A DNA stretch of 64,000 nt from Hypomesus transpacificus. Its lineage: Eukaryota > Chordata > Actinopteri > Osmeriformes > Osmeridae. A model generated the notes under the pieces. That model had not been told where the DNA came from, made no database searches, and saw only the letters and a list, made by a program, of their open reading frames with translations. Each line of letters opens with the position of its first letter. Within the stretch, counting starts at the first letter, position 1. A program made the position numbers and the translations under genes. Shown here piece by piece: positions 1 through 64,000 of this stretch. The DNA lies in contig NC_061075.1 in the NCBI RefSeq assembly GCF_021917145.1, forward strand, positions 5,169,240-5,233,239, written 5' to 3'.

Positions 1-100
1 TCAAGCCAATCCTGACGGGGTATTGGGTTAAGTTTTCAACCAGCAATAATCACGTCTCAGCTGGACTTCATAGACTACGAAATTGCCTCTGCGAAAGGAT
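1..100 (-). ncRNA. U4 snRNA copy, cut by window edge
   Basis: This holds the 5' 100 nt of the RNA; its 3' part lies outside the window. It has a private change at position 81 (RNA nt 20, A to U), the first base pair of the 5' stem-loop, so this copy may be slightly impaired. Its Staf-like site is at 345-361. Confidence 0.8.
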
Positions 101-515
101 AGCCAACCAAGCAAGAGGGAATTCGGCCTGGTGTAGGAGCTCAGCCGAGCCATGGACGGTGTCCCGTTCTTGGATTCAAGCCTATGTTCAGGACCAATTT
201 AGGATCGAGCGTGTTGGCGCATTCTTTCAAAATGCCTTGGATGTTACGGAAAGTATTGAGCAAAAGAGCGGGTGGGTGAGCTTTGGTGGGTGAGCTTTGT
301 TGGACTTTTGCGGAGCCAATCCTGAAGCATGACGCTAGTGCGAGAGCAAGGCATTGTGGGTAATATGCTGCAACGGTGCCTGCTGAGGCCAAGCGTGCTG
401 GGGAACTGTAAGGGTTCACGGGCCTCACGCTGAACCACCAAACCTACCTCTGTGCCAGAGAGCGCCGGGCGGCACAGCGGCTGAATCACCTGGGATCATT
501 GCCAAAACACGGACG

Positions 516-530
516 CACTGTCTTTCACAC
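516..530 (-). promoter_or_regulatory. 3' box (snRNA 3'-end formation signal)
   Basis: On the minus strand this reads GTGTGAAAGACAGTG, close to the vertebrate 3' box GTTTN0-3AAARNNAGA, and lies 6-20 nt past the RNA 3' end. The same sequence sits at this offset in every unit. It directs Integrator-dependent 3' processing of Pol II snRNAs. Confidence 0.65.
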
Positions 531-535
531 CGACG

Positions 536-681
536 TCAGCCTCCGTGGAGGCGATCAAAAATTGTCAAGGCTGGCTATATTTCAAGCCAATCCTGACGGG
601 GTATTGGGTTAAGTTTTCAACCAGCAATAATCACGTCTCAGCTGGACTTCATAGACTACGATATTGCCTCTGCGAAAGGAT
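536..681 (-). ncRNA. U4 small nuclear RNA, divergent form (reference copy)
   Basis: U4 pairs with U6 in the U4/U6.U5 tri-snRNP and is released when the spliceosome is activated. Read on the minus strand from 681, the RNA is 146 nt (human U4 is about 145). Nt 1-16 can pair with U6 (stem II). Nt 20-52 form the 5' stem-loop with a kink-turn that keeps U31, G32, A33, G43 and A44, the 15.5K-protein contacts. Nt 56-62 form U6 stem I with G-U pairs. Nt 85-118 form the central stem-loop with the loop UGAAAUAU. Nt 119-126 are the Sm site AAUUUUUG. Nt 130-143 form the 3' stem-loop GCCUC-CACG-GAGGC. By eye about 75% matches human U4 recalled from memory. Substitutions are paired at 27/46, 34/42, 86/117, 89/113, 93/110, 95/108 and 131/142, which is selection on structure rather than decay. 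The exact 5' end is inferred from alignment. Confidence 0.88.
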
Positions 682-725
682 AGCCAACCAAGCAAGAGGG
701 AATTCGGCCTGGTGTAGGAGCTCAG

Positions 726-745
726 CCGAGCCATGGACGGTGTCC
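726..745 (-). promoter_or_regulatory. PSE-like proximal element of the U4 promoter
   Basis: Minus strand GGACACCGTCCATGGCTCGG at about -64 to -45 from the RNA start, the normal place of the SNAPc-bound PSE. The CACC-N-T core resembles the vertebrate consensus; the 3' half is weak. No TATA box near -25, as expected for Pol II rather than Pol III transcription. Present in all full units. Confidence 0.5.
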
Positions 746-921
746 CGTTCTTGGATTCAAGCCTATGTTCAGGACCAATTTAGGATCGAGCGTGTTGGCG
801 CATTCTTTCAAAATGCCTTGGATGTTACGGAAAGTATTGAGCAAAAGAGCGGGTGGGTGAGCTTTGGTGGGTGAGCTTTGTTGGACGCGGAGCCAATCCT
901 GAAGCATGACGCTAGTGCGAG

Positions 922-938
922 AGCAAGGCATTGTGGGT
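922..938 (-). promoter_or_regulatory. ZNF143/Staf (SPH) site, distal element of the U4 promoter
   Basis: Minus strand ACCCACAATGCCTTGCT fits the Staf consensus WCCCRNMATSCMYYRCR at all but the last position. It lies about 250 bp upstream of the RNA start, the usual place of the distal enhancer of vertebrate snRNA genes. It recurs each 581 bp (345-361 in the first unit). Some units carry a change in its first base. Confidence 0.7.
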
Positions 939-1112
939 AATATGCTGCAACGGTGCCTGCTGAGTCCAAGCGTGCTGGGGAACTGTAAGGGTTCACGGGC
1001 CTCACGCTGAACCACCAAACCTACCTCTGTGCCAGAGAGCGCCGGGCGGCACAGCGGCTGAATCACCTGGGATCATTGCCAAAACACGGACGCACTGTCT
1101 TTCACACCGACG

Positions 1113-1258
1113 TCTGCCTCCGTGGAGGCGATCAAAAATTGTCAAGGCTGGCTATATTTCAAGCCAATCCTGACGGGGTATTGGGTTAAGTTTTCAACCA
1201 GCAATAATCACGTCTCAGCTGGACTTCATAGACTACGATATTGCCTCTGCGAAAGGAT
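1113..1258 (-). ncRNA. U4 snRNA copy
   Basis: Full length. It differs from the reference copy only at position 1115 in the last nucleotides, outside the 3' stem. Confidence 0.85.
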
Positions 1259-1693
1259 AGCCAACCAAGCAAGAGGGAATTCGGCCTGGTGTAGGAGCTC
1301 AGCCGAGCCATGGACGGTGTCCCGTTCTTGGATTCAAGCCTATGTTCAGGACCAATTTAGGATCGAGCGTGTTGGCGCATTCTTTCAAAATGCCTTGGAT
1401 GTTACGGAAAGTATTGAGCAAAAGAGCGGGTGGGTGAGCTTTGGTGGGTGAGCTTTGTTGGACTTTTGCGGAGCCAATCCTGAAGCATGACGCTAGTGCG
1501 AGAGCAAGGCATTGTGGGTAATATGCTGCAACGGTGCCTGCTGAGGCCAAGCGTGCTGGGGAACTGTAAGGGTTCACGGGCCTCACGCTGAACCACCAAA
1601 CCTACCTCTGTGCCAGAGAGCGCCGGGCGGCACAGCGGCTGAATCACCTGGGATCATTGCCAAAACACGGACGCACTGTCTTTCACACCGACG

Positions 1694-1839
1694 TCAGCCT
1701 CCGTGGAGGCGATCAAAAATTGTCAAGGCTGGCTATATTTCAAGCCAATCCTGACGGGGTATTGGGTTAAGTTTTCAACCAGCAATAATCACGTCTCAGC
1801 TGGACTTCATAGACTACGATATTGCCTCTGCGAAAGGAT
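1694..1839 (-). ncRNA. U4 snRNA copy
   Basis: Full length and identical to the reference copy in the RNA. Its upstream CCAAT-like sequence is changed to CCCAT near 2056. Confidence 0.85.
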
Positions 1840-2274
1840 AGCCAACCAAGCAAGAGGGAATTCGGCCTGGTGTAGGAGCTCAGCCGAGCCATGGACGGTG
1901 TCCCGTTCTTGGATTCAAGCCTATGTTCAGGACCAATTTAGGATCGAGCGTGTTGGCGCATTCTTTCAAAATGCCTTGGATGTTACGGAAAGTATTGAGC
2001 AAAAGAGCGGGTGGGTGAGCTTTGGTGGGTGAGCTTTGTTGGACTTTTGCGGAGCCCATCCTGAAGCATGACGCTAGTGCGAGAGCAAGGCATTGTGGGT
2101 AATATGCTGCAACGGTGCCTGCTGAGGCCAAGCGTGCTGGGGAACTGTAAGGGTTCACGGGCCTCACGCTGAACCACCAAACCTACCTCTGTGCCAGAGA
2201 GCGCCGGGCGGCACAGCGGCTGAATCACCTGGGATCATTGCCAAAACACGGACGCACTGTCTTTCACACCGACG

Positions 2275-2420
2275 TCAGCCTCCGTGGAGGCGATCAAAAA
2301 TTGTCAAGGCTGGCTATATTTCAAGCCAATCCTGACGGGGTATTGGGTTAAGTTTTCAACCAGCAATAATCACGTCTCAGCTGGACTTCATAGACTACGA
2401 TATTGCCTCTGCGAAAGGAT
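2275..2420 (-). ncRNA. U4 snRNA copy
   Basis: Full length. It shares the upstream CCCAT variant of the preceding copy, as expected if the two arose by duplication. Confidence 0.85.
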
Positions 2421-2855
2421 AGCCAACCAAGCAAGAGGGAATTCGGCCTGGTGTAGGAGCTCAGCCGAGCCATGGACGGTGTCCCGTTCTTGGATTCAAG
2501 CCTATGTTCAGGACCAATTTAGGATCGAGCGTGTTGGCGCATTCTTTCAAAATGCCTTGGATGTTACGGAAAGTATTGAGCAAAAGAGCGGGTGGGTGAG
2601 CTTTGGTGGGTGAGCTTTGTTGGACTTTTGCGGAGCCCATCCTGAAGCATGACGCTAGTGCGAGAGCAAGGCATTGTGGGTAATATGCTGCAACGGTGCC
2701 TGCTGAGGCCAAGCGTGCTGGGGAACTGTAAGGGTTCACGGGCCTCACGCTGAACCACCAAACCTACCTCTGTGCCAGAGAGCGCCGGGCGGCACAGCGG
2801 CTGAATCACCTGGGATCATTGCCAAAACACGGACGCACTGTCTTTCACACCGACG

Positions 2856-3001
2856 TCAGCCTCCGTGGAGGCGATCAAAAATTGTCAAGGCTGGCTATAT
2901 TTCAAGCCAATCCTGACGGGGTATTGGGTTAAGTTTTCAACCAGCAATAATCACGTCTCAGCTGGACTTCATAGACTACGATATTGCCTCTGCGAAAGGA
3001 T
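2856..3001 (-). ncRNA. U4 snRNA copy
   Basis: Full length, no change seen in the RNA. Confidence 0.85.
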
Positions 3002-3436
3002 AGCCAACCAAGCAAGAGGGAATTCGGCCTGGTGTAGGAGCTCAGCCGAGCCATGGACGGTGTCCCGTTCTTGGATTCAAGCCTATGTTCAGGACCAATT
3101 TAGGATCGAGCGTGTTGGCGCATTCTTTCAAAATGCCTTGGATGTTACGGAAAGTATTGAGCAAAAGAGCGGGTGGGTGAGCTTTGGTGGGTGAGCTTTG
3201 TTGGACTTTTGCGGAGCCAATCCTGAAGCATGACGCTAGTGCGAGAGCAAGGCATTGTGGGTAATATGCTGCAACGGTGCCTGCTGAGGCCAAGCGTGCT
3301 GGGGAACTGTAAGGGTTCACGGGCCTCACGCTGAACCACCAAACCTACCTCTGTGCCAGAGAGCGCCGGGCGGCACAGCGGCTGAATCACCTGGGATCAT
3401 TGCCAAAACACGGACGCACTGTCTTTCACACCGACG

Positions 3437-3582
3437 TCAGCCTCCGTGGAGGCGATCAAAAATTGTCAAGGCTGGCTATATTTCAAGCCAATCCTGACGG
3501 GGTATTGGGTTAAGTTTTCAACCAGCAATAATCACGTCTCAGCTGGACTTCATAGACTACGATATTGCCTCTGCGAAAGGAT
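3437..3582 (-). ncRNA. U4 snRNA copy
   Basis: Full length. Its Staf-like distal site carries the GTGGGG variant near 3838-3843. Confidence 0.85.
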
Positions 3583-4017
3583 AGCCAACCAAGCAAGAGG
3601 GAATTCGGCCTGGTGTAGGAGCTCAGCCGAGCCATGGACGGTGTCCCGTTCTTGGATTCAAGCCTATGTTCAGGACCAATTTAGGATCGAGCGTGTTGGC
3701 GCATTCTTTCAAAATGCCTTGGATGTTACGGAAAGTATTGAGCAAAAGAGCGGGTGGGTGAGCTTTGGTGGGTGAGCTTTGTTGGACTTTTGCGGAGCCA
3801 ATCCTGAAGCATGACGCTAGTGCGAGAGCAAGGCATTGTGGGGAATATGCTGCAACGGTGCCTGCTGAGGCCAAGCGTGCTGGGGAACTGTAAGGGTTCA
3901 CGGGCCTCACGCTGAACCACCAAACCTACCTCTGTGCCAGAGAGCGCCGGGCGGCACAGCGGCTGAATCACCTGGGATCATTGCCAAAACACGGACGCAC
4001 TGTCTTTCACACCGACG

Positions 4018-4163
4018 TCAGCCTCCGTGGAGGCGATCAAAAATTGTCAAGGCTGGCTATATTTCAAGCCAATCCTGACGGGGTATTGGGTTAAGTTTTC
4101 AACCAGCAATAATCACGTCTCAGCTGGACTTCATAGACTACGATATTGCCTCTGCGAAAGGAT
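4018..4163 (-). ncRNA. U4 snRNA copy
   Basis: Full length, no change seen in the RNA. Confidence 0.85.
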
Positions 4164-4598
4164 AGCCAACCAAGCAAGAGGGAATTCGGCCTGGTGTAGG
4201 AGCTCAGCCGAGCCATGGACGGTGTCCCGTTCTTGGATTCAAGCCTATGTTCAGGACCAATTTAGGATCGAGCGTGTTGGCGCATTCTTTCAAAATGCCT
4301 TGGATGTTACGGAAAGTATTGAGCAAAAGAGCGGGTGGGTGAGCTTTGGTGGGTGAGCTTTGTTGGACTTTTGCGGAGCCAATCCTGAAGCATGACGCTA
4401 GTGCGAGAGCAAGGCATTGTGGGTAATATGCTGCAACGGTGCCTGCTGAGGCCAAGCGTGCTGGGGAACTGTAAGGGTTCACGGGCCTCACGCTGAACCA
4501 CCAAACCTACCTCTGTGCCAGAGAGCGCCGGGCGGCACAGCGGCTGAATCACCTGGGATCATTGCCAAAACACGGACGCACTGTCTTTCACACCGACG

Positions 4599-4744
4599 TC
4601 AGCCTCCGTGGAGGCGATCAAAAATTGTCAAGGCTGGCTATATTTCAAGCCAATCCTGACGGGGTATTGGGTTAAGTTTTCAACCAGCAATAATCACGTC
4701 TCAGCTGGACTTCATAGACTACGATATTGCCTCTGCGAAAGGAT
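4599..4744 (-). ncRNA. U4 snRNA copy
   Basis: Full length, no change seen in the RNA. Confidence 0.85.
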
Positions 4745-5179
4745 AGCCAACCAAGCAAGAGGGAATTCGGCCTGGTGTAGGAGCTCAGCCGAGCCATGGA
4801 CGGTGTCCCGTTCTTGGATTCAAGCCTATGTTCAGGACCAATTTAGGATCGAGCGTGTTGGCGCATTCTTTCAAAATGCCTTGGATGTTACGGAAAGTAT
4901 TGAGCAAAAGAGCGGGTGGGTGAGCTTTGGTGGGTGAGCTTTGTTGGACTTTTGCGGAGCCAATCCTGAAGCATGACGCTAGTGCGAGAGCAAGGCATTG
5001 TGGGTAATATGCTGCAACGGTGCCTGCTGAGGCCAAGCGTGCTGGGGAACTGTAAGGGTTCACGGGCCTCACGCTGAACCACCAAACCTACCTCTGTGCC
5101 AGAGAGCGCCGGGCGGCACAGCGGCTGAATCACCTGGGATCATTGCCAAAACACGGACGCACTGTCTTTCACACCGACG

Positions 5180-5325
5180 TCAGCCTCCGTGGAGGCGATC
5201 AAAAATTGTCAAGGCTGGCTATATTTCAAGCCAATCCTGACGGGGTATTGGGTTAAGTTTTCAACCAGCAATAATCACGTCTCAGCTGGACTTCATAGAC
5301 TACGATATTGCCTCTGCGAAAGGAT
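5180..5325 (-). ncRNA. U4 snRNA copy
   Basis: Full length. The distal site has the GTGGGG variant near 5581-5586. Confidence 0.85.
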
Positions 5326-5760
5326 AGCCAACCAAGCAAGAGGGAATTCGGCCTGGTGTAGGAGCTCAGCCGAGCCATGGACGGTGTCCCGTTCTTGGAT
5401 TCAAGCCTATGTTCAGGACCAATTTAGGATCGAGCGTGTTGGCGCATTCTTTCAAAATGCCTTGGATGTTACGGAAAGTATTGAGCAAAAGAGCGGGTGG
5501 GTGAGCTTTGGTGGGTGAGCTTTGTTGGACTTTTGCGGAGCCAATCCTGAAGCATGACGCTAGTGCGAGAGCAAGGCATTGTGGGGAATATGCTGCAACG
5601 GTGCCTGCTGAGGCCAAGCGTGCTGGGGAACTGTAAGGGTTCACGGGCCTCACGCTGAACCACCAAACCTACCTCTGTGCCAGAGAGCGCCGGGCGGCAC
5701 AGCGGCTGAATCACCTGGGATCATTGCCAAAACACGGACGCACTGTCTTTCACACCGACG

Positions 5761-5906
5761 TCAGCCTCCGTGGAGGCGATCAAAAATTGTCAAGGCTGGC
5801 TATATTTCAAGCCAATCCTGACGGGGTATTGGGTTAAGTTTTCAACCAGCAATAATCACGTCTCAGCTGGACTTCATAGACTACGATATTGCCTCTGCGA
5901 AAGGAT
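5761..5906 (-). ncRNA. U4 snRNA copy
   Basis: Full length, no change seen in the RNA. Confidence 0.85.
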
Positions 5907-6341
5907 AGCCAACCAAGCAAGAGGGAATTCGGCCTGGTGTAGGAGCTCAGCCGAGCCATGGACGGTGTCCCGTTCTTGGATTCAAGCCTATGTTCAGGAC
6001 CAATTTAGGATCGAGCGTGTTGGCGCATTCTTTCAAAATGCCTTGGATGTTACGGAAAGTATTGAGCAAAAGAGCGGGTGGGTGAGCTTTGGTGGGTGAG
6101 CTTTGTTGGACTTTTGCGGAGCCAATCCTGAAGCATGACGCTAGTGCGAGAGCAAGGCATTGTGGGTAATATGCTGCAACGGTGCCTGCTGAGGCCAAGC
6201 GTGCTGGGGAACTGTAAGGGTTCACGGGCCTCACGCTGAACCACCAAACCTACCTCTGTGCCAGAGAGCGCCGGGCGGCACAGCGGCTGAATCACCTGGG
6301 ATCATTGCCAAAACACGGACGCACTGTCTTTCACACCGACG

Positions 6342-6487
6342 TCAGCCTCCGTGGAGGCGATCAAAAATTGTCAAGGCTGGCTATATTTCAAGCCAATCCT
6401 GACGGGGTATTGGGTTAAGTTTTCAACCAGCAATAATCACGTCTCAGCTGGACTTCATAGACTACGATATTGCCTCTGCGAAAGGAT
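6342..6487 (-). ncRNA. U4 snRNA copy
   Basis: Full length. Upstream CCCAT variant near 6704. Confidence 0.85.
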
Positions 6488-6922
6488 AGCCAACCAAGCA
6501 AGAGGGAATTCGGCCTGGTGTAGGAGCTCAGCCGAGCCATGGACGGTGTCCCGTTCTTGGATTCAAGCCTATGTTCAGGACCAATTTAGGATCGAGCGTG
6601 TTGGCGCATTCTTTCAAAATGCCTTGGATGTTACGGAAAGTATTGAGCAAAAGAGCGGGTGGGTGAGCTTTGGTGGGTGAGCTTTGTTGGACTTTTGCGG
6701 AGCCCATCCTGAAGCATGACGCTAGTGCGAGAGCAAGGCATTGTGGGTAATATGCTGCAACGGTGCCTGCTGAGGCCAAGCGTGCTGGGGAACTGTAAGG
6801 GTTCACGGGCCTCACGCTGAACCACCAAACCTACCTCTGTGCCAGAGAGCGCCGGGCGGCACAGCGGCTGAATCACCTGGGATCATTGCCAAAACACGGA
6901 CGCACTGTCTTTCACACCGACG

Positions 6923-7068
6923 TCAGCCTCCGTGGAGGCGATCAAAAATTGTCAAGGCTGGCTATATTTCAAGCCAATCCTGACGGGGTATTGGGTTAAG
7001 TTTTCAACCAGCAATAATCACGTCTCAGCTGGACTTCATAGACTACGATATTGCCTCTGCGAAAGGAT
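6923..7068 (-). ncRNA. U4 snRNA copy
   Basis: Full length. Upstream CCCAT variant near 7285. Confidence 0.85.
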
Positions 7069-7503
7069 AGCCAACCAAGCAAGAGGGAATTCGGCCTGGT
7101 GTAGGAGCTCAGCCGAGCCATGGACGGTGTCCCGTTCTTGGATTCAAGCCTATGTTCAGGACCAATTTAGGATCGAGCGTGTTGGCGCATTCTTTCAAAA
7201 TGCCTTGGATGTTACGGAAAGTATTGAGCAAAAGAGCGGGTGGGTGAGCTTTGGTGGGTGAGCTTTGTTGGACTTTTGCGGAGCCCATCCTGAAGCATGA
7301 CGCTAGTGCGAGAGCAAGGCATTGTGGGTAATATGCTGCAACGGTGCCTGCTGAGGCCAAGCGTGCTGGGGAACTGTAAGGGTTCACGGGCCTCACGCTG
7401 AACCACCAAACCTACCTCTGTGCCAGAGAGCGCCGGGCGGCACAGCGGCTGAATCACCTGGGATCATTGCCAAAACACGGACGCACTGTCTTTCACACCG
7501 ACG

Positions 7504-7649
7504 TCAGCCTCCGTGGAGGCGATCAAAAATTGTCAAGGCTGGCTATATTTCAAGCCAATCCTGACGGGGTATTGGGTTAAGTTTTCAACCAGCAATAATC
7601 ACGTCTCAGCTGGACTTCATAGACTACGATATTGCCTCTGCGAAAGGAT
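7504..7649 (-). ncRNA. U4 snRNA copy
   Basis: Full length. Distal site with the GTGGGG variant near 7905-7910. Confidence 0.85.
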
Positions 7650-8084
7650 AGCCAACCAAGCAAGAGGGAATTCGGCCTGGTGTAGGAGCTCAGCCGAGCC
7701 ATGGACGGTGTCCCGTTCTTGGATTCAAGCCTATGTTCAGGACCAATTTAGGATCGAGCGTGTTGGCGCATTCTTTCAAAATGCCTTGGATGTTACGGAA
7801 AGTATTGAGCAAAAGAGCGGGTGGGTGAGCTTTGGTGGGTGAGCTTTGTTGGACTTTTGCGGAGCCAATCCTGAAGCATGACGCTAGTGCGAGAGCAAGG
7901 CATTGTGGGGAATATGCTGCAACGGTGCCTGCTGAGGCCAAGCGTGCTGGGGAACTGTAAGGGTTCACGGGCCTCACGCTGAACCACCAAACCTACCTCT
8001 GTGCCAGAGAGCGCCGGGCGGCACAGCGGCTGAATCACCTGGGATCATTGCCAAAACACGGACGCACTGTCTTTCACACCGACG

Positions 8085-8230
8085 TCAGCCTCCGTGGAGG
8101 CGATCAAAAATTGTCAAGGCTGGCTATATTTCAAGCCAATCCTGACGGGGTATTGGGTTAAGTTTTCAACCAGCAATAATCACGTCTCAGCTGGACTTCA
8201 TAGACTACGATATTGCCTCTGCGAAAGGAT
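8085..8230 (-). ncRNA. U4 snRNA copy
   Basis: Full length, no change seen in the RNA. Confidence 0.85.
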
Positions 8231-8665
8231 AGCCAACCAAGCAAGAGGGAATTCGGCCTGGTGTAGGAGCTCAGCCGAGCCATGGACGGTGTCCCGTTCT
8301 TGGATTCAAGCCTATGTTCAGGACCAATTTAGGATCGAGCGTGTTGGCGCATTCTTTCAAAATGCCTTGGATGTTACGGAAAGTATTGAGCAAAAGAGCG
8401 GGTGGGTGAGCTTTGGTGGGTGAGCTTTGTTGGACTTTTGCGGAGCCAATCCTGAAGCATGACGCTAGTGCGAGAGCAAGGCATTGTGGGTAATATGCTG
8501 CAACGGTGCCTGCTGAGGCCAAGCGTGCTGGGGAACTGTAAGGGTTCACGGGCCTCACGCTGAACCACCAAACCTACCTCTGTGCCAGAGAGCGCCGGGC
8601 GGCACAGCGGCTGAATCACCTGGGATCATTGCCAAAACACGGACGCACTGTCTTTCACACCGACG

Positions 8666-8811
8666 TCAGCCTCCGTGGAGGCGATCAAAAATTGTCAAGG
8701 CTGGCTATATTTCAAGCCAATCCTGACGGGGTATTGGGTTAAGTTTTCAACCAGCAATAATCACGTCTCAGCTGGACTTCATAGACTACGATATTGCCTC
8801 TGCGAAAGGAT
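8666..8811 (-). ncRNA. U4 snRNA copy
   Basis: Full length, no change seen in the RNA. Confidence 0.85.
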
Positions 8812-9246
8812 AGCCAACCAAGCAAGAGGGAATTCGGCCTGGTGTAGGAGCTCAGCCGAGCCATGGACGGTGTCCCGTTCTTGGATTCAAGCCTATGTTC
8901 AGGACCAATTTAGGATCGAGCGTGTTGGCGCATTCTTTCAAAATGCCTTGGATGTTACGGAAAGTATTGAGCAAAAGAGCGGGTGGGTGAGCTTTGGTGG
9001 GTGAGCTTTGTTGGACTTTTGCGGAGCCAATCCTGAAGCATGACGCTAGTGCGAGAGCAAGGCATTGTGGGTAATATGCTGCAACGGTGCCTGCTGAGGC
9101 CAAGCGTGCTGGGGAACTGTAAGGGTTCACGGGCCTCACGCTGAACCACCAAACCTACCTCTGTGCCAGAGAGCGCCGGGCGGCACAGCGGCTGAATCAC
9201 CTGGGATCATTGCCAAAACACGGACGCACTGTCTTTCACACCGACG

Positions 9247-9392
9247 TCAGCCTCCGTGGAGGCGATCAAAAATTGTCAAGGCTGGCTATATTTCAAGCCA
9301 ATCCTGACGGGGTATTGGGTTAAGTTTTCAACCAGCAATAATCACGTCTCAGCTGGACTTCATAGACTACGATATTGCCTCTGCGAAAGGAT
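9247..9392 (-). ncRNA. U4 snRNA copy
   Basis: Full length, no change seen in the RNA. Confidence 0.85.
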
Positions 9393-9827
9393 AGCCAACC
9401 AAGCAAGAGGGAATTCGGCCTGGTGTAGGAGCTCAGCCGAGCCATGGACGGTGTCCCGTTCTTGGATTCAAGCCTATGTTCAGGACCAATTTAGGATCGA
9501 GCGTGTTGGCGCATTCTTTCAAAATGCCTTGGATGTTACGGAAAGTATTGAGCAAAAGAGCGGGTGGGTGAGCTTTGGTGGGTGAGCTTTGTTGGACTTT
9601 TGCGGAGCCAATCCTGAAGCATGACGCTAGTGCGAGAGCAAGGCATTGTGGGTAATATGCTGCAACGGTGCCTGCTGAGGCCAAGCGTGCTGGGGAACTG
9701 TAAGGGTTCACGGGCCTCACGCTGAACCACCAAACCTACCTCTGTGCCAGAGAGCGCCGGGCGGCACAGCGGCTGAATCACCTGGGATCATTGCCAAAAC
9801 ACGGACGCACTGTCTTTCACACCGACG

Positions 9828-9973
9828 TCAGCCTCCGTGGAGGCGATCAAAAATTGTCAAGGCTGGCTATATTTCAAGCCAATCCTGACGGGGTATTGGG
9901 TTAAGTTTTCAACCAGCAATAATCACGTCTCAGCTGGACTTCATAGACTACGATATTGCCTCTGCGAAAGGAT
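9828..9973 (-). ncRNA. U4 snRNA copy
   Basis: Full length. The spacer upstream has a private change near 10,122 and the GTGGGG distal variant near 10,229. Confidence 0.85.
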
Positions 9974-10408
9974 AGCCAACCAAGCAAGAGGGAATTCGGC
10001 CTGGTGTAGGAGCTCAGCCGAGCCATGGACGGTGTCCCGTTCTTGGATTCAAGCCTATGTTCAGGACCAATTTAGGATCGAGCGTGTTGGCGCATTCTTT
10101 CAAAATGCCTTGGATGTTACGTAAAGTATTGAGCAAAAGAGCGGGTGGGTGAGCTTTGGTGGGTGAGCTTTGTTGGACTTTTGCGGAGCCAATCCTGAAG
10201 CATGACGCTAGTGCGAGAGCAAGGCATTGTGGGGAATATGCTGCAACGGTGCCTGCTGAGGCCAAGCGTGCTGGGGAACTGTAAGGGTTCACGGGCCTCA
10301 CGCTGAACCACCAAACCTACCTCTGTGCCAGAGAGCGCCGGGCGGCACAGCGGCTGAATCACCTGGGATCATTGCCAAAACACGGACGCACTGTCTTTCA
10401 CACCGACG

Positions 10409-10554
10409 TCAGCCTCCGTGGAGGCGATCAAAAATTGTCAAGGCTGGCTATATTTCAAGCCAATCCTGACGGGGTATTGGGTTAAGTTTTCAACCAGCAA
10501 TAATCACGTCTCAGCTGGACTTCATAGACTACGATATTGCCTCTGCGAAAGGAT
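10409..10554 (-). ncRNA. U4 snRNA copy
   Basis: Full length. The base pattern just upstream of the start (AGCTAACC on the plus strand at 10,555) is shared with the next copy only, and its spacer has further private changes near 10,842-10,867, so units diverge towards the array edge. Confidence 0.85.
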
Positions 10555-10989
10555 AGCTAACCAAGCAAGAGGGAATTCGGCCTGGTGTAGGAGCTCAGCC
10601 GAGCCATGGACGGTGTCCCGTTCTTGGATTCAAGCCTATGTTCAGGACCAATTTAGGATCGAGCGTGTTGGCGCATTCTTTCAAAATGCCTTGGATGTTA
10701 CGGAAAGTATTGAGCAAAAGAGCGGGTGGGTGAGCTTTGGTGGGTGAGCTTTGTTGGACTTTTGCGGAGCCAATCCTGAAGCATGACGCTAGTGCGAGAG
10801 CAAGGCATTGTGGGTAATATGCTGCAACGGTGCCTGCTGAGTCCAAGCGTGCTGGGTAACTGTAAGAGTTCACGGGCCTCACGCTGAACCACCAAACCTA
10901 CCTCTGTGCCAGAGAGCGCCGGGCGGCACAGCGGCTGAATCACCTGGGATCATTGCCAAAACACGGACGCACTGTCTTTCACACCGACG

Positions 10990-11135
10990 TCAGCCTCCGT
11001 GGAGGCGATCAAAAATTGTCAAGACTGGCTATATTTCAAGCCAATCCTGACGGGGTATTGGGTTAAGTTTTCAACCAGCAATAATCACGTCTCAGCTGGA
11101 CTTCATAGACTACGATATTGCCTCTGCGAAAGGAT
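10990..11135 (-). ncRNA. U4 snRNA copy
   Basis: Full length with one change at 11,024 (RNA nt 112, C to U). This turns a G-C pair of the central stem into G-U, so the fold is kept. Confidence 0.85.
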
Positions 11136-11570
11136 AGCTAACCAAGCAAGAGGGAATTCGGCCTGGTGTAGGAGCTCAGCCGAGCCATGGACGGTGTCCC
11201 GTTCTTGGATTCAAGCCTATGTTCAGGACCAATTTAGGATCGAGCGTGTTGGCGCATTCTTTCAAAATGCCTTGGATGTTACGGAAAGTATTAAGCAAAA
11301 GAGCGGGTGGGTGAGCTTTGGTGGGTGAGCTTTGTTGGACTTTTGCGGAGCCAATCCTGAAGCATGACGCTAGTGCGAGAGCAAGGCATTGTGGGTAATA
11401 TGCTGCAACGGTGCCTGCTGAGGCCAAGCGTGCTGGGGAACTGTAAGGGTTCACGGGCCTCACGCTGAACCACCAAACCTACCTCTGTGCCAGAGAGCGC
11501 CGGGCGGCACAGCGGCCGAATCACCTGGGATCATTGCCAAAACACGGACGCACTGTCTTTCACACCGACG

Positions 11571-11696
11571 TCAGCCTCCGTGGAGGCGATCAAAAATTGT
11601 CAAGGCTGGCTATATTTCAAGCCAATCCTGACGGGGTATTGGGTTAAGTTTTCAACCAGCAATAATCACGTCTCAGCTCGACTTCATAGACTACGA
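11571..11696 (-). pseudogene. U4 snRNA copy truncated at its 5' end
   Basis: The first 20 nt of the RNA (U6 stem II segment) and all promoter elements are missing; LINE-derived sequence starts at 11,697. There is also a loop change at 11,679. It is the last unit of the array and is almost surely dead. Confidence 0.85.
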
Positions 11697-12812
11697 CGAG
11701 ACTATACTCCCTGATGGACGTCGGCGGCACATCCCCCCCAACACACACGTGCGTGAGATCCTCGGGCTCTGCCTCTTCAAGGATCGACATGTTCTTGCTC
11801 TCGCCAGGTCTGGGAGTGTGTTCTTTCAAGACCCAGGCGACGCACTTCTCAGACCACAGGATGCTGACCATGACCCTGCGATGGGAGTGGCCAGCCAGAC
11901 CAACAAGGGGGCCCTGGAGGATGAACACATCTGTACTCCAGGACCCCTCCATCACCCACTCCTTCTCTAGGTGCTACCTGGATTGGAGGACCTGAAATAA
12001 CTATTTACATCCAGATAGATTGGTGGGAAATGGTAAAGTCCCAGGTCAAGGGGTTCTTCGGAGGGGTGGGAAGGAGGAAGGCTCGGGAATAGAGGGCCCG
12101 CTTCCACCACCACAACGGGGCCCTGCAATGCCTGAGCCTCCTCCAACTCAGAGGATTCAACGTGACCCGGGAGCTGTCAGAGACCAAGGAACACCTGGCC
12201 ACACTCTATCAGGAAGAACAGGAAAGGAAGACTTTCAGGGATAAACTCCAGGGCCTGGAGGAGGAGGAGAAATGTACCAAACACTTTTTCCACAGGGCAC
12301 GGTCTAAACAACAAGGCATCCTGTCCCTCTGCAACACCACCAGCCAGACCGTCACGGACAGCAACGACATCAGGAGGGTGAATGAGGAGTTCTACGGCCG
12401 GCCGTTCGACACCAAGCCGGCGGACAGGACTCTGGCGGAAACCTTCCTCGACGGTCTGGACCAAATCAAAGAGGGGGGCTAGGGCGAGGAACCAGAGCTG
12501 AGTCTGGCGGAGCTCACCCAGGTCGTGCACGCCATAAACACCCAGAAGGCCCTTGGAACGGACAGGATCCCGGCGGAATTCTATCAGGCCTTCTGGGAAC
12601 TCATCAAGGGTGATCTGGCTCAGGTCCTCCGAGTGGTCCGAGTTGGCGCAGGGGGGGCCCACACTGGTGAATTAAAGTGTTTTGTTTTGAGGTAAGGGTC
12701 ATGGGGTAATTGTGTTTCGACAGATAGACACTGGGTGAAATGTGGTGGAAGTTTTTACCAATGCACTGTAAATAACTGTTTTTAATTTTGGTAAAACCAA
12801 TAAAGTATAAAA
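11697..12812 (+). mobile_element. Truncated Tx1/L1-like LINE remnant
   Basis: Plus-strand fragments match an APE-type endonuclease C-terminus (11,750-11,890: residues SRIDMFLLSPGL, then HFSDHRML) and, in another frame, the linker and start of the reverse transcriptase (12,030-12,650: KCTKHFFHRARSKQQGIL, later GTDRIPAEFYQAFW). There is a frame change between the two blocks, plus in-frame stops near 12,090 and 12,480. Coding similarity ends near 12,655. The AT-rich piece to 12,812, with AATAAA at 12,799, may be the 3' UTR joined by an internal deletion. The left end joins a truncated U4 gene. Confidence 0.7.
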
Positions 12813-13481
12813 GGTAGATCACCACTTAAAAAAAACTGTGCGAGTGGCGTCAACTGTGCCAGATAACGCGAGTCGAGATACAATTAAAAAACCAAAGTGT
12901 TTTTTTATGAACAGTAATCTATTAAAGTCTGGACTGATAACAAGGACCTGGAGTGTAGAGATTGCGCGGGAGCTTGACGAATGTTTTTTCATTTTTAGTT
13001 ATGCACTGTATTTTGCAGTTATTTAAAGGTAGGATATGTGATGTTATCTGCATTCCATGCAGTTGGGCATTTCCCCCTCTTGCACTCCGGTAATGGACAA
13101 TATGATGGACAGCTCTGAATTTTGATAAAAAATTTGAGTTGATAGTAAGGAGCTTATCGAACAATTATCATTCAGTACAAGCTAAAATAATACTGCTGGA
13201 TTAAATCTTCATGATAAGATGAAATCTAGTGAAAAAAACGTGTGTGAGGAAAACAAAATATATAAATATTACGAATAATCGTCCCAAATTTACTTTCTGC
13301 AGTCTGACTACAGTACGGTCATCTGCGTCGCCAATTCCAACAGTTTCCAAAATGTGCGTAGGCCTACGGGAGGGTCAGAGTTTGCGTGGAGGACCGCACA
13401 TTCTCCCGTCAAGTTTGTTTTTTATAAATCACAACCTTCGCGTGAAAAGTGGCGTACGCAAGCTTTATAAATGAGACCCCT
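12813..13481 (+). mobile_element. Harbinger-like non-autonomous DNA transposon, right part
   Basis: From the words GGTAGATCACCA to the terminal ATGAGACCCCT this matches the two arms at 54,450-55,141 and (inverted) 55,535-56,312. The end at 13,481 is the reverse complement of the left terminus at 54,450, so the element has terminal inverted repeats starting AGGGGTCTCATTTATAAA. It codes for nothing recognisable. Family name is by resemblance only. Confidence 0.55.
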
Positions 13482-14265
13482 GGTTAGACTTTTTGTTCGA
13501 CTTGAGACGGCGCCGAGGCTAGGTCACTGTGACGTATCTATCAAAGTACCGTGAAATCGATTTAAGAACAGCCCACAAGGGTTAAGACTTTGTGATCAAT
13601 GTCTATGTTCTGTAGAGCACTTATCCACCCAAGTACCTCAACAAAATGTTTAATGTGTGCCAAAATTATGTCCCCTAACAAGCCATGCCGATCAATTTGA
13701 TTTGGTCTCAGCATGCCATCTCTGACACCACTTATGTCTTCCATCATCTCTTGAATCCAGGTGTCCCTATCTGCCTTCGATCTTGTGCAGCTGCTTTGGT
13801 CTGAAGATAACCACGCCTCTTGCTTGCATGTAGGATTGAACATAAATACAGCACAGAAATAATTGTGGTTAGGAAATATATGTGGCATTAGGAAATAAAA
13901 GTCCCAATAAATAAATAAATAAACAAATAAATGTGGCATTAGGAAATAAAAGTCCCATGAAACAAATAAATGTTGTCTTCACAAAAATATAATTTTGAAA
14001 TAAGTAAATGGATTTATTTATTTAGGTAAACGGATTCAGCTATGTATTTTTATGATGTTACATTTCTATATTGTAGTGGAAATGTTGGTCATATGCATAG
14101 ATGTATGTGTATGAAATCTATAATCTTCTATGTTCATTGGTAAGAGACAGGAAGGGAAGATAATTAAGTTGAGTTCAAAGGAATGTGAGGTGCTGATGGC
14201 TCTCTGGGCAGCTTGCCCTGGGGGATGGGTGAAGCATCTTATATGGCCTTCTGTCCTCTGGCTAC
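13482..14265. other. AT-rich spacer, no gene recognised
   Basis: Holds a 27-bp direct repeat (13,880-13,906 and 13,931-13,957) joined by an ATAA-rich stretch. A minus-strand open frame at 13,562-13,939 has a protein-like segment (LGDIILAHIKHFVEVLGW) that I could not assign; it may be part of an old transposon. Confidence 0.5.
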
Positions 14266-14745
14266 TGTAAGGGGTCAATGAGACAGTTGCTCTGAACTTT
14301 GACTAGAAGGACTGTGTCCTGTTTAATTGTTTGTGTTAATTAAAAGTATTGTTTGAAGATGGTCACACAAAGGACAGTTGACCATTTGACTGGTCAACCC
14401 CTGTGGCTTTATTATTTACTGCTCTGGAGAGAGCTGTGACATCAAAGAACTTTGGGACACACCGGAGATGTATTGTTTCAAACTGTCACTAAGTTGAGTT
14501 AGCCAATCACAGAGTTTGCTACATTGATTGATTATAGAATGCCATTTGATCTTAAGTTTATATAAGGCAGTGCATGTGTGATGGTTCGCCATCACTCTCA
14601 CGAACGATCTGTGTGGATGGCACCTCCTTCGTTGAGACTGATCAGCAAAGCTTTGTTTAAACATATATGTAATTGTATAGTCTAAATAAATTGTATTAAA
14701 ACCATATCCCTTGACTATTCAGATCTACACAGTGCCACTCGAATT
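14266..14745 (+). mobile_element. Possible solo LTR of an old retrovirus-like element
   Basis: A TATA-like box (TATATAAGG at 14,560) is followed about 120 bp later by AATAAA (14,687) in the order of an LTR promoter and polyadenylation site. No internal coding region is next to it. Ends and target duplication could not be fixed, so this is a weak call of an old fossil. Confidence 0.3.
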
Positions 14746-15330
14746 CTTCCTTAGCAATATTTATTGCCATCTTTTTTTAATTTCAGGATTGATTTCATAG
14801 CCATATTTATTTATTTACCTATTTATTTATTTAATTTGGACTAAAACGGCATTCCATAGCTATGTAGCATGACTTTATATACCATTTAATGGTTCTGGCT
14901 ATTTTTTGTAATATTTTACTAGTGCAAGATAACAGTACATATTACGCCACCGGTCACTCAACCAGTCCTGTGTCGGCTGGGCTAGCGAACTTGCAGTGGC
15001 ACAGAACAATGTCATGTAATGTGACGAGACTCATAAAAAATGTATTGGAAGCCAACGCCCCGCGCCGCCCGCTCCGCCCGATTCGTTGTAGTGGACACGC
15101 ACCGTTAAACAGTTGAAATGCATGAGAAATACAAGTTGTTGCGGGAGAGTGTGATAAATGACTGGAATGCGTGAGTCTCAAAGCGAATGCATGAGACTTC
15201 AGAGCTCTGTTATCGAGTTATACAGAGTAAAAAGCCAATCAGAAAACATCACCAGCATTCCCCCCACCCACCCAAACGTTGACAGGTATGGGAATCTCTC
15301 ACTTAAGAGCCTTGCCTATGACGCAGTCAT
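14746..15330. other. Intergenic, nothing recognised
   Basis: Short TTTA-rich stretch at 14,805-14,835; no gene, RNA or element identified. Confidence 0.5.
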
Positions 15331-15394
15331 TTACATTTAGTCATTTAGCAGACGCTCGTATCCAGAGCGACTTACAGAAAGTACAGGGACATTC
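15331..15394 (-). mobile_element. Tail fragment of a V-SINE/LINE-type retroposon
   Basis: The minus strand ends with the tail (AGTCGCTCTGGAT ... GCTAAATGACTAAATGTAA) seen in the full SINE at 56,498-56,684; the tRNA-like head is missing. Confidence 0.7.
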
Positions 15395-16440
15395 TCCGTC
15401 ATACATGATTTACAACAACAAGTAGTCACTTGGTATTTGTGATGATCAGACATGTCAATCATTCCCAGGGCAATCCAGTAATCATCTGTCTTGCTTGCTT
15501 TTGTCTGTGGCTTGATTTGGGCTACCATAATATTACTGGCAGCCTTCCGAGAGCCTACTACACAACATTCAACATGCAGTACATCTTCCAAGCACAAACC
15601 ACGATCAGCACAAGGATTAACATGCCCGTATTCATAGATCACATCTCTCATGAGAATCTTGGCTACCATGGTAGCATTGGCTTTCCGACATGGTTAGGAG
15701 CCAAAAGAAGAGGCAGGGAGAGAGAAGGAATGGAGGGAAGGGAAAATGTATGGAGGACAAGGGAGAGGAAGAGGAAAATAGGTGGTGTCTGATGAGATAA
15801 GGGCCACAGGAGTGAGAACTAGGACCCTCACAGGACTGTACAGCATGAGTATGACTAAACATGACTATGTATGTAGTGTTTTGTGTTCATTTGGTTTTGT
15901 GTTTCAATGTAGAATTTTTTATAGTAGGTACATTTCTATACATACAGTAAAGATATGGAAAACATAAAGGATAAGCAAATTGCTGAAATTTCTGATTCAT
16001 TCTTGTATAGACTTAGGTAGTCAAAGCGAAAAGGTGTTATCTTTGTTCTATGATGAAATACTGATTCATGTGAAAAGTCATTCAAACTTCAGAGATAGAA
16101 GTTCATCATTTTTGTACTTTTCTCAGTTGTTAGTGTTTTTAAAGTCAGTGTGTTATGAGTGACAATGTATGCTTTTTTAATGGTTGTTGTTTCCTGTGTT
16201 GTAACAATCTTATTTTGAGGCATGCATGTGTGGTGGTTGAAGTGAGTTTTGCAAGAGAGATTAACTATTTGTAATATAGTCTAATATGATTTAGGACTTA
16301 TTATAGTGATTCAAGAAGTATGAAAGGCATATTTGATAGCGGGTACCAATAAAGATATATATATATATATATGGGTTTGGGGACAATTTTTGCTATCAAC
16401 AACGGGAAGGAGAAAAATCAATGAATATTAATTTACATTA
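15395..16440. other. Intergenic, nothing recognised
   Basis: AT-rich sequence with a GGGAGAGA-rich patch (15,710-15,780) and a short TA microsatellite at 16,355-16,371. Confidence 0.5.
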
Positions 16441-16472
16441 AAAGGACAAGATTGTGAGCCAATCTTTAATTT

Positions 16473-16478
16473 TTTATT
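16473..16478 (-). terminator. Candidate kif14 polyadenylation signal
   Basis: AATAAA on the minus strand 650 bp past the kif14 stop codon. The stretch between (16,480-17,127) would be the 3' UTR. No transcript evidence. Confidence 0.35.
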
Positions 16479-17127
16479 GTGTGTGCTCGAGTTTTTACAT
16501 GATAGATATGCACTTAAAATATACAAAATACTTTATATGAGTTATCATATCAAGTCATAAAAGACACCCATTGTGCAATATTAAGTGAGTTATAAACATC
16601 TTCTGAGTGCATACAGTGTGATTACAGAATACAGAGTAGTCAATTATTGCTTCTTAACTTACATTTACAAATAAGAATAACAGGTTATCCCCTTTTACTG
16701 CCAAAAAAGATAGCAAAACAAAAATCCAAATGGTTACAAAACACTGAACAATTTTAATACCAAATACAAATTGAATCAGTGACAGAATGTTCTTTAAATT
16801 CTGAGTCACAAAAAGTGTACATCTAGGAACCTAACTATTAGTAGTGCAACTGGGGGTGGACCTGTATAGCTAATGTCATGTATCTAACTGCTGATGCTAC
16901 GCTAATAGGCTAGCTACATACATAAATGGAAGCTCAAACGTCTATACTTGTTCATGGGCCTTTTTCTTGTGCCTCATTCTTGAAACAAATTGAAGTACAA
17001 AAAATATGATATGCATGTATAAATATATTTATACTTTTTTCTACAGGGAGGCAAGGAAAATGAATGCAGGGACACGAGTAAAGACTTAACAACTCTAAAT
17101 CTACAGCCTTGTTTCAATAGCTGCGGT

Positions 17128-20100
17128 TCAGACCCAACGAGGATCTTCGTTGGATGACGAGACCCCTGAGGACAGAGAGTACACAACCTTGGGGACTGTC
17201 CTACTTCTGAAACCGTTGGAGGCCCCCTCTTTCGCCCAGCCGCCCTCCTCAATGCTCTTCTCTGAGCCCCACGCCGACCCACTCCTCTCTGTGGACTCTT
17301 GCTGACTGGTCACGGCGCACATGGACTGCAGCGCCAAATGGAGCTCATCCCGTGCCGCCATGACGGTCTGAACGCAGGGCATCTGCAGGCCAGGGGACAC
17401 CACAAGCCCCTTGGGCTGGCCGTTGATGACCTCGTTGATGGTCCTGGAAGACGAGAAGATGGCCGCTCTGCAGGAGTTAAGGCAGGAGTCGCCGATTTTA
17501 CCTGTGTGTGTGGGTGTGTGGGGAAACAATATTATCTTCATTTGTCTGGGTCTCAAAAACACCCTCCCCACCTTATTTTAAAAGAAGACAAAATTCTCAA
17601 TTTGAATTCCTGCTGGACATGTGCCTATCTAGGGGTTATTTATCAGACGATTTTAAAGTTAAAGCACCTCTGAGAGCGACGGAGAGGGAGGAGTGGAGCT
17701 CTCTGATGGCCTGGTTCAGCTGGAAGAGTTTGGCTGCAGTGTTCCTCAGCCGGTGTAGGTGTGAGGGATCAGGCTCCTGGCCAGCCTTCTCTGGGCTGCC
17801 CTCGCTCTCCTGTGAGCCCACACAGACAATCACACAAATTGATGTAATGGGAAAATTGGCACATTTCCAGGGACGGGATGAACCCTTGCCAATGACATAT
17901 GTTAATTCGAGTATTTTCTCTGCCTGCAGTGAAGAATTGACTTTCCCCCCTATCCTACAACACTCTAGCTGGCACATAAATTGTGAAATACGTTAAGACT
18001 TGAAGGCGTTTGAATCATAGCTCAGTGTTATGTAAAAATGTACATTAGTAAAACAATAGCTTTCCATCTCATAAAAGTCCGCTGGGATTGACATGTTGCT
18101 TTTTGTCCCGGCCTCCTTTTGTTTGACTACAATGAAAGAGTGGGGGATAACCCCCCCCCCCCCCCCCCCCCATTCTTGTCCCTGTCCCTCCACATGACGC
18201 TGATCGACGCCAACAGAAGCGCTAGTTTGTGTGCCGCCGATAACGGCAAACAGGCGGTGTTAAGGTTGACGGATGCCACTTCATTCAACACATTCATTAG
18301 CTGAACGAGGGGGGCCCCAGTGTGAGACCGGCCCGATAAGGCCCTTTTACAAGAGTCGTAAAAGCCACGCCACACCTTTAACGGGCTGCCGTGGGAGGAG
18401 GGGGTGGGAGGCATCAATCTGGCAGCGTTTAAGCCAGCGATCCATCCGAGTTGATCAGCCCCAAGGGGGGTTGGTTGGTTATTGTTGCTCACCGTCATGT
18501 TGCAGTGGATGTATCTCTGGAGGGTGCATGCCAAGTCCAGCGTCTTGGATTTAAGGCTCTGTAAAACCTGGACGAAGGAGAAAGTGTTTTCAATGTGTGG
18601 AATACTAATGTTAGTAAAAAAATATATATATTTGTATACACATATCAATAATATCGCTGGTGTCATCGCCGTTTTAAATAATATAACGCATTTTATATCT
18701 TGCGTTGCAGCCCCCAATAAAATTGCCAAAACTCAATTAAATGGCTTACCGGGGTCCTGGGATACGCCAGCTGAGCCTCCCTCAGCATCTCCTTGGTGAC
18801 GGTCAGCCCGTCCACCAGGAGTGAGCGCACACCCTGATTGGTTCCCTCCAGCAGAGACAGGTTCACGGACAACTGTGAAGAGAGAGACCAGCTCAGGCTG
18901 AACTGACTGTTGGATACAATCTGCATCACGAGAGTTACACTAATTACTTAAATTTTGCTTTGTCTACTCTGTGTGTGCACAAGATATGTCAAGTACATTT
19001 TCCTATTTCATCCCAGACTTTAACCATCAGCCCCCCTCTCTCCCTGTTAGATAACACTCCTAACCTAGAACATTCTCTACCTTTACAGATACAGGCTTCA
19101 GAAGAGCTGGCCTTTTTCGTCCCTGTTTGGTCAGGAAGGTGGAGGGTATAGCATGGTGGTAATGGCAGACTCACCTTGCCGGTGGTGTCGTCGGTAGCCA
19201 GCTCGGTGACGTGCATCTGGGTGCCGGTCAGGGCCGCCAGGTGGCTAATCCCCTGCAGCGCCGCGTCTAGACACTTGGCGCTCTTCCGTTCCGCCTCCGT
19301 CACCATGGAAGAGATCTCTGAATCACAGCCCTGGTCAAAAAAGTGAGTGAAAAAATGCTCAACAAATAAATTATGTATTTATATTATAACCAAGTGGTTG
19401 GATAAAAGAGAAAATATAAATACACTCAATTTTTGGGGAGTGGGGGAGGAAGTAAAAGAGTTGAAAAAAATTGAGATATTTAGGGCTGGGGTTTGAGAGA
19501 GACTTTAATTCGAGTTTTACATATATTCATTTTTCCGTTAGGGGCTCAAGGCTAAGAATTCCCTGGGCTTGACCATTTCCATACACACGGCTCAAACAGC
19601 TCAAAGCTAAAACTTGTCAATCAACGGTGAGCATTTCCAAAAAGACCTTTCCATTTCAGAACGGACTAGATCAGAAAATATTTTTCCTTTTCAGCCATTG
19701 CAGTCTTTTGGAACCTTTTCAGCTTGACAATAACAAAATCATCCATCACATGGCCTGCGTTTGAGAAAAAATAAAGAATAAACTCGAATTAGGTGCTGAA
19801 TAACCTTACTTGGATGAGAAGCTGGAAGAATCCTCCCATTCTCTTGACCTGGCTCCTGAGTTCTTCAGAGGCGGTGTAGAGAGGACCAGAGGTGGGCCTG
19901 AAGCCAGCCAGCCAATGCATTGTGACAAAGACGGTTCTCTCCACAGCCGAGGTGGCCTTCACCAGCTGGGTCTGGGCCTCAAGGTTACACATAAACACTG
20001 CAGACGAACAAAGGAAGAAGACTTGTTTGTGAGAATGACGGTGTTTTTAACCACAGACTTGTGGTATATAGTAGTCACATGTGGCTGCTACTATCTACAT

Positions 20101-23100
20101 GACAAATGACTGAATGTTCCTCAACAATGGCAGTTATTGTTAACAGTTACAGCTATGTTTCTACTATGTACACGACTGAATTTTCCTCTACGACATCAGT
20201 CATCAACGTACACTTGCAGCTATGTGAAAATCTACACGACAGAACGTTCCTCAATGAGAGCTTACTGTTCTCCTGACTGTCGTCATCCAGAAGGTTGTAC
20301 AGACTGCTGATGGCCCTCACGGCTGAGTGCACAAAGAACAAGTCATAGGTCAACCTGTCCGCCACGCTCTCCTCGCGACTGTCGCACCCGCGCAGCTGGG
20401 CAACAGTCTGGCCAATCAGATCTTTGCAGATCCCGGGCAGGGAGGAGTCTGGGGAGCTGGGGTTGGTGGAAGGGGGTTTGGACACACCCATCAAGCCTGG
20501 GAGAGAGAGTTTTTTAGGTAAACAGGCGAATCACAGAGCAGTTGTGGGATCATGTGATCCCAAGTCTTATTACATCCACTTCGTTTTCTCAATATGAGAG
20601 GTGGTTTCTCTCCAAACCATGTGATCCTTCTACAGGATCTGTATGGATGGGGATCTTGTTGGGGTTACCAGAGGACTGTGAGGAGCTTTGGTGCAGGCTC
20701 TGGATGGGGTGAACTCGGATCTCGTACAGACGCCCCGAGATCCTCCTGCTTTTCAGCATGCTTCTGCTCCTATAGGATGGAAAAACGCAAGGATACGGGT
20801 TGGTCACACCATGAACTGAGGAAGACTTTGAAGTGGCCAATCAAGGTTTCATCTATTTTTGTTGTTTCCACCAATGAGAAACTGCTAGACAGGTTAGGAT
20901 GGGTCAATATCGGAGAGGCATCAGCCAATATGACTACTATTCACAATAACATTCAGTGTTTCCCCTAGGTTTACAGCGACGACACACGGACACAAACACA
21001 GTGTGTCAGTGTGTGTGTGTGTGTGCGCATCGGGGCGGAACTCCACCGTGTGCGCGATACAGAGAGCAGAGGAGAAATCTAAACGAGCGACCATGTAGAG
21101 ACAGAAATGACATGCCGTCGTGTAAATAAGATAAATAACATAAGGCCTTTTGCGGCATAAGGCCGTGACATCACATCATAAGGCCGTGACATCACATCAT
21201 AAGGCCGTTTGTTTAATAAAAGAGCAAGCTATAGACCTGTTTTTTAGGAAAGGTAACCTTAAATTACTTATTTTGTAACCTGGCGCCCCGCCCCCCCAAC
21301 GCCCCCCCCCCCCCCCCCCCCCCCCCCCGGAAGGTCAAGTTAATTTTGTTCAATGTTTATATATACATACACATACAATGTATGTATATATTAATATTAT
21401 ATATATATATATTAATATATATATATATATAAAAAATAATATTAATATAATGGCAGGGCAAACACTCACATTTCTGAGGACAATGTTCTATTGATAAGAA
21501 ATTAAGAGTTTGTACAGAGAGCAAGCAATGCAGGACTAGATAGAGAGAGCAAGAGAGATTGAGAGACACGAACAAACAGTGAACTAAGTTGCTGTCGCTG
21601 TAGTTTAAGCCGGAGATTGAAAAAGCAAAAGAGCCAAAGGAGAAACCACAGGCGGTTCTGCCTTGTTTCGTTTGGCCACCTTTTCATCCAAACCAGGCAC
21701 CGACAGGGTCGTCCTGTACGGTCGACCAGATTTAACGACAACATGAGGGAAGATGTCATCCAGGGTTGTGTGGCGGTGGGGGAGAATGTTAGACTGAAAC
21801 CCTGCCTGGCCTTTCTAAGCACTCCCCACCACATAATGTAGAAATATTATTAAACAGAAGAGAAATTTAAGAAAAACTTGGGAAAATATTTTATGGGTAG
21901 GTAGGTAACTTTACATTGAGGGATACAAAAGTTCAGACGTGCCAGGTTTTAAGAGTGGAAATATCAAGAAGCGCCTTATGAACATTCAATAAACTTTCTA
22001 TGGTCTTCCATAAAAAGTGAGCGCTTCCCCTCCCATATTAATCATTTATTCCAGACAAGCTTTCCCCCCCAAATAGATTATGGGGAAGGTGGCTGTTACC
22101 TGCGGCGTGAGAAAGTGGAAGCGTTGGCCGAGGAGACCGATATATCTTGTTCCCATTCATCGTTGGGGTCGTAAAACACATCGTCATCTTTAGAGGCAAA
22201 GTCCCCCTGAGGAAGATAAACAATTGCTTAGTTTCCTTTATTCAGCTTGATGAGAAACGACAACAATGGACGCTGAACACCCTTCAAGTATAAAAAAGTC
22301 TAGTTAATTCTGTGATGTAGGGGAGAGAGCCTGGGAGTTGTATTTTACTTGTTGAAAGTAGGTGAGGGGAAAGGTGCAATAATACAGTGGGGTTTAACAT
22401 GTTCATGGAGCCCATAAATGAGTCCAAGTTTCAAGTTGTCCTTATTTAATTATTTAGCGGGAATGTATTGTTTGCAGATGCAGCAGATCATCCTAGAACC
22501 CCCCTCCCCCCCCCGCCAATAGAGTTGTGACGAACCCCATCGATGTCCCTCATAGCAGCCAGGTTGCTCTGGAACTTCTCCAGGCTCCAGAAGGTAGAGA
22601 TTCCCAGCTTGGTGTTCTGGACCTGAACCTCCTCCTTCTGGCCTCCTCCGTTCTCCTTTTCAGAACTGTCATGTCTATAAAAACAGAAATTAAGATAATC
22701 CAGGTAAAAAACAAAAAAAAGGAATATTGCTTAAAATGAAAAACGTCTGTAAAAAAAAGCCTGTTGGAAAAACGATGATTTGAATAAGTAGAACAGTTTA
22801 TTTCGGTTGACGCTGACCTGCTGAAGACGGTGTTCTTCTTGAGTTTGCCACTGATCTTGTTGGCCTCCTCGATCATCAGAGACAGCTTCATGGCGTCCCA
22901 CTGAGGTGCGCCTACAACAAAACAATACGAGAGCTTAGTGGACCTGGACTACGTCCTTGGGGGACGCAGGTCACAGTGCCCGATGCGGCAGTGACCGGGC
23001 ACCAGCAGGTTGGTCTTTACCGCTTCTCGGGGCCTTGTTTTCCCTCAGCGCTAGCTTCCTCTGCATTTCCTCCAGGTCTCGGCTGATCTTCTTCTTCTCT

Positions 23101-26100
23101 GCCTCCAGGGCGTCCACAATCTTGGCTTGTCGAACGCTGTGGTCCTCCATGGCCTGGAGGAGTATAACATTCCAAAATCAGACAATTATTGATAGGGGTA
23201 GAAATAAATTGATTTGACAACTGTGTATGAATCCCCTCCTTGAATGAGCACTTACAAGCTTGGACAGATTTGTTTGTTTATTTTACAAACATATCAAGGT
23301 CTTTCCAGATCAATAGCAGGCAGAACTGGGTTGATTATAGGGATCAATTACGTGAACGTGTTTAAAAGAAGGAGCACAGCGCCCAAGTTTTTACACATTG
23401 TTGGTTTCCCTACGACCTGCATTCTGAGCCGTGCTCATCTTACAACACTTGAATTAAACGAAAGTTAAGCTTGTTGCAGACGGTTAAATGGGGTGAAATA
23501 GAAATATCTCGGGCATGACCTGTCTGGCAGCCTGGGCCTCGGTGTGCAGGCGGAGACGCCTCTTGTGTGCATCCACTTCCTGTTCCAGTTGAGTCTTGGC
23601 TGACTGGAGCTCCACCATCTGGGACACCACCCTCTGCTGGTCCTGTTCCTGGCGCCTCTTCCTCTCACCCTCCTCCTCCTGGAAACACACACCGTTACTG
23701 CCCACTGACCCCAACCCTGCCTTCCACAAACGATGGAAGCTAAACAGGTTGTTAGACGACACATCCCAATCACATCCAAATTTTTGTGCGATAAATTAAA
23801 TCGTTTTGTAGAGAGGTGCACGGAAGGACAACTGTGTGCCATGGTGTTTTTTGTGTGCAATATTACGAGTTTGTGTGATACGACTGGTGAGTAAAGGAAG
23901 AAAAACTTGAAGACATACCAGTTCGTTCTCAAGAGCGTTGATCTTGTTCTCGTACAAGGTCTTCTGGTCTAACAGCTCCTTCATAGCGAGCTCCTTGGCC
24001 ATCTGGATACCCTGCATCATCTCCTCCTTGGCTTTCAGACGGGCCTCCTCTATCTCCACCTCCAGCCTGCGCAAAAGCATGGCCGCCCAGTTGCATTAAC
24101 AGAGCCAGGAGTTGTTTGTGTTTTTTTTAACCACCACAATGGCAAATAATCACAAAATTAAGAAAATACATTTCTCTATAGCGCACAATATAGTGAGATT
24201 GATAGACTAACTAACATTTTACAAGATTCATTTTAAAACCTTGTTGTTGACTCACTGTGCTCTTTGAGCCGACAGCAGTTCATTTTTGGCAAACTCGAAG
24301 TCCTTCTGACCGTCCCCAGAGCCCGTCCAGCAAGACACGCGTTTCCCAGACTGCACTTCTGCCGGATGGTTGAAACGGAAGTAGTGGTGTCCACCCAGGA
24401 TCACCCTGTCACCCTGGCAACCACAGAGAGACACAGAACACAGGTGAGGAGACATTTATGGCTGCCATGTTGGATAACTAAAATGTATTATTTCTGACCA
24501 ACCGGATTTCCTATTCTTACATGGTGCAGGACTGTCAACTCGGATATCAGGGTCCCATTGACAAAGGTCTTGGCGTTTTCCATGGGTGTGACGCTGACCG
24601 TTTCACTGACATTTGAGATAACACTGTGTGGTGGGGGAACAAAACATGAACACATAAAAAACGTTTTGGGAAAAATAAAGAAACAAACTTTTACCTCTAA
24701 CTGACACAATAGTAAAACAGCTCTGTTACAACATTTTTATCAAATATAATTAATATAATACAGTAAGATAATTTAAGATGCACAACTACTACACATAATT
24801 AACTCTGTTCTAACCCCATCCGCTTCGAAAGGTATTTTCTACCAGCCGCCACAGCGGTTGTCCCTCACCAGTGGTGGTCTGCTATCAGAGCCCCGGTCAG
24901 ATGGATGTCATGAGCCGACTGGGCCTTGTGCTGGCCGACCTTGGTTTGTCCCTCCTTTATCATGTACAGCAGCATCTCCGACAGCTGCGGGTCCTCATTC
25001 AGGTTCACCAGGTTAGGGAGGCGGTTGTCCACTTTAAACGTGATGCCCGCTTTCTGGAGACAAAAAAGATAAAGGAGGTGGGGTGTGTGTGTGTGTGTGA
25101 GGGGTGGGGGGGTAGGAAGGTAAGGATATTCTATCTCATGTCTGTACATGACACGACTGTGTATAGTCAGAATTTTGTGATGGATTAGGGCTGTGGTTAG
25201 GACTGGTTGAGGTTCGTGTCCAATTAATATCACCTGTAACTCTTTGGTCTCCTCGCGTTTGCGTATCTCTGCCTGTTCCAGCTTTTCCCTCCATGTTCTA
25301 GCACAAGGTAAAAAGAACCATTCAACCACAAAAGCATGATTTACGTTAGAAACAACGATACACATCCCACTCAGACAAATTAACAAGTCACATGGTACGG
25401 TACTGTGCAGTCCCATGTTATAAAATCAGTCTGAAATTAAGCAAGGTCAAAGCAAATATATATACTGTATGACCGCCGAAGGGTATTTATTTCCAATACA
25501 TTTCCTGTCTCATTGTTACAACCACCGAGGGGAAAGCAATACCTCATAATTCAATCATAAGAAAAGCCACTCTAGCTATGGAAAAGTTCACTTTTGCCAA
25601 CCATACTTGCACTGTCGTAACTTCACAGTGCCATCTTCCCAGTTACTTTTGTACAAAAACGATGTCAACCGTGACCTCTGTGTCATGTGCGTGTGGAGGT
25701 TGTGCACGGCTGCTCTGCTGACCTGTGGGCCTCCACCATCTCCTTTTCCTGCTGAGTGAGCTGGCTCTTGAGAGCCGCAATCTCCTGCTGGAACAGCCTC
25801 ATATCCTCTGGCTCGATGCCCTGGGTGCTCATCTGGGCGGCGCGAAGCTTCTCCACTTCGGCTTTCAACTCTGGGGATGATAAAAAAAATCCCACACACC
25901 TGAGGACTGAAGATATTAAACTAGTGTGTACTAAGAAAATGACATTACATGTGCCGGTGTTATTTCAGGGCAAAGCCTGTTACAAGAGCTCCCTCTAGGG
26001 CTGAAAACAGTGAAGTGCAAGAATGCCTAAGTACAAGTACAGGAACAGGCATGAGTTTGCTTGTCTGTTTTCTGGATTCTGTTTCGTATCCTTCTATACT

Positions 26101-27907
26101 TTACATAACCTTGTGCAGGTACTGGCTTAGCACACATCCACATGTTCAGCAACCGCAGCAGATGACGCAACATTATGCCGCATTACCATGAACGGATGTT
26201 TACATACAAGTGATTAAACCAAGCAAGCAAGCAAATAAACATGGCTAATATATAGACAAACTTCCAAAGATGATCTTTATGTAGAAGATCATCTTTGGAA
26301 GTTTGTCTATATATTAGCCATGTTTATTTGCTTGCTTGCTTGGTAGCCATGTTTATTTGCCATGTTTATTTGCTCCCAAATTCAACCTTTTTCCCCTTAG
26401 CAGAGCAGTTAACTTTCATTGTATGATGACTTGACAGTCTATTAACTTGGGCTCAGAGGCAAGGTTAGAGCTAGGGCTTAATTTAATTAGAGGTGAAAAG
26501 GAGGCAGTGTTGAAAAGACACGTGACTGGGAGAAGAAGAAAAAAACTCCCCCATTATAAAAATTAGGTAAGCATGATGCCTTTTCCAATGCCACATGTGG
26601 TCGCAAGTAATCTGCCATATTAAAGTAGTCGGCAGATACCATAGATATAAAACAATTGCTTAAAATTGTGAGTATTCCCCCCATAATGGCAGGGAGAGAG
26701 AGTGCAAGATGAGAGGGAGAGTTACAGTTGTGTTCTTTAAATGACATTATTGTTGTTCACTTGTGTTTGTTTTGTATTGTTTGAGCCTCTGTCTAAACCC
26801 AATTTTCAACTCCTATGTGGATGGACAATAAAGTTTTTCATATTAAATTGGAAGAGCCAAAAAACGAAGAAAAAGTGCACGCTTGGATGAAATCTGGCGG
26901 GCGTCCGAGCCTGACCTCTGATGAGCTTAGCGTTGGTGTCCTCGTTGACCTTGGCCAGGTTGATAATGGTGCGTGCCTGTCGGGCGTAGCGTAGGGTGCT
27001 TAGGCTCTCCTCCACATTGCTGCCCGCCGGACTCAGCGTGGCGATCATAGCCGTCTTTGAGTTACCGCCCAAACTCTCTTTCAACAACCTGGATGCCCAC
27101 ACACGGAAAGAACATGACCTCTCAGGTAACCTTCCATCACTTAAGATGGTTGGCTCATAATTATGAGGCATTTTCAGACACTCAATGCTCGAGTGTTGTA
27201 TTCCAGCATGTGAGGACAGATTCCTTGTAGGTGTGTGTCAATGTGCTAAATTTTTCTCTGCACGTGAAGACAGACTTTCTTGCAGGGTGCGTTAGTGTGC
27301 GTGAGACCATGTGAAGACTTCCTTTTAGGGTGTGTGTGTGCGTGTGTATCCCTTGTCCCTCACCATGTGAAGACTGTCTTGCTGTGTGTGTGTGTGTGTG
27401 TGTGTGTGTCTATTCTTCTTGTTGTCTCACCATGTGAGGACTGACTCTCGGTAGGGGGTGAAGACCTTCCTCCTGGTCTGGGCCTGCTCTGACAGGGCTG
27501 AGATTACTTTGCCCAGGGTCAGCAGAGACTTGTTGATACTCGCCCCCTCCTACACACACAGGGCAAGGATGATGAGGCAGGCTGAACTTGAACTTCAATT
27601 CAATATCAGAAGCGAAAACAACAAAGATAAAGATAATCCTCCTTTTCACATTAATTTTAGACTATGAATTACTTTTCGATTAATTTTTTTGACAGCGCAT
27701 ATAGTAGTAATCCAGGTCAATATATTAGTCGGCGGTGACGTGAACCCTGGAGGCGACTACAGTACGGAGGGCAGAGTTGAGTGCATACCCTAAGACGGTC
27801 TCCGCTGGTCTGGGCTGAAGAGCAGCGCTCACTGCCTGCCAGGTCCACTAGGTTGATCCTACTGGTGATCCTGTGCTCGTGCTCCTCTTCCTCCACAAAC
27901 TCAGTCT

Positions 27908-27943
<36 letters not shown>

Positions 27944-30510
27944 CGTCACAATTAGTGGAAAGACACATATGATCTGATGAAAGCTGGTCATACACACAGA
28001 ATAATGTTGACACACACACACACGATTGTACCTTGGTCTGGGTCATAACCAGGGTGAAAACAGAATGGGATCTGGAGCTCTTGTCATTCATGCCCGTGGC
28101 TGCAGTGGCTCTCTGCTTGTTGCCAAGCTCCAGCCAGCCCTACGAACAGAGTGGGATCATTTTTTATGATTCACAATGGATTGAGCTCGAACTGTAAGCA
28201 GCAATAATATTAAACAACAATTATTGATTATATTCATGCTGAGTGCTTTTTGCTTACCTGAATGTCTGTGTAGGAACTCACCACATTCCTGTGTGGAAAT
28301 ACAAATCCAATGAATCCAAAAGACAAGCCACACATCACAAGCTACTTTTACCACAAAGCGAAGAAAATAATTGTTTGCTCACGTCGACAGCTCAGCAACA
28401 TATGGCCCATGAACTGGGTGTTCCCTCACTCTCAGCTAAAACAGATGAATCAAGATCAATATTATCACCATAAACAAGCAAGGTTATTTTTCAAAGACCT
28501 GTACAACAAATGCTACAGACCAGCCACCTCAAAGAGAGACACTGAACACCATGTATTTCTTTTTTTGTCTACTCACGGGTAATCTCTTGTGGTTTTGTTC
28601 ATCCATTGCCACCAGCAGGTCGTGGATTTTCTCGTTGTACACCTCAAAGTAGCTCATCTCTAGGTGACAGGTCACCTGTCGCGGCAATCAATGAAACAAA
28701 GTGTTTATACATCTGAAAACTAGCTGTGTTCCTTCTCCTCTGTATGTGACTGGATGCTAGATACTCGGCCTACCTCCTGAGTCTGAATTGAGGACAGTCT
28801 GGAGAAAAGCCCCTCACAGAATCTTGGGATAACGCCTGCTTCTTCTCCAAAACCCATCATACTGGAGAACAAGTTGAAATGCTTTCATATCTAAACAATA
28901 TTTAAGTTTAACCTGCTTTAAATACATAAAAAACTAAACTGAGGACGTTTGTGAGACACTTACGTGTAAGACTTTCCAGAGCCAGTTTGGCCATAGGCAA
29001 ACAAACAGGTGTTGAATCCTTCAAAAGCTCTCTCAAGGAGAGGCTTTGCTAGTTTCTCATACACTGTCTGCTGGCTGGCATATTCTGGGGTGCTTTTATT
29101 AACCGAGCAGAAGGAGAAGTCGTAGGTAAAGGAGTAACTCTGTTTGGTGTCTGGGTGTTGGACCACAGTCTCCTGGTTATCCATGAAGATCACTTGCAAG
29201 GCTTTCTCAGTCTTCTCCCTGAATACAAAAACAATCATTATTCTAAGACATGTTTTTATTAATTGTATTCATATAATGTAATATTATTTATGACGAACTC
29301 CAAAAGCAAAGTAGTTGAAAACAAAAGACAGGGACAATTCCAAAAAAGTTACATAATCCTCATACCTGATGTTGAATGGCCTCACTCGGACAGCAACTGT
29401 CACTGCACTGTTCTCCATTTTCATATCCTGCTGCTTCAGAACCTCGCTGAATAACACCAGAGGCTCGGTAGAAACGGCTGTCGGTGCAGGAGTCACCACT
29501 GCTGGTGAAGAGGTAGAGCTCCTCACAGTGCTAGCATTTACGTTGGGTTTTGAGCTAAGTAAAGGTGTAGTTTTTTTCACCAGGGCTGGAGACAAAGTTG
29601 AAGCAGGGTTCGCTTTCTGAACACCCGACAGGAACCTGTTTGAACGGGGAGTAGCAACTGGTTTGACCTTTTCGACGGTCATCTGTGGTTGTGTCTTTGG
29701 CTTGTCCATATTTGCAGATTTAACTATCACTGCTTTAGGGACTTCCCTCCCCGCCAATCGTTCAAAAACGTCCTTCTTGGAACTGATGTTCTCAAACACA
29801 GTCTTCCTGGTAGGTGTTGACGTTTTGCCCTGGTCCTCCAACTTGGCGACGTCCCCATTAAGTGTGGCTTTAGTCGTAGTCTGTTTTTGTATGTATCTGG
29901 CTGATCTGTCAATTACTCTGCCTTGTGTGGTCCCTGGATTTTGACATTCTTTTGATTTGTTTGTAGAAGCGGAGTCCTGCAAACTAACTGATCGAAATAT
30001 ACCTGCAGTTCCAGGTGTTCGAGGATTTGACTCTTGTAGAACTTTGGACTGCTGAGCGTCGGTGCCGCTGGCCCAACGTTGTCTTTCTGCGGCTTTGCCA
30101 GTGCTATTATCATTCTTTGCACTTTTGTCAATAGAGCCAGTCCTTGTTCTGCGTTGCAAGGTCAGTCGTTTCTCGGGTGCCGGGGTACTGTTGAGAGTGT
30201 TCTCGGTCATTGTCTTTTCGTGGTTTTCAGCACCCGTTTTCCTCCTTTGAAGCGTGAGTCGGCCACGGCCAGGTGTGCCACGGTCATGCCCACCGCTTTT
30301 TGAAAGAGCCGAAATGACATATGTCCTGTTTATCTCCTTCGATTTATCAATTGATCGGTCGTTGCACTTGAGGGATCCTGACGTTATCTCCGATTCCTTT
30401 ATTTCTGCCTGTTTTCGGTCCTTTGAACTGTCGCGTACTGGTACCTTTGGCATTAAGAAGTTGTCATAAAAAGCAGTGTGCTTTTTGGCAGGTATGGAGT
30501 ATAAAGACAT
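17128..30510 (-). CDS. kif14: Kinesin family member 14 (mitotic kinesin-3), complete, 29 coding exons
   Basis: Plus-end motor for cytokinesis; in mammals it binds PRC1 through its N-terminus and citron kinase through its C-terminal half. Exons (5' to 3'): 30510-29366, 29218-28964, 28861-28774, 28675-28577, 28435-28383, 28288-28258, 28139-28032, 27905-27789, 27549-27431, 27088-26916, 25870-25723, 25297-25234, 25053-24869, 24623-24521, 24413-24256, 24066-23919, 23678-23520, 23153-23021, 22911-22818, 22674-22536, 22206-22100, 20769-20669, 20496-20266, 19997-19810, 19330-19175, 18872-18750, 18567-18493, 17809-17668, 17501-17128. They sum to 5,016 nt in one frame, 1,671 aa (human 1,648). Basic N-terminal region 1-364; motor 365-~715 with P-loop GQTGSGKS (458-465), switch I NDKSSRSH (575-582) and switch II DLAGSER (614-620); coiled coil; FHA domain about 815-895; further coiled coil; C-terminal end SSNEDPRWV like human. 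The donor after 22,536 (GTTCGT) is weak. Confidence 0.96.
18151..18171. repeat. Poly-C run, 21 bases
   Basis: Uninterrupted homopolymer in the kif14 intron between exons at 18,493 and 17,809. Length is likely to vary or be misread. Confidence 0.9.
21157..21215 (+). repeat. 21-bp direct repeat in a kif14 intron
   Basis: ATAAGGCCGTGACATCACATC occurs twice in tandem and a third, partial copy follows. The surrounding intron (20,770-22,099) also holds a GT microsatellite near 21,001. Confidence 0.8.
21302..21440. repeat. Poly-C run (27) and AT microsatellite
   Basis: C homopolymer at 21,302-21,328 followed by TATA/ATAT tracts to about 21,440, inside a kif14 intron. Confidence 0.85.
26219..26343. 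repeat. Perfect 58-bp inverted repeat (long hairpin)
   Basis: Arms 26,219-26,276 and 26,286-26,343 are exact reverse complements with a 9-nt loop, in the kif14 intron between exons ending at 26,916 and starting at 25,870. A short direct repeat of GCCATGTTTATTTGC follows on the right. No terminal features of a known MITE were seen. Confidence 0.9.
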
Positions 30511-30589
30511 GTTCAGGCTTCTAACGTATGTCTTTAGAAACGTTTAAACCGATCCAAGCGAATAAATCCAGAAATCCGGCACATATGTC

Positions 30590-30776
30590 CCTGCAAAGTT
30601 AAGCTTGCATTTAAATTACTTGACAGTGTTAAAGGAAAACAGAGATCATCCAGTAAAACATAATTGTCATACTTTGAAACGTTACACCCGGTTAGCTGTA
30701 AGGCTAGCAAGTTTGCTCTAGCTTGTACGTAATGTTAGCCAAGTGTGGACTATCCGGTGATTTTATAGAATTTACC
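30590..30776 (-). other. kif14: Probable 5' UTR intron of kif14
   Basis: On the minus strand AACCAG|GTAAAT at 30,776 is a good donor and TTTGCAG|GGAC at 30,590 a good acceptor. That leaves an 80-nt untranslated leader before the ATG at 30,510. Human KIF14 also starts with a noncoding exon. The upstream exon would lie about 30,777-30,900. A TTTGAA motif on the minus strand at 30,903-30,908 could be a cell-cycle CHR element; this is a guess from motif and position. Confidence 0.5.
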
Positions 30777-31090
30777 TGGTTTTTAAAACAACTGAAATCA
30801 TAGGATCGTGTAGAAGTATTTGCAATCAAACCAGATACAACACAATTCGTCTTTTGTTTACCATTGCGTATTCCTCACTTCTTCCGTATGCCCGCCTCAA
30901 GATTCAAACTCCAGTCTCTAAACTTTCTGTTGGCCTATTGAAAACCATTACGTCAGCAAACGCTCCAAATATGGTCACGTAGAACTATCAAGAGACCGTA
31001 GGTGGCAGTGTTGAAGAATTTGGGAAATATCTATATTTTAACATCAATTTAAATCGTCTGGGACTAGCATTTTTGTGGAAAGACAAGTTG

Positions 31091-31111
31091 TTTATTTTCA
31101 ATCCATTTATT
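31091..31111 (-). terminator. ddx59: ddx59 polyadenylation signals
   Basis: Two AATAAA hexamers on the minus strand (31,091-31,096 and 31,106-31,111), about 80-95 bp after the ddx59 stop. They leave only some 180 bp to the probable kif14 first exon. Confidence 0.55.
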
Positions 31112-31186
31112 CATCTAAATATCACAAAACATAGACATGTACCGAGTGCATCCAAATAAATTACAAGTGTATTCCACAGAAGCCTT

Positions 31187-34100
31187 TTATTTCTTTGAAC
31201 TCCTGGAGTGCTTCCTGATGATATCCATGAGGTTGCTCTTGGTGACTATGGTGTCCTTGTCATCCAGGCCCCCAGCTGCCTTGGCTTTCTGCTTTTCTCT
31301 CCTCTGCTGCTCGTGGAGGTGGGGAGAGTTGAGGAGCTGTGGAGGAAGCTGGGAGCCTGTGGGTCTCACCCGGTTCACCACCTCCAGGAACAGGCGCTTG
31401 TTGTTGTTGTTCAGAAATGTGATAGCTGTCCCCCTGTGGCCCAGCCTTCCTGCTCTGCCAACCTGGGGTGGGAGGTGCAGAGGTAGGGAGGAAAGAGTGG
31501 AGGTTCGTTAAAAGGGGGCAAGGGCTCAAAATGTGAATCGTGCCTTAAATAAATGATTCCCTTCGTCATTCTCGCGACATTTGGAGTGAACCAACCTGAT
31601 GAACGTATTCATCCATGTTGGGGGACATGTCAAAGTTCACCACCAGCTTGACATTTGCCAAGTCGAGACCTCTGCCCAGCACTCCTGTGCTGACCACCAC
31701 CTCAAAGTCCCCTTCGAGAAGACCCTGAAAACATACAAATCAGTTGGTGGAAAATTTCCTTTACAGTGTTTGACTATTTGTAAGCGGTCCCCTGGTTGAC
31801 CTCACCTTGAGGATGCGGTTGCGTTCCCACTGGGTTTTGTCAGAGTGGATGGCCACAGTGTTGAGGGTCATCACCTTTGTTATAGCCTCACACAACAAGT
31901 CTGCTCCTAGCTTACAGTCCACAAACACCACCACAGGAGGCTGGTAAAGCTTCCTATCCTGGGTAGACATCACAACACAGAGATAAACAGACTTGAACAA
32001 AAAGGATTCATAATTCTATACTTCATACTCTTAAGGGTTTTGCACTTTTCTTCCTTTTATACTCCCCCCCCTTACAATAAACTCTTCTCAATATCTCAGA
32101 AAAAGATACAAATGACTGTCTGTTAAATATGTTGTCATAGATAAGATTTCTATATCTTTTTTTGTGAGGCCTGAATGGTAAAAGACTGAGTATTTCCACA
32201 TGTGGTAAACAAGATACAGCTATTCAAAAATTTGCTAAAATTTAATTCCTCCAATAGGTCTAGGAAATCACTGCATGGGCTTTTTGGTATGAGCCGTTGC
32301 TTGGTTTCCTGGAGAAGGGCCCACCCATTTCCTCTGGAAGGGGCGTATGGGCTGCCATGATGTCTGTCTAAATATGGTCCAGAGGGAGACTACTTTAAAC
32401 GAGCCCCAGTTCCCACCTCTAGTTCCTAAAACGGCAAGCCAATAGCAACCTACCCTGTGGCATTGTGAAGTGTTACAACCAAACGTGAAATTCAAACCCC
32501 CAAGACACACAAGAACAACACAAGAAGCTAGTTTCCAGGACACAGATAACACATAGCCAACTATATACTGGATTAGAGAGTCCCTTTAGTGGTTTAGTTC
32601 TAGATTTGCTTGTTTGGGTTAAGGAAACACTAAGTTCCTCTGAACATACATTTAGGATCTCAAATAGCTTCTTTTTCTTGGAGGGCTCCTCCACCCAGAG
32701 CAGGATCTGTCTAACATTGGCACACGGTTGGTTCTTCTCCCCGATGGTGATGCGGACCGTGTCTTGTGTCAGCCGGGCTGCTAGCTGCTCTGTTCCGACG
32801 GGGATGGTGGCAGACGTCAACAGAGTCTGGTGGTCCTCAGGGACGTCATCTAAAACTTCTAGAACCTGCTGCTGAAAGCCCATCTTCAACATGGTGTCAG
32901 CCTACATAACCAAATGATAGGTTTAAATGCCTGTCTGGACTCACCAGATCGTCTGTGTTAGTCTGATGCAAATATACTTGAAGTGGTATTGAATTGTTGT
33001 TTTACAAGAAGAGCATACCTCGTCCACCACCACAACTCTCACTGCATCTAGCTTCACTGCCTTCTGCTTCAATACATCCAGGAGTCGTCCAGGGGTGGCT
33101 ATTATTATCTAAGGAGCAATTCATCAGAATAAATACACAAATATAAGTACTGTATAAATATGTATCCCATTATGTCAAACATTCAGAATACTTTAAGTTT
33201 CTGGGATTTGTGAGTCTTGAGAAAACATTGATGCAACATCAAACTGTTCTCAGTTGTACTATCAGGGTTTATACACCTAACTTGACCAATGGGGTTCCAT
33301 GACTTTAAACCTCATTTCCATAATCAGAAATCTCACTCTCCATGACTTTTCTGCATTCACATTCATGCAACAAGTAAGCACACAAACATATTAGTTGCAT
33401 AGCCTCCAAACAACTGTTACAGTCTCTGTGCACATATGGGTGGTCTATGTTGAAAATAGACTTCAACAGGTTTTCCATGACCATGCAAGGAGCCCTTTAC
33501 CTAAGTCTGTACCTTGATGTTCTGTTTAAGGCGGTGGAGCTGAGGGGGAAGGGGCATGCCCCCAACCAGCAGGGCTGTCCTCATGTTGGGGAGCCCCAGC
33601 ACCAGCTCCTTGGCCTGCCGTTCGATCTGGATGGCTAGCTCCCTGGTAGGGGTCAGGATGAGAGCCGCAGGTCCAATTGCTGGTCTCTGAGGGAAAGCAT
33701 TGGAACATGCCTACATATTTTATTGTATCTACACTATTGTACTGACACAAATCACCCAGTTACAATACAAGAAACATGTCCTCAGTATAGAAAAGTTGCT
33801 AAAGGCAACACCAAATTACTTTTCGGTCCAGCTGCATAATCAAATTGTTCCTTATCACTGTTTAAGCTGTATAGTTAAGAGTGAATAGGAATTATTACTC
33901 AGATTTACAAATATATACTGTTAATTTTGATATCCTGTCTAAACAGCATTGCAACCTCTTTCTAGGTCAGCTGCAAATATGAGTAATGGTCTACATCATA
34001 AAATTGCCTCTTATCCAACGTCTTTGCTAGTCTTCTGTACAGGCCAATGTACATAAGACTTAGAGGAATACAAACTAGGAGAAAAGATTGTCAGACAGTA

Positions 34101-34986
34101 GCTCCCTGTCCTATCACTGTACCTCCAAGGCCCTCACAATCACTGGCAGGAGAAAGCCCACTGTCTTCCCAGAGCCGGTGTCTGCGCTGGCGACCACATC
34201 CCTGCCGGTTAAACCCACAGGCACCATCTGCATCTGTACTGGTGTAGGTGCCTGATAACCAGCCTTCTTCAAGTTGGCACCAAGAGTCACAGGGAAGTTA
34301 CAGTGCTCAAACTCAATGATGGGTCTGGCTACCTCTCTGCCCTGGGTGGCTATCCCCAGCTCCTGTTTTACCCTCTGCACCTGTTCCTCAGTAAGACCCG
34401 AAATGAATGGATCATCCTTGTAGGAATAGCCCTTCTCTAGGTCCCTGACAATAGTATCAGTGCTGTCGGCAGAAAACTGGTCTGACAGCGAGGTCCTTGC
34501 TTCCCCTATTTGTTTATGGTTAAATGCGTCCTCCCCAAGGCTCATTCCCATTTTAGCCAGGTGATTGGCTTTGCATTCCAAACTGCACACGTCGTTATCC
34601 GTACTGTCACAAATGTACTCCCCAAAGCGACCACACATGACGCAAACGGGCTCCCCGGGTTCGGGCCATCTCTGGCTCTTTCGGAATGACTTAACCGGTT
34701 CTTCCTCCTCCTCGCTATCTTCTGCCAGAGACCCCTCGGAATCCTCTGATGTATGAACAGAACTTATAGACGGGGATGGAGAGTCTGTGTCTTGGTGGAC
34801 TGGATGTCCTTTTGTTTTAGTGTTCAGATCTTTTTCCATACATTCTGTAGGCCTAGAAGTTGCAGAGGAAATATGGGTGATGGTTTCTGGAATGTCATCG
34901 TTGCCTTGGCGCACCTTACACTTCTTCGAAACTGAGTTTGTGCTTTCAATAGGTCGCTTTACCTTGAGTGCTCTTGGCATAAACAT
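31187..34986 (-). CDS. ddx59: DEAD-box RNA helicase DDX59, complete, 7 coding exons
   Basis: ATP-dependent RNA helicase with an N-terminal HIT-type zinc finger; human variants cause an orofaciodigital syndrome. Exons: 34986-34123, 33686-33513, 33108-33019, 32901-32650, 31958-31806, 31724-31596, 31462-31187. All introns are phase 0 and the exons sum to 1,938 nt, 645 aa (human 619). Seen in order: acidic, serine-rich N-terminus; zf-HIT cysteines starting [13 protein letters not shown]-motif region (APTPVQMQM); motif [11 protein letters not shown]; Ia PTREL; Ib TPGR; II DEAD, split between exons 3 and 4 (DE|AD); [27 protein letters not shown], the family's variant of HRIGRTGR. It lies upstream of kif14 on the same strand, as in human. 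An acceptor-like CTCTAG just before the ATG suggests a 5' UTR intron. Confidence 0.97.
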
Positions 34987-35963
34987 TTTCTTCTAGAGTT
35001 AGCAAGGTAAAACAAGAATCAAATCAACCCAAGTTACTTCAGACGTGTCTGTCCTTTTCTCTTGATCAGTCGATCTAACACGATCTAAACGAAACACGAT
35101 TTCACGCAAAACTGGAATTAGAAATGAATAGTCCACAGTAAAGGAAATGTTTCTACTTTTAAATGAACACAAACATTTCATCTATCGAGTTGTTTTTACT
35201 ATCATCACGGACATCCGACCCATGTTGATGACGTTGTCTCAAACTTGCATGCTGGGTAGTGTAGTTCAGCCGATATCCTTATCATTAAACCAATCGTTGG
35301 ATTGATCTGGCCATGTGTTACATACCATGCTGGTTTGTGTTGCGTAGTTGATTGGGGTACGGTTGCAAACAACCTTAAATGTGTCTGCCATAGACATTTC
35401 AGCATCATGAGCTTAAGACATATTTCACGAGTAGGCTACAACCCGTTATATTTGCACTGTGTACACACTGTAAAGGCATGCCCTTTATGTCGAGCAATAA
35501 TAGCTGGGTGGTACGCGCACGCGCAGTGATGCGTGTCTTTGATAGCCACAGTGCGGCAGGAAAACCGCATTAAGCGAGAAGAGGCTGAGATTGCTTAGAG
35601 GCAGGATACGAAAATGATCCTTCAGAAAAGGAATATGTGAATGTACAAAAGACAAATCCGTTTGCGTGTAGAAGCAGTACTTAAAAGAATGTGAGTTTTT
35701 TTTCTCCGACTGGGTTGAAGATGCGCCCTTCGGACTAACATTCCGAACCGCTATTCAGCAAACCTGATTTCAACTGGTAGCAGAATGGAAAATAGACCAC
35801 AGGGAGAATGATTTATGGAATTCGTAGCATACTGACCATTTCGAACGAAAAGTTAATACATGAAGTAAAAATTGACACTTTTGATTCCATTGGAGGGATG
35901 TCATCGATTTGTATTGCTTCATAATAGCACACTGTACTGTAGTTTTTAGAAGGCTGGTTTACA
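34987..35963. promoter_or_regulatory. Shared upstream region of ddx59 and camsap2
   Basis: 977 bp separate the divergent start codons, so it must hold both 5' UTRs and promoters. A GC-richer patch with CGCACGCGCAG lies near 35,515-35,526. No TATA box or other clear element was identified. Confidence 0.5.
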
Positions 35964-38900
35964 ATGGACGAAGTGATGGAGAACAAGGAAAAGAAGAATT
36001 GTATTGCCCCAGCAATAAAGGCTTTTGAGCATTATGATTATTCAAAGGCCAAATTGTGTTCTAGCATTAAATGGCTAGTGGCCAAAGCATATGGGCCAGG
36101 TAGGTGTTGTTTTTTCTTCTATTTTTCTAAATGCATGGTAAGATAGCAGGTCAAAACACTATATTTGATAACAACTGTCAACCATTTATCCATTGCGTAT
36201 TCACGACATTGTTGCTTAACTCTTCAAACCCATTTAAATGTGTGCAAAACATTGGCCAACAGTTTGAGGGGAAAATCAATACACACATATTTCAAGCACC
36301 TAATTCAATTGGAGTTGATAAGTGGGAAAACTTACACCCCACAACAAATATGGCACACACAAGAACTAGGCTTATTGAAGAGCTCCACTCAAGAAATGAC
36401 TGCAGCATGATCTTTACTGGTTGAGATGGATGCATATAAACATGCAGGTGTGAACAGATGACACTAATGATCTCATAACAAACAGACTTCGAGTGTCACT
36501 GACCTCACCACCATTGATTGGGGATCCAAAATCTACTTATGGATCATCACCCAAGGTTTAGCTAAACAGCCTCCCATTAGCGTGAAAGGCTTTACACGAC
36601 ACGTATCAAGAAATCATTTTTGTTAGGGTGAAGCAGTCAAACACAATATTCATCTTAAATCCAATACTATGTTATATATATTTTTAGTTTGAATGACCAT
36701 GTTTTGTATAAGAAGGCTACTGTAAAACTCAGACCTTTACCTCACTTGATTTGTGGGGGTCGGGGATGGTGATTGGATGTGTTCATCCATTATGTGAGTC
36801 ACCTCAGCTCAGATGTTTTCCATCTTACTCAGTTGCTGTGAGCTATAGTGTGTCTCAGTAACATGGTGAAAACATAGAACTGTTCCTCCTCAGATTGATC
36901 CATATCATCGTCAAGGGCCAGGTCCATTTTGTGGAGAGTAAATATAAGCAGGTCATGGGGTGACTTTTGGGTCACTTGAATTATTTTCCTTAAGGTCACC
37001 CCCTGAGTCTAATGTTTGGATCTCATTGGCCTATGTAAACCCTTTCCTCACCGTAGACAGTAATTTTACCAAGGTTCCCGATCCGCAAGCAAGCTGGAAA
37101 GAGATTGCCACCTAAAAATCAACAATGAACCAAAACAGGCCTTATTCAAAACTTTACATAGGTTTAACCCTCTGTGCTATAGGGTTGATTCAGTCGTTTA
37201 GCTTTGTTTTTTTGTCAGCAGTTTGCATGCTTAAAGAGGAATTGTGTTCTACTCACTGCTTGCTCGTTTTAAGTGCTCATAGCTCAGGATGAGTTTGCTT
37301 AGCCGCGGGATACTTATGATGTACACTATGGTGTTCACCCACTCATGCAGGAAAGACAATTAAGTCTGCACAGTGCTTTGATAAAGCCAAGCTGATGAAA
37401 ATATGAAATAGGCTGTGCTCTTATGTCTGCACCATATCTTTTATAGTGAGTTTCCTAACTTGTTGTCTTGTTAATTTGAGATCGATGTGGAAAAATGGCA
37501 AAAATTACATGTTGATAAACCTTTTTTTGAAACTAATAGATAACGCAGTGTGCAATTTGGAATGCCCTCTTCTTGAAACTCTGCCTTAAGCTGTTGTCCA
37601 TAAAAGACCAACAGTACGGGTGGATTTTAAGACAATGTTGGCTAATGAGGACTTGCATGGTCCCCATGCACTCCAAATTGCGATGATCTTCCTTTGTAAC
37701 TGAACTCCAACAAGATGTCTTCTGGCTTGCTCTTCAGGGTCTGGATATGTAATCAAGACCAGCTGCTATTCATATACAAGTGTATGGATTGTAAACATCC
37801 CATAACAAAGTGCGGCTTGGTAAAGGACAACATAACACAATGTTGGGGGTTAGGAGTGGTTTTAATTTTGTTGTATGATTCTCTTTGCAGACATACTGCA
37901 TACCCTACAGCTGTTGAGCCCTTCTTATTTTGCTTTCCCCCGCTGTATATCTGAAAATACAGAATCGCCAAACCAGACCTTCCTTGCACTGTAGTTTCAA
38001 TGAGGTCTGAATGAACTGGGGGGATTCCAAAAATACTGTCCCATGAGGAAGAGCCAGAGCCAGTCTTCAAGCTCCATCCTAAGCTTCCTAAAATACTTTT
38101 GAAAAAAAAACACGCAGAGCTAGTGGGCATAGGCACACACAAAGACTGCTGAGTTTGGAAGGACCATTTTTACTGTGGATTTTTGGCTAATAGGTTTGCT
38201 GCCTGGTTCTATGATGATAACAGGTTTAGTACACTCTAGACCTCGGTATTTATATCTCATCCTGACCCCTACCTCGGGGTTTACTCACAACTTGTGTGGA
38301 AACTGATGACATTAAACTGTTTTAATAATCTAATATTTTAAGTAAATAATTTTAAAAAACTATTAATTGAATCAATTCATAGATTGTATAAATTATAACA
38401 ATAAATTGCTTAGATTACTTAAAAAGTTTGATGTAATCAGTTTACACAAAAGTTATGTGTATTCTGAATTCATGGGTGAGAAATATTCTCTATTACTAAA
38501 AGCACTGACTTCATTCATCCTTTCTGCATCTTGAATCTTTTTTAACTATCATCCAACATCTGGCAAATTATTCTTGACTACACTGCAGTCTCCAATCAGA
38601 AAGATGTTTTGGGGGACCAGATTTTTTCTCAACTGCATGTGATCAACATTACATCACTGTTTTATGATTAAGTTCTTACATTTTTGACTTCATTCAGTAA
38701 TGGCCAATTCTAAGATAAGACCCTTACTGTAGTTGACTTTATTAATGAGCCAGGGAGTGCCTGTTTTATGAGCTGCTTCTCTCACCCTGTCTGCCTTGAC
38801 TCGCTGAAAGGTGTTAGGGTGACGGGGCGCTAAAAGCCGAGAAGGCCTCTGCCACAGATTTACACACTTAATCAAGCCTACACACAGCTGGTGCCTTGTG

Positions 38901-41900
38901 TGGCATCGAGATTGGCATAAGACTGGGTGGGAGCACTGTTGCTCCTATTTCTTGTCAGTCCCAATTTTGGAATAATCAGGTTGGGGAGTTTTGTATTTGA
39001 TAGATGCCTGTTTAGGGCTATTTTTCAGCTGTCTGCTGTTTCTGTTTCAGCCATCTGCCAAATGAGGAGGTGAATTATTTTAAGTTTAGGACTACCACCA
39101 TTCATATACGACCGACAAATATACACACAGAGTGAATCTGTCCTGTCTCTTTGAGGCAGCATACGGAGAAGGAAGTTCCCAAGAAGCTGGAAGCAGGAGA
39201 GATAGGGAAGGAAGATGAAACAATTGGGTTCCTCCCCTCCTCTAGTTTCCATAGTAACAGAGAGGTTCATCCATTCCTCTCTTTTGAAATTACGCTTGTG
39301 TATGAAGGGCTGAAATATGAACTAGACTCCCACTATCAGACACTGAATCATGGGAACAAGGGTTATTGGCTTAGTGGTTAGAGCATTTGACTGCAAAGCA
39401 AGAACTTTCAGGTTTCTTTGGATAAAAGCATTTGCTAAATGAATACATACGTACATATGTTTGGTGATGGACTAGTGGCCTTTTAAAATATATAAAACCC
39501 CACAATACTAAGATTATGTCAAGAAACCTGAATCATCCTATATGAGGAAAGTCTTAATTTGTGCTTGGATGCGATTTAACAATCTAGTTTTCCTGTGTTT
39601 TTCACCCCCTCTTATTGCACCATCTCTCTATAACAAGGACCCCCTCATCTATTTCTCATTTTCATTACACATAAAGATAAATCAGGTTAAATGCAATTAT
39701 CTTTCCCTCACCTCTCTCCGTCCTACAGACAGTGTCCCGGCCGACTTGAAGGAGCCCTTCTATACAGACCAGTACGACCAGGAGCACCTCAAGCCCCCGG
39801 TGACCAACCTGCTCCTGTCAGCGGACCTCTACTGCAGGGCGGGAAGCCTGATCCTGAAGAGTGACAGCGCCAAGCCCCTGCTGGGCCACGAGGACGTCAT
39901 CCAGGCCTTGGCCCAGCGCGGCCTCTATGTTACTGACCAGGAGCGTAGGGTCACGGAGAGGGACCTCCGAAGCAGGACCCTCTTCTTGGTAAGGGGAGGA
40001 GAAGGGGGAAAGGGAAGTTCAGTGGGAAGGCCGGCGGCCATCTTTGTTGTTATCGCGTTGACCATCTGTATTTCTTTCTAATGTCAGCTTTCTTCTGTGT
40101 TTCTCCTGTTGTGATCGTCTCCTCACTCACTTTATCTGTCAATTGCGCTGATGTTGTCTTTTTTTCTCTGTATATCTGTGTCTTTGTCTGTTTATCTGTC
40201 ATCTGTTTGTGTGTGTTTTTGTCCTCGTGGAGCAATGTGTCTGAGAGCACACAAGCGAAGCAACTCTACAAGGCTCTGCCTTGCTGAAATGAGAGGCAGT
40301 CATTATGCCCCGTCTCAATCACAATAGGAGGCCTTCGTCGTTTGAGTAGTTCTCTATCACAGCGTAATTATCAAACAGGGTTGCAGTGTCTCTACAGGCC
40401 ATTATTGACTGAGGCTTGCTGATTTTTATATCTTCCCTATGCAGATGGTACAGTTATTTAACCTTTTTTCTACTTAGTCTTGTTTTACATTGTGTTCCTT
40501 TTCCATTATTTTGTCTCTTCACAACAATGATTTGCTTCAGTTTGCGGTTAAACAGCACATTTGTGATTTGTGCGTCATTTCTAAGCTTCAGGTTTGGTAG
40601 AAAATATTTGACATTGACAAAAAGGCTGCTCAGGTGGTTTGGGCTTTTGTATCTATTATTAAAGGGAGATTCTATTTGAAGGTAGGACACAGTAGAGAGC
40701 TGAGGGCGAAGAACTGTCATCGCTCCCTCAGTTTGTGGAAAACACCTGCAGTGTTGAGATTCTCAACCGCATCAGAAGTTTTAGAGCTAGGTATTATTTA
40801 GACAAGGGACATCGTTATTTTGTCCCTAAGGAAATAGTCCAAAATGTCCTATACAAGTTTGTGTTTTGTGTTTATGGGAAATCATGAGCAAAATTATTAT
40901 TCTTTTGTAGGGAGGAGAACCATTTTAAGATGCAGTTGCTGCCTCATTTGCGGTTTCATGCAGTCTCATACAAGATTGTCTTATGTAAGAGGCATTGTCA
41001 CATTACCGAATTGAATAAGCTGGTCGAGAAAACCAAATGCCCCCCCTACCCCCTCCGTCTTTCTCTCTCATTCCCTTTCTTTGGCTCTATGGTAAAGACA
41101 CAAATTGCAGCTGCCGCCCACACACACCCACACACATTCTATATTACTCATTCTCTTTTACTCTTATACCTTTAGTATTCATACACATACACACAAAGAG
41201 GACATGTCAGATCTTTAAATAGCTTGTTTTTTTTATGACGCACTCAACCACCCACATCCCTTGATGCAGCATACGATTTGCACCAATGATGGCAAAAAGT
41301 CATTACCAACAGGTGCAGAGAACTATTCCTTCGGTTTACGATTTCCTTATTTTACCGGTACATAGTCCTCACGTATCTTTTCCTGCTTTGTAACAGAATG
41401 GTAAAGAAAAGAAACTTTAGTATAAAGCTTGACTACTCAGTGCTGAGCAAGAAAAATTATGGACGTGTGCGGACATGCAAGCTGGGTATAATATCATCTT
41501 AACTCTGCCCTGGCACTGACATAGGAAAAGCTTCAACCCATCACATGGGGAGGAAGAGGTCTATTCTTTACTGGTGGAGGAGGAGTGGTGCATAATGTTA
41601 CAGTTAGCTAGTTTAACTCAGATCTTACAGCCAACAGGATTAATATTTTTTCACTTCACATTGTCGAACCAGGAGAAGGCTTTTTGCCCTTCAGTAGCCC
41701 TTCTTTCCTCAGCACGCCATCCCCAGGGCCCACTTCTGTGTCTCTGAACCATGTGTTTCTCTTGTGAACACATTAATAAAATATTCTGGATATTGTAGGT
41801 AGTGAATAATGTAGACACTTACAACAACTAATAATAACATTTATTGAGATTGTGATTTAGACCTACTGAAGTTTTGGTTGGCACGACCCTTAATACCTAC

Positions 41901-44900
41901 AGCATGTAGGGGTGGACAGCGTAGGCATATGACTGCTATTGCCTTCAGTTTAGAGGGTTTGAAGTGGTCCCTGTGGCAAGATAAACAGTGTGCAGACCAG
42001 GTGGTTGGCGCATGGAAACAGCGCTTCGCATCCACGTGTCATCATTAACAGACGGTGTATGTGTGTCAGTGTCCGCGTGTGTCCGTGCATGTGTGTGCGT
42101 GCTTGTGCATATGCAAGACAGCGCGAGACTAACCCGTGCACAGGGATTCACAAACCAGATTTATACTTTTACACTTCATGCTCATCGTGATGGTCAGTGT
42201 TATCACTCTAAACAACTGTCTCGAACATGTTTAATATTTAATGGAGGCATAGTAAATAGGCTACACATTTTTTTTCGTGTCAGTACGCTCTGATGTATAG
42301 GTCTTTATCGAAACCACCATCACCATGGAGACGGCTCTGACTACTGTTACGGATGTTTGGAGCCATAGATGGCATCCTTATTCTGGAATATAGAGGACAG
42401 TGCATGTGTATGCCAGATATTGTCGGCCTATATCATAGTCATTGGCATGTAGAGAGAGGTTATAGTCATATTTTGTTTACATTGATAATGCCTTTGAATC
42501 TGTTTCAACTGGGTGCTAAGTCACCAGTGAAATGTGTTAGTGGCCATGATGTTGGTAATATGTAGCTTTAGCTTAAATTGAATTAAAGTGTTTCGTTTCA
42601 AGCTTAGGTTTTATGTAAATCTGCAAAAAAAATTGAATATCCTGATAGTTTCCTCAGCACTTTGCAGTTCAGGCTCCAGTGTTTTGATATCTGACAAACC
42701 TTCTGCATGGAGAATATAAAACAGATGGAACCACCTTGTCGTATTTGTCGATGCATTAGTGAGAAACAGCAGAGTTTACAAGGATTCTAACAAGTCAGCT
42801 GTTCTGTGAAACTGTTGCTCCTTTTCTTGTAACATGTTATATATGCACATAAACTAAATTGCTTCAGGTCATTTTCTTGGGACAATGTCCCCAAGAAAAC
42901 AAATCTGAAATTCATATATTAAATGAATATTGACATAAATTCATCTAAACTTCTTAAAATGTGAGCGTTTTTCACTGCTGTAATCTTATTCATGGTAACA
43001 TGGAACTTACAGGCCTTTGCCGTGTCGGTCAATAATCTGGTGCGGTTGTGACATCTTTCTGACGGCTCCCTGATGCCTCTTTTGAGCTCCTTTGCCCATG
43101 CGCCCCTGGGCAGCTTTGGAAATGACAACCTTCCGATACGATGCTCTGAATTCAGCTAAAAGGTAGACCTTAATAGATGTGATGTGTAGAACTCGAAGGT
43201 TGTCGATTTGTCAGTGTAAAGGCTCTGTGTCCTTACTATCACTGTGCAGTTATGCAAATGTACATCCTATATCGTGAGCCTACATATCCAAAGGATGCAT
43301 TAATTGCATTCTTTTGGGGTCTGGGTTTTTACAATATTTGACTGCTCTATAGTCACTCGCTGGATGTTAGTAAGATAAGAAAGATGTGTTAGGAAAAACA
43401 AGAATTGCTGTCTTTTGTTTGCTTACTGAGGTGAATAGGAAGGCTGTTCTATTGATCTATGATAGACGGATGGATGGAGACGGGGGATAAGTATTGGTGT
43501 ACCTCTCTTCTTTCCCTTCCCTTCTCTTCCCTCCCTCCTTCTTTATCTCCCGCTGCCCTCCATTCCCGCTCCTACTGAGCAGCCATCCGTCTCCATGGTT
43601 ACGTAGTGAGGAGAGGTGGAGGGGTGCGGTCGGTGTGGTGGAGAGGAGGTTTCTCTAGCTCGGAGGGGGAGAATTCTGAATAGCTGTGACCTATGCAGTC
43701 AGCCAATCAGACATCCAGTTCTATACAACTAAGCCATTGTATCTCATTCCTCACTTACATTTAAATATGGAGCTGGAACAGGCACCGTAAGACTCTAAAC
43801 TCCACTACACGTCCTCTCCCAAAATCTCAAAACCAGCCTCTCCCAGTCTCATGTCCGTCCCCCTATACTGATCTCAGACACAAGGATGGGTTAAAGCAAC
43901 AATGTGAAAGAAAGCCTGTCCATGGTGCTTCTGTCTCTGGCGTGTGGAGATGCAGCAATGTGCATCCCTCACAGTGCCGAGGGCTGTTCACAAGAAGTAC
44001 AAAATGGATGAACAAACTCATCACATTACGTTTGAGCCATGAATCTGGACTGTGAGAGATGCCTCACAAATCCATCTGGATTATTAACCCAACTGTAGAC
44101 CCAGTGGTGCTTCCCTTCAATATAGCAGAAATGTTTAAGTTGTATGTCTGCCTCTCTTTTCAATATGTCAGTGTGTTCATCATTCATGTCTGTAAACAAA
44201 CAAACAATAACTGTGGAATGAAGGTGAAGTTATGAGGTTTGTCCAAGCAGGTGCATGGTTTGTTTATTACCCCATGTTTCCGGTGTTCTACTCGTATTTC
44301 TGGGGTCAGATACGTTCTCCGCAAATTTGTATTTTTACCGCAAGGTACGTGGACTCTAAACTACCTCAGGACCAAGGAAATCACAGAAGTCTACAACCAC
44401 AGCGGATTCAAGTTCAAAGTTCCTGAGTAGACTTGCCTGAAAGGGAGGCCAGACACTTTAGGAATGTCTGCTATTTCTTGGCAGGACTTGCCCCTCAAAC
44501 ATGAGCAAATATTAACTTGTTTACTCTAGATGTCTCATCATATTGTTTCTTTATAGGGGTAGTACACAAGAGAAGACTAGCTTCTCCCTTTTAGACTCTA
44601 GCTAGGTTTGTAATCTGCAGTGACTGATGCTCATGAGCCAATGGAAATCACTGTTCATAATCTTCCCACCAATCAGTTTTTATTATTGCCTAGGTCACTA
44701 ACGTGGAGATTAAGTCCGATATTAAGATGGTTCTGATGTTGAACCATGTTCATTCATACTGAGGATAGTGTAGGTATCTGTTGGATCCTTAAGTAATAGC
44801 ATAGTAATCTTGTTGTACCCTCTCTCCCTAACCAGGAGATAAAGATTGATGTCGTTTTGTCATAGACTCAGACTGTACAGTCTTTGTAAAGACTGTAGAA

Positions 44901-47900
44901 ATCAGAGCAGAGGATTTTAGATATATCAGCTAAGCTCGGAAAGGATTTTCTCAAACCAGTCTCAATACTGTGAGAAAATGAAAATTCAAGATTGAGCGAG
45001 TGGATAGAGGTTGGTGTAGAATTCTCTCTTTTCATAGCGGATTCATTTTATTTTCCCAAGGTCTTCTGTTCTGTGCTGAGAGCTTTTCAGTGTCAGGTCA
45101 AGTTGGCGAGAAGTTACCTTGCGTAACACAGATCTCATTTTTAGACATTGCATCTGTCTGTTAATGTTTTTGGACATATGGCAATGTACAGACAGAGCTG
45201 AAGCCACCACCTTTAGTGCTGAAACAATTTTAAATTTCTATATACATTTACATTTATGCATTTCAGCAGACGCTTTTATTCAAAGCGACTTCCAAGAGAG
45301 AGCTTTACAAAAGAGCATAGGTCACTGATCATAACAACGAGGTAGTCCCAAACATTGCAAGCAGCCAAAACGTGAAGCATACATTGTGAAAAAACTAAAC
45401 AAGTGCCAAAAGGGAAGACCCATAAGAGCATGCAGTTATACAAGTGACAAATTAAAACAACATGAACCACAAAAGGTGCAGGACTGTACCTGTAGAAGAA
45501 CAATCAACAGTAAAATATTTCACAGCGAGTACAAGACTTAACTTTGTCCTAACTAACCTACAAGAGCAACAAGTCACTCAATAAGAGTCATTGTGATCCT
45601 GGAGGAAACTAACATCAGGTCCAGCCAAGCATTCCTAAGTGCCGTTGTACTCCAGGAACAAGTGCGTCTTGAGCCTTTTCTTGAAGGTGGACAGTCAGTG
45701 TCCCTGATGGAGGTGGGGAGCAGGTTCCACCATTGGGGGGCCAGGCAGGAGAAGAGCGTAACATACATAACATTTCATTGCAACTTTTAGATTAAAGAAT
45801 CATGAACAAGTGTTACATAATACTCTTTTGGGTAGGACAAGTATGTACATGCACTGCAAGGACTTTTATTTTTTAACTTTTGGGGAGCTTTGCTTCAAAT
45901 ATAATGTCCCTGTGACTTTCAAACCCAATCCGATTGAAACCTCTTGGTTTCAAGACCTCTCATAAGCAATGCCGCTAATGGAACAGACAGAGCTACCATG
46001 TGCAGACCAGCTCATGACGTAAGCGAGCCCTACTGTATGTGTCTTATTATCATGTGTGCAATCATTAGCTCTTTCCTGTTTACTCAAATCTAACCAAGTT
46101 AGCCTGCTCTCTTGGGGCTTCATTTACTAACAGGACTGCGCCCATTTCAGGCGTAAAATAGCGGGTAAAGACATAAAACCGTATTTAAAAAGGCAGCGCA
46201 CTAGAGTAAAAACGCAGATTACCGCTGCTGGGAGGATATAAGGGAAAGTGGGCGTGTGCCTCAAAGATATGGGAGGAGAGGTGTATTTCTTCCTTGTAAC
46301 ATGTTAATGTTAGTTGTAACTTCCTCGAATCACCCATGGTGGCAGTAACATGCAGGCCATTTCTCCCGTCTTTTAACGGCGCGCTAATTAACACTAAAGG
46401 GCGGAGTAAGACGCTGATTGCCCGACGAGGATCTGGTTCGATCAATACCACACAAAATGCGGAAATACACCGTGCGCTATTTGCGGTTGAGCAAAAACGC
46501 AGATTAAGCTGCGGGCGCAATGTTAGTAAATGAGGCCCTTAGTACATTCAACAGTTGCATCTGACGTTTGACAAAACAGTCAAATATGAGAGGGAAAATA
46601 GCCTATCACATAGATTTCATGTTTATGTGAACATAATTGCCATTTATCGGGTTCTGTAAAGGAGAATTCAATGGAGGGTCTATGCCGTGCTTTGTGTCTG
46701 TCAAGGCTTCTCTGAAGATGTACTGCTCTGGCTTAAACTCATGGTATTTTGTTACCAGGAAATAATCTGTCTGCTACACAGCAGTGATGATGTGCATAGC
46801 AGTCAGTAATGTTAATAATAATAATGCTGTCGATAATTAAAATACATCTCTTTTGCTTAGGAGAAATCAATATGAACCTCATAGACCTAATCAGATTAAA
46901 TGAGAGAGCAGAATGTGAAAAGGGCCAAGAAAGGGTGTTGGTGCTAACTATGGTAATGTTGCCGTAGTAATGGGGAGGTTGTTACATTATAGCTCACTAT
47001 CTGCTTTCACATGGTAACGACCAGTTTGGCACAGTGATGTCACGGCATGTGTTCCTGGGGGAAAACGTTTCTACTGAGGTAATACTGTAAGGTAATTTAC
47101 CGAAGCAAAGGAGACTAACAGACTCCATCTCTCTCCCATACACTCACTGTTTCTTCTTTCCCCCTCTTCTCTCTATCTCTTGTTCCATCCCCCCTGACTG
47201 TCCTTTTCAGGTTCATGTGACATTTAGACACAGTCACGTGGTCTGAATTCTCACTTTCCTTTTGCTGGAACTGGCTCTAACTTAGTTGATTTGCACCTGG
47301 TTCATTCAAGCAAAGTAATTCATGATACTGCAATACATAGTATTGTATTCTACTCTATTGAGTAGACTCAATAGAACCCCAAAAAAGCTGATAGTTATGA
47401 AGCAACTGGTTAGGTGCTTGTATTCCAGGCTCCGACCAATGGGACATGGACAAGTACTGTAAAATATGTACATGTTAACACCCATACTGTGTTTCAAACA
47501 ACATTGTTGATACATACACAGTAATACAGTACCACATGTTGTAGTGTTATACCCTTTCTTGTATGCCTGTTTTCTATCAAATATATTTACAGAACTCCAG
47601 TATTAAAAACAAGTTACTACATCCATAAATATTATCATACACACTTGCTGTAACAAAATGTGTGTATTTTCTTGTCATTTGTTGTCTCTGCAGGCCAACA
47701 AAGGATATCAAACCAATATATTTTCACCAATGCTCTCAAGGCAAGGAAAATAACCCTCTCAGTTGAAATTAGTCCCCTGCTGTTGTTTATTTGCTTCAAG
47801 GTTGCCAAGTAAATTTAAACTGTGTCCCTTTCACATAGTACAGTGTGTGTGTGTGTGTGTTAGAGGCAGATAGGGAGGAGGCTCATGTTGTTTCCCCAAT

Positions 47901-50900
47901 GTTTGGATGCCTGAAATTAAGGCCAGCCTCATAAGTCTCTAGAGTATGTTATTAAAAGGGGAGTGATGAGAGAAGGGCGATGCGCTTTGGGGGTTTGTTT
48001 GGATGTAGAGTTGCCAGGTTGGAGCCATACGTAATTACACAGTGCCATACAGGCTAACTATTAGGATCCTCAAATGGTGAATTAGCCTGTTCAGCTACAA
48101 AGATTAAGATCATACATTTGATAATCTTTTATCTCTTCATGGCTGTGACCAATGTTATTGGAGTGCCTCACCCTAGCATTGCGTTTAATTTGTACGTTGT
48201 AAATACCAGAATCACACCAGGCCGAAGTTTCTGCTGTGCATACATTGGGGCCTTTGTACTATAAGTTAGAATGCACCCATTATAACTTAAAAGGGAATCA
48301 CTGAAAAGTAACTTTTTGAAAAGGTTTAGACTGATCTGTAAATTTGTGGACATCGACGTCTTCAGTTTAGCAAACGGGAGAACACACAGTAACATTCAAT
48401 GCTCTGTGATTATAGGGCAGGGATGCCAGCATCACTGTGTTTTGTCATTACAATGGACTGATAGCACTATTCCAGTATGACGGTGGCTAAATCCTGACTG
48501 AACTTGTGGACCCAAAGGCAGGAAGCGCTTTTTATATCACCTTCTCCCCATTGACGTGGGTGCCTTCATTTTCTCCCATGCTTGGAAAGAGAATGTGTGT
48601 CTGTGTGCTTGGTGTGTTGTGTCTGGAGGACAGAGGAGCATATGTGAGTTTTTGGTTGGGGCTGGTGTGTATGTGTGTGCGTGTTCAATAGTTACAGTAC
48701 ATTTTCTCTCGGCAGGCAACACGACCAGGCAAGGCGTCTCTCATAAGTCTGAAATTGGGTTGTGCGACAAGAGACAGACAACTTGTTTCCAGGGCAACAG
48801 CCACCAGGGAAAGGGCAATTGAAACAGACAAGAGAGGGAAAGATAGATTGAGAGACAGAGAGAAAGGGAGAGATACATAGAGAGAGAAATACTTCATGGT
48901 TCACCCGAGAGGTGGCACCCTCTTAATGTCCTTTTAAAACGTCTAAATACTCACACCAAACCAACTCAGTACGACCCACCCACATTTCAAACACTCCTAT
49001 GTTTGTGTTTAGTATCCACACTATCCTTGTAGACCTGAGACCCACAAAAAAAAACAAATGGAAGAGGGCTAGCTAGACTCGCAATAAGAACCCAGTACTG
49101 GGATTACAACCCTAATTACCCCAAATGCTGCTGCCAGAGTTCTGACAGGAACTCGAAAACATATACATATAACTCCTGTCCTTCAGAAACTCCATTGGCT
49201 GCCGGTGTGCCAGAGAATTCATTTTAAAATCTTGCTTTTAGTTTTTAAATCAATAAATGGGTCAGCTCCGTCCTACCTCTCTGACTTGCTGACAGCCCAT
49301 CAACCTACAAGAGCTTTGAGATCTGAAAACGTAGGCCTTTTAACAGTTCCTAGATCGAGACTAAAGACGAGAGGAGATAGAGCATTCTCTATTGCTGCTC
49401 CAAGACTTTGGAATAGTCTTCCTCTGGACATTAGAACAGCACCTTCCTTGTCCGTTTTTAAAGTGAGGTTAAAGACCTTTTTATTTGATGTGTCCTATAG
49501 GGATGAGTGTTGATGCAGTTGTTTTGTCTGTATGTATCTGTTGTCATGTTGATTTTAGCACTCTGTATAGCACATTGGTCAACGAAAGTTGTGTTTAGTT
49601 GTGCTTTATAAATAAAGATTGATTGATTGAACGTGCTAACAGCCCGTTTCCTCTTGCAGAGCGCCCACATGGCGATGATCGACACGCTGATGATGGCGTA
49701 CACGGTGGAGGCGGTGAGCCCGGAGAAGGTGATGGCGTGTTTACGAAAGCACTGCCCCCACGACCCCGACATCGACACGCCCTGTAGAACGGAGGAAGCC
49801 CTGGCTGTCTGGATCAATAAGGTCAGTCACAAAGACTCAGGCAAGAGTTGGACCTCGTCTTGTTCACATCAGGGTGCGTCATATCTTTTGTAAACGGTTT
49901 TAAGTGCTCTTTGGTGTAAGCGTGTTCATTCCAGGATATGTCTGTGAGTGGATTCCATCTAGTGTGTGTGTGTGTGTATGTGTGTGTGCACACGTGTTGG
50001 CATAGCCCCACCTCTTTACATAAAAAGGCCCAGTTTGTTTACATTCCTTTGCTGGGAACACTGGACTGCGGCCAGCTAGAGACTGGAAACACACACATAT
50101 TACTGTTTTCTCTCATGGGATTGGGTACATGTGCATAGAGAGACACATACAGTACAGATAGCCTGACCAGTTCACAAATGCATATTAGTCTTGAACCTCT
50201 CAGTTCATTTTTTATTTCCAAGGGGCATTAGCAACAGGCGTAGATATGACCAGAGCAACAAAACGTCATCTTGGTTTTTCTTGTATTAAATCCGCCCCAT
50301 ATCAGATAAACAGTTGTGATTGGCCTGACCAGATTCTGGTTGTGAAATATGTTTAAATGGTAGGGTGGCCAGACCCATCTGCCAGATAAAATATAACATG
50401 AGCTGTCAGATTCATCTGTTTCTCAAGCTACAGTACAGACACATTAACACATAAATCATTTTCTGACAGAATTTTTATGAAGCAGTTTGATGGTTGATTA
50501 CACAGGTAAACGAGTATCTGAAAGAAATCATCGTTCAGGAGCAAAGGAAGAACGAAACACAGAGCATTGAGTCTGCTGGGAGTCCACGGGTGAGTATTTC
50601 CTAGAAGTTTCTTTTTTCTCCTCCCCTCCTCTCCTCCCCTCTCCTTTCCTTCACACTTCTCTCTTTTCTTCCTCTAACCTCTCCTACCCTCTCTTCTCCC
50701 CTCTCCTTCCCTCCTCTCTCTTCTTCTCCTCTCTCCTCCCCTTCCCTCTCTTCTCCTTCCCACTCCTTTCCTTCCCGCTCCTCCCCTCTCTTCTCCTCGC
50801 CTCCCTTCACCTCTCTTCTCTGCTGTCAGCATTAGCAATCCAGTCAGTGCAGATTGACTAGTACGCATCGCTAATGTGATTGACAGTCCCATTTGGTTAC

Positions 50901-53900
50901 GAAGGGAGTTCTTAGAAACCCTTAATGGATTTAAGTGGATGAACTACATCAATCACATGCACAACTGAAATAACTCATCTTCTCCAAGCGCCTCATGAAG
51001 AAGGAAAACCAAATCTCAATGTTGACGTATGTACAGTCTGTGTGTCCCTGTGGCTTAGCAACATGGCTGATGCAGCTTCTCTACAAAAGATAAAGGCCAT
51101 TGAAGTTGTTTAAAAAGCGCGTTACAGAGCAGTTCTTTCAGCAACATCTCACACACACCCACACACACACACACAGGTCAAAGACTTTTGAGAATCAAGA
51201 CTTGTAATACCTTACTGTAGGTGCATGCCCTTCCTGTTTGTGTGAGTTAGTGTCCGGCAATGTACCTTTTGCATTTGACAATGCCGTCCTTGGTATTAGT
51301 CATAGACTGATTGGTCTTGTTACGTTCTGACAGGAAGGTGCAGGGGCTGACCCGTACACCCCCCCCTCCCTCCCTCATCCCCCACCGTAACAATGACACA
51401 GCACAACTGTCAGGGCAAAACATATGAGATGATGTCCTTCTCTCCAGTCTGTTGCTCTCCCCCACTCAGAGATGGATTTAGGCATAGGCAACATGGGGGC
51501 AGGCTAAAAATGCCATCTCCCCTTCAAAAAATCTCCTCTCCTTTCCCCTCACCCTTCCATGGGGCAGGCCACAAACCACATCAGTTTTCCCTAATCTGAC
51601 CGCCCCCCCTCGGGAGATTATAGTTACTCATCCAAGCGCATCCAAGCCACAGGAAGTCACTGTTTCTTCCAGTAATCTTATTATGTCACAACACCTCTGG
51701 TGACCTCTCTCTGTTGTTGGTGTTACAGCCCAGAGGGGCTCCCCTTGCCCAAACCCAGCATGTGTGTGCCTGCTCAGACCTGGAGCCAAGAACTCCCCAC
51801 TGACAGGGGCCTGAATGACGTATGGTGTGTGTGTGTGTGTCAGACAGATAGAGAGATCAAGTGTATGTGTGCTCACGTGCATGGTGCTAGATGATGCAGA
51901 ATGTGACTGTGTTCTCATGCAGTTTTTAGCAAACAGGTTTACAGTGTGTGTGTGAGTGAGTGTATGTCATCTACCATCATTTTGTTCTTTTGCTCTTTTT
52001 TTTAAGTATCGGTTCAGGCACCGGAAACGTTTTAAAAGTATCGATTTGGCACCAGTACTGTAAAAACCCAAACGATACCCAACCAGGGCATGACATTACC
52101 ATCCGCCAAAATAGAATTTGTCTGTGGCGGGTAAAGCAGTCAGTCTTACTAGCCACTTCGGCGGGTGGAATTATATATCTCAATATTTTTTTTTTATTGT
52201 AGCAGGGCTGCCAACTCTCTCGTATTTCAACCAATTCACTCGCTCTCACGCCACACATTGTATTTCTTTTCGCTGAGAAGGAAACGAACAAGTAGTTCTG
52301 CTAACAATGTAACCATTTATGGACGAGGCGTAGATACACTGACTCAACTCACGACGCGCGAACAAGGAACACCCGTGAAATCTCGTCTCGGGCTGGGTTG
52401 CGCAGCAAAACTTTGGTTGGCCCTGTCGCGGGGTGGATCGGAAGGAGGGTTTCGACGCACCGGTTGCTAATCAGGCTGAGCGGGGCTGCAGATACTTGTT
52501 TTTACTGAATAATAAAATAATAAAATCGTCGGCCTCTACTAGTCTTCTGTGTTGCCTTCTGCCGAGATCTAAACCCTGCACGGGTGGAGCCAGGTTCACT
52601 GTAACTGTGACAGCCCCACCAAATCTCACTCAAAGGTTTTTTGAAAAGTTTGCAACCCTGTTATAGGCTAGTCTTCTCAAAACACATCTAAAATAATAAA
52701 CTCATTGCAGGGTTGTCAAGCCTCACGCATTGACCGTGGAAGTAGTGGAACACACTCATTCAACATTCATTCTCGCTTTCACACATACACAAACATACAA
52801 TATAAGATAAACATTTGTTTGTAGGACATTTGGGAATTGGAATTGGTCAGACAAAAATAACGTTTTTTTTATGATAAATACTTAAGTTTACAAAGTTTTG
52901 CTTGTGAGTTTTTTCAGTTTAGTTCATATATTTTGTACATATACATTTTTTTTTATAATCTTTATTTGGGTGTTGACAATGGTAATTTACATGTGAAAGG
53001 ATTGTAAAACGAGTTAGTCAAGTCAATTGTAGCAAACCGTAGATTGTAAAACTAGTTATTCAAGTCAATTGTAGCAAACCGTAGTCAACTTTATCAAATA
53101 AAACTTAATTTCCCAACAACAAAATTGTGGCTAATGAAATTACTGAGTGGCTAGTAACTTTGGAAAACCACTAGCCACAGTGGCTGGTGAGCAAACATTT
53201 TAATGTCAAGCGCTGTACCTAACCCTAGTGTGAGTGTGTGCGTGGGAGTGAGTGAGTGTAAGCATGAGTGCAAATGTGTGAGAGCTCCCTGTGGTCCCTG
53301 TTTGATGCTGATGTGACCTGTCAGACTCCAGAGGCAGCTCTGAGGGCCACATGCCTGAGCAGAGCACAACTGTCCCAGAGTGCCCCCCCCCCCCCCCCCC
53401 CCCCCCAGAGAACCAGTCATTGGGGGTACAGTAAGACCTTGGTTGCACAGTATCAGTGTGTGACAGGGTGCTGTAGTTACCCCATGACAAGTTGAGAAAC
53501 GAAAATGAACTCAGCTGGTATATTTTGAAAACCATGTCTAGCTGAGTTTGTCCCTTTGAAGGTAAATATCATTCATAATTTCAAACCTGACCATCCAATC
53601 AGACATTACTTTCAACACCCATTAGGCTACTAACTTATTATTTTCCTTAAAAGTAGCACAAGAAATGCTTTTTAACACGGCAGATTTGATTGGTGTGGGC
53701 CTCTGACTAGCCAGAAAGGCCAAGCAGCAGCCGTCGCTAAATTGTGACGTGCCCTGGTACAGAAACACACAAGGACACTTCTAACCATGGGCGCAGGTGT
53801 CATTAAACATAAATGTCCCACCCACTTTTTACAGCTAATCTGTTAGCTGCCCCCCCACACACACACACAACCACACACTTTTTATTAAGAAAATCATATT

Positions 53901-56900
53901 TAACGGCGCATCCTCTGTGGCCACAAAAGCTGTCCCACCCAGCTTTGAAAACATACCTACACCCTTGCATCCAGCAGACGTCCTCCTGCCCGCTACAGTC
54001 TCTCCTGTCCCTCCCTTTCCTCAAGCACTGCCATCTGAATGCCATCTCGGTCCCAGTTCCTCCCAATGCCCCAAACGCTCATGCTCGTTGGAACGGGGGG
54101 GGGGGGGTGCAAGGGCTTCACTGAGGGACACACACACCCACGAAAAGACAGATGTGCCGCAGTCATCGGAACGGGGAAAAGCTGACGGGGTCAGACTGGC
54201 TTTTATTTTAAGCTTCTGTGCTGTAGCGCAGTTTACAGAAGGTACTTGTGGTCAACTTAGAGTCCTTGCTCAGCAATGTTGGGGCTCGGTAATCCTTTCT
54301 GGTGGCAAATCTGTGCGGGGCTTGATTAAACATGTATGATTTGAGGATGTCAGGATAAGAGAGGGAGGATGGACATGTGATTGGAGTGGAGGATGGCGGG
54401 ATAGTTTGGGAGAAATAATCTCAGCTTTAGCCTTGACTTAAACCTGTCCAGGGGTCTCATTTATAAAACTGTGCGTAGGATTCTTACTAAAAGTGTATGT
54501 ATGCCCAAAAGCCTAAAATGGCGTACGCACACAAAAATTCAGATTTATAAAACCGTGCGTACGCACACCTGTACGCAATGTTGCCTGTATAAATCACAGA
54601 TTACCCAGTGTGCTACGTGAATCAGCATTGTACCCCGCCCTGAACACGCCCATTTTTTACCATAAATAGTCAATGCAAAGCCCCTCATGAATGCTAATCT
54701 AGTATCTAATCATGACCCTGGCATGTGATTGTTCTTTACGGTGAATCATATCGCATGACAACTTCTCAGACACTGTTAGCCTATTCGTGGAGCCCGAAAA
54801 CGTTTGCATTTGGTGGCCGGTAGATCACCAATTTAAAAAGACTGTGCGAGTGGCGTCAACTGTGCCAGTGATACCGCGAGTGGAGATACAATTTGAAAAC
54901 AAAAGCGTTTTGTTATGAACAGCAATCTATTAAAGTCTGGACTGATAACGAGGACGTGGAGTGTAGCGATTGCGCGGTAGCTTAACAACTATTTCCAGTT
55001 TTTGACATATGATGATATATGCACAGTATTAAATAAATACATTTAGTTATACACTGTATTCTGCAGTTATTTATAGGTAGGATATGTGATGTTATCTGGA
55101 TTCCATGCAGTTGGGCATTTCCCCCTCCTGCACTCCGGTAGTGTGGCCAACACAGCATTTTACCAGTGCTTCACAACTTTACAACTGGCTCTGAGACCAA
55201 TCATCACTCCTAATGCCTAAACCTCACTGCCAATCAGAGGCAAAGTGGGGAGAGGTTTACAGACCCATCTCAGATCATCTAGTTGAAACCATTTTAAAAC
55301 CATATAAAAAATGATGTCTATTGGATGTGTGTTAGCTTTACAGTAAGTGATGCTTTTGGCTTTGAAATAAAGTAGTTCATCACAGGTAATCCCGTTTGTT
55401 GAATGAATGAATTTTTTGGGTGAATGCCAGGGTTCCCCAATAAGATTTCCAAAATGGCCCAATTTGGTCAGGCATGCCCAGTAGCGGACTGGCCATCGGG
55501 AACACCGGGAGAATTCAATTTCACTCAATTTCATCATTATCATGAAGATTTAATCCAGCAGTATTATTTTAGTTTGTACTGAATGATAATTGTTCCATAA
55601 GCACCTTACAATCAACTCAACTTTTTTATCAAAATTCAGCGCTGTCTCACCATCATATTGTCCTCTACCGGAGTGCAGGAGGGGGAAATGCATGGAATGC
55701 AGATAACAACACATATCCCACCTTTAAATAACTGCAGAATACAGTGTATAACTAAATGTATTTCTTTAATACTATGCATATATCAACATATGTCAAAAAC
55801 AGGAAATACAGTCGTTAAGCTACCGCGCAATCGCTACACTCCACGTCCTCGTTATCAGTCCAGACTTTAATAGATTACTGTTCATAACAAAACGCTTTTG
55901 TTTTCAAATTGTATCTCCACTCGCGGTATCACTGGCACAGTTGACGCCACTCGCACAGTTTTTTTTAATTGGTGATCTACCGGCCTCCAAATGCAAAGGT
56001 TTTCGGGCTCCACCAATAGGCTAACAGTGTCTGAGAAATTGTCATGCGCTATGATTCACCCTAAAGAACAATCGCATGCCAGGGTCATGATGAGATACTA
56101 GATTAGCATTCATAAGGTGCAGAATCAGCAGAATCATTGACTATTTATGGTAAAAAATGGGCGTGTTCAGGGCGGGGTACAATGCTGATTCACGTAGCAC
56201 ACTGTGGGTAATCTGTGATTTATAAAGGGAACATTGCGTACAGGTGTGCGTACGCACGGTTTTATAAATCTGAATTTTTGTGTGCGTACGCCATTTTAGG
56301 CGTACGCACATTTATTTTCACATCATCTTCACTAGACAAGGTTTTACCAATTGAAAAAAGGGTATGTTTATTTAACATAAAGCTCCAAAAACAATTTTGC
56401 CCTCAAATGAAGGCGGGAAACTAATTTCAGTTGTTTAGTCGGATTCTGTTTGATAGAAATAACATAGGAAATATAGGCTATTTAGTTTAAACGTCAGGTG
56501 AGTCGGGTGGCTGAGCGGTTAGAGAATCGGGCTAGTCAGAAGGTTTCTGGTTCGATTCTGGCTGTGCAAAATGACTTTGTGCCCTTGGGAAAGGCACTTC
56601 ACTCTACCCGCCTCAGAGGAATGTCCCTGTACTTACTGTAAGTCGCTCTGGATAAGAGCGTCTGCTAAATGACTAAATGTACATTTACATTTAGTCATTT
56701 AGCAGATGCTCTTGAATGTAAATGTAAACAAGATTAAATATGTTTAGTCCAAACATGTAGTTTGCGTACAGCAATAAACTAGGTACTAGTACTAGGTAAC
56801 TAGTAACTAGTGCGTTACTGTTTGTTTTTGGTTAAGGTAAATAATCGACGACAGCAACCTATCATTATAAAATTCATGTTATTGAATGTCCCACGGAGTC

Positions 56901-58622
56901 TCGCGGCTCTTTGGATCTAGGCTACTATCAGAGAATTTCTAATAGGGGAGAACTGACACTCTCAGGAAACTTCCAGGTTCTGAACTGGTTGAAGTTCCAC
57001 TATAGTTCCCTATGAGTGCGCTAACGGTCGAGTGCAGAATAAATGGAGGTCTATGGAGCTATACCCCTTAAAATCCACTTTTCTCAGGATATAATTTTTT
57101 GTTTAGTAATTTGAATGTTGAATTTGAAAAGAGAGGCAAATAAAATACACACTGCTGGGTGTTAGATTTTTTTTAAGTCGCTTTTTTATCTTAAAAAGCC
57201 TTTTAAAATGTAAATGACGTCATACACATCGTACGACAAGAGATACTGTTTTACGGCAAGCTCTGGTCACTTCCTTTTTTCTCTCGAGGCATCGACAACA
57301 CAGCTGACAGGCTCTCCCTGTCAATACACATGCTAGAAAGAGTTTTGGCTTGCTAATGTTGTTGCTAATGTTGCTAATGCTCTGACATTCTGGTTCCGCT
57401 TCGGATGCCATCAAGCGGGATCTTTGGTCATACTCAGTCCTTCACTAACCAATCAGCATTCATTAGCAGAATGCTAGCATGTTATGGGCGACAACGACTC
57501 ACCCTGTAAGAAATTGAAAGGACATAAGTACTCGTTAATTTAACTTTTGACCTATAATCTATGTTGAACATGCAAAAACTACAATCAAATCTGAAATTTC
57601 TGAGAACGGCAATCAGTCGAAAGAGACAAATGTTGCCGTTTAGCTCCATAGACTCCCATTCATTTTGCACTCGCTCACAATTACCCCCAGTGGAACTCTG
57701 GTGGAACTGCAACCAAATTCGGTACAATGGGGCTCAATGGGGAGTCGACAGGCTCTCCGTAGACGGGCTCTGCTACTATCTTATGGGACCTGACTCTTGA
57801 ATCCATAGTTGAGCTCAGCCCCCCCACTCAGGAGCAGTTCTATCCCTGTACAGAAGGTGGCGTCCGCCGCCAGAAACAGCGCCGCCAGCCCGCTCTCAAC
57901 CTCGGTCCCCATCCGACCAATAAGCTGTAGAAGGAGCGGTGGAACGTGTTTGAGCAGAGGCATCGTGCAAGTTAATTATACCATTAAAGAAATAAATACT
58001 CCAACCCACAACCTTTCAGTTCCAAACAAAATATCAGCCATGTTTTTCTTGGCTTGCTTCCCAGGAGAAACTTGCCTGGGCGTTTTCTCCTGCTCTTATT
58101 GTAGCTGCGGCGTCTGCTGTTTGACCTGCGAGCTCCTCCCATAGTGGCGTCATCACGTTACTGGGAGAAATACTGGCAGCGACGGCAGATGGGGAAGAAG
58201 GGAAATATTAACATTCCCAAGAAGACGCAGAAAAAGATTCGGAATCAAAAAAATAAAGCTGCTAATAAATTGAGTTAATCATTGGGTTTTGTTACATTTT
58301 GACATGTTCTTACCAGTTGACTCTGACTTGATAGCGACTCTCATCCACTGCCATAGCTTTGGTCATAGCAATGATTGCCCCCTTGTGGATTAAAGTAAAC
58401 ACCCCCCATGCAGCTTCAGATTACGGTTTCAAAAGCCAGATAGGAGATGAAGATGTAATGGGATGTTCTTAAAATCACCTTGGTGGCTACGTAAGGTACA
58501 GCATGCTTCTGACCTATGGAGGCCACCAGGCTGGATATGTTAATGATGTTCCCCTGGCGCTCTCGCAGATGGGGCAAGGCATACTGGGAAGCAGGGGATA
58601 TATCACCACAACATTGCTCCCT

Positions 58623-58685
<63 letters not shown>

Positions 58686-61600
58686 TCTTTTACACACATA
58701 CACTCATACATACTAACTCACACCCTCTCTCTCTCTTTCGCACACACACACATACTCTCACAGACTGTCATTCTCTCTCTTTGTCACATACACACACTCT
58801 CTCACACACACACACTCACTCGCACACTCTCTGTCAGACACACACAGATACGTTAAAAGGTGAATAATTACTTTAGACGTCAGGAAGTAGCTGATAAGGT
58901 TTAGATTGAGGAGATATCTAAACTCATCTGCTGTCGTCTCATCCGTGGATTTGTGAGGCGGGTCTGAGGCAGGGAGAACATACGGGTGTGTTGTTATCTA
59001 CAGAACGATAAACTCAAGAAAGAATCATAACACTGTATCTTGACTCTCCAAATCAATGCAGCTGTACTCACGCCACCCGGCATTGTTGACCAGACAGTCT
59101 ATCTGACCGTACTGCTCAACTGTCACAGTAATCATTCGCTGTGAATAGGAAGGTAGATAAAATGGTCAGGAGCATATTGGTAGTTGATTTGTGATAGATA
59201 CATAACTAACTCTAGTCCTAAATGGATCAGGCCGTCTATTATTTTCGAAATAAAAGTTTTGAAAAAAAAAACAGAAACGTTTTTGTGTCACGTCACCTGT
59301 GAATTCTTTCTTTTTGAAAGGTTTGAAAGCTCACGAAAGGTTGAAAAAATAATAATAAAAAATAAATGTTTGTGAAATATCGCAAGAAATGTTTGTAAAC
59401 ATTTCATGTGAATGGGTTTCATATGTGTCAATGAGAGCATGTCAGATATGTGGATGTGAGTTTTCAGTAGTCTGAATGCGTGTGAACATTTCATATGAAT
59501 TTGTTTAAGGACAGTCTGAATTATTTCTATAACGGCCCCTACTACAGAACATTTGTGCTTCGGTTCACAAGCAGACTGAGAATGTTCTGCTAAATGATGA
59601 TCAGACAACACAAGTGTTGAAATATTATAATACATCTTTCTTTGGGAGGGGGGAAGTGATGAATCAAACGATTTCAGAGTCCATGACAAAAATTCTAAAA
59701 TTAAGCCTATATGAAATAGGGTGACCAGATTTCAGTTTGTAAAAAAAGAGGAAACATTTAATTAATTTCTAATGTGTGTTGCCCATATATTAAAAAATTA
59801 TGATTACAAATACAGAATTCTAAATAATACATTCTTTATATAGTCACATATTAAAATAAGAAAATGTTCCTCATATATTCAAGCAATAATGATAACAAAG
59901 GCGGCAAGGTGCTCACATTGTTGCCAGATTGGAAATGGTATTATACCAAAGGCTCAAAATGATCGTATTTGGAGGATAATTATCGTACATCTGGCAACAC
60001 TGAGAAGGCGGTTGACCAATGACAGTTCTCTCTACAGTCAGAACTCGCGCAAGAAGGTGGGACGTAAGGGAGATACCCTTTCCAAAAACTTGTAAGGGCC
60101 TAATAACTTGTTTGTGAAAGACCCAGAAAACCACAAATGTTTTAGGTCTCAAAAAGAGGATATGTCCGGGTAAAAGAGGACGTCTGGTTACCCTATATAA
60201 AAGGAAAGTGCACTATCAGTGCTATAAGTGACCGTGATCAACTGAGAACACATCCTGTTTTCATTACGTTACGTTATATCACGAGATCAACCACATTATT
60301 TACCTTGATGTCTTCCTCGTTTGATATGTCACACGACACGAATTTACATGAACCTGGCCCATCCTGGTTGAGCGCCGCCTCTAACGCCTTAGCGGTGTCC
60401 ACTGGAGATAGATGGATCGAAAATAAAATTGAACGACCCCTATGCTGTGTAGCATATTTAAGTTATGTAATTAATGTATACAGTCTGATTGTTTACTGCA
60501 GTCGCACATAATTGTATTACAGAATGTTATACAAGAATATACGTAATTGTTTGGGACGCCGACAATCACATTATAATAATAGAACCTTTGTTCAGACTTA
60601 CATTCTAAGGCACAAAACACGACTTTTGCCCCATTCTCCACTGCAATAGAAAATAAATATTAGTTCACACTCTGACCCAAATCTTCAATAAAATTCAATT
60701 TAAATCAAAACGAATTAGTAGTAAACTCCGTGTCTTACCAAAGGCTTTGACAATACCTCTGCCAATCCCCCTTGAGCCCCCAGTTACAATCACAACTTTG
60801 TTACCGTAACGCAAAGCGGCGCTAGTCATCTCGCGAATGTCAACTTTAATGATGACGCAGCAGACAAGCCAGCACCAACCGATATCTCTCGTCGATAGTT
60901 AAACGTGCGTAGGACTTGACCAGAGATTGTTTAATAGGGGAGGACTGCACTCTCGGAAAATTTCCGGTGTCATTGCCCAACTGTTTTCCAGACTTACTGG
61001 TTTCCAGACTAACTGGTTTCCAAACTAACTGGTTTCACTGGTTTCCCAGCTGTGCGTTCCCCTATCAGCAGCAGCTGCCGTCTGCCTCTATCACCAGATT
61101 CGTCACAAATTCCCAATATTACATTTGCAGGCTCGCATGAAGTGGGATTCGATTGCACGACAGCTAAAAAACGAATCACACCAACGTCCACTGCTTTATA
61201 CTGCGAGCTATTTTAGCTCATGGAAATTATGCCAAATCAGTTACATATTTAGATTGCCGTCAGCAGCATTTTGAGAGTTAGGGGGACACATTTTGCCGGG
61301 GGCTCTGGGGTTTCTCCCCCAGAGTTTTTTTTAAGATGTAGATGCAATTTCCATTCTGGTGCATTTACCACAACTATTTACCATAGTTGATATAAATATA
61401 CTGAGGGGCTGGACATTAAACTATTTTGAAAACTAATCTTCCCAATAAGCAATGGGACATCTTCAACTACTTGTCACCTTTCAGCACTCATCTCAGCAAC
61501 AGAGCTGTCTCCACTGTCGCTGCATGCTGCCCCTGCCTCTGACTCACTCTCAATCTCAACCACCTAGGCTATATCAGGAGACATGCATTGAATGTTATCA

Positions 61601-63633
61601 GCATATCAAATTCACAATTGGTATAGGTTTAGTAGCCTAATAATGTATGTTACATACAAAATTAGCATATCCCTAAAGAATGACTGGACAGTTCAAAAAT
61701 TCTCAAATGTGTGTTCAAACCTGTAGTCTTTTTCACAGATCACATCCTTAGGATGTAAGCTTTCAGAAAATACATGGTTTAGGTGGTTGAATCAGTTTCC
61801 CTAAATGGCACAGCCCAAAAAAGTATTCTCCCTACTGATTAAGTGGAACAGATTTGATTGTGAAGCAATGGAAAGATCGCTGGACTAGTAGAACAGTCAT
61901 ACACTGATATTTTGATCGCAAATGTGGGGGGGTCCAAACAACTTTTTTTTTTAAGTGAGGGGGACGTGACCCCCCAAGTTACATTGCGGCGACTCCCATG
62001 CATATTTATTAACAACCTTGGCCTTCAGGCAACATCTTGTTTTGGCTTCTTCTGAAATGACATTGTTTACAAGACATTGTTTACAAGACACAGATTATAC
62101 ATAAATCTAGCCTCTTAATTTTGCTCTCAAAGTGCACCATATCGATGCGTTTAACTTTAAGATGTAATACATTTTCTTACGGGGGAGCATGCCCCTGGAC
62201 CCCTCTAGAGGGTCGGGGGTTCACCGTATCCTTCTCACCTTTTTTGCCCCTGACCTGTTTGCATGCGTCATTTGTATCTACTTTTGATATATGACTGTTC
62301 AGCCTATGGTCTGCATCTCTCTGTCACCAACTGTCTCTGGAGGAGGGGATCCCTCACCAAATTGCTCCTACCAAGGTTGACTGTCAATTTGTTTTATTGG
62401 GAGATTTGACTTGTCTTCCTTGAGGGTTTAGGTTGGTTGAAGGGGCAGCGCTATGGGCGTAAGTGAAGCCCTCTGTGACACTGCTTGTAAAAAGGGCTAC
62501 ACAAATAAATTGGATTTGATTTGATTACAGTAAAGTGACATTTCTTGGAAGATTTTCCCTCCTCCTATTCTCTAGCCCCCCTTCCACTCATCCCTCATCT
62601 TCCCAACAATCAAATGTTGCAGTTCCTCTTTTACCACCCACCCTGTCCGTGGTGTTACCTCTGCAGGGTCAAGAATGGGGAACAGCCTGTCAGTTTGGGC
62701 CATTTGTGCCTGGAGAGGTGAATTGATGCCAGTTAGCTTCTATCTAACATGGTGTCACAACACTTTCTTAGTGGTGAAGAATGATGCTTGAAACTTTATT
62801 CCTTAAATTGCAGTTGTTTAAAACAATTTTTTAAAATATCTATCTGGATAGTTATTTGGTGAAGGGGCTTTTTCAATGCAAAGATGAAAATATATATCAA
62901 ATCTTGAACAAAAATGACATTACCCTAGTAGATAAAGTAGTCAATAGATACTATTGTGAGCTACTGAGTATATAAGTGTCATGCATGGATGGATGACTTG
63001 CATTAGCATTCAAAGAGCTACTGGGCCATTCAATCAGCCGGAATGCTATAAGTGACCTTTTAATCAGCCAGCAACTGACCAGTTCATGGTTCATCTCAGG
63101 TTTTTCCATCGAGGAAGGAGTGTTCATGTTTGAAGTATTTAAGTACAGCAGTTAGCGCCCAGTTAGAGTGGTGCTTAAAAAGAGGTCAGTCCTCTTTGAA
63201 GAAAGCTTTTTAAGTGCAGAAGACTATCCCCAATCCCCTCCTGCAAAGACATCCAGTATTACAAAGGAAATTCACTGTAGTCAGCTTAAATTGTCAGTGT
63301 GGCACAGTGTGGTGAGTTTAGGATGGGAAATGTGTACAAACAGCCGCATGGACTAACGCACACAAACACACTTTTTTTGCAGGGGGGGTTCTGTGTAAAT
63401 TTGCTGACCTCTTCTTCCCCCTATTGAGGTCAATTCCTGTCAAGGATCTTCATCTTAGCTTTTGGTGCACTGTTCTTAAGAGAGGATCTACTTGATGGAA
63501 CAAGCCTCATCTGACGTGATAATCCCTCACTTTCTTGTCTTTCATTTTGTCTCTCCTCCCCCCCTTCTTCCCCTCTCTGTCTCTTTCTGGTCGGCTCAAG
63601 TCCCCCACCAAATGGTACATGAAATTAGTCCCT
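35964..63633 (+). CDS. camsap2: CAMSAP2, microtubule minus-end-binding protein (N-terminal exons; continues past window)
   Basis: CAMSAP2 coats and stabilises free microtubule minus ends. Exons: 35964-36099, 39729-39988, 49660-49821, 50506-50589, then microexon 63601-63633; phases join correctly. The 225 codons cover the N-terminal region before and around the start of the CH domain. Hallmarks: [67 protein letters not shown] and [14 protein letters not shown], closer to human CAMSAP2 than to CAMSAP1 or 3 by memory. Next to ddx59 as in human. Introns 1, 2 and 4 are 3.6, 9.7 and 13 kb and full of repeats; intron 4 hosts hsd17b14 on the other strand. The next constitutive exon (ARYRKEQ in human) is not in the window. 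Teleosts often keep two paralogues; which one this is cannot be told here. Confidence 0.95.
36100..39728 (+). other. camsap2 intron 1
   Basis: 3.6 kb with no further exon recognised. Contains a short SINE remnant near its 3' end (39,364-39,446) and otherwise unremarkable AT-rich DNA. Confidence 0.7.
39364..39446 (+). mobile_element. Internally deleted tRNA-derived SINE
   Basis: A-box-like head (TTGGCTTAGTGGTTAGAGCA) joined to the tail TTTGGATAAAAGCATTTGCTAAATG; the B box is lost. Confidence 0.65.
45246..45770 (-). mobile_element. 3' part of an L2/Rex-type LINE
   Basis: The minus strand encodes a decayed reverse-transcriptase C-terminus ([14 protein letters not shown], then a frame-shifted [12 protein letters not shown]) followed by a 3' UTR. 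It ends in AGTCGCTTTGAATAAAAGCG and TGCATAAATGTAAATG, the same tail as the SINEs in this window. Confidence 0.6.
46114..46538. mobile_element. MITE-like element with terminal inverted repeats
   Basis: Left end GGGGCTTCATTTACTAACA and right end TGTTAGTAAATGAGGCCC are near-complementary, with GC-rich subterminal words (TGCGCCC / GGGCGCA). The size of about 425 bp and no coding potential fit a Harbinger-type MITE. A target duplication was not clear. Confidence 0.6.
49095..49631 (+). mobile_element. 5'-truncated CR1/L2-type LINE
   Basis: Encodes the reverse-transcriptase C-terminus: [56 protein letters not shown]. The frame is open from 49,205 to 49,513. The 3' end is the tandem tail GATTGATTGATTGA typical of L2, and it stops only 28 bp before camsap2 exon 3. 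Confidence 0.8.
50612..50820 (+). repeat. Pyrimidine-rich low-complexity tract (CTCCCCTCCT type)
   Basis: About 200 bp of almost pure C/T starting 23 bp after camsap2 exon 4. Purine-strand open frames here are artefacts. Confidence 0.9.
51990..53220. repeat. Unclassified dispersed-repeat-like sequence
   Basis: Contains a 41-bp imperfect direct repeat (TTGTAAAACGAGTTAGTCAA, again at 53,045) and phrases common in fish transposon debris. No ends or coding parts could be defined. Confidence 0.35.
53383..53406. repeat. Poly-C run, 24 bases
   Basis: Homopolymer in camsap2 intron 4; the exact length is unreliable in most assemblies. Confidence 0.9.
54450..56312. mobile_element. Two inverted copies of a Harbinger-like element (foldback)
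   Basis: The left copy, 54,450-55,141, starts with the terminal repeat AGGGGTCTCATTTATAAA. The right copy, 55,535-56,312, is inverted and lacks its outermost 50 bp or so. The arms match almost base for base over about 640 bp (GCGTACGCACAC blocks, GTGCGAGTGGCGTCAACTGT). The 390-bp spacer holds unrelated repeat debris, for example GCGGACTGGCCATCGGGA. A third copy part is at 12,813-13,481. Confidence 0.7.
56498..56684 (+). mobile_element. V-SINE-like tRNA-derived SINE, near full length
   Basis: The head has a Pol III A box (TGGCTGAGCGG) and B box (GGTTCGATTCT), then a body, then the conserved tail GTAAGTCGCTCTGGATAAGA and TGCTAAATGACTAAATGT. An inverted tail fragment follows directly at 56,681-56,714. 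Confidence 0.85.
56715..57780. other. camsap2 intron 4 / hsd17b14 downstream region
   Basis: No gene recognised. Words at 56,940-57,000 (AATAGGGGAGAACTGACACT) recur in changed form at 60,933, just upstream of hsd17b14, so both flanks hold pieces of one repeat family. The hsd17b14 3' UTR must lie at the right end; no clear AATAAA was found. Confidence 0.45.
57781..60829 (-). CDS. hsd17b14: 17-beta-hydroxysteroid dehydrogenase 14, complete, 9 exons
   Basis: Cytosolic NAD-dependent short-chain dehydrogenase. The human enzyme oxidises 17-beta-hydroxysteroids in vitro and has also been reported as an L-fucose dehydrogenase. Exons: 60829-60739, 60640-60602, 60401-60304, 59138-59072, 58963-58872, 58583-58479, 58381-58314, 58172-58076, 57924-57781; sum 801 nt, 266 aa (human 270). 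Seen: cofactor loop TGGSRGIG near residues 16-23, NNAG (94-97), catalytic S147, Y160 and K164 in NISSL...YVATK, and the C-terminal block [18 protein letters not shown], very close to human. Intron 8 uses a GC donor (CAG|GCAAGT). It is nested antisense in camsap2 intron 4. Introns are intact, so it is not a retrocopy. Confidence 0.95.
58628..58850 (+). repeat. CT then CA microsatellite
   Basis: A long (CT)n run (58,628-58,670) followed by CA-rich and CTCT-rich words, in the hsd17b14 intron between 58,583 and 58,872. Confidence 0.9.
59716..60196. mobile_element. MITE-like element in hsd17b14 intron 3
   Basis: Ends ATAGGGTGACCAGAT and (inverted) ATAGGGTAACCAGAC form terminal inverted repeats about 480 bp apart. 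No coding content. Confidence 0.6.
60830..62325. other. hsd17b14 upstream region and camsap2 intron sequence
   Basis: The first few hundred bases must carry the hsd17b14 promoter; no TATA box or clear element was seen. From about 61,260 to 62,260 there are GGGG-rich phrases (CCGGGGGCTCTGGGG, GGGGGACGTGACCCCC) typical of old transposon debris, with no definable ends. Confidence 0.4.
62326..62525 (+). mobile_element. 3' tail of a CR1/L2-type LINE
   Basis: Only the 3' UTR is left: GGAGGAGGGGATCCCTC, later AAGCCCTCTGTGAC, then AATAAATTGGATTTGATTTG, a common ending of fish L2-group LINEs. No coding part remains. Confidence 0.6.
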
Positions 63634-64000
63634 GTAAGTCAGCTGTCCTGCTCTGGATTATTCTCTCTCCTTTTACTTTTTGCCTGTCTCCATAGTAACT
63701 GTCTCTCAACGTCTGCATTGCCATCAACACACTTCACGTGAACATGTGGTTGTGGTTATTCATGAGGCTTGTTGGTGAAATGTAGATCACTACAGATTCT
63801 TTGTGTTACTGTTTAGGTCATTGCATGTGGCTAATGCATGGAGATCTTGTTACATGGAATTTGGTTTCGAGTTACTTTATCAGTGTAGACAACGCATTCC
63901 AGTTATCCATGTATGAGTTGCACGAGTCCTCGTTATACTTTTCACATGAACGATCTCCTTCTATGGTTCAATCTACACTGTTTTTGGGTGGTGATCTTTT
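62526..64000 (+). other. camsap2 intron sequence around the microexon
   Basis: Apart from the microexon at 63,601-63,633, no exon or element was recognised up to the window end. Confidence 0.6.
63601..63633 (+). CDS. camsap2: camsap2 alternative 11-codon microexon
   Basis: Encodes [11 protein letters not shown] between AAG| and |GTAAGT, phase 0 on both sides, after a strong pyrimidine tract. Human CAMSAP2 has the same-length optional insert SPSKWFWKLVP at this position, directly after the exon that ends near INKVNEHLKD. Skipping leaves the frame intact. Confidence 0.88.

Follow-up and report, generated by a model that had tools for sequence, protein, structure and literature searches.

Background

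Developmental switching between U4 isoforms has been reported in Xenopus and chicken (Lund and Dahlberg 1987; Korf et al. 1988, via PMC4291461), and the same source gives only three nucleotide variations among the U4s of human, mouse, rat and chicken. In zebrafish, the maternal snRNAs described are U1 and U6, encoded in Region-2 of chromosome 4, while the two U4 sequences of Region-1 are called somatic, not maternal (PMC11075544, describing Pagano, Dekker et al. 2020). Tandem or clustered U1 and U2 genes have been found in fishes (PMC3464664, PMC4696792), and a fish U2 spacer carries a candidate proximal element (PSE), distal element (DSE) and 3' box (PMC3544641).

We analysed a U4 snRNA gene array in the smelt Hypomesus transpacificus which resembles each of these systems in part. 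It has the tandem layout of the fish U1/U2 clusters but differs in that its genes encode U4 and the RNA itself is divergent. Like the zebrafish maternal snRNA genes, these are many-copy fish genes of a distinct sequence type, whereas that maternal set comprises U1 and U6. If the smelt RNA indeed forms a second class, it would be a second U4 type in a vertebrate, as are the switched isoforms of Xenopus and chicken. It differs from human U4 by 31 substitutions, however, in contrast to the three variable positions among the human, mouse, rat and chicken paralogs.

Results

The window, i.e. the whole 64-kb stretch of DNA that was analysed, opens with a tandem array of U4 genes (1..11696, minus strand) with a unit of 581 bp (one of 577). 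A covariance search of the window placed 21 matches to the Rfam U4 model (RF00015) in 1..11715, every one of them on the minus strand: 19 intact genes, one gene broken at the right end and one that the window's left edge truncates. Copy spacing is 581 bp in 17 cases, 577 bp in one and 580 bp in one. The RNA sequence is identical in 18 of the 19 intact genes (representative copy 1698..1839, minus strand; 110.7 bits), and the remaining one (10994..11135, minus strand; 113.2 bits) differs at a single base of the central stem-loop, nt 112 of the RNA, where U replaces C. The first-pass annotation had read the repeat as a U4 gene array rather than a plain satellite, and the Rfam model agrees, as every intact copy scores well above the RF00015 gathering score of 46 bits. 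The broken right-hand copy scores 83.1 bits and the edge-cut copy 72.1 bits. U4atac was rejected as an identity, U4 being Rfam's best family at every copy.

The Rfam match at the left edge (1..100, minus strand) covers the 5' part of a gene whose nt 20 is unlike the common sequence; since the window's edge cuts this copy, the array extends beyond the window on the left. No other U4 was found within the 64-kb window. Pattern scans for canonical or variant U4 in collections of viral, bacterial and archaeal sequence gave 0 matches, a result with no bearing on fish. Across 18 units, 1 of 142 columns is variable in the gene versus 12 of 439 in the spacer. This near-identity shows homogenisation of the copies and says nothing on function.

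On the right, the array ends inside a gene at 11696. The terminal copy (11575..11696, minus strand; its Rfam match is drawn to 11715) holds the U4 sequence from nt 21 on, without the first 20 nt and without a promoter. Its broken end directly adjoins a LINE ORF2-like fragment (11697..12665, plus strand, right limit approximate), the frames of which are interrupted by stops. Going by its motifs, we take this fragment to combine an endonuclease C-terminus-like part with the start of a reverse transcriptase-like part; Pfam gave no match for the two ORFs tested from it. No exact 12-mer of the U4 unit occurs in 12601-14011, on the far side of the fragment. We also considered that a retrotransposon specific for U4 may have inserted at the end of the array; a single junction is present.

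The array U4 has strongly diverged from human U4. Against RNU4-2 as printed in PMC13253345, 114 of 145 positions are identical and 31 are substituted (21%), with one inserted base in addition; the first-pass annotation was right about the divergence, its figure of roughly a quarter being slightly high. The U4 primers of a chicken DT40 study match human U4 at 42 of 42 covered positions, while the array RNA differs at 9 of them. Among the literature containing U4 primer or probe strings (e.g. PMC13253345, PMC4148344), no study is a fish study by its title. With canonical vertebrate U4 (RF00015; RNU4-2) the array RNA shares its length, three stem-loops, kink-turn core, T-loop, stem III, Sm site and both U6-pairing stems, I and II. 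It differs from RNU4-2 in having the terminal loop CACG where human U4 has UACG, in seven pairs swapped on both sides and in the loss of one stem II pair.

The divergence arose under structural constraint. Of the 27 canonical pairs of human U4, 26 are kept in the array RNA with 16 paired nucleotides changed, and seven pairs are changed on both sides. Permutations keep 20.7 pairs and yield 1.7 double changes on average; out of 200,000, only 16 reached the observed number of pairs kept and two the observed number of double changes. All seven double changes listed by the first-pass annotation are real, namely 27/46 C-G to U-A, 34/42 G-C to A-U, 86/117 C-G to U-A, 89/113 U-A to G-C, 93/110 C-G to U-A, 95/108 A-U to G-C and 131/142 U-A to C-G, in a window numbering that runs one above human numbering past about nt 92. 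The one pair lost is at the base of the terminal stem (human 128/143). In addition, the pair 23/49 changes from G-C to G-U and the human U-U 36/40 becomes U-G.

Taken by helix, the test is significant for the central stem-loop (P 0.004) but not for the 5' stem-loop (P 0.11), in which 10 of 10 canonical human pairs are kept, or for the terminal stem (P 0.33). The array U4 alone folds better than its shuffles (z -2.69, with 3 of 200 shuffles as good), its minimum-energy structure also containing non-classical pairs. The unpaired helix decay expected of a pseudogene or satellite is not what we observed, and the description of this RNA as structurally maintained rather than decayed holds. A mere satellite was rejected on the same ground, the helices being kept by paired changes.

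None of the 22 positions that make up the T-loop (n.62-70), stem III (n.75-78) and the Sm site (n.118-126) is changed (P 0.003); these are three of the six regions described as sensitive in human RNU4-2 (PMC13253345). The Sm site is intact (0 of 9 positions changed) and the kink-turn residues U31, G32, A33, G43 and A44 are preserved at 5 of 5 positions versus human, both as first annotated. On the other hand, A29U falls in the kink-turn region and counts against the explanation we favour below. The six sensitive regions combined have 6 of 43 positions changed, which is not significantly rare (P 0.11, with only one strand of the terminal stem counted). Within nt 1-79, 6 of 43 positions in upper case in Rfam are changed versus 12 of 36 others (P 0.06).

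Stem pairing with U6 is largely kept, human U6 rather than the smelt's own being the partner in all estimates. For stem II we obtained -22.8 kcal/mol, compared with -24.1 for human U4 and an average of -14.4 for random mutants, and for stem I -7.5 kcal/mol, compared with -7.9 and -4.4; the random-mutant nulls give P values of 0.04 and 0.10 only. G2U and U4C strengthen the pairing, and A60G and A61G turn A-U into G-U pairs in stem I, with no U6 change needed. G7U breaks one stem II pair inside n.6-11, a segment reported as depleted of variants in saturation editing of human RNU4-2 (PMC13253345), and also counts against the favoured explanation. Cofolding of the whole molecules is weaker for the array U4 (-9.0 versus -12.3 kcal/mol for human U4); as the predicted joint fold is not classical, we prefer the stem-wise energies.

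Our analysis suggests that promoter-like and 3'-box-like elements are present around these genes at the usual spacing, the match to a PSE being weak. The candidate distal element of the gene starting at 1839 is TTACCCACAATGC (2090..2102, minus strand; -263 to -251), which we take, from its motif, to be a ZNF143/Staf-like site. It reads TTACCCACAATGC in 15 of 19 promoters and is altered to TTCCCCACAATGC in the other 4. Two CACCCACC boxes (2010..2031, minus strand; -192 to -171), which constitute a CACCC element, are identical in 19 of 19 promoters, and so is a PSE-like element (1889..1901, minus strand; -62 to -50). The latter is a weak match to the PSE consensus and was placed by position, as in a fish U2 gene. 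Downstream lies GGTGTGAAAGACAG (1676..1689, minus strand), presumably a 3' box by its resemblance to the consensus, which begins 9 nt beyond the end of the U4 model and is identical in 19 of 19 copies. The element patterns were drawn up after the sequence had been viewed, which makes the chance expectations too favourable. For one U4 copy, 439 nt of upstream sequence contain neither an exact TATA box nor an exact octamer. The ZNF143-like site precedes the PSE-like site by 201 bp, and this spacing, together with that of the 3' box-like element at +9, matches the DSE, PSE and 3' box of a fish U2 gene (PMC3544641).

Discussion

We consider it most plausible, at a probability of about 0.6, that the array consists of functional Pol II genes for a U4 isoform that exists beside canonical U4 and acts most plausibly in the oocyte and early embryo. 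The parts of this explanation differ in strength. The genes are very probably functional. They probably also represent a second class in a genome that has a canonical U4 as well, this being the likelier case because the U4s of human, mouse, rat and chicken vary at so few positions compared with the array U4. Whether they are biased to the oocyte and embryo we regard as an even bet, judged by analogy with Xenopus, chicken and zebrafish. The idea of an oocyte role is already precedented, given the developmental U4 switching reported for the first two. We counted against egg or embryo use that the zebrafish Region-1 U4 sequences are called somatic (PMC11075544).

Under the favoured explanation, Pol II would transcribe the genes from ZNF143/PSE-type snRNA promoters, and the RNA would end at the 3' box. 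An Sm ring would load on the RNA and SNU13/15.5K would bind the kept kink-turn. The RNA would then pair with U6 via stems I and II and most likely serve a stage at which much snRNA is needed, the oocyte and early embryo being the most plausible.

The array could instead be a normal gene cluster encoding the main, perhaps sole, U4 of the smelt lineage, its sequence having changed rapidly with the structure under constraint. Such a working U4 would suit what we see of the structure, of the promoter-like elements and of U6 pairing, tandem U2 arrays have been reported in fish (PMC3464664), and the window contains no second U4; but 31 differences in 145 positions against three variable ones among human, mouse, rat and chicken (PMC4291461), along with the 9 mismatches at positions where the chicken primers equal human U4, make this rather unlikely. 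Slightly more unlikely still is a second U4 without a role in eggs or embryos, used in another tissue such as brain or testis or at a low general level. The somatic label of the zebrafish Region-1 U4s would fit this, whereas the vertebrate snRNA switches described run between early and later development (PMC11075544, PMC4291461). Quite improbable is a former variant gene amplified as a dead or unstable satellite with its transcripts absent or destroyed, for although gene and spacer are alike near-identical by homogenisation rather than selection, the ZNF143-like site is altered in some promoters and human variant U1 snRNAs are unstable, being exosome-exposed for lack of TOE1 processing (PMC7328512), the divergence is built from paired changes, which makes decay unlikely, the Sm site, T-loop and stem III are unchanged, and the PSE-like, CACCC and 3'-box-like elements are identical in all 19 copies.

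Going further with a functional isoform, we put forward as a doubtful extension that smelts have a second, structurally tuned U4 lineage, ~21% diverged, from which eggs and early embryos build a different tri-snRNP. If so, the stem I wobbles (A60G, A61G) and the lost pair at nt 7 would somewhat ease the unwinding of U4/U6 by Brr2. Alternatively, the array U4 would be matched by a U6 variant in which nt 51, 52 and 68 are altered. U4/U6 co-evolution would then be directly readable.

Specialised U4s are already known from other animals; the array U4, most likely one of that kind, is unusually divergent. Constraint on vertebrate U4 is strong, and disease can follow from one change in human RNU4-2 (PMC13253345). 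The array U4 is a natural, ready-made experiment on the joint variability of the parts of U4: 31 positions are changed and seven pairs swapped, yet T-loop, stem III and Sm site stay as they were. If the array U4 is stage-specific, a divergent U4 from a further order of fishes would be added to the variant spliceosomes of eggs and embryos.

Array organization

The window opens with 11.7 kb of tandem U4 snRNA genes on the minus strand, most likely homogenised copies of a predicted functional, divergent U4 isoform. The first-pass annotation had read this array as U4 genes, which is borne out by 21 matches to the Rfam U4 model: 19 are intact, one is broken at the right end and one is cut by the left window edge, past which the array continues leftward. 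The unit spacing is 581 bp in 17 cases, 577 bp in one and 580 bp in one. The RNAs of 18 of the 19 intact copies are identical and the remaining one carries a single change. When the 18 complete units are aligned, 1 of 142 columns is variable in the RNA and 12 of 439 in the spacer, one 4-bp deletion being counted as four of the twelve. The cut copy (1-100, minus strand) shows a single difference over its 100 positions, U for A at RNA nucleotide 20, a change expected to disrupt the first base pair in the 5' stem-loop.

Divergence and compensated base pairs

The RNA common to 18 copies is identical to human RNU4-2, in the version printed in the accessible part of PMC13253345, at 114 of 145 aligned positions and has one inserted base. 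According to the available text of PMC4291461, the U4 RNAs of human, mouse, rat and chicken show only three nucleotide variations. Human U4 matches the primers of a chicken-cell study (PMC4148344, in excerpt) at all 42 covered positions, nine of which differ in the window RNA. A canonical U4 probably coexists with the divergent isoform in the smelt genome, the chief rival explanation being that smelts just have this U4.

We compared the pairs of the three stem-loops, the 5' stem-loop being taken from the Rfam structure line and the other two assigned by hand. Of the 27 canonical human pairs, 26 are still paired in the window RNA, seven of them with both partners changed and one where G-C has become G-U, and the lost pair (128/143 in human numbering) sits at the base of the terminal stem. 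All seven doubly changed pairs proposed from the sequence reading (27/46, 34/42, 86/117, 89/113, 93/110, 95/108 and 131/142, numbered along the window RNA) hold against RNU4-2. Shuffling the same substitutions among paired positions with the same base (200,000 permutations) gave means of 20.7 pairs kept and 1.7 double changes, and the observed values were reached in 16/200,000 permutations for pairs kept and 2/200,000 for double changes. With draws over all 145 positions, the double changes were reached in 0/100,000 and the pairs kept gave P = 0.003. By helix, the central stem-loop is significant (P = 0.004), and the 5' stem-loop (P = 0.11) and the terminal stem (P = 0.33) are not. That the array represents pseudogenes is disfavoured because the changes are paired, although snRNA variants can be unstable, as are human variant U1 RNAs in the accessible part of PMC7328512.

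Functional sites and U6 pairing

We used the sensitive regions defined by saturation editing of human RNU4-2, as given in the available portion of PMC13253345. None of the 22 positions of the T-loop, stem III and Sm site is changed (P = 0.003), the Sm site being kept as the first-pass annotation had it; the kink-turn core of U31, G32, A33, G43 and A44 is likewise intact at all five residues. The kink-turn region as a whole is changed at 4 of 12 positions, three falling in two compensated pairs and the fourth being A29U. Stem II (n.6-11, human numbering) has one change in six, G7U, and terminal-stem positions 129-131, counted without the partner side of the stem, have one in three, which is compensated. 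Over the six regions pooled, again leaving out that partner side, the depletion of changes is not significant (6/43, P = 0.11).

In pairing with human U6, G2U and U4C add or strengthen pairs, G7U costs one pair, U13A is neutral, and A60G/A61G give G-U wobbles. The stem energies with human U6 are close, at -22.8 versus -24.1 and -7.5 versus -7.9 kcal/mol for window and human RNA, and those of the window RNA are stronger than the random-mutant mean (P = 0.04 and 0.10). Whole-molecule cofolding with U6 is less favourable for the window RNA (-9.0) than for the human one (-12.3).

Promoter-like and 3' signals

In the representative unit (gene at 1698..1839, minus strand), a site resembling ZNF143/Staf, TTACCCACAATGC, lies at -263 to -251 from the gene start, two CACCCACC boxes (CACCC) at -192 to -171, and a weak PSE-like match, ACACCGTCCATGG, at -62 to -50, while a sequence resembling the 3' box, GGTGTGAAAGACAG, begins 9 nt downstream of the U4 model end. 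The ZNF143/Staf, PSE and 3' box assignments are presumptive, made by motif resemblance. All 19 intact copies share the same PSE-like, CACCC and 3'-box-like sequences; the ZNF143-like site reads TTACCCACAATGC in 15 (one 4 bp closer) and TTCCCCACAATGC in four. Loosened patterns, written post hoc with the sequence already seen, would be expected by chance 0.007 times per unit for ZNF143 and 0.02 times for the 3' box, counting a single strand. Neither a TATA box nor an octamer occurs in exact form within 439 nt upstream of the representative copy. The spacing agrees with that in a toadfish U2 study (PMC3544641, in part), which places the PSE near -60, the DSE 200-250 bp farther upstream and the 3' box 8-9 nt downstream.

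Array end and the rest of the window

The broken right-end copy retains U4 from nucleotide 21 onward and ends at 11696. At 11690-12665, the array breaks within this U4 gene (RNA nucleotides 20/21) directly into a LINE ORF2-like fragment on the plus strand. As of 2015, the only transposons reported to target snRNA genes were Keno and Utopia (U2), Dada-U1 and Dada-U6, according to the accessible text of PMC4640811. A U4-targeting transposon would be new if true, and one junction cannot establish such targeting. UnaL2-type LINE 3' ends occur at 56625-56678 (plus strand, above the gathering score) and, below it, at 15335-15388 and 45253-45306 (both minus).

Adjacent exons of a kinesin gene and DDX59 lie at 28960-34992 on the minus strand, about 17 kb from the array, and therefore the window is ordinary gene-bearing DNA, not repeats alone. 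Pfam supports both, with the kinesin motor for the former, which we take to be KIF14, and with DEAD and zf-HIT for DDX59. Among the best 120 of 7474 matches, the hand-joined DDX59 query is closest to Hypomesus transpacificus DDX59 (97% identity), which aligns back to the window in five segments with 656/657 residues matching, neighbours overlapping by a few residues. This places the origin of the window in the delta smelt or a very near relative (Osmeriformes, Osmeridae) and bears out the fish origin assumed in the first-pass annotation. A near-perfect palindrome (92% self-complementary) at 26216-26346 matches unrelated small-RNA models, all below their gathering scores, and is probably a remnant of a palindromic transposon rather than a microRNA.

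Possible use and significance

By analogy, the divergent U4 may be used at a particular stage. An alternative early spliceosome is reportedly the subject of a zebrafish preprint. U4 isoforms switch during development in Xenopus and chicken (PMC4291461, in excerpt), and maternal U1 and U6 genes are described for zebrafish in the available part of PMC11075544. The same text terms the two U4 sequences of chromosome 4 Region-1 somatic, which speaks mildly against carrying the zebrafish scheme straight over to smelt U4.

Among the matches listed from open-access papers on U4 or variant snRNAs, on tandem genes and on fish, most of them judged by title and opening abstract lines, none describes a divergent tandem U4 array. 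For snRNA genes, variant, stage-specific and tandemly repeated forms are already known; the distinctive feature here is the extent of structurally compensated change for a vertebrate U4.
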